Part shown: piece by piece, positions 1 to 64,000 of the stretch
How the letters are laid out: each line of letters opens with the position of its first letter
Numbering within the stretch: the first letter of the stretch is position 1
Source of the DNA: Cinnamomum chago
Taxonomy: Eukaryota > Streptophyta > Magnoliopsida > Laurales > Lauraceae
NCBI GenBank assembly: GCA_038049695.1
Contig: CP142453.1
Coordinates: 125,153,001-125,217,000, forward strand
DNA length: 64,000 nt
Direction: 5' to 3'
Position numbers and translations under genes: made by a program
Notes under the pieces: generated by a model
The model's database searches: none
Seen by the model: the letters and a program-made list of their open reading frames with translations, nothing else
What the model was told of the DNA's origin: nothing

Positions 1-505
1 TAACTTCTCTCTTGAGGAAGGAGATTGGAAGAGAAAAGGAGAGAATGAGTCTAGGGTTTTTCTTGTAGTGAAAATGAATGAATGATTCGTTTCATTCTAA
101 TAGAGGGTTCCTTCACACAAAAACCCCCTCTTAATAAGTCAAATTACATTTTGGGTCAAATGAAGTCTCATTTGGTCCATTTGAGGTCAAATGGAGTCGC
201 GTCTATTATGAAAGTTAACATACTACTCGAGATACACACGTTGGTATCAAGGATTTCCGTATTTGACGAAATACGTAAAAATTCGTATTTACGAAAAAAA
301 TCCTTAACTTACCTTGTTTGAGTCTAAACTCACTTTAACCCAATCAGTTTCATCTTACTCCATTCCATTATGCTTAATGCATCATTTGAGACTAATTTCT
401 CCCTCTTCGGTCATTAGCCTTCGTTAATCCAATTATTCATGCTTAATTAGCATTAATCTCAATTAATTAGCCTTAATCGTAATTAGTTTGGGTCGAGGTG
501 TAACA
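1..505 (-). mobile_element. Right part of a solo LTR (fossil), cut by the window edge
   Basis: The stretch ends in TGTAACA at 499-505, the terminal pattern of the three complete LTRs in this window. Its last 400 bases resemble 42810-43208: both have the block ending in a tract like ACGTAAAAATTCGTATTTAC, then TTGTTTGAGTCTAAACTC, then TTAATC-rich sequence. It is therefore the same family and orientation as the LTR at 40819-43208. The left part lies outside the window. No coding domain is visible; short open frames here are chance. Confidence 0.75.
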
Positions 506-508
506 TTA

Positions 509-1107
509 TCTCTAATGCACTACCCCACTCATACAACTCTCATCTACCCCCATCACTTCTAAAAAACACTTAACCCACCCACCTGAATATTTCTACCTCT
601 TCAACCCTCTCTCTCTCCCTCTCATCAACCACTCATTCAACTCATGTTCTACCTCTTTATATGTTTTTTTATTCCTTCATTTTGCTAATGCACATAGATG
701 ATTCTAGAGGTTCAGAGAGGAAATGGGAATCATGAAGTATACCATTTATTTATTTTTTGTTTACGGTGTGTTAACTGATTTGGATCTTCCACATATGGTA
801 ACACATTTTGTGCCTGTTTAATAGTTCAATATAAGCAAAAGCAATTATGCATTTGAATATATGATATTCATTCCCTTTCTTCTATTTAGTCTCTCTTGTA
901 TTTAAGACTTTATTACGATGTTCATTCTGAACTTATTCATCATTTTCATTTTTATAAAATGTATTAATGTTTAATTATTCTACGAAGTGATGTCTAAATT
1001 TATGAATGCTTAATTTGCAATATAGATTGTTTATTTTTTTAATCTAATATTTTTTTTAATTTGAATTGAATATGCATACCCATGTTTAGCACGGGTTTTT
1101 GTGCTAG
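509..1107 (+). mobile_element. Small non-autonomous Helitron
   Basis: The 3' end is typical of plant Helitrons: a short hairpin (ACCCATG, loop, CACGGGT at about 1078-1096) followed by a T-rich spacer and the terminus CTAG at 1104-1107, with a T next to it at 1108. A fitting 5' end, TCTCTAATGCACTA, starts at 509 directly after an A, so the element would sit between host A and T as Helitrons do. It has no coding capacity. If the 5' end is right, it inserted only three bases beyond the LTR ending at 505. The 3' end is more certain than the 5' end. Confidence 0.6.
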
Positions 1108-1311
1108 TATTAACATTACATTGACCGAGTCCAAGTCGAGTCCACATATTACCACCGCATGTGAAAATCAATGCACAACAAATTAACGTTGCGTAACAAT
1201 GCGTGAGAAAACTATGACCGATCTTTCTTATAATGGACACATGTCGAAGATGCAAATCTAATATCAGTCTAAACCATTATGACCAATTTTGTCACATATC
1301 CAACTCAAGTG

Positions 1312-4300
1312 CAGACTGTAACGCCCCAATTCTGGATACCGATAAAGTCGTTCGAATACCCGAAATTGGCGCGCTACTTTCCGGAAAATCCGAGAACTTC
1401 CAAGATCGTAGGCCCGCAGTGAGGTCCAATTTAAAACTTTTTGAACCATATAGTAATAACAGTTAAATTGCGGAAGCACATTAAGAAAAGCGGAAGCAAT
1501 AGGTATCGATATATATTAAGTAAGAGTGGAACAGTAGTCTAGTTTAAAAGTGTCAGTTGTTAATCAAAAGTTATTACATCTTTATTAGCTACCCGGTTCA
1601 CCTACAAGAATTCTCTCAAAACCCAGGTAACTCATCTCCGCCCTCCGGCTCGACATCCGGGTCGGCCAGGCCCCATCTGTAATCTCCGACAATTGGCGCC
1701 TCTACTAGCGCTAGTGCATCATCTGGGATCTCTGGGTCAAGGCCTAAGCACCAAAGATGGGTCAGATCTAAAAGATCTAGCAAGTCACATCATACTACTA
1801 ACATAGGACATATATATCAAATGAATAGAGACAGGTAAATAAATTAAAGAATAACAAGGTAATGAACTAGGCAGTTGAGCAGTATAATCATAAAGAATCA
1901 GGAAAATATAAAACATCTGATCTACTACGAAATGGCACATTCACACGGGCTGGAATACCGCGGGATATTATGCCGCGGCCCTCCCATACTGAACACAGTT
2001 GCGGTGGGGAAATCACACCAGTGCTGGGAATTACTAATCCCACAAATCACTCATCAATCTCATCACACTCATCACTCAAGACCGGACACGGTATCACACC
2101 GTCCGTCTTAACCACACAGCTCATTTTGATAGCTCCTCAACATTCATAATAGCTCCTACCGGGGATGATCAGTCCACAGCTGAACTTAAATCAACCGAGT
2201 GAATGTTAATGCCGACTCGAGAATACTCTAAGGGTCTGTGTCTGTCTAGGCTTTGCCTTGCGTGAACAAGGTCCTAACCAAGTCTCTAAGAGGTTCATAT
2301 ATATCAATTCAATCTATGGATTTCATTCAAGGTCTAAGCCCACTCGTTGGATCCATACCAAGGCCCATCAAATCCATGGCCTGATCTAAAACCGTCCAAA
2401 CGAGGCATCATATCCATTTATACTGATAAACAGTTCCTACTAATCCAACATGACTTAAAATCCCAATATAAACTACCTCTTCCAACTAAAGGTACACATC
2501 TCCACACTTAGGCCCAATAAGGGCCCGCCTAGCCACAGACAAGGGTCAGTGTTCTCCAAATCATACTATCGGATCACCTCTAAGATATCCTAGGTTCAGG
2601 TCCTCCATTTATATTTAATTAACAGTTAACAATTATACTAAGGATATAAGAGTGACAGTAAATAATATAAGCGAAGCATGAACTTCAATAAGAGAATCAA
2701 CGAGAATAACAACAGTCCAATCCTAGGTAATGGACCATGTTCAGGTTCAGGTCCATCTCTGGTAATTTGATTTCTAAGTGAAGTCACTGATGCCATATGA
2801 TACTGTGTTTGGTGCTCATGAGGTTACGGGCATCATTGACAACTCTTAGGGGTCAAATCATCTTAGATTAAACGACCAAAACCCTAATCGGTGGTCCCCA
2901 CGAGTCAAGGTCGAGCCACGCCATTGACTCGTGCTTGGCACATTGATGGAAGTTCATTTGGATGGTTAATGGGCCCCACAATCGATCAATCATAAAACAA
3001 ATGCTAAACTCACATCTTAGTGTTCACAGTGTGGCAGGTCGACCTGGCAAGGGTCGGGTCGATCTACTCCACTGGAATCAAAGTTGGGACTTGGTTTGGA
3101 TTCTGGAATTTCCAGTGTACCCGATTGACCAGGTGGCCAGCCGGTCGATCTGGTACACAGGTGTACCTGAGTCAACAGATTCCAGGCCAAATCTCAACTT
3201 TTGCACTAAAGTCTGGGTCTGATGGAAAAATCCAAGTCATACACAAACTATTCGAATTGGGTTCATAAAATACTCAGGGCTTAATCAAATTATAAAATCT
3301 AATGAAATTTCTAAAAGTATAAATCTAAAGGGTCCAAACTAATTTAGATTAACTAAAGACTAAGGATCTATAATTTCTAATTTCTAAAATTAAAGAGGTC
3401 AAGAAATATTATCTTAAAGGTAACAAGTTAATTTATTTTAATAGGGTTCCATAAAGGCTAATGGTCATACTTTCCTAATTTTCTAAAACTAATGGGTCAC
3501 ATTGTACACATAGAAACTAAATGTTTTATTTTAATTAATAAAACTAATGGGTTATGGATTAGTGGGCCCCACTGGTCCCGGCTCCAATTTAGTTCAATGA
3601 GCTAATTGAATTAATAATATAACTAAGGTATCAATTTTAATTTTCTAGAAACTAAAAGAAAGGGAGCAAGGTTCCCACTATTAACACACTCCAAGTTCTG
3701 GGGCATAAGTGATGACCACTACCAACTCCTCATTAGAAACAAGAAAAAAAAAAAAAACATAAAGAGCCCAGGTCATAATCCCCATCCATCCACGTGTACA
3801 GCCATCCCTTTCAAAATTTGAATTATGGTGAGAGCATACTTTCACAAGCACACACAATACATGGGCCACCCAACCCACCTTTCTCATTTCAATCTTATTC
3901 CACACGTCACTATCCCCATCCTCACTCTCCTCTCATTTCTCTCTTCTCCCTACACGTGTCATCTCCCCTTACTTTTTCTCTTATCTTTCCCACTCAACAT
4001 GTTATGAGAAATCGCCCATTACCGAACCTATTCCTGTAATGGTTCAACGACAACTGCACCTGTGACACTTCGGTTAGTGGCCTATTGATCAAAGGCCCAC
4101 AATCAGCCCCCATCCACATGGTCGCCCAAGACCCCACAACAGATCCTAAGGTCTTGATTTGCATTAAGTGATCCTACCGGGCCCCACAACCTGGTGTTCA
4201 CATAAGAAAAACCCTTTTGAGAATGACGCACAGTTCTATGAAATCCTAAGATGTGGGGTTAGATGGGACCCAATCCCCATGGGTCCACCATCATCAGGTT

Positions 4301-5505
4301 CGCCCCTGGGTCCCCTATCAGATGTGGGGGCCCGATCTACAATCAGATCATCTAGTGGGTCCCGCAATCAAGCGAAGCCAAATCTGATTTTTCTTTAAAA
4401 CAGTTCTCTCTCCCTCTGATAAGACACTAGATAGTGGGCCAAGAGGGTGTCCACACACCATGGGCCCAGCCCCTCTAGGGTCGCCCGTGGGTCCTCTATT
4501 GGATCCACGAGTCAGATGGGCCATCCAGTGGCCCACCTGGGTCCCAACCTCTCACACAGTCACTGGAACAGTAGCTTATGAACAGTAACTGTTGCAGAGT
4601 CACTGCAACAGTCGCCCTCTTCACCCCTCCATCCAATTTCTAATCTATTAATTCTATACAAATCCATTTATCAAATAACAAATAAAATTACAAAAATCAC
4701 TACAATGCCCATCAATCCATCACCATTTGAACCCATTGATCTTCCAAATGGGGGGTGAAACCCCCATCCATCAATGGTCAATCCATCCAAACACACAACT
4801 AAGCTCAGGAAATTTCTAAGACTAATCAATAACATACTTGAATTAAAAACCACAGAATCAAAGGAAAATCAACATACATTCTAAGCTAATAGTAAGGTGC
4901 ACTTGCCTTTAGTAAATGAGAGAAGGTTTTGTAGAGAGAGAGAGCAATAGAAGAGAGAATCCCAGCTCAACAAAGAAGAAGAAGAAGAAGTAGTAGCAGT
5001 AGCTCCTAAGAGGAAATCCCAGCACAACAGTAGCTTGAAACTTAGGAAAGAAATGAGAGAGGAAGAAGAGAGGAAATGAAGTGAATAGTTGCTAGGGCTC
5101 ATTGGGATTTGTGCTGAATTTATAGCTTAGGGGGAGTGGCTAATGACTGTAATAGCCCTTAGGTTAACATAGGATTAGGGTTAGGGTTAGGGGCTTTTTG
5201 GACTTTGGGCTGGAAGGTTCTAAAGGATGCACTTTTATCAAAAACCCCCCTATAGTTTACTAAAACTCATACTAAGGGCCTCTCAACACTAATAAACCCT
5301 AGGATTAACAAAAACACCCTACTAACCACAATACTAATTCAACTAAGCTAGTCTAACTATAACTTAGGAAAATCTAACTAATCACCCTGATTAACCTTAA
5401 TTAACATAATTATCTAGTAATTAGCAATAATTAATATTAATTAGTAAATAATTAGCATTTAAAATACAATTAGAGGGCCCACAAAGGGTGGGGCCTCACA
5501 CAGAC
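1312..5505 (-). mobile_element. Complete solo LTR (fossil) with 5-bp target duplication
   Basis: The LTR spans 1317-5500 (4184 bp). It begins TGTAACGCCCC and ends GGGGCCTCACA, the short inverted ends of an LTR, and is flanked by the perfect 5-bp duplication CAGAC at 1312-1316 and 5501-5505. No internal region and no partner LTR are present, so it is a solo LTR. A TATA-like GCTATAAATTC on the minus strand (about 5116-5126), followed downstream by pyrimidine-rich sequence, suggests minus orientation. Telomere-like TTAGGG repeats lie near 5170. The family is probably Ty3/gypsy, but with no polyprotein this is inference. It carries a diverged version of the GGTCGACC motif cluster (about 3037-3165) seen in the other LTRs. 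Confidence 0.85.
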
Positions 5506-6626
5506 TGTTGGAAGACTAAAGATGGCTTCTCATGGACTGGCACGACGAGCTATTTAGGTTTGTGCATTAACCCATCGTTAATTTGTAAAACTTGAACAAG
5601 GTTTAGCTTTGTTGGGCGGAGGAGCATTAGATTGAAAACAAAAATGACATGAAGAAGTATAATTTATTAAAGAATACGTTTTAAGATAAATTAGAACGAA
5701 ACAATAAAATTTTTATGGAGGACTCTAATATAAGTAGCTTTGATGGTGGTAATGATTTATTTATTAAAATAATATACCCTATCTCTAATAGATATTAAGG
5801 TAAGAGATGTTATACACATGATTTTTTAACCTAATATTTATTTAGTTGGTATTAAGTATTCAGGTTTGAACTCCACTAGTCTAGAATTAAGGAATGAACT
5901 CCACTGGACCAGAGTCGTGGATCTGATTGCCAAAACTGGTGGTCAAAAGAGAGGGTTTAGACTTTTGACCCAAATTTTAAAAATGGAGTAGTACTTCCCA
6001 TGGTAAGGAAATCAAAGGTTAAAGACCCATGGTCTTTGATAAAACGAGGTGTGCGGGCGTGAGTCACGTGAGGGCACCGGCTTTAAAGTATTAATTAATG
6101 GTAGAAGCACTGGATGTGATATCAAAAAAGTAGCACGTACAGGGGCATTTTATGGTCTCGTCGTGGTCGTGTCCACGTGCTTTGAGTCTTACACCCACAG
6201 AAACGGTTGAAGGAGTGAAAAAGCAAACGCCCTCCTCTTCAAAGATACTAGAATTTTCCTCTCACACAAGTGGATCTCACCACATTTTTTACCTTTTAAT
6301 TGAATGGTCAATCACAGCAATTAGAAAGGAAGTTAATTTGGATAGCTTTGACTTTTAACGTGAAGTTTCACTCCTTGAATTTAATATCTCTCTGGGTTAT
6401 ATTTATACAATGCATTCTTTTATCATAAAAATTGAATACATATTCGTTTTCTTTTGATACAACGACAATTTACATATATTAAAAAAATATCTGATAGTTC
6501 TACCAAGTCAGACATTGGTGCCGTAGAAGCTATTTATCTTTCTGGGCTTGGGTACAAGAGGGAGAGACCAAAGGACCTGGAAATGGAATGTCCTAATAGA
6601 GCCCAAGATTCTAACATTAAAAAAAA
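5506..6626. other. Intergenic, no gene recognised
   Basis: I see no coding region with recognisable domains. The sequence is AT-rich and unique by eye. The part just right of the LTR (CAGACTGTTGGAAGACTAAA) is the continuation of the old insertion site. Confidence 0.6.
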
Positions 6627-7269
6627 AAAAAAATTGACAATTACCGTAGGGACTGTTATAAAACTGACAATAGCTTAGAATAGTTTAAAGATGTATATTT
6701 ACCGCAGAACTGTTCAATCCGTATGATATCGCAATCTGCGATATTCTAAGAATATAGGATATCCTACAATCACTTGAATAATCCGTGTATTTATTTTTTT
6801 TCCTTTACCATGGGACCACCAAACCACCATCCAAATCCATTGAATTGAATAGTTGTATGAGTGTAAGAACTAATATCGAACTAAATTTGAACCGTTGATT
6901 TATTACGGTTATCAAGAAACTTGCAAAAAAAAAAAAAGTGGCTTATAATTTGTAAAACAACGCGACTTTCTTGCAAATTTTTCGATAACTATGATAGATC
7001 AACTGTTCAGATTTGGTGCGATATTAGTTTTTACACTCATATAGCTATCCAACGGTTTGGATGGTGGTTTGCTGGTCCCACAATCAAGGAAAAAAAAAGA
7101 AAAAAACGAATTGTTTAAATCTTTCCACTTTTAATTGTGTACCTACATCCCTTGGATTTCGCACCTACGAATTAAATAGCACTGCTTAGATAGTTAGATA
7201 TATATCTTTAAGCTGTTTTGGGCTATTTTCTGCTTTACAACAGTATATACGGTAATTGTAAAAAAAATT
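6627..7269. mobile_element. Mutator-like MITE with long inverted arms and 9-bp TSD
   Basis: The element body is 6636-7260 (625 bp). The left end GACAATTACCGTA is matched in reverse by the right end (TACAATTACCGTA on the minus strand). The inversion continues inwards over most of the element: for example GGGACCACCAAACCACCATC near 6811 pairs with GGGACCAGCAAACCACCATC read backwards from about 7081. It is flanked by AAAAAAATT at 6627-6635 and again at 7261-7269, a 9-bp duplication as made by Mutator-like transposases. It has no transposase and would fold into a long imperfect hairpin. The A-rich target weakens the duplication as evidence. Confidence 0.75.
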
Positions 7270-9005
7270 AAAACAGAGCCTAAGTCAAATGGATGGCCAC
7301 ATGGTCATGATTGGTGACTCTCAAAGCGTACCACGACAACGCTGTCAATTTAATTGACCTACCGACCCTGACTCAAACGTAAGCAAGTGATGTCACTTAG
7401 GCAGAAGTGGGGCCCAAAAAAGAAAGCATTGTTTCTGTTTGTGGGACCCGTGAAAAACTTACTTGAACTACCGTCCTTCTCTGCATTAAATTAAAGAAAT
7501 TCTTTAAAAAGAATTATAAAACTTTTGCCTCATTTTTTAAAAAGTACATAAAAACTTGAATATTTTAATAGGGTATAAGTTTTTTCCATAGTCACTAGGG
7601 AAAAATATTGAAAAAAAAAAAAAAAAAAGCCCTTATGCCTAATTTTTCAAATTTTCTTAAATAAATCATTTAATAGAAATGATCAAGTTCAACCAAAATA
7701 ATCTAGTAGGGCACACTTCAGCAAATCAATAAGATTAATTTTGGATAGGAAAAAAGATTATAAAAGACAAAAACTCTTCATACAGGAATTGTATTTTTCT
7801 ATTTTTAAACTCCTTTTTTTTATGAAGAGTACTTGATTGAAAAAACTGTGAAAAAAAAATCTATACATTTTAAAAGTATTTAGACTTATTTGTACTTTTT
7901 TTAAAAATTAGCCAAAAGCTTTATATATATATATATTGAAATTCCCCCTTAAATTAATATCAATGAAGTAGTAAAATGGTTGTAAAGAGACTAAGAACAA
8001 CCCAATGGAAAGAGCATCCCAGTCTCACATAATTTGTACCCCTACCCCTACCCCTACCCCTACCCCTACCCCTACCCCTCACCCAACTGGCAACTAGAAT
8101 AAAAAATACAGTACAATGGTTGTAAAGCCATCAAAGTAGATCTAGCTACCTTCTATCCCACATATAAGAATCCCTCATTTGGTCTGGTCTGTAGGTCCCC
8201 AGGTAGGTGACACCAAACTAGAGGGGCCTGATGGGGTTCTCCCAAGCGGAAGAAGTAAAAACTCTTCCTGCCAGGACACAAATAAAATTTTGAACCACCC
8301 TCAAAATGATCATTGTTAAAACACTCTTTTAACTTTTAATAAATCTTCATCGCTGTCTTCTCTAAATAATAATAGATTTAGTGGTGGCCCAACCATCATT
8401 TGCCTAAAATCATACAAGAGTCCATGGGAGATTTTGATCTGAGCTCGATTACACCATGGGTGGAATAAAAGTTTGGCTTGTACACTTTTGGTAGTTTGTC
8501 GCTTGTCGCTTCTGGTACTCATTATCTTAAGGATATAAAATATTTTAAAAGCTGGAATTTAGAGAATTCTGTAAGAAAAAAAAAAAAAAAAAACCTCATG
8601 TCACAAGGCTGTATTTTTCAAATTTTACAAAGCAAACAAAAATCTTCAAATGCTACGGGCTACCAGCCAACATGTTTGTCAAAAATACCCTACAACAAGA
8701 AATTTGGTAAGGAAATTTTATGAACGAAGGCACTCCAAAAGGCCCATTTATTTGTATGAAATTGAATTTGTAATGATTCTTGGTAAAAATGGGTTGAAAG
8801 AAATATATTATTAAAGATGTAAGAGGAGAAGAATGTAAGGTGGGGATGTAAATGAGAGCCTATTTTCTTAGGATTTGATTTACCAGTGCGATGGAAGGGT
8901 ATTCATTTTTTATATTAATTTATTTTCTATTAAAGATTAGATTATTTGATGGCCATCTCCTTCGTTTTTCCAGTTTCAATAACTTTTAGAAATACATTTA
9001 AGGAA
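7270..9005. other. Intergenic, no gene recognised
   Basis: AT-rich sequence with several poly-A runs and the TACCCC hexamer array listed separately. No coding sequence with recognisable domains was found on either strand. Confidence 0.6.
8037..8078. repeat. Seven tandem TACCCC hexamers
   Basis: Seven perfect copies of TACCCC run in a row, then degenerate into TCACCC. On the minus strand this reads GGGGTA repeats, a G-rich array able in principle to form a G-quadruplex. It is not the plant telomere unit (TTTAGGG), so an interstitial telomere is not supported. Confidence 0.9.
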
Positions 9006-9202
9006 ATACGTTTTTTTTTTTCTATGAGATATTCTCAACATTATTTTCTGGAAGAATCAAAACTTAGAACTATTATTCCAGCATTAACTTCTTGCAATTA
9101 TTCTAGCATTAACTTCTTGCAATTAATTTCCTATGAAGGACATTTTCAACATTTGGTCCCATGAAATGGATAGCTGGCTTTATCTACATAGACAAGCACT
9201 CA
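9006..9202 (+). repeat. Direct repeat, copy A
   Basis: The segment from the T-run through TATTCTCAACATTATTT and TATGAAGGACATT to GACAAGCACTCA recurs at 10423-10596 with small differences. The two copies are about 1.4 kb apart in the same orientation. Copy A has an extra internal duplication of ATTAACTTCTTGCAATTA. Both copies begin inside a T-run. They could be the two ends of a decayed element or a local duplication; no target duplication or domains settle this. Confidence 0.8.
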
Positions 9203-10422
9203 GCCACTCACCATCTACTTTTTTCATAAAAAAACCAAACAAAGTCATTTTCAAACCATTAAAGATAGAAGGCAATCACATTATATTTAGACCCATTCAT
9301 GTTTTATTCTCTTTTGAATTGAAGCTTCACCTCAATTCACAATACAAGTAAAGCTACCTAACAGGCCTAGTAATGCACATGACGGTCATACATCACGAGT
9401 AAGAGAGATCTACTAATATATGGTGTGTCTACTAACATGAAATATTAAAGTTGCAAGTAGTTTTACAATGTGGATTTAAATCTTCTACAGTTTCAACGAT
9501 ATAAAATCTCTGTTAATTCTCAAATTTGGACATATTCCCTATTTTATAACATTCAAAAAATACAGCATCACATCTATGTATTTTGTTCATGTATGTTATA
9601 CTTGATAAACCTTAGCTCCAAGTATGGTGTAGCTATTTTTGACTAAAAAGCAAATACACAAAGGAGATTTCTTTTGATAGATTTGGATTCTAGCTTGACC
9701 CCCACTCATAGATTTATAAACCTACGCACAGGATTTTTTTGATCCCCAGCTATAGCAGCCACACTGAAAGTGGAAACACAGATAGATTCTACCCTTCAGA
9801 TAGACAAGCTGTGGAATCTGTAGAGCTAATATATTGCAGTTGAATAGTTGTCATCATCTGTGACTCTAAAAATATAATAACTGAAGGCATCTCATCTAGC
9901 CGTTCATTTTCATTAATGATAATGAAGAGATAATCCGGTGTGTGGTGATGCACTACAAAGTGCAGTGTAATTTCAAGATATTCTTACTTTGGGCCCCACT
10001 TTTCTAAATCTGGTCCGTTAAAAGAATCTCTCTCGCACTAAATGGAGATAAGCTGAAAATTCACTTTGATCAGAATAACATTCCCCATTTTTTGAAAAAA
10101 AAAAAAAAAAAACAGATGTACTTTGCTTTTCTTTGATGCGCAAAAATCAAGGATCAGAATAATCAAATTAGCTGGCATTTGGCCAACAAATAATACACAT
10201 TATACCCTCTTATATATCCCTTAACGCATGTGATTGGCTTGGATCCAAGTGGCCCCACTTTAGAAAGGGAGACAGGTTAATTATCTACCTTTCATGTTTA
10301 CAAATATCTCCAATACTTACGAGTTCATCACAACAATATCAAGATATATATTTTCTTTGAAGTGTCTTATCATGATACTATCAATTTAAATTCAATTAAT
10401 TTATTGTTAAATATAAAAGTTG
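9203..10422. other. Intergenic between the direct repeats
   Basis: No gene is recognised. The sequence has short poly-A runs and GGGCCCCAC-type words that recur through the window, and no coding sequence with domains. Confidence 0.5.
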
Positions 10423-10596
10423 CATTTTTTTTTCCTGTGATATATTCTCAACATTATTTGCTGGAAGAATCAAAACTTTGAACTATATTATTCCAACATT
10501 AACTTCTTGCAATTATTTTCCTATGAAGGACATTAATTTTCAACATCAGTTTGGTTCCATGAAACAGATAGCTAGCTTTATCTACAATGACAAGCA
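10423..10596 (+). repeat. Direct repeat, copy B
   Basis: This is the second copy of the repeat at 9006-9202, with the same order of blocks and the same orientation, ending GACAAGCACTCA. It lacks the small internal duplication of copy A. Confidence 0.8.
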
Positions 10597-11912
<1,316 letters not shown>

Positions 11913-12345
11913 TCAAAATCGAATGTGATGGTTTCCTCTCATTTGACTCAAGTAGTTACACCAAATAAAGAAAGGGGTTCTCCACTTTCAAATTTTGTTC
12001 TAGAAAACCCCAAAAAGATATACTCCTTACTCAAGTTCCCAGTGAGGACCAACAAAAATATTTCATGGATTCATCATTCCTTTGACTTTTCTGAATTACT
12101 TATTCAATTATGATAAAAATGGAATGTCAAATTATTAAGTAGTCTACTTCCCTTCGAATGATAAATCCCCTTAAATTAAAGGAATACATTGGAACTAGTA
12201 AGGGATTTACTTGTCTATGCATTGTTTCATTTGATCTTTTAGGTTTCCACTTCGCCTCGGCAGTTATGCCATAATGTCCCTTGAAGCATATATGTAATGG
12301 ATGGACTCCTGTAACCGTGTCATATTGGAGAACAAAATGATTGTT
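11913..12345 (+). other. Plastid-like spacer sequence upstream of psbK
   Basis: This lies between the rpoC1 piece and psbK. The part nearest psbK is probably the spacer that precedes psbK in plastid genomes. I cannot name the source of 11913-12120, which has a 62-codon open frame of no recognised family. In plastid genomes psbK and rpoC1 are many kilobases apart, so a joint between two plastid pieces must fall in or near this stretch, probably close to the C-run at about 11905-11912. Confidence 0.5.
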
Positions 12346-12525
12346 ATGCTTAATATCTTTAGTTTGATTTGTCTTAATCCTGCCCTTCATTCGAGTAGCT
12401 TTTTCTTCGCCAAATTGCCCAAAGCTTATGCTTTTTTCAGTCCAATCGTAGATGTTGTGACAGTCATACATGTGCTTTTTTTTCTCTTAGCCCTTGTTTG
12501 GCAAGCTGCTGTAAGTTTTCGATGA
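12346..12525 (+). pseudogene. psbK: Nuclear copy of plastid psbK
   Basis: The 59-residue frame begins [20 protein letters not shown] and ends [15 protein letters not shown], matching the photosystem II reaction-centre protein K precursor, which is usually about 61 residues. Two residues near the start and several conserved positions differ (for example KLPKAYAFF instead of the usual KLPEAYAFL). The frame is open, but it sits among broken plastid fragments in nuclear DNA with no sign of a nuclear promoter or transit peptide, so expression is unlikely. Confidence 0.9.
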
Positions 12526-12903
12526 GATCCTTAATACTATCTTAGAAACATTCATGATTTATTTGATAAAAAAAAATTTCTTAAGAATTGATAAGATCAG
12601 ATAATGAACCCTCGACTCAAACATGGAAATTCTTTTGGATAACTGAGATGAATCGGAATCACCTCATTTCTTCACTCCTTATGGGGGTCGAAGACCCTAT
12701 GTATATGGGAGATCATTTTGTTAACAAAAGAATCATAATCTTATTACAAATGCGTTCCTGCAAATTCCTTATGTTTTCTAGAAACCGCTTCTTTTCTTGA
12801 TGTCAAAACGGAAAATGTGGTACAAAAATGGAGAATCTATTCCCCTATTTCCCCCAAAATGATCTTGGAGATTGTGTAATTCTTACTCTCAAACTCTTTC
12901 ACC
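12526..12903 (+). pseudogene. psbI: Plastid psbK-psbI spacer and first codons of psbI
   Basis: The sequence following psbK looks like the plastid psbK-psbI spacer. At 12882-12903 it reads CTTACTCTCAAACTCTTT, the first codons of psbI (LTLKLF), with the start codon altered. The match ends there and ordinary nuclear sequence follows. This marks the right end of the plastid insertion. Confidence 0.75.
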
Positions 12904-13944
12904 TAGTCGTTCAAGATTTGATGATTTCTACTTACGTTGCTCCCTTCCCACATGTGTGGCCACTGCTTTCCACATATGCGGGCTCTCTATTCACTTGTGG
13001 GGTTCTCTACCCACCGTGTGGCCCCAGCTCCCAGGTTGTGTACCCAAAGAATTAAAAAAAAAATAAGAAAAAGATAGAAAAAAAGAAAAGAAAAGAAAGA
13101 GACTTGGGTTAGGATGTGTGTTTATGTGGGTGTGTCAACATTTACTAGAGAAAAATGAAAACAAAAATATTTTTATGGTAAAAAGGTGCTAGACTAGACT
13201 GCATATTATATATGGGTCCAACTCATGGGGCCCACTTGGATGCTTTCCTATCATTGGGGGGTAGGATGGATGGATGGGAAGCTCTCTCTGTGGATAATCC
13301 TAAGTCTTTATTTGGGTGTGCCAAAAATTAGCTCCATTAGATTATCTTAAGTCTTTATTTATTGGCCTTAAAGTAATTTAATGGTATTTTAACCATAGTT
13401 CTTCTTTTTTATATTCAATCCAAAAGAGAGTAAAGATTTGGGAAGTATAAAACTGAGCATGGTGACTAATAATGCGAGGATAAAGTATGAAAAAAGTTGC
13501 ACCAATCAAAAGTGGGCCCAATAGAGCTAGACTGTGCATGCAGGTTGCTCATAATTTCTCCTTAATTAGTTGTCATAGTGATCATTGATATTTAATAATG
13601 TTTTGATCATATTAGAATGTTTTTTCTAAAAATGCCCTGTTATTTTCAAGGTGCCATCAAGATTAGAAATATTGCAAGAAGATCAACAAAATCAAAGTAA
13701 AAAGAGGAGAAAAATCAGAAAAAACTAAAAAATGTTCCCTAATAGCATTTGTTGTTTTTATTATTTGTTATTTTTAATCATTTGTCATATTCTGAAATTT
13801 ATCATCTTAGGAAAATGTTTGGACATTTTAAAATGTGGGATTCTTTCAAGACATTATTGGAAAGTTTCTGAAAAAGTAAATTAATTTCTATATTATAAAA
13901 TAATAATTAATAATAAAATACTCTTGAAATTTCTTTCATGCTGG
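12904..13944. other. Intergenic, no gene recognised
   Basis: Contains pyrimidine-rich sequence with repeated CCACATGTGTGGCC-like words at 12945-13030, an A-rich run and AT-rich sequence. Nothing codes for a recognisable protein. Confidence 0.5.
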
Positions 13945-14075
13945 TTAGGGATACCAACCATCGCTCAGTTGGTTAGTGACCCTACTACACCTACTTTTTT
14001 AGATGAGAGTGCAAGAGATCGAGTCTCCCTCAAGCATCATGTATAGCTTTCTCTCAACTATATATGGACCGACGT
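13945..14075 (+). mobile_element. Probable tRNA-derived SINE
   Basis: CATCGCTCAGTTGG at about 13961-13974 fits a tRNA A box, and GAGATCGAGTCTCC near 14015-14028 fits a B box, at a spacing seen in plant SINE heads. The 3' end and target duplications are not clear, so the borders are approximate. Confidence 0.5.
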
Positions 14076-14629
14076 CCTCATTGCAAATAATGGCAGTTGG
14101 TGAAACGTAAAGGGTGTTTGTCTGCATGAGAGGGCTCTTAAAGAAAAATAATGGTGGCTAATGAAACCATTGCAATGTTTGTCGAAAGGATTAGGGTTTC
14201 TAAGATCCAAGGACAAAATGTTTGAAACAAATAATCGAAGGAACAATATTGGCAGTATAGTTTCTATTTTATAATAGCTAGACAGCTAGAAAATTCTCTT
14301 ACAAACTAAAAAGAACCCTTTATAAAATTATATTTTTCTTCTTTCTCTTTATAATAAACCAAAGTCAAGCGAAACTGTACAGTGAGCCCTTCAAATCTGA
14401 ACTACTGAAATGAACTTCCTCTTCTTTTTAATAAAACATAGACAATTTTTACTCCACTAAGTTAACCATATAATTGAGCGTGTTTATAGCTCATGAGCTT
14501 CCCACATCAAAACCTACTTTTTTGGACATGTGAATGCATTATTAGCATACATCAGTCCAAATTATATATTGAAATTGTGGTGCTCAGATTTTAGAGGCCC
14601 AAAAATGGTGCAGTGTGACCGAATGGCCC
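14076..14629. other. Intergenic, no gene recognised
   Basis: AT-rich sequence without a recognisable coding region or clear repeat borders. Confidence 0.5.
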
Positions 14630-14975
14630 TACTAGCAATAACATTGATGGTGCAGGGTGAAGGTGGACCCGACAACTTCACATGTCACCCCGTCAGCCTT
14701 GTAGAGTGGCCCACCCACATACAGATCAGCACAACGATCTACAATGGAAAAATACCCTATCATGTGTTGGATTTCACGTTTCTTTCATTGCATCATGATA
14801 AAGCAATCAGAGTCCAACACTCCAACTAGGAGGGGAACATGAATGATGTGTTACAGGAAGGAGTGGGCCTCGCTCGCTTTGTCTGTAGGACCTCACCCAT
14901 ATTATCACTTTCAAACCCAGTAAAAAAATTCAAAGTGCAGTGAGAGCCTGTCATGAATTCTGGTAAGAAGAAGAG
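14630..14975 (+). repeat. Degenerate direct repeat, copy A
   Basis: Blocks such as ACATTGATGGTGCAGGG, GTCAGCCTTGTAGAGTGGCC and ATTCAAAGTGCAGTG recur in the same order and orientation at 15965-16195. The copies are much diverged and differ in spacing. They probably belong to an old dispersed element; no ends are defined. Confidence 0.6.
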
Positions 14976-15964
14976 ACTGATAGCAACCCTGGAATAGATT
15001 GATCAGGAGAGTCCTAAATAACAATATTCTAGGTTGGGATCTGGACCGCAACCATTTAGAATAATTGATGGGGCCCACCTGTTTGAACCAATGCTCTCTT
15101 CCTGTACTACTATATGAAGCTCTTAATAAACTATTATGCAAACTATTGTATATTACAAAAGAAGATGTTTACATCTAAAACACTATAAAGGGACAGTGTG
15201 TTTGTTTGTTTGTTCTTTTAAATTGAATTCTTATGAATTTTATTTTGAGAAGTGATTAAAATCAAAGAAACAAAGATGGATATCTAAAAATGAATAATCA
15301 TATAATTTCCACTTAAATAATATTAATAATAATCAAAGCCTTTCTCTCAACAATGTTGTTGGAGTTGGCTTTATGAATTCTGTTTCGTCCTGCACTAATT
15401 TCTTTACTCACTCTTATTTAGGCCTTAGTGCAAGAACTCTTATCCATTTTCTATTGCAATTAAATGTTGTAGTGAGTTACTCAAAAAAGGGGGTGCCCTA
15501 GCATATAACCGTTGTCGAACTGTAATTGGATGCTGCTGCAATGCGTCGCTTAAAGTAGAGAATGTCTTAGGATGATCATGGAATGTTATTATCCAGACAT
15601 CAACTCAATATATATAAATTCAAATCATATGAAAGTCGAAGTCTCATATACATCTCTACCTTGAATTCTTCACCACTAATCATCTCGATGATAATCCTAA
15701 GTCGGGGAGCCTATTTGACTAGCATCCCCATGTATTTAACTCCTTGCAAACAAATGATCCCTAAAAGTATTACAATTTCTGGATAGATGTCTTTCATTTT
15801 TTTTTATTTTTTTTAAAAGAAACATACTTAATATTTACATAAAAAGAAATTAGGCAAACTTAATGTCGCGGAAAAAGAAACCGCTAGTCCCGTGCACAAT
15901 GGTACACTAAAAAGCTTTGATCTACTCACCCCAAAATAAATCACATAAAATTAAAATTCCTACG
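14976..15964. other. Intergenic, no gene recognised
   Basis: No gene recognised. AT-rich, lying between the two degenerate repeat copies. Confidence 0.5.
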
Positions 15965-16195
15965 AGCATCACATTGATGACGCAGGGCAGAGGAGGAAGA
16001 CGACACCGTCATATGTCTCCGTCGGCTTTGTAGAGTGGACCACATGCAGGTCAGAAAGTCTAAATTGAAAAATGGAGAGGCCTACCCCCATTCAGCTTTG
16101 TAGAGTGGCCCACATGTCTATCAATTTAATATAGGTAAAGAATTCAAAGTTCAGTGTGCCCGAGACTAGCAGCCAGAAACTAAAAAGAAGAGATG
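15965..16195 (+). repeat. Degenerate direct repeat, copy B
   Basis: This is the second copy of the repeat at 14630-14975. The block CAGCTTTGTAGAGTGGCCCACATG occurs here twice in variant form (near 16022 and 16094), so this copy has its own short internal duplication. Confidence 0.6.
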
Positions 16196-16646
16196 CCCTG
16201 TAGCTGTACTCGCCATGACTTCCATGTTTTTAAATTTGGGGAAACAATGGTTTTTAGTTGGAGGGTGAAGCTTAGTATATCATATTGATGAGGCCCTCAA
16301 TGTAATGGACCTTAATGACCATTGCTAAGTTTCAAGTAAGAACTTAATTTTACGAGAAAAAAATTTTGAATTTTGACTTTACAACTGTCTTAAGACCCGT
16401 CAACGGTTGAAAGTTAATCTTTTACCCAAAAAAAAAAAAAAAAAAAAAGTTGATACTTGAGATATTTTATAGAGCTATTCATTCAATGTTCATCCTACTT
16501 TATAATATCCTACATCTATAAGGTATCACACAAATTTAAATTTCCTTTCATACCTAACTTTTTAGGTCTTTAATTTGTTGCACGAACAGTGAGGATTTTT
16601 TTAAAACAACTTCAATAGCTACATGGGTAAATTTCAAGTCCCAGGA

Positions 16647-17080
16647 AACTAGAGATGTCAAATGGGCTGGGCTGGCCCATACCACTGTGCCCAGTTTGGC
16701 ACGGCTGATGAGTCGGCCTGCCGGCGCAACTGGCCTGGCCCGCCAAAAAATTGTTATTTTTTTTAAGTGTCCTTTTCAATTTTACAAAGTTTATAAATAC
16801 TTTAACCCTTCCATTCTTCTCAGTGGAGTAAGTCGAGTTTGACCGAACAACTTAAATATCTTTGTCATTCTCCGTGCTTGTATTCTAATTTTTTATTTTA
16901 ATACTGAAAAGGAGAAAAAAAGTTAAACAAAAGATAAAATTAAAAGAGGCACGCCAAGCACGGCAGGCAAGAAGGCATGTCACGGCCCAGCTCGCCGGCC
17001 GGCACTGCCCACTTGTCTAGTGGGCCGGCCCTGCCCGTGGCCAGTTCGGGCCTGAATTTGGGCGGGCCGTGCCTACAGGA
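16647..17080. mobile_element. hAT-like non-autonomous remnant
   Basis: Begins TAGAGATGTCAAATGGGCTG and contains alternating GGGCTGGGCTGGCCC-type words at both sides (16660-16745 and 16945-17070), the look of plant hAT-type short elements. The expected matching right end (TTGACATCTCTA) is not present, so the element is truncated or its right border is wrong. There is no transposase. The 74-codon open frame in its GC-rich right half is compositional. Confidence 0.45.
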
Positions 17081-17401
17081 AACCCGTTTGGTGAAACAAA
17101 AAAGAAACAAGCCTTTCACTTGTTTGGGCTCATTCCATTCAATCAGGTCCCTTAATCCAGCAGGCTTCTATCATATCAACGTACGTAAATACAAGTGGTG
17201 ATAAGAGAAAGACAAACGGCTTTCCCTTCGCCCTTTCGCATCATTCCCTTCCTTTTCTACAGCTAAAACGACACATGCTCCTGCCCTTTATTTAAAAGAT
17301 GGTCTCTTCATTATCTATCATTGCTAAAAAAAATACGACATCTGTATTGAAAAGTAGATCTTATCCCATCATCATTCCTACAAACAAGATTGCAATCAGC
17401 T

Positions 17402-17452
17402 TTTGAGAGGACCAAACTCTCTCACTCTCTCTCAATCAGCTTTTGAGAGGAC

Positions 17453-17499
<47 letters not shown>
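17402..17499. repeat. Local duplication plus CT microsatellite
   Basis: AATCAGCTTTTGAGAGGACC occurs twice, near 17394 and 17433, followed by a CT dinucleotide run to 17499. Confidence 0.85.
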
Positions 17500-17505
<6 letters not shown>

Positions 17506-17534
17506 TAGTATTAGGAAGGTCCACATTCAAACAA

Positions 17535-18165
17535 TGTCATTGCTCGCCCTAACATTAGAGAGGAGAGGACCCATGGGTGTATTATTGGGCACCTCCGATG
17601 GAGTCAACATATGGTTGAGAAGCATTTTAGATGACTAATTTTTGCCACAGAGTTTGTGGTAAACTGATGTTGCGTTGCATTATACAAGTATGATCATTTT
17701 TATGTGAGGGTCTTATAATGGTAAGGAGAGTTATAAGAAGTTACCCATGAGAAGTCGGTAGTTGTTCTTGAGTGATGGAGAAAGTAATGGATTATGAAGG
17801 GTTAGTTGGTTTATCTATGAGTAGGAATAGTGTTTATATTTGTATCAGTGTGAGTAGTGAGTGCACTTATTTGTAGGAGTAGTGAATAAAGTTGTGGTAA
17901 GTTGTGTTAGTTATAGAGAGTGAGTAAAATTGTGTTAGTTATAGTAGAGAGTGGGTAAAATTGTGGTACTTATACGTGCATGTATCTTGTATTTAAAAAT
18001 GACATAGATTAATGAAAAGGAATCCTATCTTCCAGCAACTTTTTGTTAAGTTATTGGAGAGCCAAGGTTCCCCTCGTTGTGAACTTCTAAAATTTCTTTT
18101 ACTCTTTAAGAAAATAGGGTGAAATAAGAAGTGTATACATAACATTTGGTATCAAATCTGACGAC
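17535..18165 (+). mobile_element. Possible LTR and primer-site remnant (fossil)
   Basis: ACATTTGGTATCAAATCTGAC at about 18142-18162 resembles the initiator-methionine-tRNA primer site (TGGTATCAGAGC) that follows the left LTR in plant LTR elements. The preceding 600 bases, with GT-rich short repeats and a stretch ending ATAACA, could be the LTR. The left border is not defined, and no protein domains follow. Age looks high. Tentative. Confidence 0.4.
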
Positions 18166-20317
18166 CTCCACGTCCCGGATTCGAGTCACAATAAGGGCTA
18201 CCTGCCGCCAAAGTGAGAGTCACCGATGACGTTGGTTGCTACGGGCGGACCTAGGAATTCTTCCTTGAGGGGGAAGGGGGCACTTTGTGGAAACAAAATC
18301 ATGGGAGGGCCACATATAAAAAAGTACATATGATTTTCAAAACATATAAAGGGTTTTATTGAAAACTTTGGGGGGCCATAAGTAAAAAACTATAAAAAAT
18401 ATTTGAAGGGATTTTTCTGAAATTTGCGAGGGGGGGGGGGGGTGTGGTCTATTACGGCCCAAAATAATTATAAGACTTAATTTGACGCGTTCCATCAGTC
18501 TTGCGGCTTTTCCATAACATAAATCATCAATTTCTGAGACTTTTCTAATTAGAAGTTAAGAATGAAAAACAAATTTATGTATGACTGCCTTTTTCACCTT
18601 ACTAATTGTTTAACTACAACAAATCTTTGATTGTTTAGTCACCCATACAATATTTTTGAAACTTGCTGTTACCTGCCCCAAAGTTGTGGAGCATGTGGGA
18701 AAAATGCTATATCCATAATTTTGATACTCACAATAACAAATTTCCAACCAAGACAATTATTAAGGCTATGTTTGTTTGCATTAAAAATACATATGAATTG
18801 AATACATAGTATTTATGTTTTTTAAAATCATTGGTCAATTTCCAAAAATAAGACCAAATAATCTTTCCTTTTATAGAAATAGAATCAAAGGAAGATGGGA
18901 AATGAATAACAAGTCATCATCAAAGTTATTTATTTTCCCTTCTTCCTTTCGTTCTATTGCTATATAAGGAAAGGTTGTTTAATGTTCATTTTTAAAAATT
19001 CACACTTAAGTCTCCATTTTTAACCACTTATGATATAAATCATATGCGTTTAATTCTAATTGTATTCAAATGCAAACAAACAAACCCTAAATGTTTTTTG
19101 ATGAGCTATTCGTCATCTGAAAAAGGTTTGAACCATTTTGATCCCCTTCGTACGCATATCTATTTATTATATAGGAATGTAAAGATAGAATGCTATGGAC
19201 TTGTTTGTGCACAGCGAGCATTCTACATGCTGCATATCTCAGTTTCCATCAAAGCAGAATCCTGCATTCTTACCCCTTGAATAGGAAATTAAAATCCTCT
19301 CTATTGAGAAAATTCGGTCTGTTTTTTTTTTTTTTTTTTCCTTCTTTGCTTCAAGGAAAATGTGTTGCACCAAAAAACGAAACATAGGCTGCACAGAAAA
19401 TCAAAATAAGTTTTATCTCCATCTCAGAAGCCTCTAGTTGCACAAACACACCCTAAGTAGTAAAATTGACAGTCTAAATGCTCCTTCAAACTATGCTAAG
19501 TATGGGCTACATTTAATCTAAAGGGGTTTCAACAACTCATTGTTCCAGATCTATCAAGGTTAAGGCCCGTCTAGTTATCACATGCTCAATGTTCTGTGAT
19601 ATGGTCAAAGGCAGAGAATCATTCCTTCCTTTATGCGCAATTATATTTTAATTGTCACTTCTTTAATTGAAGAAAGCAATAAGTGATTTATGGAAATCCA
19701 TCACATGAGTAGAATTACTGTCTGAGAAGAAAAATGAACAAAACAGAACAAGAATATGCAACAATTACAAATACACAGCAATTACCATCAATGACAAATC
19801 ATTTCAACAATAACAATTGATATACTATAGGCTGATTTTAGTAGAGCCATCTCTAAAAGCCATCTATAAATTAACTACTTTGCCTGTTCTGAATCTCATC
19901 ATATCTGATCCAAAAAGTAACATCCTTGATGTAGGCCAGACTCTTATGACATTACGGATTCCATCTCTGCCTTGTTATCATAAAACCAGAAAGTGGGGAA
20001 GAACAGTAGAAGTCGAGAACCAAAATGATTTCTAGTCTCATGTGTCTTCTGTTGGCTTCATATGAAAAATATGTGAAATCTTGGAAATATAATGAATTGG
20101 ATAATTAAATTATTTACCATGACCCAGGGGATTGCCTGTAAACTTGCAGATTTGTGACTGGAAAAGCTGAGTATAGAATGGGTATGCATCCAATGATTAG
20201 AAAATGAACACCCTTTACTTCTTTGCACTGAAATTTCCTAAAATATTCCACTATGACATTTTTTTTCTTTTTTCTAATCAGAAAGATTCTTCAACTTTCC
20301 TAAGTGTCAGCTTTTCA
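18166..20317. other. Intergenic downstream of the PMT21 gene
   Basis: I see no coding region. It contains a G-run near 18429-18442 and AT-rich sequence. The part nearest 20317 must hold the 3' UTR and polyadenylation site of the minus-strand methyltransferase gene; I cannot place the cleavage site. Confidence 0.5.
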
Positions 20318-23300
20318 TCATAAGCTCCGGTTAGATGGTGACAATAGCTTCTTTTGACAGATCAAAATCTTCTCCTTCTCCATGGTGTACTCAGTGTTTT
20401 GTTTCTGGCAACCCCATCTCATTCCTTTGGCAATCATTGATATTGAATTCAAGAAATAGTTGGATTCGCGGATTATTATGTAGCCATTAGGACGAAGTAT
20501 CCGGTCCATCTCTAGAAGCACATATTTCATATCACACCTTCCAATGCAGTCATTACATAGTGTCAGAAATTCTCATATGCATACATTTATGATTTTATTC
20601 TTGAAGCAATCTTTACTTCTACAGAAATGCATGAATTCTCTAGCGCATGCGATACATATATGTTATTATACAAAAGACAGTTCTCATTTACAAAGGTTTT
20701 TGCAAGGTGAAATAAATGTAAATGAAACTGGATTTAGATATTTCAGAAGGTAGTTAGAGTCCAAATCACAGTTGGAAGGTACTCATTGCTGCAACCATGA
20801 GGTTGCAGGTTCAAGTCATGTCACCAGACACTCCTCACTATGCATCTCATAACTGTTGGACAGGTCCACTGTAGTAAGTTTTGTACGACGAAGCACTTAT
20901 TGAAATGCACATTTCAATCTCATTGATCATATCCCAAAAGAATTTCAAAGAACTAAAGGGGTAGTACCCTCAGGGCCCAGAAGGATGGTCGTGGATTCTA
21001 ATACAACACGTAAACAATAACCTAGGTCCCAGGCTTAGGTTGTTGATTCTGGAACTAAAATGTGGTTCGAGGCTTGTAGCAACAAATGCCAGACTCCTCC
21101 CAAGATACACAAGAGGGTCATGCATTCCAGAACCCGTTTCTCTTGTGCACCAGCTGGGAGCATGATTGCAACAGATTGACTTGGGATCTGCAAGGGGACA
21201 TGTGACAGCATTTCACCGATTGAAAGGCAAGCAAGGCAGTTGGTTGTTTTGGTTCAAAGTTAGAACAGTCGGCAGCTTCTTATTGTAGGAGCAAGGATGT
21301 GAAACTGTGGAGGGGTATGCCTACTCACATGTGAAAATCAAGTTCCTTCGGATTTTTTTTTTTTGGGTAAGTTGGACTACTGGTTAACATGGCTGTTACA
21401 AGAAAAGGTGGCAAGGGACTTGCATGACTGTTGTACGAAATTTTTACCATGGCTATTAAAAGGGAGCACACAAAAAAGAAAAGGGACTATTGGCTTATAC
21501 TTCCCAGAGTGGTGTGAGGCAATGCCGCAAATATTGGTGATATTATTAAAAATATCATGATAGTATTTGTGAACATTTGTTTTCCCAATAACACTGCAGC
21601 GTTTTAAAAATATCAAAATATTTGGAACATGAAATAGCACAAGTTCTACAATAAAAAGGGTAAAGGTGATCATGCCAAGAAGTTTAAAGAAGTTCCTTTG
21701 GTCCATTAATAGTGAGGTTAGCTCCTTTTTTGGTAATAGTAATTTGACGGGTTTTACTATAGCATTTATAGCTGTTAATAATTATGCACTTCCTTTCGAA
21801 GTAAGGATTTTTGCCTCCCCGTAAGAATATTTTAGAAGTTGTAAGGTTTAACTCATTATTAATTAGTAACTATTCTTTCTTAATTGTTACTCTCCTATAT
21901 ATATATATATAATATATATATATAGGGAAATATTCAAGTGAGGGATTCCCTCACCATGTGTGGTGAGGGACTCTCCTTTTTGGGGAGGTTTCAAGTACAA
22001 AAGGGCTTTTGTACTTGATGGGAGGACACCCTTTTGTACTTAAAACCTCCCAAAAAGAGGAGTCCATAACCACACAAGGTGAGGGAATCCCTCACCTGAA
22101 TAAACCACCCCCCCCCCCGCCCCCCATATATATATATATATAGGTGTGTCACAGGTCACACCACAGCCATCTTCTATTACTGAAAGGGATTGACCTTTCT
22201 CTTAAGTTCATGTTTATTTTATTTTTTATTTTTCATCATTTGGTGCCTGCCTTCATAAAGTAAGGGGGTTTCCATCTTTCCCACATGTTTGATTATCTTA
22301 GCGTAGCTTAGGTTTTTTATTTGTGAGGTGTATGGATATTAGTCATATCCAAGTTTTTCCAGAAAGGAATCCATGTGATGTTCAAGGGCATGGATTTTAG
22401 ACATTGCATCTTTCCTTCATCTAAAATTTTTCCATTAACCTGTGAGCTGTGATAACGTGATACTTCAAAATGGACACAGTAATATTATATTGTATCCAAT
22501 AGTTCATTTTTATGTCTAAAATCCATGTCCCTTCAGTGTACATGTCTCAGTCCCTGTTGTTTCAATTTTGTGTCTAGGCATCACAAGTTTTTTAACTTTT
22601 TTGTCAAAACATCTTCCATGTTGAACTTCAGGATGATTTTATCATTACTCAGAAAGAAGATCTCATAAATGAAAATAAATTCAGATGAGCATTTTTAGAT
22701 CATTACCTATGACTTTCAGCAGTAAAAAGGCCATCAAAGTGCAGAAGGTCGTAAGTTCGTGGGTATGTGGAGAATGCCTCGCACCTACAGAACAAGAATA
22801 GACCAACAACCATTAGCCATCAAATCATTGCTGCTTCAGTGTAGAAACTATATCCATTTACATGCATAAGTTTTGTATTTTGCTACATCATTATCGAAAA
22901 CTTAACCCATTAATCCTGGGTCAGCTTAATGAGTTTTAGTATGTAACTCTAAAATAAGCTATCACCTTATTTCTTATATCTAAGGTATCTGTAAAATAAT
23001 CATAAGACCTTATTTCTTAATTAAGGTCTGTGTGTGTGTGTGTGTTTGAAGGTGTAAAAGAGACTGAATGCATTACAACTGCGTAGGCATGGAAGAGACG
23101 AAAGCCACAAGAAAAATCACTGTGAATGCATAGCAGTTATTAAGAAGAATGAATGCACAACATGCGAAAGTCAATTTGGCATACCAATCATGGTAAGTCC
23201 CGATCAGTCCCCTATCATAGACTACACTTAGTGAATTTGTACCATAGGAAGAGACAACATTCATAACCCATATAGGATCATCAATAAGTGCTGCAGCAAA

Positions 23301-23995
23301 TCCTCCATACTCCGTATTCATGTCCATGACATTACGTATTTTATCAGTTCCAAGAGCAGGCAGCAAGGTCTTGTAATGTTTCACCCTCACTTCCCATTTG
23401 CTGTCATCATGCTTGAATGCACTGGCACTCCTACCAGGGATCGTCGAAACGCGCTCAGGAGCAATATGCAGACGGTCAGGCCATTTTGGAGTAGATTCCA
23501 AGTTTAATTTCTTGAATTCGTGACTCGGAGTAACAAGACAAGAACGGAGTGGTGTGTACCATGCTGCATCAGGTTCTGTACTGTCATCACACTTTGGTGG
23601 GTAAGCATCAGGTACCAAAAGCTTATCATAGCAGCTATTGTCAGAAGATTTTTTCCATACGGAAATATCATCTTTTTGATTGTATAACTTGAAGCACATG
23701 CTAGATAGCAGCTTCTGCAATTTATTGTAATCCGACTTCTGCTCTTCCACAGTGGTATTCCATCCTCGCCAGCGGTTCTTGTAGTTCACTGGCGGGCCAG
23801 AGAGGACCCAGAAGCCTCCAGGCCTTAGTATACGGTGTATTTCCAGCAGGTAAATTCCACCTGAAACAGGACAGTTTCCCTTGTGAGAGTGGTGAACTTG
23901 CTATGCAAGACTAGACATTCCAACATAGCTATATTAGTCAGATGATAAATGATTTTTTTTCCTTCTCTTTTTACAAAAGATCCAATTCAACAAAT

Positions 23996-24031
<36 letters not shown>

Positions 24032-25694
24032 TGGGGGATGATACTAAGCATGTTTACTGGTCATCCATTCACAATAGAGTACTAACAGTAGACTAGTGGA
24101 TAGGCCATGATAAATCAACCTTTCTGTAATTAAAACCATAAAATGGAATTTTGGTCTATGTGACTAAACATAAAATGGAATTTTGGTCTATGTGACTATG
24201 TTCAAGTTGGTTTGTCAAAATTGAAGACTTGACATTGCATATTCATGCTGGGGCATGATCGCACGAATCTCGAAAGATCTAGTCACAAGTACGATGCCCA
24301 CCCCATGGACCATGAATCAAAATTGAGCCCCACGGACTAAAGCCAACCTGTTCAATTTAATGGGCAATTAAATATTAGCAATATAATTTTTTATCAAGTA
24401 TATGGCCCAAATTAAATGAAAAAGAAAAAAAACTCACTCAACTTACATGGAAAAATGTTCTTTTTGCTAGTTTTGTCATTTCAAATGCCTCCACAACACT
24501 TGACTTTTTGTTTGCAACTTGTAATAAGTCCATGTATCACAATGACCAAAATGCCCAAAAAATCCCCATTAAATATTGTCAAAGAGAATAGGAACTTACC
24601 AAATTCTGTCCATGGGATGAGGCATCTGGAGCAATGAGCCATATCAAAAGAACTGGAGGGGAAAGGAAGACGCTGTGTGGAAATGATACCCAAGATTGCT
24701 GGAATTCCACGTTCAAGGGCAAATTGAACTTGAGCCTCATGATTGTCTCTTGGTGCAAGAGAAACAGTTAAAATTCCACGGTCTAGCAAATCACCTCCCC
24801 AACTGGCAACCTATACAGGAGATGCATCCATTCAATTACATGTAAACAAACATTTACCACAGATTGGACTGATGCAAAAAGGATTCAAAGGGAAAGAACT
24901 AAAAAAATTTAGGAGCAGGGAGACCATCACAAGCTAGATTAATGTTTTTTTCTTTTTAAATGAAGCTGGATTAATGTTACCAGGCTTCAAAAGGAAAGCA
25001 TCTAGAAAATTAGGAGCAAGGAGATCATCGGTCCAACTGACAAACATCTTAAGGGCATGTTTTTGTATCTGGTTGAAATTCCTTTTGAGAGGGATTGACC
25101 ATGAACTTTTTTCATGGACTAGCAGTGATGGAGATTTTGAAGTCCAAGGATAAATTATAGTGCACCATGCTTTTCCATACAGTGAAACACCTTTTGGAAG
25201 TAATCTTTGCAACAAAAAGAAGTTCAAAATGAAACTTTTTAGGTTTCCTCTGTACACATTTGGGAGAGTATTTTCATTTTCTATCATCTCCCGGCAGACA
25301 TCCACAACAGACAGGAAAACTAGTGTACATTTCCTTGCTATTTTCGCAGAATGATGCCACACCAAACTACTAGCTTTTTGGTTGCTTGTGCAATAACCCA
25401 CTTTTTTCACAAACAATGCGGTTATACAAAAGTACCTTAAAGCAGATGCTCACATTATATCTAACCGAAAGAATATGTTAATGAAAAAAACAATTACCAT
25501 GATCTGGACTAACATTACTAGGATTAAGGCAAACAAGGAAAAGGAAAAACAACTTAACAATTAAAAACAAGAGAATATAATTGGTCTAAAAAACTAACTT
25601 CCCAACGGGCAAAGCAGATGCATCCATCCCATTACATATAAATCGAAACAATGTGCACATGAATTAATTAATCACCATAATTTGGACTAAAATT

Positions 25695-25744
<50 letters not shown>

Positions 25745-27706
25745 AACCACAACAGAACAACCCCTCACTTTTGGTGGCAAAAACCAGTTAAGTTAGACTA
25801 CTGGTCAGGAGTGATCCCTTGAACTGGATGGCCCAAAGATCGGTCCTTGATCATGTGTGTGATACTCAGGTGCCACCACCACTCAACCATGAGTGTGTTG
25901 GCCCCTTCTATTTCTATTGTGATGAAAATGTTCTGCTTTCTAATGGCATTTGATGTTCTTTTCGGGCAGGAATTAAACCAGTACATACTCAGGGATCCCA
26001 TTGCAGGCCTAGCCTACTCGCTCTCTAGGAAGAACCTAAGTGTGAGACCCCAATCCGCCTGGGTGATCCCCAAGACTAGGTCAAGTGCTCCTGTAAGTCA
26101 AGAAAGGGGAATCCGCAAGGGTAAGAGTGAAGTGCTTCGGTTAGCATCGCGAGGCTTTGTTCAAGTCCCACATTGGAAATATCCAAGTCCTAACCTTGGG
26201 CTTATAATGTGCGACCTAGTCCTTAACTCCACATGAGGCCTTTTAAAACCATGAGGCAAGATTGGGTTGAAATCTCATGAGCCAAAGCGGACAATATCAT
26301 GTGGATAGTGGGCCTAGGTTCTTACACTAAGCAAATGTGCTTTCTACATTGTTGGCTAGACAACATTGTACGATTCTAATACCAAATGTAGAAAAAGGGA
26401 GTAGACTGTAAATTTTCAAAAATATTGAATTATGCATACAAATGAATAAAACATAAGATGACTGAGCACCCATGAGGGACTACTGACATCAGTAGAACAG
26501 AAACCAAAGACAATAAGCAACTCACCCCACACCCCGTGTCAATGGCAGTTCGGACTGTCCCATCCTTCATACCAGGAATCAAATCCTGCATCAAATCAAC
26601 ATATGCACCAACTCCTCGGGGAAACATAGTACCTCCGCCAGGAAACAAGAACTTCTCCCCTTCTTTTCGAAGCCAGTGCTGATTAGATTTCTGATTGTTA
26701 ATCCAATCATAGGGCACATTTCTGAAATCAAACACAAAATGAGAAAATCTGCTTTACTGATCCTGTCCAGATGAGGGAGTGACTTGATCAACCATAACAA
26801 GACAATCAAATGCTATCTAAAAAGCTTTTATTAAATATACACGAGAAATAGAAGGAAATGATAGTCTACACTAGGCTGCATTACCTATACCAACACTCAT
26901 CTTTGCTCTTTGGCCATTTGATTGGTGTCTTGTACCCTTTCGGTGGGGGTACCAAGCATTCTTTCCTTTCAAAGATTGGAGGGCAGTGGCGTTCCATAAA
27001 TGTAAGCCTATGAGAACCATACTTCTTCCATCTCTACAACAAGAGGAAAAGGTTTCAACATCAAGAGGAAATGCACATATTGAAAGTAACTGTATGTGCA
27101 GTATCTAAATGTAAACATACATAGTATGCATAGAAAAACAAATACAGTGAGAACCAACTGCACTACATGATGTCCCTATCCAGCTAAGCAATAGCCAAGG
27201 ACGATCAAAATAGTTTTTGGTGTACCCTTAATCCACACCAAGAACTTTATGCCCTCTCAACCCAAATGGTTGGCACGCTTCCAGTCCCACTAAGCCCACA
27301 CGCATTACATCAAGCATTATATATGAAAATGAAACAGTGAAAACCAACCACCTAAACACATGCCAATCATGGGAAGTGGGGGGGTGGAAAGGTCTTCGTG
27401 AGGATTAGGGTGATTGATATGAATTTGGGTTTTGAGGGGTTTTGATTACTATTGAATCACAAAAAAAGGTACTTCAATTTAGAAGTCAAGTTTTCAAAAG
27501 AGCCCTGTAAATTAAGGGTACAATGATCACATCAATAACATTTTCACCCGATCCTATCCACGTCAAGACCTTCGTATTGTCCCTCCTCTCTCTCTCTCTC
27601 TCTCCCAAAATCAATCAATCAATCAATAGACACAGACACTAATTCTAAATTGGTTAACTGACCCTCTTAAATCATCAAAGGACTGGGATGATAAAATGAA
27701 CAAATC

Positions 27707-27739
<33 letters not shown>

Positions 27740-28552
27740 CCCCAAAAATAATAATAATAATAATAAAAAATGACAAATAAATAAATTTGGCACGCCACTA
27801 GCCCATATGTAGACCATTCCAACCCCACCACTCCAAAACACCAAACAACATGCATTCGAGTGGTCCTTATAGGGGGGTTGGTGAGACCAGGTTTCACTAC
27901 AAAATCACTACATATTAGAGAATTTGCTAAAGGGACAGTTCATTAATTTAAAATTAGGAAGTCTCAAAAGGGGCCACCTATAATGAATCCAAATTCCAAC
28001 CCCAACACCGCCCCCCAAGCTCAATATTGGCACCCACACCAACTTGACATGCATCGAACTGATATACATCATTCGATTAAATCACAAAAAAAAAGGACTT
28101 CAAAGGTTAAAACTTTGAGCCCCCTAAATCAAGGGCAGAATGATTTAATTGAAACTATTTTTGGTCTACCCTAATCCACATGTAGCCTAACCATCTTCCC
28201 TTCCAACACACATATATAGCGTAACTGATAATGAACAATAAGTTCTTGCTTATCTTAAACTATAACTAATGGTTATATATACCTTTGGGTCTGCGCATGG
28301 TGTGTAGTCTTGATAGTCACTGCTACATTCAGGGAATACAACAGGCTTAGCTTGAAGAGAAACCAACGATGCTTCCTTTGGAGAGTGGGCAGCTCTGGTG
28401 ATACCATTGATAAGAAGTTTGTTCTTATCGGAGCAAAATAAGCCGCCAAGATAGAATGAGAATCCACACAGTAATGTAAATATTAAAGCAACAGGGATCT
28501 TCCTTGAACTTTTATCATGATAGGCCGCTGGCTTGAGATCTTTATTCTTCAT
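20318..28552 (-). CDS. PMT21: Probable methyltransferase PMT21 / ERD3-type (DUF248 family), 7 coding exons
   Basis: Coding exons, all minus: 28552-28283, 27033-26885, 26721-26526, 24810-24600, 23860-23185, 22784-22707 and 20537-20318. Every intron is GT-AG, phases agree, and they sum to 1800 bases, 599 codons plus stop, close to the Arabidopsis protein (about 600). It is a type II membrane protein: short basic cytosolic tail, one membrane segment near residues 18-38 ([19 protein letters not shown]), then a lumenal methyltransferase domain. Seen: [55 protein letters not shown], the SAM site [13 protein letters not shown] (about 199-211), [44 protein letters not shown] (about 451-465) and [15 protein letters not shown]. 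The family is Golgi-located and thought to methylate pectin or other wall glycans; the Arabidopsis relative ERD3 is known as early-responsive to dehydration. The acceptor before the last exon has a weak pyrimidine tract but gives the right frame. It looks fully functional. Confidence 0.95.
20760..22706. other. PMT21 last intron (about 2.2 kb)
   Basis: The intron between the exons ending at 22707 and starting at 20537. It holds a foldback element (21931-22102) listed separately and a tRNA-like B-box word, GCAGGTTCAAGTCATG, near 20807, but no coding sequence. Confidence 0.7.
21931..22102. mobile_element. Foldback MITE (long hairpin) in a TA microsatellite
   Basis: TATTCAAGTGAGGGATTCCC at 21931 pairs with its near-exact reverse complement ending CACCTGAATA at about 22101. 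The pairing continues through TCACCATGTGTGGT / ACCACACAAGGTGA, CTTTTTGGGGAGG / CCTCCCAAAAAG and TTGTACTTGAT / CAAGTACAAAAG towards a small loop. The arms are about 80 bases. TA repeats flank both sides, so the element probably inserted in a TA tract (Stowaway/Tourist-like targets contain TA). It lies in the last intron of PMT21 and could be transcribed as a long double-stranded RNA. Confidence 0.8.
23998..24030. repeat. 33-bp poly-G tract in a PMT21 intron
   Basis: An unbroken run of 33 G on the plus strand (33 C in the transcript) between the exons ending at 24600 and starting at 23860. It is followed by ATGGGGGATG. Such a long G:C homopolymer is unusual and may be polymorphic or mis-sized. 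Confidence 0.9.
25695..25743. repeat. CT microsatellite in a PMT21 intron
   Basis: About 24 CT dinucleotides in the 1.7-kb intron between the exons ending at 26526 and starting at 24810. Confidence 0.9.
26040..26400 (-). mobile_element. LTR-like repeat remnant (fossil) in a PMT21 intron
   Basis: CTACATTTGGTATTAGAATCG on the minus strand at about 26371-26391 resembles a methionine-tRNA primer site. The sequence to its left carries words common in plant short LTR elements (CCTTTTAAAACC, GACAATATCATGTGGATAG). GTCCCACATTG at 26165-26175, 25 bases before CTTATAATG at 26201, resembles the upstream element and TATA box of plant snRNA promoters but is better explained as part of the repeat. The borders are unclear, and it looks old. 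Confidence 0.4.
27708..27737. repeat. 30-bp poly-C tract in a PMT21 intron
   Basis: An unbroken run of 30 C on the plus strand, so G30 in the transcript of PMT21, in the intron between exons ending at 28283 and starting at 27033. It is followed by AACCCC and ATA repeats. With the poly-G tract at 23998 it makes two homopolymers of opposite sense in one pre-mRNA. Confidence 0.9.
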
Positions 28553-28558
28553 CTTCTT

Positions 28559-30923
28559 CTGTAACAAAATACCTGTATAGAATTGATCCAGGCATATGTA
28601 AGAAACGTAACATAGTATTAAGTAACTTAAGTTCATTAATCGACATTGTCAATAGTCCATAAATTGCATCTACCAGAATATTCAAAAAAGATAAGAAGCA
28701 TTCTTCCATGTTTTTTGACAATTTCTAAAACCCAACTGGAAGCCCTTCATTATCTGTAGCCAGTACTTGTAAACCTTGAATATCACTAGACACAATTTTA
28801 CTGTCGAAGACCGTAATACACCCAACTTGTCTCATATAAAAGATTCCACTACTGCCTAGTTCCTGCTCTAGCCTATTAAGGAAATGAAAACATCTACATT
28901 TTTTTTAAAACAATTGTAGGTTGATTACAGATGCTGACCTAGATGGGCTCCTACAGAAAGGGCTCTCGGATCATGGGCCAGATCCATAAAGAGGCCATCC
29001 AACTCAAGGCCCCATTGGGCCCAGCCTGTTAAAGAGGACAAATCAATGAAGTTTTACCTTGAGTCTTATCTGGGAAAATTAGTAGATATTTATTTTCTTT
29101 CTTGAAATCTTATCATGATTTAGCGAGAACAAATTAAAGGGATTTGCTTTGTCCCTCGTAACTAAAATTTAGAAAGAATACAATAGCATCTGAAGGACTT
29201 ACTCGATCCCCATAGACTCATTATAAAAGGATGTACTCTCTTCCTTCTAACGCACTCAATAACCTAAAATTGTTCTCTCTATTTTATTGTTAAATGTTTA
29301 TGGGCATAAGATCAACACATTGATTGTGCTTGTGCTATAAGTTCCAGCTTGGAAAGTAATCATTGATCACTCTTCCCCTTCCTTGCTGTCTCAATAACAC
29401 CACAGATAACAGTGTATTTGAAACTCATTCTCCTCTCTGGCATATGACACATCACCAAGGAAAAAAATTGCCAGCACCGTTACATCAATACACAAAGTTT
29501 GGTAAAAGTTCTTCTCTGCTATGAGGTATGATTAAGGAAGATCAAGGTTCTAAAAAAGTGCAGTTGCAGCCATGCTCACCAGAGGGGAAGAATCAAGAAA
29601 AACAAGAGCATTAGTTCCTATATAGCCCTGAAATAACAGATTGAGCTAGACAATGCCGAACCCAAAAACCATTGACAAATTAGATGCGATAACAAGATCT
29701 GATTGATGTTTCAAACAGAGGCTCAAGCACAAAATTGTCTCCACTATATTCAACAATATAATGCAAGGATCTAATCCAATTACACAAAACCCAGATAAAG
29801 GGTTTCTTATTTTACCAATATAATGCAAGAGAGAAGGCGGAAAAAAAGGAAATTTCCAAGAGGAGCCTTTTGGCCCTTGTTTTTTGAAGAGACCCATCCT
29901 TTTATCATACCCAATTCCTGGATTTTGAAAATTCCAGAATACCTAAGCTTTGTCAACCAGATCTCCATTGATGCGGTAAAAATTTCCAAGTAGTAATCCT
30001 TGTAATACACAAGACAACTGTGCATTATGTAATACAAATTTCAAAAGCACGGCACAACTAGAATCAGCAACGACAAAATCCAATTGCTGAATTCCATAAC
30101 TTTCACAGAAATGAAGATTCTCCACGTAGACAATGAAACTAAGAGAAGCTCAGTTTGAAGTACAATGACTTAGTGCGCTGTTCAGTAGAATAAAAAAGCA
30201 GAATTGGTTCAGATCCAATTGCGCTGACAACTAAGATGAGAAAAAGGACTTAATTTGACAACAGATCTGGTCGTGATAATAACCAAGACCAAGTGAAATG
30301 AAATTAAAACAGACAGAGTCAACAGAAAGAAAAAGGCATTGATGTACTTTTCTAAGGTTTCCCATCCCTGGAATTGGAATTCAAACAGTGTAGTAAGAAT
30401 TTCCATGGATTCAATTCCCAACAATCAGAAAGAAAGAAATAGGCATAATTTCCAAGAGCTCCCAAGATTTCAATTCCCTGGAATTAGAATTCCAACATTT
30501 CGGAAAGGACATCACTGTAACTTCCTAGATTTTTTTCTCCCATGAATTCAATTCCCTTGAATTAGAACTCCAAAGCCCATCACAGCACAACCATTTTCTT
30601 AGAGTCCCATGGTATTTTCTCCGGCCAGTATTAACAACCACAGTAAACCTCAGGAAAACACACTCAATTCACGGATCTCCTCTGCAAAAGCAAATGAAGA
30701 TTGATTCTCCAAAACCCAACACACACAAAACAAAACCAAAAAAAAAAAATGGAAAATTCCAACCCAGAAAGTATTTGAGGAAAACCCAACAACCCCCACT
30801 TGAAAATCAGATCAAAACAGCAAGGACCCACTCACCCACATTTAATAAAGAAAGTACGAAAGCAGCAAAACCTCCTGAGCAGGCCCTGCAAAAGTACTAC
30901 TAACTGCAACAAAAAGAAAGTAC
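28559..30923. other. PMT21 5' UTR intron
   Basis: Acceptor TTACAG ends at 28559, six bases upstream of the ATG at 28552. On the donor side CAAAG/GTACTTTC fits at 30924/30923. A long intron in the 5' UTR is common in plant housekeeping and stress genes and often enhances expression; here that is inference. Within it, 30360-30575 holds several imperfect palindromes of the type AATTCC...GGAATT. Confidence 0.65.
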
Positions 30924-31030
30924 CTTTGAGTGAGAGTTCCCAACCAGAAAGAAAGAAATCCAACTTCAGGTCTCTAAACACTCCTTCCCTCTGAGATCTC
31001 TTCTAGTGAGAGATGGTTCTTATTTATAAA
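30924..31030 (-). promoter_or_regulatory. Likely PMT21 core promoter and 5' UTR exon
   Basis: TTTATAAATA on the minus strand at 31021-31030 is a good TATA box. Transcription would start about 30 bases on, near 30990, giving a non-coding first exon of roughly 65 bases that ends at the donor CAAAG/GTACTT (30924/30923). The sequence in between is purine-rich on the minus strand (GAAGGAGTGTTTAGAGACC), as in many 5' UTRs. No transcript evidence is available. Confidence 0.55.
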
Positions 31031-31049
31031 CCTTCAAAGCTGGCTGATG

Positions 31050-34000
31050 CTAAACAAGGTAAGAGAAAGCGCGTTTAGAGATGAATGCAAGATTTCTTTT
31101 TTATATTCTCGCGTGAAGAAAACAGGAATGGGTAAATCCGGAAAACTCACAGTTTTGTTTGGGGATGATGGATGGAAAGTGGACATGGATTCCTCATATT
31201 TTAACGGGGTACTAAAAACAAGGATCTTGTTATCCTTGTTTTCCTAGGTACGGTGGGTGTGGTTTTTTTGTCGGTGGAATTTTCCTGGACATGGGCCTCT
31301 CGGCAATGAAGCGGGGAGGTGGCGGTGAATGAATACATTTTAGATTCTCTCTCACATCGGTTTTGTTGGGAGGGGTACAAATGTAACCCATAGACCTTGT
31401 TTTCTTTCCTCAATGAATTATCCAATTTCAGGAAATCTTGTAATAAATCACAAAACATAGAAATGTAAAAATCCATGGTGTTTGACTCCTTTGATCAATG
31501 CAACTCCTTGTTACTCTCGTATTCTCTTGTAATCTAGTGTCAAATCTAATTTTATACTCATTAAATCTTTACTCGCGTTAGATTGAATATAAAAAAAAAA
31601 AAACTTATGACTAAGACATCATTAAATTTTGAATTTAATCAAACTCTAATAGCTGTAGTGCTCATGGGGAAAGAGACCTGGCAAGTGAGTGTGAGTATTC
31701 AGTCACAGTCTCTATTCAAGAAAAAGAAAGACTGATTGAATGCTATCACATGAAAATAGCACGTCAATGAATGCACGGCAAAACCAGCTTTCAGAGAGAA
31801 AAGAAAGGGAGAAAACGACGAGCAATATGTAATGCTTGTTTTATACAAAGGGAACGCAGATCACTACTTCTCATCTCTGGCCGAAATTTTTTCAAGTTAG
31901 CCCCTTTTCTTTTTCTTTAAAGTCATTTGTCGGTCCATATTGACAAACTAAAGCTATTCATGGTCACCTACTCTATTAAATTAAACTCTAAACCCAACTT
32001 GATATTGATTTGACCATGTACTGTTGTTGACTTTAATTTTTAATTACTGAAAGAAGACAGAGCACAAAAAATCATTTAAGTTATAAAGGCTTTAACACTA
32101 AGAGTAAAAAAAAAAAACTACCGGATCAGTGTGACATTTTGCAGTCAGATTTATTGTCCCAACTAGGTCCCACAGGAAGGGTGCCCAGGCTTGTAAGAGT
32201 CAGTGCTAATTAATCTTGATACATCCTTGTAATCTGGTCTCATATTTATAGGGTTCTTTGATCCCAGATCTTTGTAGAAACATGGTGTAAAACCTATGAG
32301 TAATTATGTGTCGGCACTCTCTCCATGACTCCCACCATGTGCCTCCCATCATCCCATGTGACACCTTGTCTTATTTTTATTTATCTTTATATTAATGCGA
32401 TTGCTTTTTCAATCAGCAAAGTCAGTCACGCTCAATACAGTCGGCTTTGTTATGTCGTCAATAGTTTTTGCACATTCAATTAAGCATGAGGCTTTCATTA
32501 TTATAGGCCGGCTTGGTTCATCAATTACATGATTCTCTTATTGAAATTATTCCAAATGGCCATGAGTGGGGTTCGTTGCTGGACTTTTTAAATTATGTGT
32601 TTGATAGGGTGGGTCTTTTTTTTTTTTTTTTTTATGGCAATGTGATTTTGGGTGGAATGGAATGAATTGTGCTCATAGTTTTACTCATAGTCGAGTAGTG
32701 TTGACATGTCAGTGTAACACAAATACCAAGAGATCGATTACTGAGCCTTTAAATTGAGAGTATTACTACTCTAAGTGAATAGGCCAACCTTGCCAGAAAA
32801 GAATCTAAATCCAATGTATAAATTTCCAAACCAGATGGGCAGAAAAAAAAAAAAAAAAAAAAAAAAGCATTTGAATGATGTGGAGCTATCTCTCTACAAG
32901 CCAACAGACAAGAAGACAAATGAATATGATCTTATCTTCATCCGATGCCTTATATTCTTATTGGCTTTGTCACAAATGTCGCTCGCAATCACAAAATTAT
33001 CCCTTGCAAACTCTTGATGAGTTTTCAAATAGTCTTACATCTTCCAACACTGTTGTGGATATTTTGAAACTGTGATGATGTTACGTGAAGATACACCACT
33101 CTAAATATGACGATATTATCAGGATAATGGAGAATATCTCCCATGCTTGTTATGGTATTTATTAACAAATCATCACATGTATACAGAGCCAGACAACTTT
33201 CTATGCATGTAATTAGCACGCGTAAACTGGAATATTCAATGTTGTTAAATGAAGGTGAAAAATTAGGAAGATGGGTCTTCCTATGTGTGAGCTATATATA
33301 AATATATGGTATCATTGTCAAGAATTTATTGTACCAAGAATATATAAATTGGGGTTACCCTATCTTTTTTTTTTCCTAACGATGTGGTTCGACCCAATAT
33401 GACTAATCACGCCAAGTCTTGCCAGCTTAACCTACACAAACGCATACGGGCAATTATGAGGCAGTTTCAAACATAAGACGTGAGGAAGTAAATCCATACC
33501 TTGTGCCACTCCCAAGCAAGTGAGTGGTTGTCCAGGGGAGTTAACAAGACAAGTTGCTGGCAATAAATTAATTTTTACTAATAAAAAATCTAAATATAAA
33601 ACTAATTATAGAATGCTGTAAATATTTTGGAGGCATTTTGAAGCTCCCACGAGGTAATTGCTGGAAAGGACCAAGTGTGCAACCACGAAGAGAAAAAAGG
33701 GCAACCTGGGGCGAGAGTAGAAGAGAAGAACGAGGGCACCATATTTAAATCTAATTCAACCATTATGAAAATAGGGGCCAAACATTTTAACAGTTCATGT
33801 AGTTGCATTTTATACATAATCCAGCATAATGCATATTGATCATTCAAAGGTGAAACTTCATCCATGAAAAATCTCCTATTTAGATAGATTACGCCCATAA
33901 GAATGATAAACATAAAAGAATTCTATGGGCTTCTGGACGAGGTCTCACTTTTGAGTAACATCATGTAAATTATAAAATACTGCCCAAAAGTGTCAATTTT

Positions 34001-36047
34001 TTGAATTCTTATTCTATTAATTTGGATGTTCAACTAACATATTTTCTTTCTATTTTAATTCGTAAAACTTTAAAAAGAAATCTAATAAAATTAGAATGCA
34101 GTTATGAGGATGGTAAGGTTTGTTAATGCAACGATGAGAATGCATGAAAATAGTAAGAAATTAAGTTACTTTATCAACTCAAAAGGTGATACAGAGATCC
34201 CTCTTAAATCTATTTCAGTTGGAGTTTTGGTCACATCAACCTGGAAGGTGTTTCCTAATCCGTTCAGTGTAACAGATCACTACTTTCTGTTAAATTTTGA
34301 TCAGACCGGATCAACCTAGAAAAAAATATGATTCACCGGACTGAAGTTCATCATCAAATTAGAAATTGCAAGACAAAATCTGACTCCAATTTTTGTTAAT
34401 GTCATAAACATGATTCTTCATTCATTTAATTCTAATATAAACCTATCAATGACAACTACTAAAAGCTTCTAATCTTTCAATTAAAATTGTAATAAAAACT
34501 CATAAATGAAAGAAGGGAATAAGATTACAAAAACTTGGATCTAAATTCGGTGCAACATAAAGTGAAAAACATAAAGATAATTCTGTATTGCAATCAAGCT
34601 TTTCAATCAGAAATCTGCAAAAGAATCTAATCCAAAGTAGCAAGGTATACACAATTTTTACTCTACCCGGAAGTGGAAATACAGAAACTACACTCTTTTA
34701 ACAGCTGAAGTTTCCTCAGCCATAACAGCTGAAGCTTCAATCAAGATTCATCAAATTAAAACAGGATCAGCCTCCAGTAAGATCGAACTGACATTTTGTT
34801 GTACGCCCTAGTAAGTGAATACCTGAAACCATAATTTTCACTTATTAAAACTCAGGAGAATAATCAATGATCTGCCCCAAATAGCTTAGAATTGAGATTT
34901 TCTAATCAATCAAGAAAAACTTTCCAGCATTGGCCCAAATTTCCAGTGCCAAAGTCTGTTGGTCACCCGATTTTCCAGTGTCAAAACAACTAGCAGCCTC
35001 AACTGGTTAGGGCTTTAAGTTCAGGCAGCAACAGGGATAGCAAGGGTTGGGGCAATACTGTAAAGATGATGGTTTGAGGTTTTTACATGCAATTAACCTA
35101 GGATTAGCATGTCTCAAGTAAGGTTTAACAGTGGGGTAAATGACTATACCCTCACCTAACAATTTGTTTAGTTTCTTACCAAAAAGAAAAACTCTCTGGT
35201 TGGTTTATAAGACAATAAAGGAAACTACAGTAGTTTCTTCGTAAAAGTAACTACTAATTAAAATAGGATAAGTGGCAAAGTTTCTGAGAGCCACTTGCCT
35301 AGAGACATACATGTGGAGACGTTTAGGGAATTCCAAATACAGGAGAGCTTCGGGTTTAGCCATCCATCAGATATTACCAACCCTCCAACCAAAGTTTCTT
35401 AAATAGGCAGTAAAAATATAAAATTTTCTCACCACCATCTTATGGCCTTAGACAGGACAACCGGAAACATCCTGAAATTGATTTTCTTTAGATTGCTAGA
35501 TTGTAAATCCACTTTGTATCCAGTAGGCCAGCAGGCCCCACAAACACTATCACATGACTTTAACTACCAATTACTATTACAAGGAACTGCTGTAGTTTTT
35601 TAGTGCTTTCATTTAGTTTGACCAATAATTTATTATAACACAAACTAACAAACAGGTAAGGCAAAAGGCAGAGACTACAGAATAGATTTCCCTAAATAGA
35701 AAATCTTTGAAAATATGTCATGCCGAACAAAAATATATCCCAGCATAACAGATGAAGACATTAAGAGAGTGTACCTTTGCACATGTTGGTTTGAGGAAAT
35801 CGCTCAGGAAACAATTCTATGGGGTAGGCAGGTGAACTTCAGCAGGATTAGCAATATGCACCCATTTCATGATGGAAGACCACAAAGATTCAACTTCTGT
35901 ACATTAAAAAGCAAAACTACAGCGAGCAATCTCATGATAACTAGAATCCCAAGGTTCAATATGCAAATTGGCACATTCCGATTTTGCAAGAATATTCTCA
36001 CTTTTGGTGTTTCCTTCTTTTGTCTTACATCAAAATTCTCACCATTG
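31050..36047. other. Intergenic between PMT21 and RPA1
   Basis: Five kilobases with no recognisable gene. It contains poly-A and poly-T runs (for example 32621-32632, 32846-32868) and AT-rich sequence. Open frames are short and match no family. The 3' UTR of the RPA1 gene must lie just left of 36048. The region right of 31030 is the PMT21 upstream region; it has an ACGTC core at about 31761, too weak to call a stress element. Confidence 0.5.
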
Positions 36048-39000
36048 CTACTGCCTAGGGACTCCATACCTAACCCCACTGCCACCATATGGTGAAGGGA
36101 TGGCATTTGAACCAGGACAATCTTTGGCCCAGTGCCCACTTTGGTTGCATTTGAAGCATTTACTAGAGAAGTTACCAGTGTCCACAGGAGGAGGGAGCCT
36201 ACTGGCATAACCTCCTCCCATTGCCTGTCCTTTCCCATTTATGATCTTTGGGCAGTTCCGAGGGTCGTGGCCCATGCCACCGCAACTGCTGCATAACAAG
36301 TGCACTCCTTGATCCCTTGGACTCTGCCCTGTAACACCCCCATATGTGTTTCCATACTGTCTCACATGATTCACTGATGCCATGGCATATCTTTCGGAGG
36401 TGCTAGTGCCAACACCATTATTAGCAGGATAAGAACCTTGCCTGTTTCCCATGTTTCCAAAGCCAGCAGCAGCTGGTCCAGAGTCTGAGACCATGTGTGC
36501 AGACCTCCCTGGCATGAGGCCAGCATCTTGAACTTGAAGTTTGTCTATCAAACCCAAAAGAAATTTGCTCTCTGATGAGAAATTTACCTTCTCTGCTTTG
36601 ACAACAGTTGTCTTCACACGTTGCTCATCACTAAAGGTCTCCTCTTTCACTTTTAACTTGAAAATATACTGAGTAAAGAGAACACACCTTATAACTTCGC
36701 CAAACTTTGTATCATCTTGTTCTTCATATTTCATTAAGTACAAATCCTTAGCAGAAATACCCATGATTTCCTCACCACATTCCTGGAATGCAGTTACCCA
36801 TATTAATCCAGTATGATCCTGTATTTGCATCTGAAGAAGGTACCTATAGTCACACTCGGGGAACGTCCGATCACACCTTTCACAATGCCATGTTCCATCG
36901 CCATTATTATTAACCTTCTTGTTGCATTGCCTGTCCCCAACAATCAGAGGACAGGCTGTATAGCAAAAATTGTCAACCTTTATGAATGAAACTGTTGCCT
37001 TCACGATTATCCAGTCCGGCTTCTCAGACTTTCCAAGGCCTTCATCCTTGATTTGTGAAACAGTTTTACGGATTTCGTTCCTTCCCAAAGTTGATGTGTC
37101 TCTAGAAATGGAAATAGTAGCAGTGTTCTTCCCATCTCTATTGAACCACTCCTTTAATCTGTGTGCTTCTGGAAAATCTGGATCTATGAATAACTGGCTT
37201 CCGGAAATTGTCCCCAATGTCTTCCCACTGAAATCATTGACTCTGCCAGCTTTCACAGCCAAAACAGGAAGCAACCCAGAATCACACATTCCTTGCAACT
37301 GTTGGCCCTCCGCATTGCAAAAGGCTCCCCACAGAGTTAATTCGACGCTTCGACCAGACATATCCTTCAAATGAAGAGTTCTTTTAAGAGTTTCAGTACC
37401 ATTTTTCCTCATTACTGTACTAGAGGGATTAATTGATGAAACTATACCAATCACATCTACCATGGAATTACTCTCCATGCCCTCAATGTCACCTATGGCC
37501 CGGAAATTGAACTGCTGCTTTGGTATAGAGTTGTCCTCCTCCAAACAAGGCTGGATGACCGAAGTAGTCTCCAGAAAAATCTCATATTCATTGTTGAGGT
37601 GGTTGAAATTCTTCTGAGCTGGTTTTAAGCTTCCCTTGGATATCAAGTACACTTTCCTAATCTCAATGTTGTCATAAAACTGGTCAGCTACTGCATTAAA
37701 GCTGGTTACACGTATTTCTCCCCCATCAGAGTCAAGGAGATCAAATGAGAAAACCTTCCCTTCACCTCTAGGATTGTTATAGCGCCTAAGTTCCCCCTTC
37801 GCTGTCACCCGTGCCTTGATTGTCCACCTGTTCTGGTAAGGATTCAGAGCGGCAATGGGAATTATCCGGGCAGGTGCCTCATTCTTAGCTATTGGTCCTC
37901 TGTTCAAGTACATTGGGGGTGGCTGCTGATAATTTGACTGAACAGGGCGACCATAAGTATTTGACAGAGGACGTGGTCCCCCAGCAATTCCAGGAATTGA
38001 AGAAGTTTGGTTGTGATTACTTACATATTGAGGTGGATTATTGTAACTCCCAGATGCCCCAGGAAGCCGAACATCTGGTTCTGCTTTGGGGTGCAGGGTA
38101 GCTCCACTAGTCATACTTCTCCCTGCGACAGGGCCTCCAGCATATGAAGTACCATAAGAATGAGGATTGGCACCAGACTCGGCTCTTTGGTTTAGAGGAG
38201 ATGCACCAGTTACATTTTGCCCTGTAACATGGCCACTGGCAAGTGAACCACCATAAGTCTCTGCATTTCCAGAAGCAGCCCCTGGTTGACCCATAGAAGA
38301 AGATTGCGCTGGCAGGGAAGCTCTTCCCTGCGGGGCAGTAAGTCCACTAGTAGCACCATCTACATATTGCTTAGGTTCCCCAATTGAATCGCACTTTTCA
38401 ACAATGACTTCCAAGTTGATGATGATAATGATCCTGCTTGACGTGAACAAGGTTATCGTCATAAAAGTGAAATCCAGGGGAGAGAGAGAGAGAGGGATGC
38501 CTCAACTATTGAATAAAAGAGATACAAGTCATGACACTCCTTTTAAGAAGATACAAGTCTCCTCAGAACAAAATCTACACCATAAAGTTACTAGGAGGAA
38601 ATATGCTCTCAAATTTATCTTTAATAATATCATGAAATGTTAAAACATAAACACTTCATGTTTTCATAAAGGCAGTTTTAGATAAATGATTGTTCTTATT
38701 TTTAATGGTAAAATGGCTGATGATTGCAGATTTGAATATCAAGAGTGCTCTTGGCAAACAAGTTGCAGAGGCATTTGCATGGAAATTATAACTTACGAGT
38801 ATGACAGAAAGCAATCAACCAAGTGAGAGATTTCAAATTGCTCATACAAACACACAAACATGTAAATTAACCACAATATGTTGATATTGCCAAAACCCTC
38901 TCAGCCTTTAATACTACCAACAGAGAAAAATAATACAGGCCTAGGAACACCTCTAATGCCTAAAAAAATAGAACAAACACCAAAAAAAAAACCTTATGAA

Positions 39001-39574
39001 GTCCACAGTCCATGCATATCAACCTACCTCATAACACTATATCTTCTATAATCAATTCCAACACATCTCTATTCATCTTTTTCATTTTGCTATCATGTCA
39101 GATCATTATAGAAAACCTTGTGTATACCAGTAATTGAACAAAGGTTACTAATCAAGAAGTGATAACAGAACTACAACAAACACCAGAAACAAGAGAAGCA
39201 AAACCATCTCAAACACAAGCTTACACGAAAAACAGAAACAACAGAGAAACCGAAAGATCGAGAAAAAAGAAAGAAGCATTGAGTAAGAATCTAAAAGGGC
39301 TTTACTTGCGATTCTGGATGAGATTGCAGATGAACTCAGTCAACTGAACAATCGATCCCTTCTGCAATTTCCCTGATTTGATGACGTGATTCATTTGCGT
39401 GGCGAGCATCGCCTGCTGCGTATGCGATCCGTCCGAAAGCAGCATCCGATACCGTTCCGCGGAGTTTTGTACCGTGTTTACTAGACGAATATCAGCAACT
39501 TGAAGAACGGGCTTCAGATCCGCCTCTCCATTGCTGACCAAAGCTATGGCATCTTTTGTCAGATTCACTGCCAT
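36048..39574 (-). CDS. RPA1: Replication protein A 70-kDa DNA-binding subunit, zinc-knuckle class, 2 exons
   Basis: Exons 39574-39306 and 38433-36048 join in frame (AA/GATC gives Lys) to 884 codons. The start MAVNLTKDAIALVS is the usual one. Domains in order: N-terminal RPA-N (about 1-105, with LTEFICNLIQNRK), a Gly/Ser/Pro-rich linker (about 110-280), OB folds DBD-A (NPYQNRWTIKARV, about 287-390) and DBD-B (about 410-510), and DBD-C (about 560-720) with the zinc ribbon CPLIVGDRQCNKKV...WHCERC, the spacing seen in plant RPA1. The C-terminus adds two CCHC knuckles, CSSCGGMGHDPRNC (about 802) and CFKCNQSGHWAKDC (about 851), as in Arabidopsis RPA1C and RPA1E. RPA binds single-stranded DNA in replication, repair and recombination; the C/E class is linked mainly to repair. 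No defects are seen. Confidence 0.95.
38434..39305. other. RPA1 intron 1
   Basis: An 872-base intron with donor CGCAA/GTAAAG and acceptor AAGCAG/GATC. It separates the RPA-N domain from the rest of the protein. No repeats or coding sequence seen inside. Confidence 0.85.
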
Positions 39575-39607
39575 TCCTCTTCGCAAGATCCGAATCCCTA
39601 AAACCAA

Positions 39608-39797
39608 AACCCTAGATCAATACCTTTGACGAATGGTAAAAACGTATTCTTACAAACCAGAATTCGTAAAGATTCTTGCAGAAGAAGAAAAATGAGAAAC
39701 TTGGATTTGAATGGAAGAAAAGGAGGGAGAGAGGGAGAGTTTAAACTCAAAACCCTAGATTTTTAGAGGGAAACCCGCCAAGATTTTAGCGGGAAAA
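39608..39797 (-). promoter_or_regulatory. RPA1 upstream region with E2F sites and telo-boxes
   Basis: On the minus strand TTTCCCGC (39796-39789) matches the E2F consensus TTTSSCGC, and TTGGCGGG (39781-39774) is a second E2F-like site 8 bases further downstream. AAACCCTAG telo-box words lie at 39750-39758 and 39608-39616. E2F sites with telo-boxes are typical of plant S-phase genes, which fits a replication factor. The sites are about 200 bases upstream of the ATG. The transcription start is not determined. Confidence 0.65.
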
Positions 39798-39829
39798 CCG
39801 CGCATTCACTTTCCTTGTAGCTGCACGAC

Positions 39830-40813
39830 ACGAAGGTGGGACCTACCTCGCATATGGGTCGAGACGAGTCAAAATGGGTCAGGTTGACAAGGATATTTAT
39901 AGGTTGAATCTCAACTTGTGAACTCGTTTTAAAATGAATCAACTATCAAGTAATTTCAACCCGTACTGCCGATACGATTTGAGATGACCCGCATAATCCC
40001 CATTTCAATCGGTTTAACCTGACCCGACTCAAGGGTTGAGTCTTGGTCCAAACCAATTGATTTCAGAGACATTAAGACTCTATTTGAGTTAAATTGAAGG
40101 CTAATAAAAGTCAAACACAGGCTAACCCAAGCCCTCTCGTGCATGAGTCCACATCATCTAAGGCTTTAACCTAGAGAAATTACTTTTCGTACAATTGGAA
40201 CCACGATGGATCCAAACCTGCTCGAGCAGACCGGATTCCTGTTTATGTCTTGATTGGTTGACAATGTAGTTTTTGAATCCTTTGATTTTATTCTTCGGTT
40301 CTTCATGATGGTCCATACTATAATTCATATCTAAAAATGTAAAAAATACAATTTGATTTGGACTTCAATTTTGTTTGAAACCCATGGATCACCAACTAAA
40401 AAACCTAACAGCCACTCCTCCTAAGCTTGATTTTTTGGACCTGATAAGTTAGGCCTTCTAACAATTCTCTTCCTCAGGTCATAGTCCATAAACATAATAA
40501 CACAATGGCTTAGGGCATGTTTATGCCGCAGCTTTTCTATATATAGAAATGCATGAAAAATCCCATGATATCATGGGATTTACTAGTTTATCCTTAAAGA
40601 ATCTTCTCTTGATGGCAGTTCTTTTTGTGTTCCCCAATGATTAAAAAAAATTTCTTGGTAAGATAATGACAAAGAAATTAATTAATTATGCACTAATCAA
40701 AACATATAAAGCCTCAACCTAAAGATGTTACATTTAAATTGGTGAAGAGCCAACTCTTATGCAATATTCTGATCAAAATGTCTCCCTGGGATGAACATTC
40801 ATGATCCACTTCC
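39830..40813. other. Intergenic upstream of RPA1
   Basis: Contains words such as GGGTCGAGACGAGTC, CTTGTGAACTCG and TTAACCTGACCCGACTC (39855-40045), which resemble hAT-like short repeats elsewhere in the window. No gene recognised. Confidence 0.45.
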
Positions 40814-43213
40814 TTTTCTGTCACGACCCAAGCCCGAGATCAGAGTCATTAGGGCTAAACCCCGGGTCGCGATAGCAATTATACTTACTCCTGTAAACCC
40901 CGAATTAATCGAAGTTAAGACAAAGTCCACAAGAAATTTTGCATACGTACCTGATAATGTACAATTGTGCGGAAATATACAGATATATATACATTGACAA
41001 CCATTTAAAAACTAATCAAGTCCTTTACTTGAAAAGTAAAGTTCAATATACAAGATTTCATTTCTAATTAAGTTAACCACTGCATATTCAACATACAATG
41101 CAGGGGACATCATTTACAATTCCCAAAATGAATATATAAAACCATTTCTAAAACGTTTCCAAAATATTCCAATGTATTCGTTCTCAGATCATGTGCATTC
41201 GATTAAACCTCCTGGAGGTATCGGATAGGCCTCTTTCGCTGGCGGTACGATCTCTGTGGGACCGGCACGGGCAACTGGGCCTGTAATATTATCAGTAATA
41301 CCATGAACACGACGGTTCAACAATATATATATATATATACAAATCTATGGCATGTACGACAATTCATTGATTTAACAGTTCTAAACCATCAATGTTGTAC
41401 AGTCACTTGTGCAATAGCAAACACAAGTAATAATGACAATTACATTGGCAACTACAATAGTATTAGTTTCAATTCAATTCGGTTCTTCCCAAAGGAAGCA
41501 TTTCATTCCGTTTATTTCAGTATTCACATTCAATTCATTCATTACATTAAGCATTTATTAATGGCTTATCAATGGGACTCGTCAGTCCAATGTATGACTT
41601 TTTAGTCTATGACCTTTCGGTCCAATAAGGTGGGATCTCTCAGTATCTGGATCAGAGATCACTGGTATCACCACGGAGCTCCGGAACGCCCCCCAAATCC
41701 ATCTACTGCAGTAGAATTGTTCGTTACACTGTTATTTTTATAACTGTTCATTCATTAATTCATCCAGTTCAACTCCATAATGAATTTAGGAAACCACTAT
41801 GTAATGTCAGACTCATTAACGATTCTAGTTAATCCTATTCCAATTCTAACAACAATTATCTAAACCAAGCAATTGAGTGAAACGTTCGTTATCAATGCAC
41901 GTATTACTGTAGATGACATTACTTAGTTAAATTTATGCATTAGGATAACCTTAGCTGACACTTATGAAGGTTTAGATATCATTAACATTAACCTCAATGA
42001 TTAGGCTTTCAATTTAGGAAACTCATGTCCAAGAAGACATTTTTCAGTTGTTTCGGTCGACTTGGCTCTTGCCCGGTCGACCCCATACACAACAATTCCT
42101 ATCGACCTGAGAAAAGCAAGTCAACCCCTTCCCTGTGTACTTGGTCGGGTCGACCGACAATTGTAAGCAATAAAGAGGGAACAGTGTTTTGGTCAGGTTC
42201 CAGAGAACCTGACCCTGTGTGGTCGGTCGACCGCACCATGTGGTCGGTCGACCGCACCATGTGGTCGGTCAACCGCGCAAACTACAGAAACAGAACCTGA
42301 GTTCTGTAACTGCAGTGAAATGGATTCAAATCCATTTCTTTCCTTCCTCAACCCGATATACAATCAATTCATGGAAATAACAAGTCTATTCTAAATCTAA
42401 TAATCTACCTAATCAAACCATAAATACCACAATCTATTTCATTAGGTTAACAATCTAATTATCATGGTTTCAAACTTCTAAAGCATTTCTTAACATCTAA
42501 ATCCTCATTTTGCCATACAAATCAAGGAAGACAACATATCAAGCAAAAATACATATATACTTGCCTCTAATTTGAAGGTTAATTAAAAAACCTCTTGTAT
42601 AGCTTGAGTTAAGAAGGAAACTTCTCAACTTGATGATTTCCTTCCAAGAAAACTTCAAGAAGAAGATGAAAAAGGTGAAGGAGATGAAATCTCTTCACTT
42701 GGATCTCTCCTAGCTTATAACTTGATGCTTGATGAAGATGAAATGGATGAAAGAAGATGAAAAATGATGAAGAGATGTGCCTAGGGTTGCAAATGAGGTG
42801 AATGAGTTCATTGAAGCTCATTTTAGGTTATATAAGCTCTCAATTTGCAATTAAGTCCATTAATTGAAGGGTCATTTGATCCGTTTCTCGCCGAATAACT
42901 TCGAGTCTTTCATGAAAGTTATCGTACTTGTCAAGATACGCGCGCTGGTATCAAAAGTTTCTGTATTCTATATAATACGTGAAAATTCGTATTTACCAAA
43001 AAGCCCTTAATCTCCTTGTTTGAGTCTAAACTCTACTCAATTCACTTAATAACCTTGATTATCATTTCATTAAGCCTAACTTATTCATTTTAGGCTAATT
43101 CAATTCCATTTGGCTATAAATCACCATTAGTCCAATTAAACATGATTAGTTAACCTTAATCTCAATTAATCAGAGTTAATCTTGATTAACTCGGGACGGG
43201 GCCTCACATTTTC
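40814..43213 (-). mobile_element. Complete solo LTR (fossil) with 5-bp target duplication
   Basis: The LTR is 40819-43208 (2390 bp), from TGTCACGACCC to GGGGCCTCACA, flanked by TTTTC at 40814-40818 and 43209-43213. No internal region is present. Its last 400 bases resemble the LTR tail at 1-505. A minus-strand TATA-like GAGCTTATATAACC lies at about 42826-42839. It holds a cluster of GGTCGACC words (42055-42275) and a palindrome with arms GGTCAGGTTC and GAACCTGACC (42191-42214), also found in reverse orientation in the LTR at 52896-56359. It is therefore the same superfamily in opposite orientation. Probably Ty3/gypsy; no polyprotein remains to prove it. Confidence 0.85.
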
Positions 43214-44445
43214 CTTCAACAATAAAAGGGGAAAATTCTAAATACAAAGCATTTAACTTGTAGGAACAGAGCTAGAAACCCTACTTTGTCATCCTTTTTT
43301 TTTTATCACAACCAATTGAATCATATAGAACTTTGTCATCCTTCCCCATATGAGTGGGTTGTCTTTCTATGTGTGCAGGCTCTCTCTCTTGTGTCCCGGC
43401 CCCCTTAGCTTGGGTAAAAAAAAATATCACATTGAACTATATATTGCATCCTATCTCTTGGAGGGCCCACTTGAAACAATGGAAATCACTTGAGGCAGGT
43501 GAATGGATAGGTTATGATGTGGATTAGATGTCCCCATCATCATTCCAATCGTCTCACTAGGTGGGAGAACTCTTAAGCCAGCTGAATCTCCTCATTTTGG
43601 AGAGGGACCGAGCATATTCAGGCAAAGCTCAGTGTATATTCAAGGGCAGTTTTTTTCCCCCTTTTTTAGGCATCTTTTTTAAGAAGAATAGTTTGGATTG
43701 ATTTTTGAGAATTTTAGGTGAATTAATTATAGTTTATACTTTTGTAAACATTCAATATTTTTCTAAATGACCATTATCATCAAATTCCTGTTCATCTTTA
43801 TCTAAATATTTTTGAAATGAAGAATTGACTCAGGGTTCTACCACGTTGACTTCATTGAGTCAATTTCTTTAATCATTTTTCCTGACTCGGGCTGAGTCAC
43901 AAGTTTTGGGCACCTAGTTTTCCAATGGACAGCATAGCCCCACAGTCCTAATCCATTTAAGGGCTCAATTAATCTTAAGAAATCTCACTAAATCAAATTG
44001 CAGAACCTTGATACGGATTCAGAGATGGTGATGTATTTTCCAGTACTGGTCATAAATTTTGATACAGTTTTTCCAGTGGCAATGATCCTGAAATATTCGA
44101 AGGACTGAGTTTTATTTTATTTTATTGTATTGTATTTGTTCCGTTGCACACTTAAATATGCAATGAACCCTTAAAAATAAATCCATCCCTCACACAAGAA
44201 ACACAAGACACGCCAGTTAAAAGGCCGAAACTGACGTCCCATGGAGATTTGAAAAAATAAGCAAATAATCCAGGAGAGAGAGAGAGGGGGGGGCAAAGGG
44301 CAAACCACTCTCAGCCCAGTCTGAGAAAGAATTCGACCTGTAATATCTATTCAATATTGAACCCAACCAAACACATCCCAAGACCCATTCTCTCTGTTTG
44401 AAAGGGCTCTCCAACTCCTCCTATAGTTTGCAACCCACAAAAGAC
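43214..44445. other. Intergenic, upstream region of the first acyltransferase copy
   Basis: No gene recognised. The last 300 bases resemble the region upstream of the second copy (46840-47133): shared blocks include GGCAAACCACTC, ATTCAACCCAACCA-like sequence and AAGGCTCTCCAACTCCTCCT just before the start codon. The tandem duplication therefore included the proximal promoter and 5' UTR. Confidence 0.6.
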
Positions 44446-45762
44446 ATGAAGGTAAACATGGAAAGCTCTATCCTCCTGAAGCCTTCTTATGAAGGCGAAC
44501 CCCCCTCAACTGCTGGCTCCATTCCTCTAAGTGTATTCGATAAGGTCACCTACGACACCCCAATTGCCATAATTTGGGCCTTCAAGCCACCAACACCCCC
44601 AAACACCAACATGCAAAAGGGGCTGCAAAAGGTGCTCGCCATCTACAGAGAATGGGCAGGGAGGCTGGGGATGGATGACAATGACCGCCCCTCCATTCTC
44701 CTCAACGACGAAGGCATGCGCTTTGTCGAGGCCTCTGTGGATTGGACTCTTGACCACACCATGCTCCTCAAACCCTCCAAAGCTCTGCTCAACTTCCACC
44801 CAACCGTCAAGGTTGTGGAAGAGCTCCTCCAGGTCCAAATCACCCGGTTCGCCTGCGGCTCCATGGTGGTTGGCTTCACCTTCCATCATCTTGTCGCGGA
44901 CGGCCAGTCCACCATCAACTTCCTCATTGCTTGGGCCCGAGCCTGCAGAGGCCTCCACAAGAACCCACTCCCTCTCCACGACCGCACCCTCTTCACCCCT
45001 CGCAACCCACCTCGTGTCTAGTTCGAACACCAAAGAATAGAGTTCGTGAACAAGAAAATGATCAAGGAGCACCCGTATCCATATCCCAACTCAGACGACT
45101 CATCAAACAGGCTGATCATGCACAAGGTCCATTTCACGCGAGAGTTCCTAACCAAGCTCAAGGCCAAGGCATCTGCAGGTCGAAATAGGCCATACAGCAC
45201 GCTCGAGTGCCTGGTGGCCCATCTGTGGAGAGCCATCACGCAGGCTCGCGGCCTAAACGAGTCCGAGATGACCCATGTGAGGATTTCTGTGGATGGGCGT
45301 GCGAGGTTGAATCCTCCCGTGCCAAAAGAGTACTTTGGAAATCTGGTGTTGTGGGCATTCCCTCGAGCCAAGGTGAAGGACCTTTTGCAGGAACCTCTGC
45401 ACTTCGGAGCCCAGCTCATACACGATGCAGTCTCCAATGTCAATGATGACTACTTCAATTCGTTTATCGACTTTGCGAGCAATGAAGAGGAGGTGAAGGA
45501 TCTGGTGCCTACAGCTGCAGACAAGTTGGTGTTGTGTTCGAACGTGGACGTTGATAGCTGGTTGAAGTTTCCTATCTATGATTTGGATTTTGGAGGTGGG
45601 ACGCCCTACATCTTTATGCCATCTTACATTCCAGTGAATGGGTTGTTTTATCTCCTCCCTTCCATTGTTGAAGATAGGAGTATAGATGTCTTCATATCCT
45701 TGTTTCAAGAGAACCTGGTCACCTTCAACAAGATATGCTGCTCTCTATCTCCGAAACTGTAG
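44446..45762 (+). pseudogene. BAHD acyltransferase, agmatine-coumaroyltransferase-like, with one in-frame stop
   Basis: The frame begins MKVNMESSILLKPSYEG and runs to SLSPKL, 438 codons, interrupted once by TAG at 45019-45021 (codon 192), where the intact neighbour at 47134 has AAG (Lys, context QVKFEHK). Everything else is in frame and well conserved: HHLVADG (HXXXD catalytic His 148, Asp 152) before the stop and DFGGG (381-385) after it. The DFGGG form and overall sequence resemble agmatine coumaroyltransferases of the BAHD family, which make hydroxycinnamic acid amides from a CoA thioester and an amine in the cytosol. The stop would remove the second half including DFGGG, so the gene is probably a young pseudogene. 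A base-calling error is the main alternative. The ATG at 44446 is chosen to match the neighbour; an in-frame ATG at 44398 lies in the conserved 5' UTR. Confidence 0.85.
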
Positions 45763-47133
45763 CTACGCTGGTTAAGGGACCTGTGTGTTTCTAAGTTATT
45801 TGGTGTTGGTTATTCATTTCCCTTTTTTTACTTTTATTTCTTTTATAAAAAGATTATTTGATTGTTATTTTTGAGAATTGACCTATATTCTTCATTTTTA
45901 ACTACTTATGCCGTACATGTCTTATTTGTTCATTTACTATGTATTTTAATGTAAAGAAGTAGACCCTCAGCTAGCTGTGGTACATGCAATCCAAAAAAAC
46001 ACAAAGAAACTGACTTGAGAAATTAATAGCTGAGGTGCCTGGTAGTTGGTAGTGAAGAACGATATCGATAGAGCATAATCTTCTGATTGGTTCACGTTCA
46101 AGGCTAGGGTTATCCTTGCTTCATTTCAAGCTGTATTATCAAATTATATGTACTGAGTTGTAAGCCTTTCTATATGATGCAGCCATTTCTTTCTCCTGAA
46201 TCTAAGACTTCATTGATGTACTGGTAGTATATATTACATAATAGTATTGTCTGTAACTCTATATTAATAGACGATGGGTTGGGCTGGTTCAGCCCTAGAT
46301 TAGTTCTCAAGGTTGTGGGCTTTTCAAAATTGGGCCTTAACCTAACATAGGGCTATAGGATAAAGTAAAAACCCTCACTGGCTTTGGCAGGCCAGGCCCA
46401 TTCGGGCCCTCGTCAAAGGGTTGGATTGACATCCGTATCCAGCGTAATAAGGCAACGGAATTTGGATATAATTTAGAGTGACCCAAAATAACAATCTAAG
46501 CAATTTAGGGCCAGTGGTATTGCTCAAGGTAAAGATTTCTAACAAACTATATTGGAAGCAGCCATGCTATCCACAGCAACGGCCCTATGATTCCTAAGAC
46601 AATTGTTGATAATTTATTTGGATCCTTCTCACTTGTCCTTCTTGGGCTGAGAGCCATGGGAGAGCCCACACACGAGGGTAAAACTCCCAGACAACAGGAA
46701 TATGCTTCCCACCAACAGATCGACCGTCTGACATATCTAAAATAATATAGCAAACTTTTGACTCATCTCTCCCTCTAGTCAACTAGGCTTTTTTATCATG
46801 TTGAAAAGTGCCGGCCCTAATCCGTTGTTCCCAAAGGCACAAGACTCCATGCTACGAGATGGCACTAGACATTCCAAGGATAGGGATAGCCCAATTGAAA
46901 GGCCAAAATGGCCGTCTCATCCGGATCCAAAAAAAAATGAAGCAAATGATCCGGAAACAAAGAGGCAAACCACTCGCCAGCCGAGTCTGATTGGAGATCC
47001 CTTCCCTGTTCCCTATAACATACTACACATTCAACCCAACCATAGCCATCTCTCTCTCTCTCAGCCTCACACTTATCTATGAAGGCTCTCCAGCTCCTCC
47101 TGTAATCCATTACCGACCAAATTAAAGCTAGCA
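45763..47133. other. Spacer between the tandem acyltransferases
   Basis: Holds the 3' UTR of the first copy, an hAT-like short element (about 46269-46437) and, from about 46840, the duplicated promoter and 5' UTR of the second copy. No further gene recognised. Confidence 0.6.
46269..46437. mobile_element. hAT-like short non-autonomous element
   Basis: Starts with GACGATGGGTTGGGCTGG and ends TTGGATTGACATCCGTA, with GGCCCATTCGGGCCC near the right side. This is the pattern of plant hAT-type MITEs (GGGC-rich near both ends, terminal TTGACATC). Target duplications were not established. Confidence 0.45.
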
Positions 47134-48453
47134 ATGAAGGTGCAAACGAAAAGAACTGTACTCCTGAAGCCCTCTTATGAAGGCAAACCTCCCTCAATTA
47201 CAGACTCCATTCCTCTCAGTGTATTCGATAAATTCACCTACGACATCCACATTCCCGTCGTATGGGCCTTTAAGCCACCAACTCCCCCTAACACCACCAT
47301 CCAAAAGGGGCTGCAAAAGGCACTTGCATTCTACAGAGAATGGGCAGGGAGGCTGGGGATAGATAACAAGGGCCGTCCCGCCATTCTCCTCAATGACGAG
47401 GGCGTGCGCTTCGTCGAGGCCTCGGCCGACTGCACTGTCGACCAGGCCATGCCCCTTAAACCCTCCGTTGCTCTGCTCAACTTCCACCCCTCCGTCAAGG
47501 GTGTGGAAGAGCTCCTCCAGGTCCAGATCACTCGGTTCACCTGTGGCTCCATGGTGGTCGGCTTCACCTCCCATCACATCGTCGCCGACGGCCACTCCAC
47601 TAAGAACTTCCTCATCGCTTGGACCTTAGCCTGCAGAGGCCTTGACATGAACTCACTCCCTCTCCACGACCGCACCATCTTCACCCCTCGAGACCCACCT
47701 CAGGTCAAGTTCGAACACAAAAGTATAGAGTTCAAGAACAAGAAAGTGGAGCACCCAGGGCCATATCCATATTCAAACTCGAACTACACATCAGACGGGC
47801 TGGTCATCCACATGGTCCATTTCACGCTAGAGTTCCTGACCAAGCTCAAGGCCAAGGCTTCTGCAGGTCGAAATAGGCCATACAGCACGCTCGAGTGCCT
47901 AGTGGCCCATCTGTGGAGAGCCATCACGCAGGCTCGTGGCCTAAACGAGTTTGAGACCACCCATGTGAGGATTTCGGTGGACGGGCGTGCGAGGTTGAAC
48001 CCTCCTGTGCCAAACGAGTACTTTGGAAACCTGGTGCTGTGGGCATTCCCTCGAGCCAAGGTGAAGGAGCTTTTGCAAGAGCCTGTCCAGTACGCGGCCG
48101 AGATCATACACGATGCAATCTCCAATGTTAATGACGACTACTTCAGGTCGTTTATTGACTTTGCCAGCAAGGAAGAAGAGGTGAAGGATCTGGTGCCTAC
48201 TGCTGATCCGGACAAAGCTGTGTTGTGTCCACATTTGGAGGTTGATAGCTGGTTGAGGTTTCCTATCTATGATTTGGATTTTGGAGGAGGGAGACCCTAT
48301 TTCTTCATGCCATCTTACATTCCAGTGGACGGGATGTTGGGTCTCCTCCCTTCCATCAATGGAGATGGAAGTATAGATGTCTTCGTATCCTTGTTTGAAG
48401 AGAACCTGGCCACATTTAATACGATATGCTACTCTTTGTCCCCCGAGCTATAG
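47134..48453 (+). CDS. BAHD acyltransferase, agmatine-coumaroyltransferase-like (intact copy)
   Basis: A single-exon gene of 439 codons, normal for the family, beginning MKVQTKRTVLLKPSYEGK and ending SLSPEL. The catalytic motif is SHHIVADG (HXXXD, His 148 and Asp 152); the structural motif near the C-terminus is DFGGG (382-386) rather than the commoner DFGWG. DFGGG, with EVDSWLRFPIYDLDF before and FFMPSYIPVDG after, fits agmatine coumaroyltransferases (BAHD clade IV), which transfer a hydroxycinnamoyl group from CoA to an amine such as agmatine to give defence-related amides. The acceptor cannot be told from sequence; putrescine, tyramine or other amines are possible. It is the downstream member of a tandem pair whose partner has a stop codon. 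A short pyrimidine-rich 5' UTR precedes the start. No signal peptide, so cytosolic. Confidence 0.92.
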   Translation: MKVQTKRTVLLKPSYEGKPPSITDSIPLSVFDKFTYDIHIPVVWAFKPPTPPNTTIQKGLQKALAFYREWAGRLGIDNKGRPAILLNDEGVRFVEASADCTVDQAMPLKPSVALLNFHPSVKGVEELLQVQITRFTCGSMVVGFTSHHIVADGHSTKNFLIAWTLACRGLDMNSLPLHDRTIFTPRDPPQVKFEHKSIEFKNKKVEHPGPYPYSNSNYTSDGLVIHMVHFTLEFLTKLKAKASAGRNRPYSTLECLVAHLWRAITQARGLNEFETTHVRISVDGRARLNPPVPNEYFGNLVLWAFPRAKVKELLQEPVQYAAEIIHDAISNVNDDYFRSFIDFASKEEEVKDLVPTADPDKAVLCPHLEVDSWLRFPIYDLDFGGGRPYFFMPSYIPVDGMLGLLPSINGDGSIDVFVSLFEENLATFNTICYSLSPEL

Positions 48454-51400
48454 CTAAGCTGGTAAAAGGTTTCGCAAGTGTGAAATTATATATATCTCTC
48501 TAGAGGGTATCTTTATAATCTGATAGTAGATATATGTCTGCTAAAATCTAATGCAAATGGGGCCGTAGGATCAGGGTTAGTGTTTGGGTGATCTGTTCAG
48601 TATGAGCATTCGTGTGATTTGTCACATATTTAATAATAGTTGCAATGTGCCTAGGGTAGGATGTTTTTAATATATTGTTGTATTGTGTTTTGATGAACTA
48701 GGAATCTAATAAGTCCATTGTCGCATCATAAAGAGAGTTTTGTTTTGTTTTTTAAAAAAAAACTTTGCTCCTCCTCTTGGAGTTTCATCCCAGAATAGGG
48801 TGAATAAAATCAGGAGTGACTTGAAAAAAAAGTGAGGATTTTATAATAAAAAAAAAACACCTTAGATGACCAATAGGCCAAAAATGTTACTTTAGTAAAT
48901 CACACACCAAACCAGCCTTCCCGTTAAAAAAAAAAAAACCTTATTTTTTATCCATTTTTTCAAGGGTCGACGGCTACCTTCTCTAAAACCTGAATAAGAA
49001 ATGAGGATGCAATCTACTCATCGTTATCTTCTTAATATATAAGGTATGTTGCTACTATCGGAGTCATTTGTAAGAGATATACAGTAATTAGACTAAGGGG
49101 CTGTTTGGAGATTTTAGTGTAATTAATAAGAGCTGATTAGATTATGATCTAAAATACAAGCTTTAATTTTTTAAGTTTTAATTTACAATTAGTTTGTTTA
49201 GTAAAATTTTAAAAAGCTCTTATTTAATGGATTTAGATATGTTGGCAACTCTAACCCAACTCATTTAAATATATTAGAGTGGTTATGCAAGTTGATCCAA
49301 ACCCAATCTGTTTAAATGAAGGTTAGGATTCTCTAATCTAGGACGAAGTGGATAGGGTAGGATTGAAAAAGCATGTACACAAGTTAAAGTCCACTTCGTA
49401 TTTGACTCGTTTTTGAAATGGATCAAATAGTTCGAACATGCATCCATTGTGGGTCAAGTCAACCTAATTCTCATAACCCTTACTCAATGCAGGTCCACTC
49501 GTTTAATTTGATCCAACATGTAGAAGCGTGGCCCAAACCCAATCTAGTTCAAAAGTTAAGGCTGCAGTGGAGTTCAATTACAGGGCGAAAAAAAAATAAA
49601 ACCAACACAATCTCAACTCATTCCAAATGAAATAAGACTTTCTAGGTCTGGAAATATTAACTCGGCTATGTTTAAATGGATTTTTGTATGTGGGTCGATT
49701 TTAAATGGATTAGGTAGGTTGACAATACATTTTTTTTTTTTACAGCAAGTCTGGTTTTTAAAAAATACTAATATTCCTTTTCTTTTCTTTTCATATTTTT
49801 GAAGCCACCCAAACACCTCAAAATAAGGGGCAAAAATGCTTGTTCCAAGAGAAGGGAAAATCTTGGGGAAATGCTTGTTCCATGATGGAATTTGTGGTGT
49901 TGGAAAATCAAAGATTATGATGTGTGATGTGATGGGTGTCCCTTGGAATTTCTGGATAGAATAGCTTCTTTTTAACTTAAAAAGTCAGAACAAACCTTTA
50001 GAATCCCAACCTCCGATGTTTCTAGATGATCCAATGGAGAGGAGGGTTTAAGAAATTCACCTTGGATACAACTTTTGGAGAATTTAAAGCTTTTTTAGAC
50101 ATGAATTCTTAGTATTCTACTAAAGTGACGGGCATAGTGGGAATGCTTTTTTTTTTTTTTTTTTTTGTAGTGGAATTTCTGATTGAAATTTATAAATAAT
50201 ATTGGAAATTTAAAGACAGTGCCCTGCAATTTTTGGATGATGTATTGAACATGGTTGGAAAACTCTCCAAGTTGAATCTTGACACTCCCAAGTCATATTA
50301 TTTTGACAAAGGACTGAGTCAAAAATAGGGGAGGTTAGGTTGAGTCATCACATTTTAATAAGTTGTTAGCATTCCGAACCATTTAATAAGCAAATCTAGT
50401 TTTAAATAATTAAGACTTATTTATAAGTAATTACGCATGAGGTTTGCAGCTAGTAATTTAAAAAAGATTATTGAAATGCAACTTGAAAAATATATTTGAT
50501 CTTTTACATTTGGCATTTCGACTTATAAATTATTTAATATGTAATATTTTTTCCTTGTTGCAGTACTTTTTTTTTATACACAACTTATTAATTTCAATTG
50601 TGATGTAAATTAACAAAGATATATACTCTTCTGAGTCTCCTTGCCGACTCTATCCATTTCAAATTTTCTACATTGGACGAGTTGAGTCCAAATCACGAGT
50701 TTTCCAACCTTGCTCTAGAAGTATCTTAAACACACATTAAGTCAGATATAGAAGAGTTATTAAGTGAATTTGTACGTGGGACCCATTTTAGAATTCAAAT
50801 CATCACTTATATGCTGGTTGGGAAGAGAGAAAAAAAAACTTAGCAACTGCCCCTCACGCAAAAAAAAAAAAAGGGGGGAAAAAATATTAGCCAATGACTG
50901 TCCGTTTACTTGGTTGAAAATCAGTATTACCTCCTTAGCACCACTCGAAATAAATACTCACTCATCACCCTACTATTTTAATTCTTAGTAGAGTCAAGGT
51001 CACATTTAATCTCCACCTTACATCTTTTACCTTTCACTTCTTTAATAATTCTTTATAGAAGCAATTAGACCATAGGTTCCTATGTATTTAATTTATTGCA
51101 TACAGATAGATTTCAAAAATGAATATTCACAAGTAGCCATAAATTGTCTATATTTTTAGAAGGAAATAGGTATTCAACCATCAGTCCAAGGAATAAAATC
51201 AATTGATCATGTCAATTTGGATCTCTAATTTATACCATTCAAATTGATACTACCCATATGCTTCTTCAGTTCTAAACAAGTACCAAGCAATAAGGTCAGT
51301 GATCTTGTCACCTTCTCAAAATGCCAATAATGAACATGTGAGAGTCACTTTCACTGACCCTCTCCACATACATATCAACGCGGTTTTCCAAACCAATCCT

Positions 51401-51763
51401 AACCTTTTGATGTGAAAAACTGCAATTGCATTCATTTCAAAAAAATCCCAGAAATTGTACAGGAGAAACATGAAACTAAACCCCAAGGTGGTCCACCATG
51501 GATAAGACTCGTTCCCACAGCTCCACGCAGGGATCGATCCCTAAGTGGGTAGGATACGAGCTCCCACAGTTTTCTTCTCGACACTAGGCCCAAAAAAAAA
51601 AAAAAAATGAAATTTGTTTATTAGAAAACACCGAACCATAATCTGGGACTTGAAAAAAGAACACCCAATCAAACTGCATGAGGAAACCTGAAATTCCGAC
51701 TATGAGGAAAATCAATACAAAATGACACAGTCATCAGGAAATTACAAACGTGCGTGCCTGTGC

Positions 51764-51810
<47 letters not shown>

Positions 51811-52565
51811 AGCTTGAAGTCGATTGTCACAGACCCATGACCAGAATATGAAAACTGGTGGGTTCCTCTGTCCAACCATTCGAATTTCGAACCGAGAGAG
51901 GTGGCTAATGCACTTCATAGGATCCTCATAGGGGTGTTCCAATCTGAGAATCTCAAGGCATCCCATAAATCAATCCACAAGACTAACATAGATGCCTAAT
52001 GCATTTCATAAGCTTTGCGCGGAGGCAGAGCTAATGAGTGGACCAGCCAAATTTGGATGACTTTGGGTGTCCCACACACGTCACATTCTCACATGCAAAT
52101 ACCTTCAGCTCTATCTCCAGGGTTCCAATTCAGGCACCTTCAGGTAAGGTAATGAGTAGTAACAGGCCTGACGTGTATAACATTAAAACCCAAACCCAAC
52201 CAACATAGACTAGAACCAAACCCAAACTTTTTAAGTTACTTGACTACAATTCGAGTCAGCTTGAGTTTCCATATCTGAAATTTTGGGTTTCAGAAAAACA
52301 TGCAAGTAATAGATAGTTTTGCATATTTATGTATAAATATGATGTAGCATAGGCACATACATGATACCCAGGTCAAATTTAGGCATCCGACCCAATTCCC
52401 AATCCCAAACTCAACTAAAATTCCATGCATGTCTCCACTAGTCCACTCTCCATATAGGCCGAAGCCTGAACTCAACCTAACAATAACACAATGAAGCCGC
52501 ATTTAAGCTGCTCTCTGAATCACCTGTTTTACTGCAAAAGACCTGCAACTACCACAACCTGAGTA
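48454..52565. other. Intergenic, no gene recognised
   Basis: About 4 kb of AT-rich sequence with poly-A and poly-T runs and a GA microsatellite (51769-51807). AACCCAACTC, GGGTCAAGTCAACC and similar words at 49240-49560 and 52160-52480 suggest decayed hAT-like short elements. GGGATCGATCCC near 51530, with an A15 run to 51607, may be a SINE remnant. No protein family recognised. Confidence 0.5.
51769..51807. repeat. GA microsatellite
   Basis: About 19 GA dinucleotides. The Ser-Leu-Ser-Leu open frames over it on the minus strand are artefacts of the repeat. Confidence 0.95.
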
Positions 52566-52722
52566 GCTTCCAGAGTTTTTATTTATTTATTTATGGGTTG
52601 GGTTTCCCTTTTTTTTAAGATTTTGGATTCAAACTCATGCACTCTATGGACTATGGTCTACGCACACACTCATATCCCTAACCAGCTGAGCTACTGCTGA
52701 GGGATGGCTTCCAAGAGTTTTT
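52566..52722 (-). mobile_element. tRNA-derived SINE with target duplication
   Basis: On the minus strand the element (52706-52581) starts near CAGTAGCTCAGCTGGTTAGG, holding a perfect A box (TAGCTCAGCTGG, 52693-52682), then a B-box-like AGTTTGAATCC (52635-52625), and ends in a short tail of TAAA repeats. GCTTCCAGAGTTTTT at 52566-52580 and GCTTCCAAGAGTTTTT at 52707-52722 are the flanking target duplications of about 15 bases. It is only 126 bp long, a typical small plant SINE mobilised by LINE machinery. Confidence 0.8.
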
Positions 52723-52890
52723 GTTCATACAACACACATAAATCAAAGTCTGCAATGTTTCCTCTTTTTTTCCTTGGCTTTCTTTTCATTTCTTTTTCCT
52801 TCTTCTGTTGCTTTTGGTTGCAGTCGATAATCATATTACACTTTCCTGTTAGTATGAAATCAGATACAGTACGAAAGAATATAGTATACA

Positions 52891-55800
52891 GTCATTATAA
52901 CATCCCGAAATTCCAAGGTTGTAATTAGCTTAGTTAATTATGCTTTTAACTAATTAAGCTCGTTTATAAGCTAAACAGGTCCGATTAATCTTTAGGGTTG
53001 CGCGTTTGAAATTGGGTTGAGATCCGAGCCCGTTTGGGTACAGTAGAGGTGTGTGTCGCTATTTCCGGAAAGTTCCGAGTGCTTTTTAGTATTTTCCGCT
53101 TTTAGAGATTTTGACACGATCGGGTAAATTACCTAATTTCCCGGATTTTATTCTTCTGTTGCACCTCGATCCGGACCCTCGAACCCGACCCAAAACGTGA
53201 CCGGCCCCAAACCCATTAAACTTTCTTCTCTCTCTCTCCTCATTCCTTTCTCTCTCCTCACTCATTTCCTTCTCCCCTCACTCCACGTGCATAGCCAGCT
53301 GCCCCCTCTCTTTCCTTCTCCCTTATCTTCATTTCCCTCCTCTTCTCATTTACTCCACACAACAGCCCCCCTTCCGATGTTTCTCTCATCTCTCGTTCTC
53401 CCTCCCTCATGGCGTGCTGCCACCGTCGCCGAGCTCCCCATCTCCGGCGATCACCAACACTAAGCTCTCTCTTCTCTTCTCCACTCTCTCATCTCATCAC
53501 TCATTTCTTTCACTCATCTCTCCCTTTTCCCAGCTCACAGCAGCCCATCCCCCTCTCTTTTCTCCTTTCTCTCCTCCCTCATCTCACCTCCCTCACTGTC
53601 CACCACCACTGAACCCATCTCACCATTTCCTCTTCATTTCTTTATTTCTTTCCCCCCCTTCTCTGTTTCTCTCTCCCGTTCTCTGTTTTCCTTCTTGTTT
53701 CTCTTTCTTTATTTCTTCCTCTCTTTCCCTCTCATCCCACCTCATCTCATCTCACCTCTCCCCCACTTCACTCCACTCACTATCACTCACGTTGACTTTT
53801 CTCCCCTCACCCATGTCACCATTTCACTCTCTCTCTCTCTAATTCATTCTCTGTTTCTTTATCTCTCTTTATTTCTCCATTCTTTATTTCTTTCTATCTT
53901 CACTCTCATTCTTGTCAATGGGCCACCAATAGCTATATCACCACTAATCAGTGGGCCACCAATCAAGTGGGCCCCACAACCTCCGATGATCATTATCATC
54001 TCCGCGTGGACCCCGCAAGCTCAACAATCTCCAATTTGCAAGCCACCACTCTATCCACCCATTTGTTTGGTAAGCTCTCATTCCCCTTAGGTTTGGTTTA
54101 ATACACTTTGGGTGTAGAAATGTATTTGGTAGCTTAGAGCTTCCCCTTTAGTAATGTTATATTTAATTTAGTTTTATTTTGTTATTTATCCCTGGCTTGG
54201 TTTGTTGGACTATGGAGCTAGGATTTGTGGATTTGTGCACTTTCAACCAAAGGCAAGTAAATAGCTATATTAATGCTTGATATGTTTGTCTCCCTTGATT
54301 TGTATGAGAAAATCATGTTTTAGATGTTAATTGCTCAATTGATACCTTAGACGTTTGAAAACATGATAATATGGTTTATTAGTTGAATGGAATGGATTTA
54401 GAGGTTAATGACCTGATTAGTTAGTTTTGTATATTGTAATTAGGTTGTTTCTACCTCTACATGTACTGTTATTAGGTTCCAGAAGTTAGGAAATGGAAAG
54501 GCCCCATTTCAGTGTAGAAACAGAGCCCAGGCCCTGTTTCCGCAGTTCACTCGGTCGACCGGCCAAGGACCTCGGTCGACCGGCGACACATGGTCAGGTT
54601 CCCAGGAACCTGACCAAAACACTATTTAGGATTTTTGTTCACAACTGCGGGTCGACCGGCAAGGGGCGGTCGACCGGGCAAACGTGAAGGAGGTCGACTT
54701 GGCTTCCTCAGGTCGACCAAACCCCTGTATACCTGGTCGACCGGCCAAGGGGCAGGTCGACCGAGCCAACTGTAGAATTCCTTCTGGGAAGGGATTTTTA
54801 CCCCATTGTTGGGTGGACTTTGATGGAACCTGGTTACCCTTTTGTGGACTCATTTGACTTATAGTAAAAATGTTTGAGCAGACATTCTTTACGGTTGATC
54901 CGGTTGTATCGGGATCTAACCTAGTTCAATCCTAAATGGTATGAGACAACGGGATACTCTTCTTTAAATTTATGCACGAAGATTGTTCGTCCGAGTATCG
55001 CGAACCCTAATCCCTTCGTTGACTGAATAGATTGTGCGATGCTTCAGGGTTGACATTATACTTAGGATTGGATTGTTTATCGTCTTCGATTCTGAATGGT
55101 ACCTTCGGGTACTATCTTCTACATGTGATAGGCATGTTCTTTAGTTCTGTTTGCTTTGCTTTACTAGAGGATCACTTTGAGAACTTAGATGATGGACTTA
55201 GAATCCCCTTTGATGTTTCGTTTGTTTCGATATTCGTTTGAAGTGTTGAGGTTAGAGAGCTTTGATTGTCAGGCTTAAAGAGGACTACTATTGATATTTG
55301 TTTTGAGATTTGATTTGATTTGATTTGGAATAAAGTAGTTCTCTATCGATATTGAATTTTGTTCGCGCAAGAAGCCTAGCCCTTCACCGATGTCTTTAGG
55401 ATTCTTTGTGTCAGGCACCACTCAGCTGTTAACGTTCAACACAGTTGGGTCACCATCTGTGAGAGGACCCGATACTATCCTCAAAGCGAGATAGAGCCAG
55501 AGCTCACGGAGCCCGAGCTACTTGAGCTGAGAGTTATTTATTCCTCGAGATGTTTGTTTTGTCGAAGCAAGATAGAGCAAAAGCTCACGAAGCCCGAGCT
55601 ACTTGAGCTAAGAATTGTTCGTCCTCGAAGCAAGACAGTGCCAGAGCTCACGGAGCCGGAGTACTTGAGCTACGGGTTGTTTGGATATTGGATACTGAGT
55701 TTTATCCAAATTGATTATATAAATTTAACATATGTGGATCGTCTACTTTGATAGTTTGTTTATAATTCGAATGCAATGCATCTCTTACGATCAGAATGCT

Positions 55801-56364
55801 ATACATATCTTATAATCATGTTTATCGTTTACTCTCTTTAATACTGCATATCTATGGTGATTTATATATCTATCTCCTTGCCATCCGTTGTATTGATGAT
55901 GCTACTCTTGGTGCATAGGTACCAGGTACATCTATTTTGGGGAAAGTGGAGGCGTCGCTTCATGCAGTTTAGCCTGATAGTAAGTACGAGTTGTGTGTCG
56001 ACGGTATTGTCGTAATGACAAGCACACAAGTGCCTTCATACTTTGGTTAGTTCGTATTTATTCTCTTTTGGCTTAGGTTTTGTTAGAGGCCATTAATTAA
56101 TATACTTTTGTTATCTTTTGCTAAACTGAAACTATAGAAAAGAAATATGTGCATACTCTAAAATGTTATATTGTACCATCTGTTTTATTATGATGTTCCG
56201 TTGTGTTTTATGGTTACCGAGGAAATATTTATACCTCAACGCGGACTTACAATCCTATGGGACATGATTAGAGCAAGTTACATTTGATTAATGTTGGAAA
56301 AAATTTTAATTGACCCTAATCTCACGTATAACCCCGGTTTCACTTTTGGGGGCGTGACAGTCAT
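52891..56364 (+). mobile_element. Complete solo LTR (fossil) with 5-bp target duplication
   Basis: The LTR is 52896-56359 (3464 bp). It starts TATAACATCCCG, ends GGGGGCGTGACA, and is flanked by GTCAT at 52891-52895 and 56360-56364. It has no internal region. A long pyrimidine-rich block covers 53220-53905; the several long open frames there are compositional. At 54553-54770 it carries eight GGTCGACC-type words and, at 54592-54615, a palindrome with arms GGTCAGGTTC and GAACCTGACC. These features match the LTR at 40819-43208 in reverse, which fixes the plus orientation. Probably Ty3/gypsy. Confidence 0.85.
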
Positions 56365-56500
56365 GCTCATTGTCAGGATGCAGTTTCACCTGACATTAGC
56401 CATGAAGAGAGGAAAAACCAAAAAGAACTGATACAAGAGCAAGTAGGAGAAAAAGCCAAAAGAACAGATACAAGAGCAAATGACTACCACCAAGCATGTA

Positions 56501-57036
56501 TTACATATGCCATATTGCATTAGAGTTGCTACATATCAATGGCAGCGCATCTCGACTTCCAGATTCTGCTACAGAAAAATATCCAGTGGTGTGCCAAAAG
56601 AGTGTCCAATAAGCGGGTATACAACAGCAGGTGTGGCAGAACCAATGAAGCGCTATCATTCCACAGGCTTCTCTCCAACATAAGAGATGACAAAAAAAGT
56701 CAGAAAGGCCAAGCAGCTTGGCGTACTGGATGACAAACCAGCCCGTTGCATAGATGTATGCAACAAAGAGACACGTTCGCCTGAAACGAGCTTCGTAAGC
56801 TGCAAGACGAACCCTCCCAGCATTCCACTTATCTGCCAGCCTGACTTTCGACTCCTGGAGAAGTTTAGCCACGATCATGAAAATAAGGGGACCCAACACA
56901 CCAAAGGCAATGCCAGCTACTGCACCCTGAGACGCAGCCTTAGCATTTCCTGACTTTGAGAACAGGGCCTTTATGGACATTGTGAATCTGTTGATTCGGG
57001 GACACACGTGAGGAACCAATTTGCACACCCAAACAC

Positions 57037-57073
<37 letters not shown>

Positions 57074-57366
57074 CCTTGAAAAGCAAGTCCATCATCCAGC
57101 CATGTCTATATGGCAGGATGAGACAGCGCCAAGGGACATTGGGAAAGGTCCCATGCACAATCTCATGAAAAACCAATGATCAATGTATCTAAAATGCACT
57201 AATATAATGGAACATATATCTTAGAAAGATGTACTCACAGGACATAAAATCTTCTTAGCATCTCTAGCATGGATGGCTCTTTTGCCTGGCAATTAAACAG
57301 ACTGTCCGGATATATGTCAACCTTAGAAACATCAGGCATATACCTCCAGTTATAGGTTTCATTCAC
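56501..57366 (-). pseudogene. Two exons of an unrecognised membrane protein gene (3' part)
   Basis: Exon 57366-57239 follows acceptor TTTTCCTCAG and ends at donor CT/GTGAGT. It encodes VNETYNWRYMPDVSKVDIYP and, to its end, LEMLRRFYV. It joins in phase to an exon starting at 56987 (acceptor CAACAG) encoding LFTMSIKALFSKSGNAKAAS, a hydrophobic Ala/Gly-rich segment (GAVAGIAFGVLGPLIFMIVA), a basic stretch with WNAGRVRLAAYEARFRR, and a second hydrophobic segment (LFVAYIYATGWFVIQYA). The frame then runs on to 56501. In a neighbouring frame an ending TFFVISYVGEKPVE followed by TGA (near 56660) looks more natural, so a length change in the A7 run at 56693 is possible. I do not recognise the family. 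The 5' exons are absent between 57366 and the transposon end at 57630. It may be the 3' end of a host gene split by the CACTA insertion, or another fragment. Confidence 0.55.
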
Positions 57367-57840
57367 CTGAGGAAAACAATCAAGATTAAAAGGAATTTAG
57401 AGTTTGGAGCATCAAGAAACTCCACAAAATTGAGGATTAACTTTAAAAAAAAAAGTTAGCAAAGAACCATGATTTGAGAAACTAATGACAAATATAATGT
57501 GCAACAACATTGTTGCAATGTGGGCTCAAAAAATATTTTTCTTCAATAGAAAAATACATGAGAATCCCATGCACAAACCACAAGGGGCCAGGTCCACGAG
57601 CAAAGAGGAAGACAGCTTCCTGTTGCAAACACTACAAGAAAAATTACATTTAGCAGCGGATAAAAACCACCACTATATGTATGAAAACCGCCGCTAATAC
57701 CTTTTGCGGCAGAAAAATATCCGCCGTCACTTTTGTCATAGAAAATCCCATCGCTGATTGTATTTACAGCGGAATACAGAATTACTGCTAAAAAATTATC
57801 AGTAGCGGCAGATCTAAACCACCACTAATTATTGTATCTT

Positions 57841-57970
57841 GTAGCAGCAATCATCACAAACTGCTGCTAAAAACCCATGCAACTTGTAGCACATCACAAA
57901 CTGCTGCTAAAACCCCATGCAACTTGTAGCAGCAGACATCACAAACTGCTGTTAAAAACCCATACAACTT
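57841..57970 (+). repeat. Three tandem copies of a CACTA subterminal repeat
   Basis: Each unit of about 40-45 bases has the form TGTAGCAGCA, ATCACAAACTGCTGCTA, AAAACCCATGCAAC. The first half and second half of a unit are inverted to each other (AGCAGC/GCTGCT), as in transposase-binding subterminal arrays. Units start at about 57841, 57886 and 57925. Confidence 0.85.
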
Positions 57971-58464
57971 GCAATTTTCCAATTTTCTGAGTGCTGGCTT
58001 TCATCATTAACAGAACATTCAGTCAACCAACCCTCCAGACCCTCCACACACCTAACAGAACCGTTGGGAGTGATTCAATCAGAATATAACATAAACGACA
58101 GTGTCACATCATGTGATTAAAAACCTTATCTAGATTCAAAGGGGGGGAAAAATAAAGCTTAAGCTTTATTTACATAGATTGATTTGGATTTAAAACAACA
58201 TATGACATTGACATCTGAATAGCCCATTTTAAACTGCACCCCTTAGAAATCACTGCCATATACAATCCATTTTAACAAGAAAAAGGGAGAATTCAGCTAT
58301 AGTGCCCCACACCCTGACCCAACTAAGGAAGGATCTCCTAAAAGTCGAGATCCAACATCTTCCATCTTCCCATATATGTGTCTCTATTATCATTAGTTAG
58401 TAAGGAATATTATGTAGTATGGCATGGAATGGGATGGTTGTGACATGATTATTTTGGGTTGGTA

Positions 58465-58970
58465 TCATGAGCGAGAGGTTGGGTGAGGGTCCAAGGCACG
58501 GATGAAAGGGGCATGAGGAGGAGGAGGAGCCCATGGGGAGATGGGGATGGGGTGGTGAGGTCGGTGGTTGGCATCAGAAGAGGAGACAGCAACCCTTTCA
58601 CAGGATGGGCAGAGGGTAAGGGTAGTAGGGGGAGGCATGTGCATGTATAGCTGAGGGGAGAGCTTCAAGGCCCTCAGCTCCTGCACCTCCTTTTGCAGCC
58701 TCCTGTTCTCCTCAGTCAGATTCTCACACAACCTTTTCAGAAACTCACAGTCCACCTCTGTCTGCTTCAACTTCGTCCTGTTTTCAAATTTTTCAAGGCT
58801 ATGTGAGAGATCAGAACAAGCAACAATATTTTTCTTTTCTACTCTCATTTACACCACAACATTACAAGGGAAAAATTCATACACACACACACACACACCT
58901 TGCTCTGCGGTTCTGGAACCATACTTCCACTTGTCTTGGACGGAGATTCAATTGCTGCTCCTGAGACATG
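58465..58970 (-). pseudogene. HD-ZIP class II transcription factor, C-terminal fragment (captured)
   Basis: Exon piece about 58970-58899 encodes EQQLNLRPRQVEVWFQNRRAR, helix 3 of the homeodomain. A 121-base intron (GTGTGT...AAACAG) follows. Exon 58777-58465 then encodes [20 protein letters not shown], the leucine zipper ([16 protein letters not shown]), [18 protein letters not shown], which is the CPSCE motif of HAT4/ATHB-2 class II proteins, and a Pro/His-rich tail ending TSRS and TGA. Phases and splice sites are good. The N-terminal half, including most of the homeodomain, is missing: at its 5' end the exon runs directly into subtilase sequence. It is a captured fragment rather than a working factor. 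Confidence 0.9.
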
Positions 58971-59341
58971 TGGGCATGACATGGAAGTCCCTGATAGTAT
59001 GTTGTAATTAACATGTCTTTTGTCTGTTTCAACCGATGTCAACTTGGCCACGGGAGAAAATGCAGCTAATATGTCCATCCCTGGTGCGGTTATATCCGGC
59101 TAAAAAAATGATGACACAACATTGTCAGGTGTGAAATTGTTGATTTCTTGCATAAAACTGAAACTTTCTATGAAATGGAACCAAAATAAAGATACCAGAT
59201 CCATTCATGGAATAGCAAGCAACCTTTAATATGTCCGGAGAAATGTGGTTTGGTCCTCTAGAAGAGTAGGAAACCACATATGGGGCTGTGGCATCATGTA
59301 TAGACTCACTTTTGAGTATTCTTGCCATTGGATTTATGTTC
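58960..59341 (-). pseudogene. Subtilisin-like protease (cucumisin type), two-exon fragment (captured)
   Basis: Exon about 59341-59224 encodes [14 protein letters not shown], then [20 protein letters not shown], ending at a GT donor. Exon 59099 to about 58960 (acceptor TTTTTTTAG) encodes PDITAPGMDILAAFSPVAKL and NYNILSGTSMSCPHVSGA, which holds the catalytic serine region GTSMSCPH. This is the C-terminal part of the S8 catalytic domain of a plant subtilase (SBT4/cucumisin group, secreted proteases). The signal peptide, propeptide, catalytic Asp and His, PA domain and C-terminal domain are all absent. Downstream the exon passes without a break into the HD-ZIP II fragment. Confidence 0.9.
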
Positions 59342-59678
59342 AATGAAAACTCTGTAAGTAAAAGTAGTCATCTGATAGTTTTGAAACATCTGATAAAGAA
59401 CAATCTTTTCTACACCAGAAAAAAAATGATGTTATGTTGATAAAGCATTTGAGTAGGAAACAAGCTTGGATTAGTGGTTCAAAATATCAATATAGGTGAA
59501 TAAAAAAGTGAGTTTGTGTGATATTATAATGGTCCTATCTACTAAAAATTACTTTGAACAAGTAATAAAATTATAAGCCATTATAATCTTACAATGCATG
59601 ATCATCTCTAATTAACACTTCCAATTTCTAAAAAAATAAAGTTCATCAAGAAAAAATTTCTATTTTCAAGAATGATAC

Positions 59679-61781
59679 CTGTGAATCTTCCCTTATTCTT
59701 AGGTTTTGCCCTGTTGGATCAAGTAAATCATTGATGAGCTGAAAAGGAAAAGAAATGTGCAAGGTGAGAAAGATGATTTCAGCAAAACCAGAATGGTCCC
59801 ATTTGCAAACAGAAAAAGGTAGTCAGTCTATGTTTTGGTATGTTTACCTCTCTATTCAGCCAGTAAAGTAAGAGAAATGGGTTCCTAACAAAAGAATCGT
59901 CCCTTTTTCCAGCATTCAAGAAAGAGTTTCTCTAACAGTTAATTTAATGAAATCTTGTGTTACTGATCCAAAAAAAAAAAAAACAGTTGCTCCTATCTGA
60001 CCTTTTCTTAGAGGCACTCCAATTCACCAATGATGAGGAAGTGGCTTCAAACTATAAACAGCAATAACGGAGAAACTTAAAACAAAAGGACCTAAATGGC
60101 TCCTTGCATAATTTTTGGGCCATTGTCCACTTCTCCTGCGTGTAGAGCCACCCTACTCTAATATTGTTGTTTCCGGTGCTAAATTAATAGGAATAAATCA
60201 AAACAGAAAAAGTCACCTTCCAAAAATTGGCACAACCTATTTCATTAACAGGTATGACCTATGTAAGATCCGAGAAGACCATGCCATTCCATCCAATTCC
60301 TCCATAAATACGTAAGATCCAAGAACACCACGCCATTTCATTAAATTCCTCCATAAATATGTAAGATCCAAGAGCACCATGCCGTTCCATTCAATTCCTT
60401 CATAAATCCGACTCGCATCTGATATGTTTAATCAGTATTTTTCCTTCCAAAATTGATGCCCAATATGATTGTTGTTACTGCATCCTTTCACTGCTGTAAC
60501 AAATCTGGATCCGATATTCAAATTGATTTATGCCAATTATTACTTCTAGAGTTTTTTTTTTATCTTAAATTGCAATTTGGGTCCTCCTCTCAATTTCCGA
60601 ATCTGGAAGTCAGTTTACAATTAACAGCTGAAACAGAAAAGAAAGACTACATGGAGAACTTAGCACCAGTCGTAGCAGCAAGGAGCCAGAAAACCATAAT
60701 TTGTCACTCTCCATGCGATGGAAAATTGAAGAAACTTGTTTTCGTTGTGAAGCACTATGGGCTTGGAACTTCACCTGATGGTTGGTGCAAATCTCCAAAA
60801 AGAGACCATTTCCTTCCCTTTGTTTTAAATTATGAAGCTCCCTATCTCACATTCTATAACGGTTTGTTTTTTTTTTTTTATCTTACCACAAGTTAATGCA
60901 ATCATTTATTTGACAAGAAAATGACATGATGAACGGAACAACATATAAAAATTGAGAAATTAGATGATACTACCTCATTGTATATTTCCAGATACGAAAC
61001 ACGAAGAAGAAACTCGCGCCCAGGTATCTGAAGCATATGGTGGAAAGTTCAGAAATAGAAGAGAATATAGGAAATGTTAATTAACATAGAAACAGTTGTA
61101 GCTACCTCTTGTATAATACCAAATACATCCTTCACTGCCAACGGGATTATCCCAGGTGACTTTTGCTCACCCTGCACCAAGAAAATGTTAACAGATTTCT
61201 CTCATTGAACTACAAATGTCGGCAACATTTTAATTTAAAATAGAGAAATCATCCTCTTTACATAACTATTTTATTAGGACATAATAACTTTCACTATGAG
61301 AATCTTAGAGACTGGGGGATTAAATTCTTGAAGGAAAACAAAGCTTCGTGGTTAAATGGATTTAGTAGTTAAAACATATTATCCAATGGGCTTAGGCAAT
61401 TGCAAGCATGGTACAGAGAAAAGGCAGAGCGGTTTCATGGTGCCAGTACTAGTAAAGAAGCTGTTTTGCATCAGGGAGCATGTAAAGCTACATTCAGTGG
61501 TAAACCCACCAGGTTGGAAAATTAAGCTCACTAAAGATGCATCCAAGACTTCTTTGAAGTAATTTTAACTCAAAGAACATGTGTGCAAGTAATATAAAAT
61601 ATTCTACCATTTTAAGGCATGAAGAGTCCAATAAGTTTTAATAGTGAGACATATGATCAGTAAAATCTAGTATGTAAGGTCCATGTTACCTACCAAAACA
61701 AAAACATTGTTCTGGTTGAGAGGCTTACATGCATTGTATGGGTCTTTCCACTACTTGTAACACCATAAGCAAACACTGTGC
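59679..61781 (-). pseudogene. Kinesin-7 motor domain, four consecutive exons (captured)
   Basis: Exons 61781-61729 (TVFAYGVTSSGKTHTMH, the P-loop), 61171-61106 (GEQKSPGIIPLAVKDVFGII), 61027-60974 (IPGREFLLRVSYLEIYNE) and 59738-59679 (LINDLLDPTGQNLRIREDSQ) are in order, in phase, with GT-AG introns and no stops. Joined they follow the motor domain of plant kinesin-7 (CENP-E/MKRP-like) without a gap. The upstream exons with the start of the motor, and those with the switch motifs (SSRSH, DLAGSE), stalk and tail, are absent; downstream the next coding block belongs to a subtilase. It cannot make a working motor. The 1.2-kb intron before the last exon contains the 49-bp tandem repeats at 60261. 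Confidence 0.9.
60261..60408. repeat. Three tandem copies of a 49-bp unit
   Basis: GTAAGATCC occurs at about 60263, 60312 and 60361, each followed by a similar block (AAGAACACCACGCCATT, AATTCCTCCATAAAT). The copies differ at several positions. The repeat lies in the long intron of the kinesin-7 fragment. Confidence 0.85.
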
Positions 61782-63138
61782 CTATAGAAAGAGGAGGGAG
61801 GGTGAAATAAGCCACCATTATACCAAGCAAATCTTGATTGCCTTTGGAACAAAAAAATAAACATTTAATTGTCATGTCATGGTACTGCTACAAAGAACAC
61901 AGATTAATTTTGAACCAGGCATCCAGCTACAGGATCGGAATTCTGCCTTTGGAGCAGGAACTGGATATGAATATGTTGTATTACATCAATACATTGAGGA
62001 TGGTAAAATTTGCTTCAACATGCATGAGTGGATGCATTACATACAAGTACATAGATCATATTCTATTTGGACAAAGATAACACTTGCAAGTACAATTGCA
62101 TGAATTTTTTTTTATAAAAACCATAACATGAACCAAGAAAATTGTATGAAACAGACGTATAACTGTGCACTCTGCTTCTAAGCAAAAATATTACAGCCAT
62201 TGTGTCATGCAAACATATCTATTCTAGTAATCACCAGTAATAGAAATATGCACCAAATTATCATAAAAGAGTAGGAAAGGTAAAAAGTAAAAACATTGAA
62301 AAGAATATGGGTCCTTCAAAGATCAAACCTTTCCGCTATTTCCTAAATTCAGATTGCCACGAGCTCCACCATTAAAATTTAGAGTGTCGCAAAAGATTGA
62401 TGAATGAGTTACAGAATAGAAAATCATAGCAGGGTCAATGCTGAAACCCAGAAGGGAAGTAACAATCACAAAAGCCACAGGACAAAAAAAAATCAAGTAT
62501 TCCTTCTCTCCTACTGTAATATTTACTTGGAAGACAAGCCAGAATAAAGATAAATATTAAGAATGCAATCACAATGCCATAATATATATACCTTCAAGTC
62601 TGTATCTGATCACATGAAATTAACCTTTATCTTTATACCAACCTAATTTTATTTTTTTTTGTTTTTTTCCTATTTCTGTCAATAATAATCTTAAAAACTA
62701 ATTGTAACTAATTGTTTTGGTCTTCTCTCTGGATGAAGATACCACCTCTTTCCTAGCTCCATCTCCAGCCAATGAAAAATGAAAAATTAAACGAACAAAA
62801 AACTAACTAGAAAATCCATTGAAAAAAATATAATAATAGAAAAATCATTGCAGCATATTTTCATACAAGTGCTAGATTTAGGAACAGCTGCATTCAAATT
62901 GTGAGCTAATCATTGATTGCAGACATCCTAGAAATGTCCATGGGAATAAAGATTTTCATTTTCCCTATTAATTTTCAGAAGTTCAAAGCACTCAAATTGA
63001 ATTGAAGTTCCAACAGTTAAGGCTATGCATCATGAAAGAGAATTAGAACATTCGGAGTTGGATGGATGAAAGAGAAGCAAAGAAAAAAAAAAAAAGAAAA
63101 AGAAAAACAAAGGAATTGCAAGAAGAATATATTCTTAC
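61782..63138. other. Sequence between the kinesin and mannanase fragments
   Basis: No known exon is recognised. A minus-strand stretch at about 62395-62335 could encode DTLNFNGGARGNLNLGNSGK and may be part of another captured exon, but I cannot assign it. The earlier kinesin motor exons are not visible here. Confidence 0.4.
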
Positions 63139-63246
63139 CTTGAAGACTTGGTTATCAAATCGGCCCAGTGAGATCTGAAGAGCATGGTGAGTTCCATCAT
63201 TGAAAGCCCATGTCCTACAGACAGTGAGGCCCATCTTGGCACCAGC
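63139..63246 (-). pseudogene. Endo-beta-mannanase (GH5) exon, captured
   Basis: A 108-base exon between acceptor TAGCACAG and donor AAG/GTAAGA encodes 36 residues: AGAKMGLTVCRTWAFNDGTH followed by HALQISLGRFDNQVFK. This matches the conserved GLTVCRTWAFNDG...ALQ.SPGRFDE.VF region of plant mannan endo-1,4-beta-mannosidases (GH5_7), secreted wall enzymes that cut mannan. No other mannanase exon could be recognised on either side within the window. If more exists it lies beyond 64000, so a complete gene starting to the right cannot be fully excluded, though the downstream exons are not between 63139 and the kinesin block. Confidence 0.85.
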
Positions 63247-64000
63247 CTGTGCTAGAACAAGGAGCTATAACCAAAGAAGTAATTTATGAATTTACTCCTA
63301 GGTTAAAATTTTCTCCAATTACTAGATTTTCCGTCTCACCAGGGCCAGGCAAAACTGACTGGATAAGTCATACTCTCTCCAAAAGGAGTGAGCTTTTTTC
63401 TTTTGGCTTGCTTTTACACTTTTCTTGGGAAGATTTTTTTTTAATATTATTTCTCTTAGGAAGATCTCTCTCTGAGATAAGAACAGTTAAAGGACCAAAT
63501 CCAATAAGAATGTCAAGCATACCCCTCTCCCACTACATGCACTTGATAAAGCACCTGGTCTACCACCATCCCACTTTCGACATCACAGTAAGCATCCACG
63601 GGGATCAGCAACCTGGTATGCAGAACATCACCCAAGATCAGAAATAGAAATTCATGTACACTGACAGTTTTAAACTCTCAAAAAGCAAGGCCTCCTCTAC
63701 ACTGCAAATGTGAGTTTTTGAAGCTTTTAGAATAAAATTACTGCATATATGCGTAGTATATACGCACAAGTATACACTACATAAATAGATGACCAAAATA
63801 AAGACCCAGTTTGGAGATCAGGTAAAATCTAGTTTGGAAGAATTTAATGAAACTGCAGATAAAGCTTCTCTCTCTAACGCAACAACTGAAGTTACCCAGA
63901 GTACCGGAAAAAAAAAACTACATTTCTAAAGTCAAATTCAGACCATACAAATTGTTAAAAGCATCATGTGCTCGTCCCAGGATACGTTCTCAACAGATCC
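63247..64000. other. Right edge, unassigned
   Basis: I see no clear exon. A plus-strand open frame of 132 codons (63249-63647) overlaps the mannanase intron and matches nothing I recognise. Confidence 0.4.

Follow-up and report, generated by a model that had tools for sequence, protein, structure and literature searches.

A Pack-CACTA of Cinnamomum chago with fragments of five host genes, very probably joined in stages from two cargo-bearing elements

A stretch of 64,000 nucleotides of Cinnamomum chago (contig CP142453.1, positions 125,153,001 to 125,217,000; hereafter the window) holds, together with the DNA just beyond it, a Pack-CACTA element of 8,127 bp with fragments of five host genes. 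Very probably it was joined in stages from two CACTAs that both already carried cargo. The assembly probably took at least two stages, in which a younger CACTA bearing an HD-ZIP piece was joined to an older four-gene CACTA. A preliminary description of the window had read the region as a gene-shuffling transposon; the terminal inverted repeats (TIRs), the target duplication, the donor loci and an empty site support that reading and refine it to five donors and at least two stages.

Limits of the element and its insertion site

The element extends from 57630 to 65756 (coordinates continue past the window edge), and both its ends were located.

57630-57643, plus strand: left terminal inverted repeat CACTACAAGAAAAA
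65743-65756: right terminal inverted repeat TTTTTTTTGTAGTG, pairing with the left one at 13 of 14 bases (one mismatch)
57630-64000, no strand: part of the CACTA element inside the window, defined by the TIRs, the AAA/AAA duplication and an empty paralogous site
57630-57966, plus strand: CACTA left-end region bearing subterminal repeats of AGCRGC type, common to HD-ZIP-bearing CACTA copies (six listed)

A CACTA terminus had been proposed at 57630, and it lies exactly there with its subterminal repeats. The proposed extent of 57630-64000 is correct at its start but not at its end, as the right terminus sits 1.76 kb past the window edge (L009:1743-1756). A search to the right had been suggested for a terminus followed by the bases that precede 57630; this terminus was found, and AAA stands both before 57630 and after 65756. 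The 5'-CACTA TIRs, the 3-bp target duplication and the repeated subterminal motifs at both ends are features of the CACTA superfamily. Genome-wide, the exact left 14-mer occurs 433+443 times, versus 18+20 times for the reversed control. The subterminal motif is present in 7 copies per 400 bp at the left end and 6 at the right, compared with shuffle means of 0.52 and 0.31, and these counts were reached by none of 2000 shuffles at either end. Of the 15 sliding windows listed as densest over 124 kb, all eight with at least four copies of the motif lie at the two ends of the element, and the densest sliding window elsewhere has three.

A tandem paralogue of the insertion site, 30 kb away, has a single AAA (87481-87483) and lacks all 8,127 bp. 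The element inserted at its present site with duplication of AAA, as evidenced by this empty paralogue. The element stops about 1.5 kb upstream of a BAHD-type transferase open reading frame (ORF). To the left of the insertion, none of the four ORFs (57238-57396, 56504-57091 and two more) reaches the Pfam cut-off, and the window contains no Rfam match and no tRNA gene.

Captured gene fragments and their donors

Five host gene fragments, all on the minus strand, together account for 84% of the element. Blocks matching donor loci cover element positions 338-7199 and the remainder is terminal sequence. The cargo comprises the first coding exon of a bHLH-MYC_N gene, pieces of endo-mannanase, kinesin-7 and subtilase genes, and the 3' end of an HD-ZIP II gene; K2P in the following list is the distance to the donor.

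57967-58956, minus strand: HD-ZIP II fragment (Pfam, splice sites, donor L027 on C6; K2P 0.0125)
58954-59534, minus strand: subtilase fragment (Pfam, donor L047 at C3:19.84 Mb; K2P 0.0426)
59535-62140, minus strand: kinesin-7 fragment (Pfam below cut-off, exons, donor L018 on C9; K2P 0.0389)
62136-63249, minus strand: endo-beta-mannanase fragment (PDB match, donor L026 on C12; K2P 0.0396)
63248-64000, continuing to about 64828, minus strand: bHLH-MYC_N gene fragment (donor L049 on C7; K2P 0.0405)
58899-58969, minus strand: fused exon across the subtilase/HD-ZIP joint (joint at one place in the genome)

The first four of these had been named in the preliminary description, and all four are present, as judged by Pfam, the mannanase PDB match (9m20) and the donors. 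To its count of at least four unrelated genes the bHLH-MYC_N piece at about 63248-64828 adds a fifth. Ten ORFs of the window were searched against Pfam. Three passed the curated cut-off (Homeodomain, 6.8e-8; HALZ, 1.6e-10; Peptidase_S8, 2.6e-8), three short kinesin exon ORFs matched Kinesin below it (5.2e-6, 0.0011 and 0.092) and four had no relevant match. Six of the seven exons checked are preceded by AG and followed by GT, the other being HD-ZIP exon 3, which was checked there for its acceptor only.

The HD-ZIP fragment consists of the end of exon 2 (58899-58956), an intron, exon 3 to its natural stop (58465-58777) and the 3' region; it is presumably of class II, as its CPSCE motif suggests. 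The subtilase fragment, which we take to be cucumisin-like, has one exon at 59224-59351 and another between 59099 and the joint near 58956. Kinesin exons, presumably of class kinesin-7, lie at 61729-61781, 61106-61171, 60974-61027 and 59679-59738. One subtilase exon and one kinesin exon had no relevant Pfam match and were identified by eye and from the donors. The mannanase fragment is an exon (63139-63246) with the intron after it; this exon has no relevant Pfam match and is similar to 9m20, a plant mannanase (7.6e-8). In the bHLH fragment we recognised by eye an ORF within 63516-63677 and found the first coding exon, from the ATG onward, at 64350-64448, where it contains a premature stop. 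The donor gene is presumably LONESOME HIGHWAY-like, and bHLH-MYC_N matches on ORFs of donor L049 (6.5e-5 and 0.0063) are both below the Pfam cut-off.

The parent genes, which it had been suggested to search for, were found elsewhere in the genome for all five blocks, each with gene sequence continuing past the captured piece. Donor loci were read in part rather than as whole genes, and some of the exons outside the captured pieces were identified visually. Upstream of the captured stretch, the HD-ZIP donor has HD-ZIP_N exons, and the additional kinesin exons of its donor were assigned by eye, with a Pfam value of 0.078 on one ORF and no match on another. Since donor introns came along, capture took place at the DNA level, as had been proposed. 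A high-copy family holding element positions 3720-4511 was considered as the kinesin source and rejected, as the piece reaches well past the kinesin stretch of that family. The loci L018/L019 and L026/L028 were likewise rejected as small single-gene CACTAs: their edges have no CACTA ends, and L018 and L026 both show further gene exons.

No transposase was found by Pfam on selected ORFs from the window part and the outer part of the element. Bounded by TIRs and with host coding DNA inside, it is thus of the Pack-CACTA (Pack-TYPE) kind. In the genome, the best 150 of 1658 Transposase_21 candidates were scored and all 150 exceeded the cut-off; many of the matches have open frames of at least 700 codons, none of them tied to the termini of this element. 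The element is non-autonomous and was presumably mobilised by a CACTA transposase acting in trans.

Divergence from the donor is about one third as large for the HD-ZIP piece as for the other four. At non-coding positions it differs at 10 of 589 sites, versus 209 of 5227 for the others (Fisher p = 0.004). Exons of the four older pieces carry 4 synonymous and 13 non-synonymous changes over about 140 and 465 sites, respectively, and from these counts look to be evolving neutrally. HD-ZIP exon 3 shows two synonymous changes, no non-synonymous change and one extra codon, too few for selection on it to be judged.

Partial copies, joints and assembly in stages

A search for other copies of the same mosaic had been suggested. 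Partial ones exist, but the full mosaic does not recur: the HD-ZIP/subtilase and subtilase/kinesin joints, the two newest, each occur at a single genomic position with up to three mismatches allowed. Among the matches listed (best 40 of 334), two other loci, on C5 and C10, carry the kinesin, mannanase and bHLH pieces together. The C10 locus matches element positions 1906-7662 without a break, and the C5 locus matches 1906-2529 and 2526-8091 with 0.86 kb in between. The subtilase piece lies on the same strand about 15 kb away on C10 and 2.6 kb away on C5, where both the subtilase and the kinesin pieces are longer than in our element. Both loci were read without their left ends, and the four-gene element is known here from partial copies. 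Past the bHLH block on C10, the sole candidate right terminus (C10:24085419, 84%; best 40 of 179) is about 65 kb away. Divergence between the C5 locus and the element is 0.030-0.045 across blocks, and the ordering of the C5, C10 and window copies hangs on small, block-dependent differences.

The HD-ZIP piece occurs in at least six other CACTA copies (best 40 of 334 candidates). All five copies read at both ends, which exclude the sixth (L024 on C2), have matching 3-bp duplications (GGT, AAG, CAT, ATT and TGC), the one on C12 being read by eye owing to a difference in its last base. The first 7.7 kb from the left end of the C11 copy contain none of the other four blocks; for the HD-ZIP-type copies generally, this absence applies to the parts read, which take in few of the interiors. 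The terminal 337 bp place our element with the copies on C6 and C3, and its HD-ZIP block is nearest to the copy on C10; relationships within the HD-ZIP lineage are therefore not cleanly tree-like.

The left part of the element resembles the HD-ZIP-type CACTAs and its right part the C5 and C10 loci, a hybrid of two related elements whose facing ends are gone. Past the HD-ZIP/subtilase joint, the HD-ZIP piece runs on in its relatives and the subtilase piece runs on in C5. In an older stage, one CACTA would have gained the subtilase, kinesin-7, mannanase and bHLH pieces, as suggested by the two loci that hold kinesin, mannanase and bHLH near subtilase and by the about equal donor divergences. In a younger stage, a related CACTA would have taken up the HD-ZIP II 3' end and then multiplied, as the six or more copies and the five duplications indicate. 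An HD-ZIP-type left part and a four-gene right part would then have become a single element with loss of the facing ends, while a stretch of about 2.6 kb separating subtilase from kinesin dropped out; the two unique joints and the longer pieces in the C5 sister point to this step. Its route may have been two neighbouring insertions that moved together, or a switch of template while a gap was being repaired. The finished element finally entered its present site, duplicating AAA, with the donor loci staying in place. Among the matches listed (best 40 of 334), no close same-orientation pair of partner elements was found.

A chance juxtaposition of a CACTA left end with unrelated insertions or pseudogenes, each with its own history, could account for donors on different contigs or far apart and for the single element end visible within the window. 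It is scarcely credible given a single right end with matching AAA at 8.1 kb and three of the five blocks recurring together at two other loci, and it is refuted by the paralogous site, which lacks the 8,127 bp as one unit. Copying of all five pieces at once, through template switches in the repair of a gap left by CACTA excision, would agree with the equal age of four pieces and with neighbouring blocks overlapping by only 3, 0, 5 and 2 bp at the joints. The lower divergence of the HD-ZIP piece, its presence in at least six other CACTAs and the lack of any HD-ZIP match at the loci holding the other pieces (best 40 of 334) make it improbable; for the older four pieces alone, such an event is possible.

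The element might also be a chimeric gene under selection, transcribed from the bHLH 5' region through the captured exons into the HD-ZIP 3' region. All five fragments lie on one strand, splice sites are preserved, and a first coding exon stands at one end with the last exon and stop of another gene at the other. The older exons have nevertheless changed as if without constraint, the kinesin and subtilase exons are out of frame with each other and the bHLH first exon has its premature stop, and we consider such a gene very unlikely. An ATG on the subtilase side of the fused exon, out of the subtilase frame, reads in frame into HD-ZIP, and splicing to exon 3 would give an ORF of 127 amino acids with the homeodomain end, the entire leucine zipper and the C-terminus. 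Its product equals the donor HD-ZIP II from residue seven onward, save for one extra in-frame codon. With the 5' region of a bHLH gene plus its first coding exon, internal exons from three genes and the last exon, stop and 3' region of HD-ZIP II, the element could be seen as a nearly complete artificial gene whose zipper peptide would titrate the donor HD-ZIP II, a reading that its sequence makes conceivable and that we hold to be highly doubtful. If translated, this ORF could be a regulatory microprotein born of a transposon fusion, without a working homeodomain.

Known gene-capturing elements and significance

Staged joining of two cargo-bearing CACTAs can be set beside published systems. 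Tgm-Express1 of soybean is a 5.7-kb CACTA in the F3H gene with five unrelated host gene fragments, exons and introns retained and no whole gene, as in our element (PMC1947982). It captured other genes, sits in an intron and is shown spliced into transcripts, whereas the present element ends upstream of the BAHD-type transferase ORF; here, a single assembly contains the donors, the partial sisters and the empty site. Pack-TYPE transposons of rice and maize, likewise non-autonomous TIR elements with captured coding DNA, include fused AB and BB groups, and the structure of our element fits a two-element fusion (PMC8903248). Their joint lies in DNA between two insertions, while ours lies within the two cargoes; both inferred partners were already cargo-bearing, and five donors are traced. 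The fusion model for Arabidopsis Pack-CACTAs (Catoni et al. 2019, as presented in PMC13317346 and PMC8903248) describes a hybrid of two neighbouring elements, each of which has lost the end that faced the other, and our structure fits such a fusion, with the difference that the neighbouring state is here inferred from end products. Chenopodium CACTAs with Neprosin and AP2 fragments also hold host gene pieces but, in the portion consulted (PMC8978399), one captured gene per element, placed by distance to transposase-associated domains.

Gene-shuffling CACTA elements are already known, and the present element is a well-resolved further example. The route to many-gene CACTAs is usually inferred from finished products. 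Here one assembly contains the five donors, several copies of the HD-ZIP-bearing partner, the older multi-gene part at two other loci, joints that occur once, dated blocks and the empty site, which allows the published model of element fusion to be tested in order. As fusion can unite elements that both carry cargo, sets of exons can grow in jumps.

Element ends and insertion site

The preliminary description placed a CACTA left end at 57630, and the terminus lies exactly there. The right end with an AAA duplication that it anticipated is also present: TTTTTTTTGTAGTG at 65743-65756 is followed by AAA, which likewise precedes the left terminus, and the element measures 8,127 bp from terminus to terminus. 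The AGCRGC-type motif occurs seven times in the left 400 bp (shuffle mean 0.52) and six times in the right 400 bp (0.31), counts attained by none of 2000 shuffles; six or more copies were found in one of 309 non-overlapping 400-bp tiles of a 124-kb region, the element's ends counted in.

The region around the element is tandemly duplicated and has ORFs of the BAHD-type transferase family. In the paralogue, 86197-87483 is the counterpart of the left flank (56357-57629; 96.3%), and 87481-88830 that of the right flank (65757-67091; 96.0%). Because the flanks join in the paralogue with an overlap of exactly AAA, both element ends and the 3-bp duplication are fixed, and since the paralogous site is empty, the insertion is present in one duplicate only. 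Apart from a link to a particular transposase, the element shows every testable hallmark of CACTA and Pack-CACTA elements, and belongs to this already known kind.

The BAHD-type ORFs form a tandem cluster at 44344-48453 and 67089-81742 (extended numbering) within the segmental duplication, with direct duplicates at 94.6-97.1% identity; the ORF at 47083-48450 matches Transferase (3.2e-75) and the others were assigned by similarity. The tandem paralogue lacks, at 86197-86204, a 3.46-kb insertion that lies at 52896-56357 and has ends TATAACATCCCG and GGGGGCGTG and an 8-bp overlap ACAGTCAT. Another CACTA right terminus, TTTTTCTTGTAGTG, lies at window 57-70 and is followed by AAA; no left end for it was found within 10 kb leftward at up to two mismatches.

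Captured fragments and donor loci

Minus-strand fragments of four genes had been described. All four are there, but the count was too low, as a fragment assigned to a bHLH gene was also found. Cargo makes up 6,862 of the 8,127 bp.

Layout of the element (element coordinates; gene names denote donor-matching blocks)
1-337: left terminal region
338-1327, minus strand: HD-ZIP
1325-1905, minus strand: subtilase
1906-4511, minus strand: kinesin
4507-5620, minus strand: mannanase
5619-7199, minus strand: bHLH
7200-8127: right terminal region

When ten ORFs of the element were compared with Pfam, three exceeded the curated cut-off (HALZ, Homeodomain and Peptidase_S8), and three matched Kinesin below its cut-off (5.2e-6, 0.0011 and 0.092). 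Nothing relevant matched the remaining four, which include a mannanase exon that matches the plant mannanase 9m20 (7.6e-8), and one subtilase and one kinesin exon identified by eye and from the donors. No Pfam match at a cut-off was obtained for a second set of ten ORFs, and ten ORFs from the part beyond the window included no transposase and none matching at a cut-off. AG precedes and GT follows six of the seven exons examined; for HD-ZIP exon 3 the acceptor alone was examined.

Introns are carried within the fragments, so capture was at the DNA level, as had been proposed. We searched the assembly (1.06 Gb, 14 contigs, designated C2, C3 and so on; the window is C3:125153001-125217000) using that part of the element which falls inside the window. 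Among the 42 matches listed (best 40 of 334 candidates scored) borders were sharp and recurring, and the parent genes suggested earlier could be located, with a donor locus for each of the five pieces. Upstream exons of the HD-ZIP donor (L027, C6) match HD-ZIP_N (2.6e-20 and 1.4e-7), and other exons of the subtilase donor (L047, C3 at 19.84 Mb) match Peptidase_S8 (2.4e-13) and fn3_6 (9.3e-30). In the kinesin donor (L018, C9), exons identified by eye flank the captured piece on both sides; one scored 0.078 in Pfam and the other had no kinesin match. The first-exon ORF of the mannanase donor (L026, C12) matches 9m20 (7.6e-26) and nothing in Pfam. Two of ten ORFs tested from the fifth donor (L049, C7) match bHLH-MYC_N collinearly (6.5e-5 and 0.0063, both under the curated cut-off), and on these matches the fifth fragment is taken to derive from a bHLH gene. 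It takes in the first coding exon with its ATG, where the element has a premature stop.

A piece of this kinesin gene, comprising exon A plus intron and equivalent to element 3720-4511 (window 61349-62140), is also present in a high-copy CACTA family (L030-L044); at least 19 places match 3720-4511 alone. At nine or more of these 19 a Transposase_21 match lies within 5 kb (best 150 of 1658 candidates), and a DUF4216 ORF (1.1e-25) is present in one copy. A host exon thus seems to reside in a transposase-bearing CACTA, and there were apparently at least two captures of the kinesin gene. A second kinesin copy (L019, C3:18.55 Mb), with exon A changed from SSGKT to SSVKT and a CACTA-like right-end match (69%) about 9 kb past it, is either a paralogue or a captured copy. 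A mannanase fragment with different borders (L029:1064-2902, C6:58.43 Mb) adjoins TACTACAAGAAAAG, which together with GCGGC repeats forms a CACTA-type right end; this mannanase gene was apparently captured a second time, independently.

Between the exons of the older pieces and their donors there are 4 synonymous changes (about 140 sites) and 13 non-synonymous changes (about 465 sites), so that constraint is not apparent. HD-ZIP exon 3 shows two synonymous changes, no non-synonymous change and one extra in-frame codon, too few to judge; in six other CACTAs with the HD-ZIP piece this exon has a stop in one and a frameshift in one. Once spliced, the fused exon at the subtilase/HD-ZIP joint would yield a predicted 127-aa ORF of HD-ZIP sequence. 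All five pieces lie on one strand (probability 1 in 16 if orientation were random). Chimeric transcripts, suggested as a possible product of the window element, are documented for soybean Tgm-Express1 (PMC1947982). In the literature covered, largely outside subscription papers, related captured-gene and fused elements are present and the window element itself was not found.

Related copies and the joining of the pieces

The mosaic recurs elsewhere as partial sisters on C5 and C10, but for the HD-ZIP/subtilase joint and for the subtilase/kinesin joint the genome has a single place each (up to three mismatches). The C10 locus (L016, 24.15 Mb) aligns unbroken to element 1906-7662 (97.5%), and the C5 locus (58.71 Mb; right terminus ATTTTCCTGTAGTG) to 1906-2529 and 2526-8091, separated by 0.86 kb. 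A subtilase piece lies about 15 kb off in C10 and about 2.6 kb off in C5, on the same strand and the expected side, and the subtilase and kinesin pieces in C5 are longer than those in the window. Both sister loci are absent among the matches listed for the HD-ZIP block. A CACTA left end (CACTATAAGAAAAA in one case) followed by the rest of element 1-1327 or 1-1231 occurs at at least six other places. Right ends of five of these HD-ZIP-type copies came from a second DNA search (83 matches, best 40 of 179 candidates scored); the final terminal base of the C12 copy is different, and this copy was therefore read by eye. All five copies read at the right end have matching 3-bp duplications (GGT, AAG, CAT, ATT and TGC) and lengths of about 7.5-11.7 kb.

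K2P distances to the donors are 0.0426 (subtilase), 0.0389 (kinesin), 0.0396 (mannanase) and 0.0405 (bHLH), and 0.0125 for the HD-ZIP piece; at non-coding positions alone, 10 of 589 differ in HD-ZIP versus 209 of 5227 in the other four (p = 0.004). In shared cargo blocks the element is 0.011-0.018 from the C10 locus and 0.030-0.045 from C5. The first 337 bp are nearest the HD-ZIP-type copies on C6 and C3, and the HD-ZIP block is nearest that on C10, which counts against a fully clean history. Relative to the C11 copy, the left 337 bp has 29 differences, of which 26 are transitions, and the HD-ZIP block next to it has 10, of which 7 are transitions; their preponderance in the former indicates that the terminal region evolves by a different process, and suggests that subterminal repeats may decay through methylation.

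In a published model, two neighbouring Pack elements can move as one once their facing ends are lost (PMC8903248; PMC13317346). The window element has the left part of one element and the right part of another, both cargoes being cut at the joint, and thus fits this prediction. Template switching during gap repair would also suit the joins, the overlaps of 3, 0, 5 and 2 bp being compatible with it; the element does not tell the two apart. The genome holds a candidate transposase source: of 1658 Transposase_21 candidates 150 were scored, and all 150 exceeded the cut-off. Long open frames are common among these matches, none of which was linked to the element's ends.

The simplest history has three steps. 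An older CACTA with four genes would have left descendants on C5, on C10 and in the window; a younger CACTA would have acquired the HD-ZIP piece and then multiplied; and the two would have fused, with an internal deletion, into a state found only at the window element.
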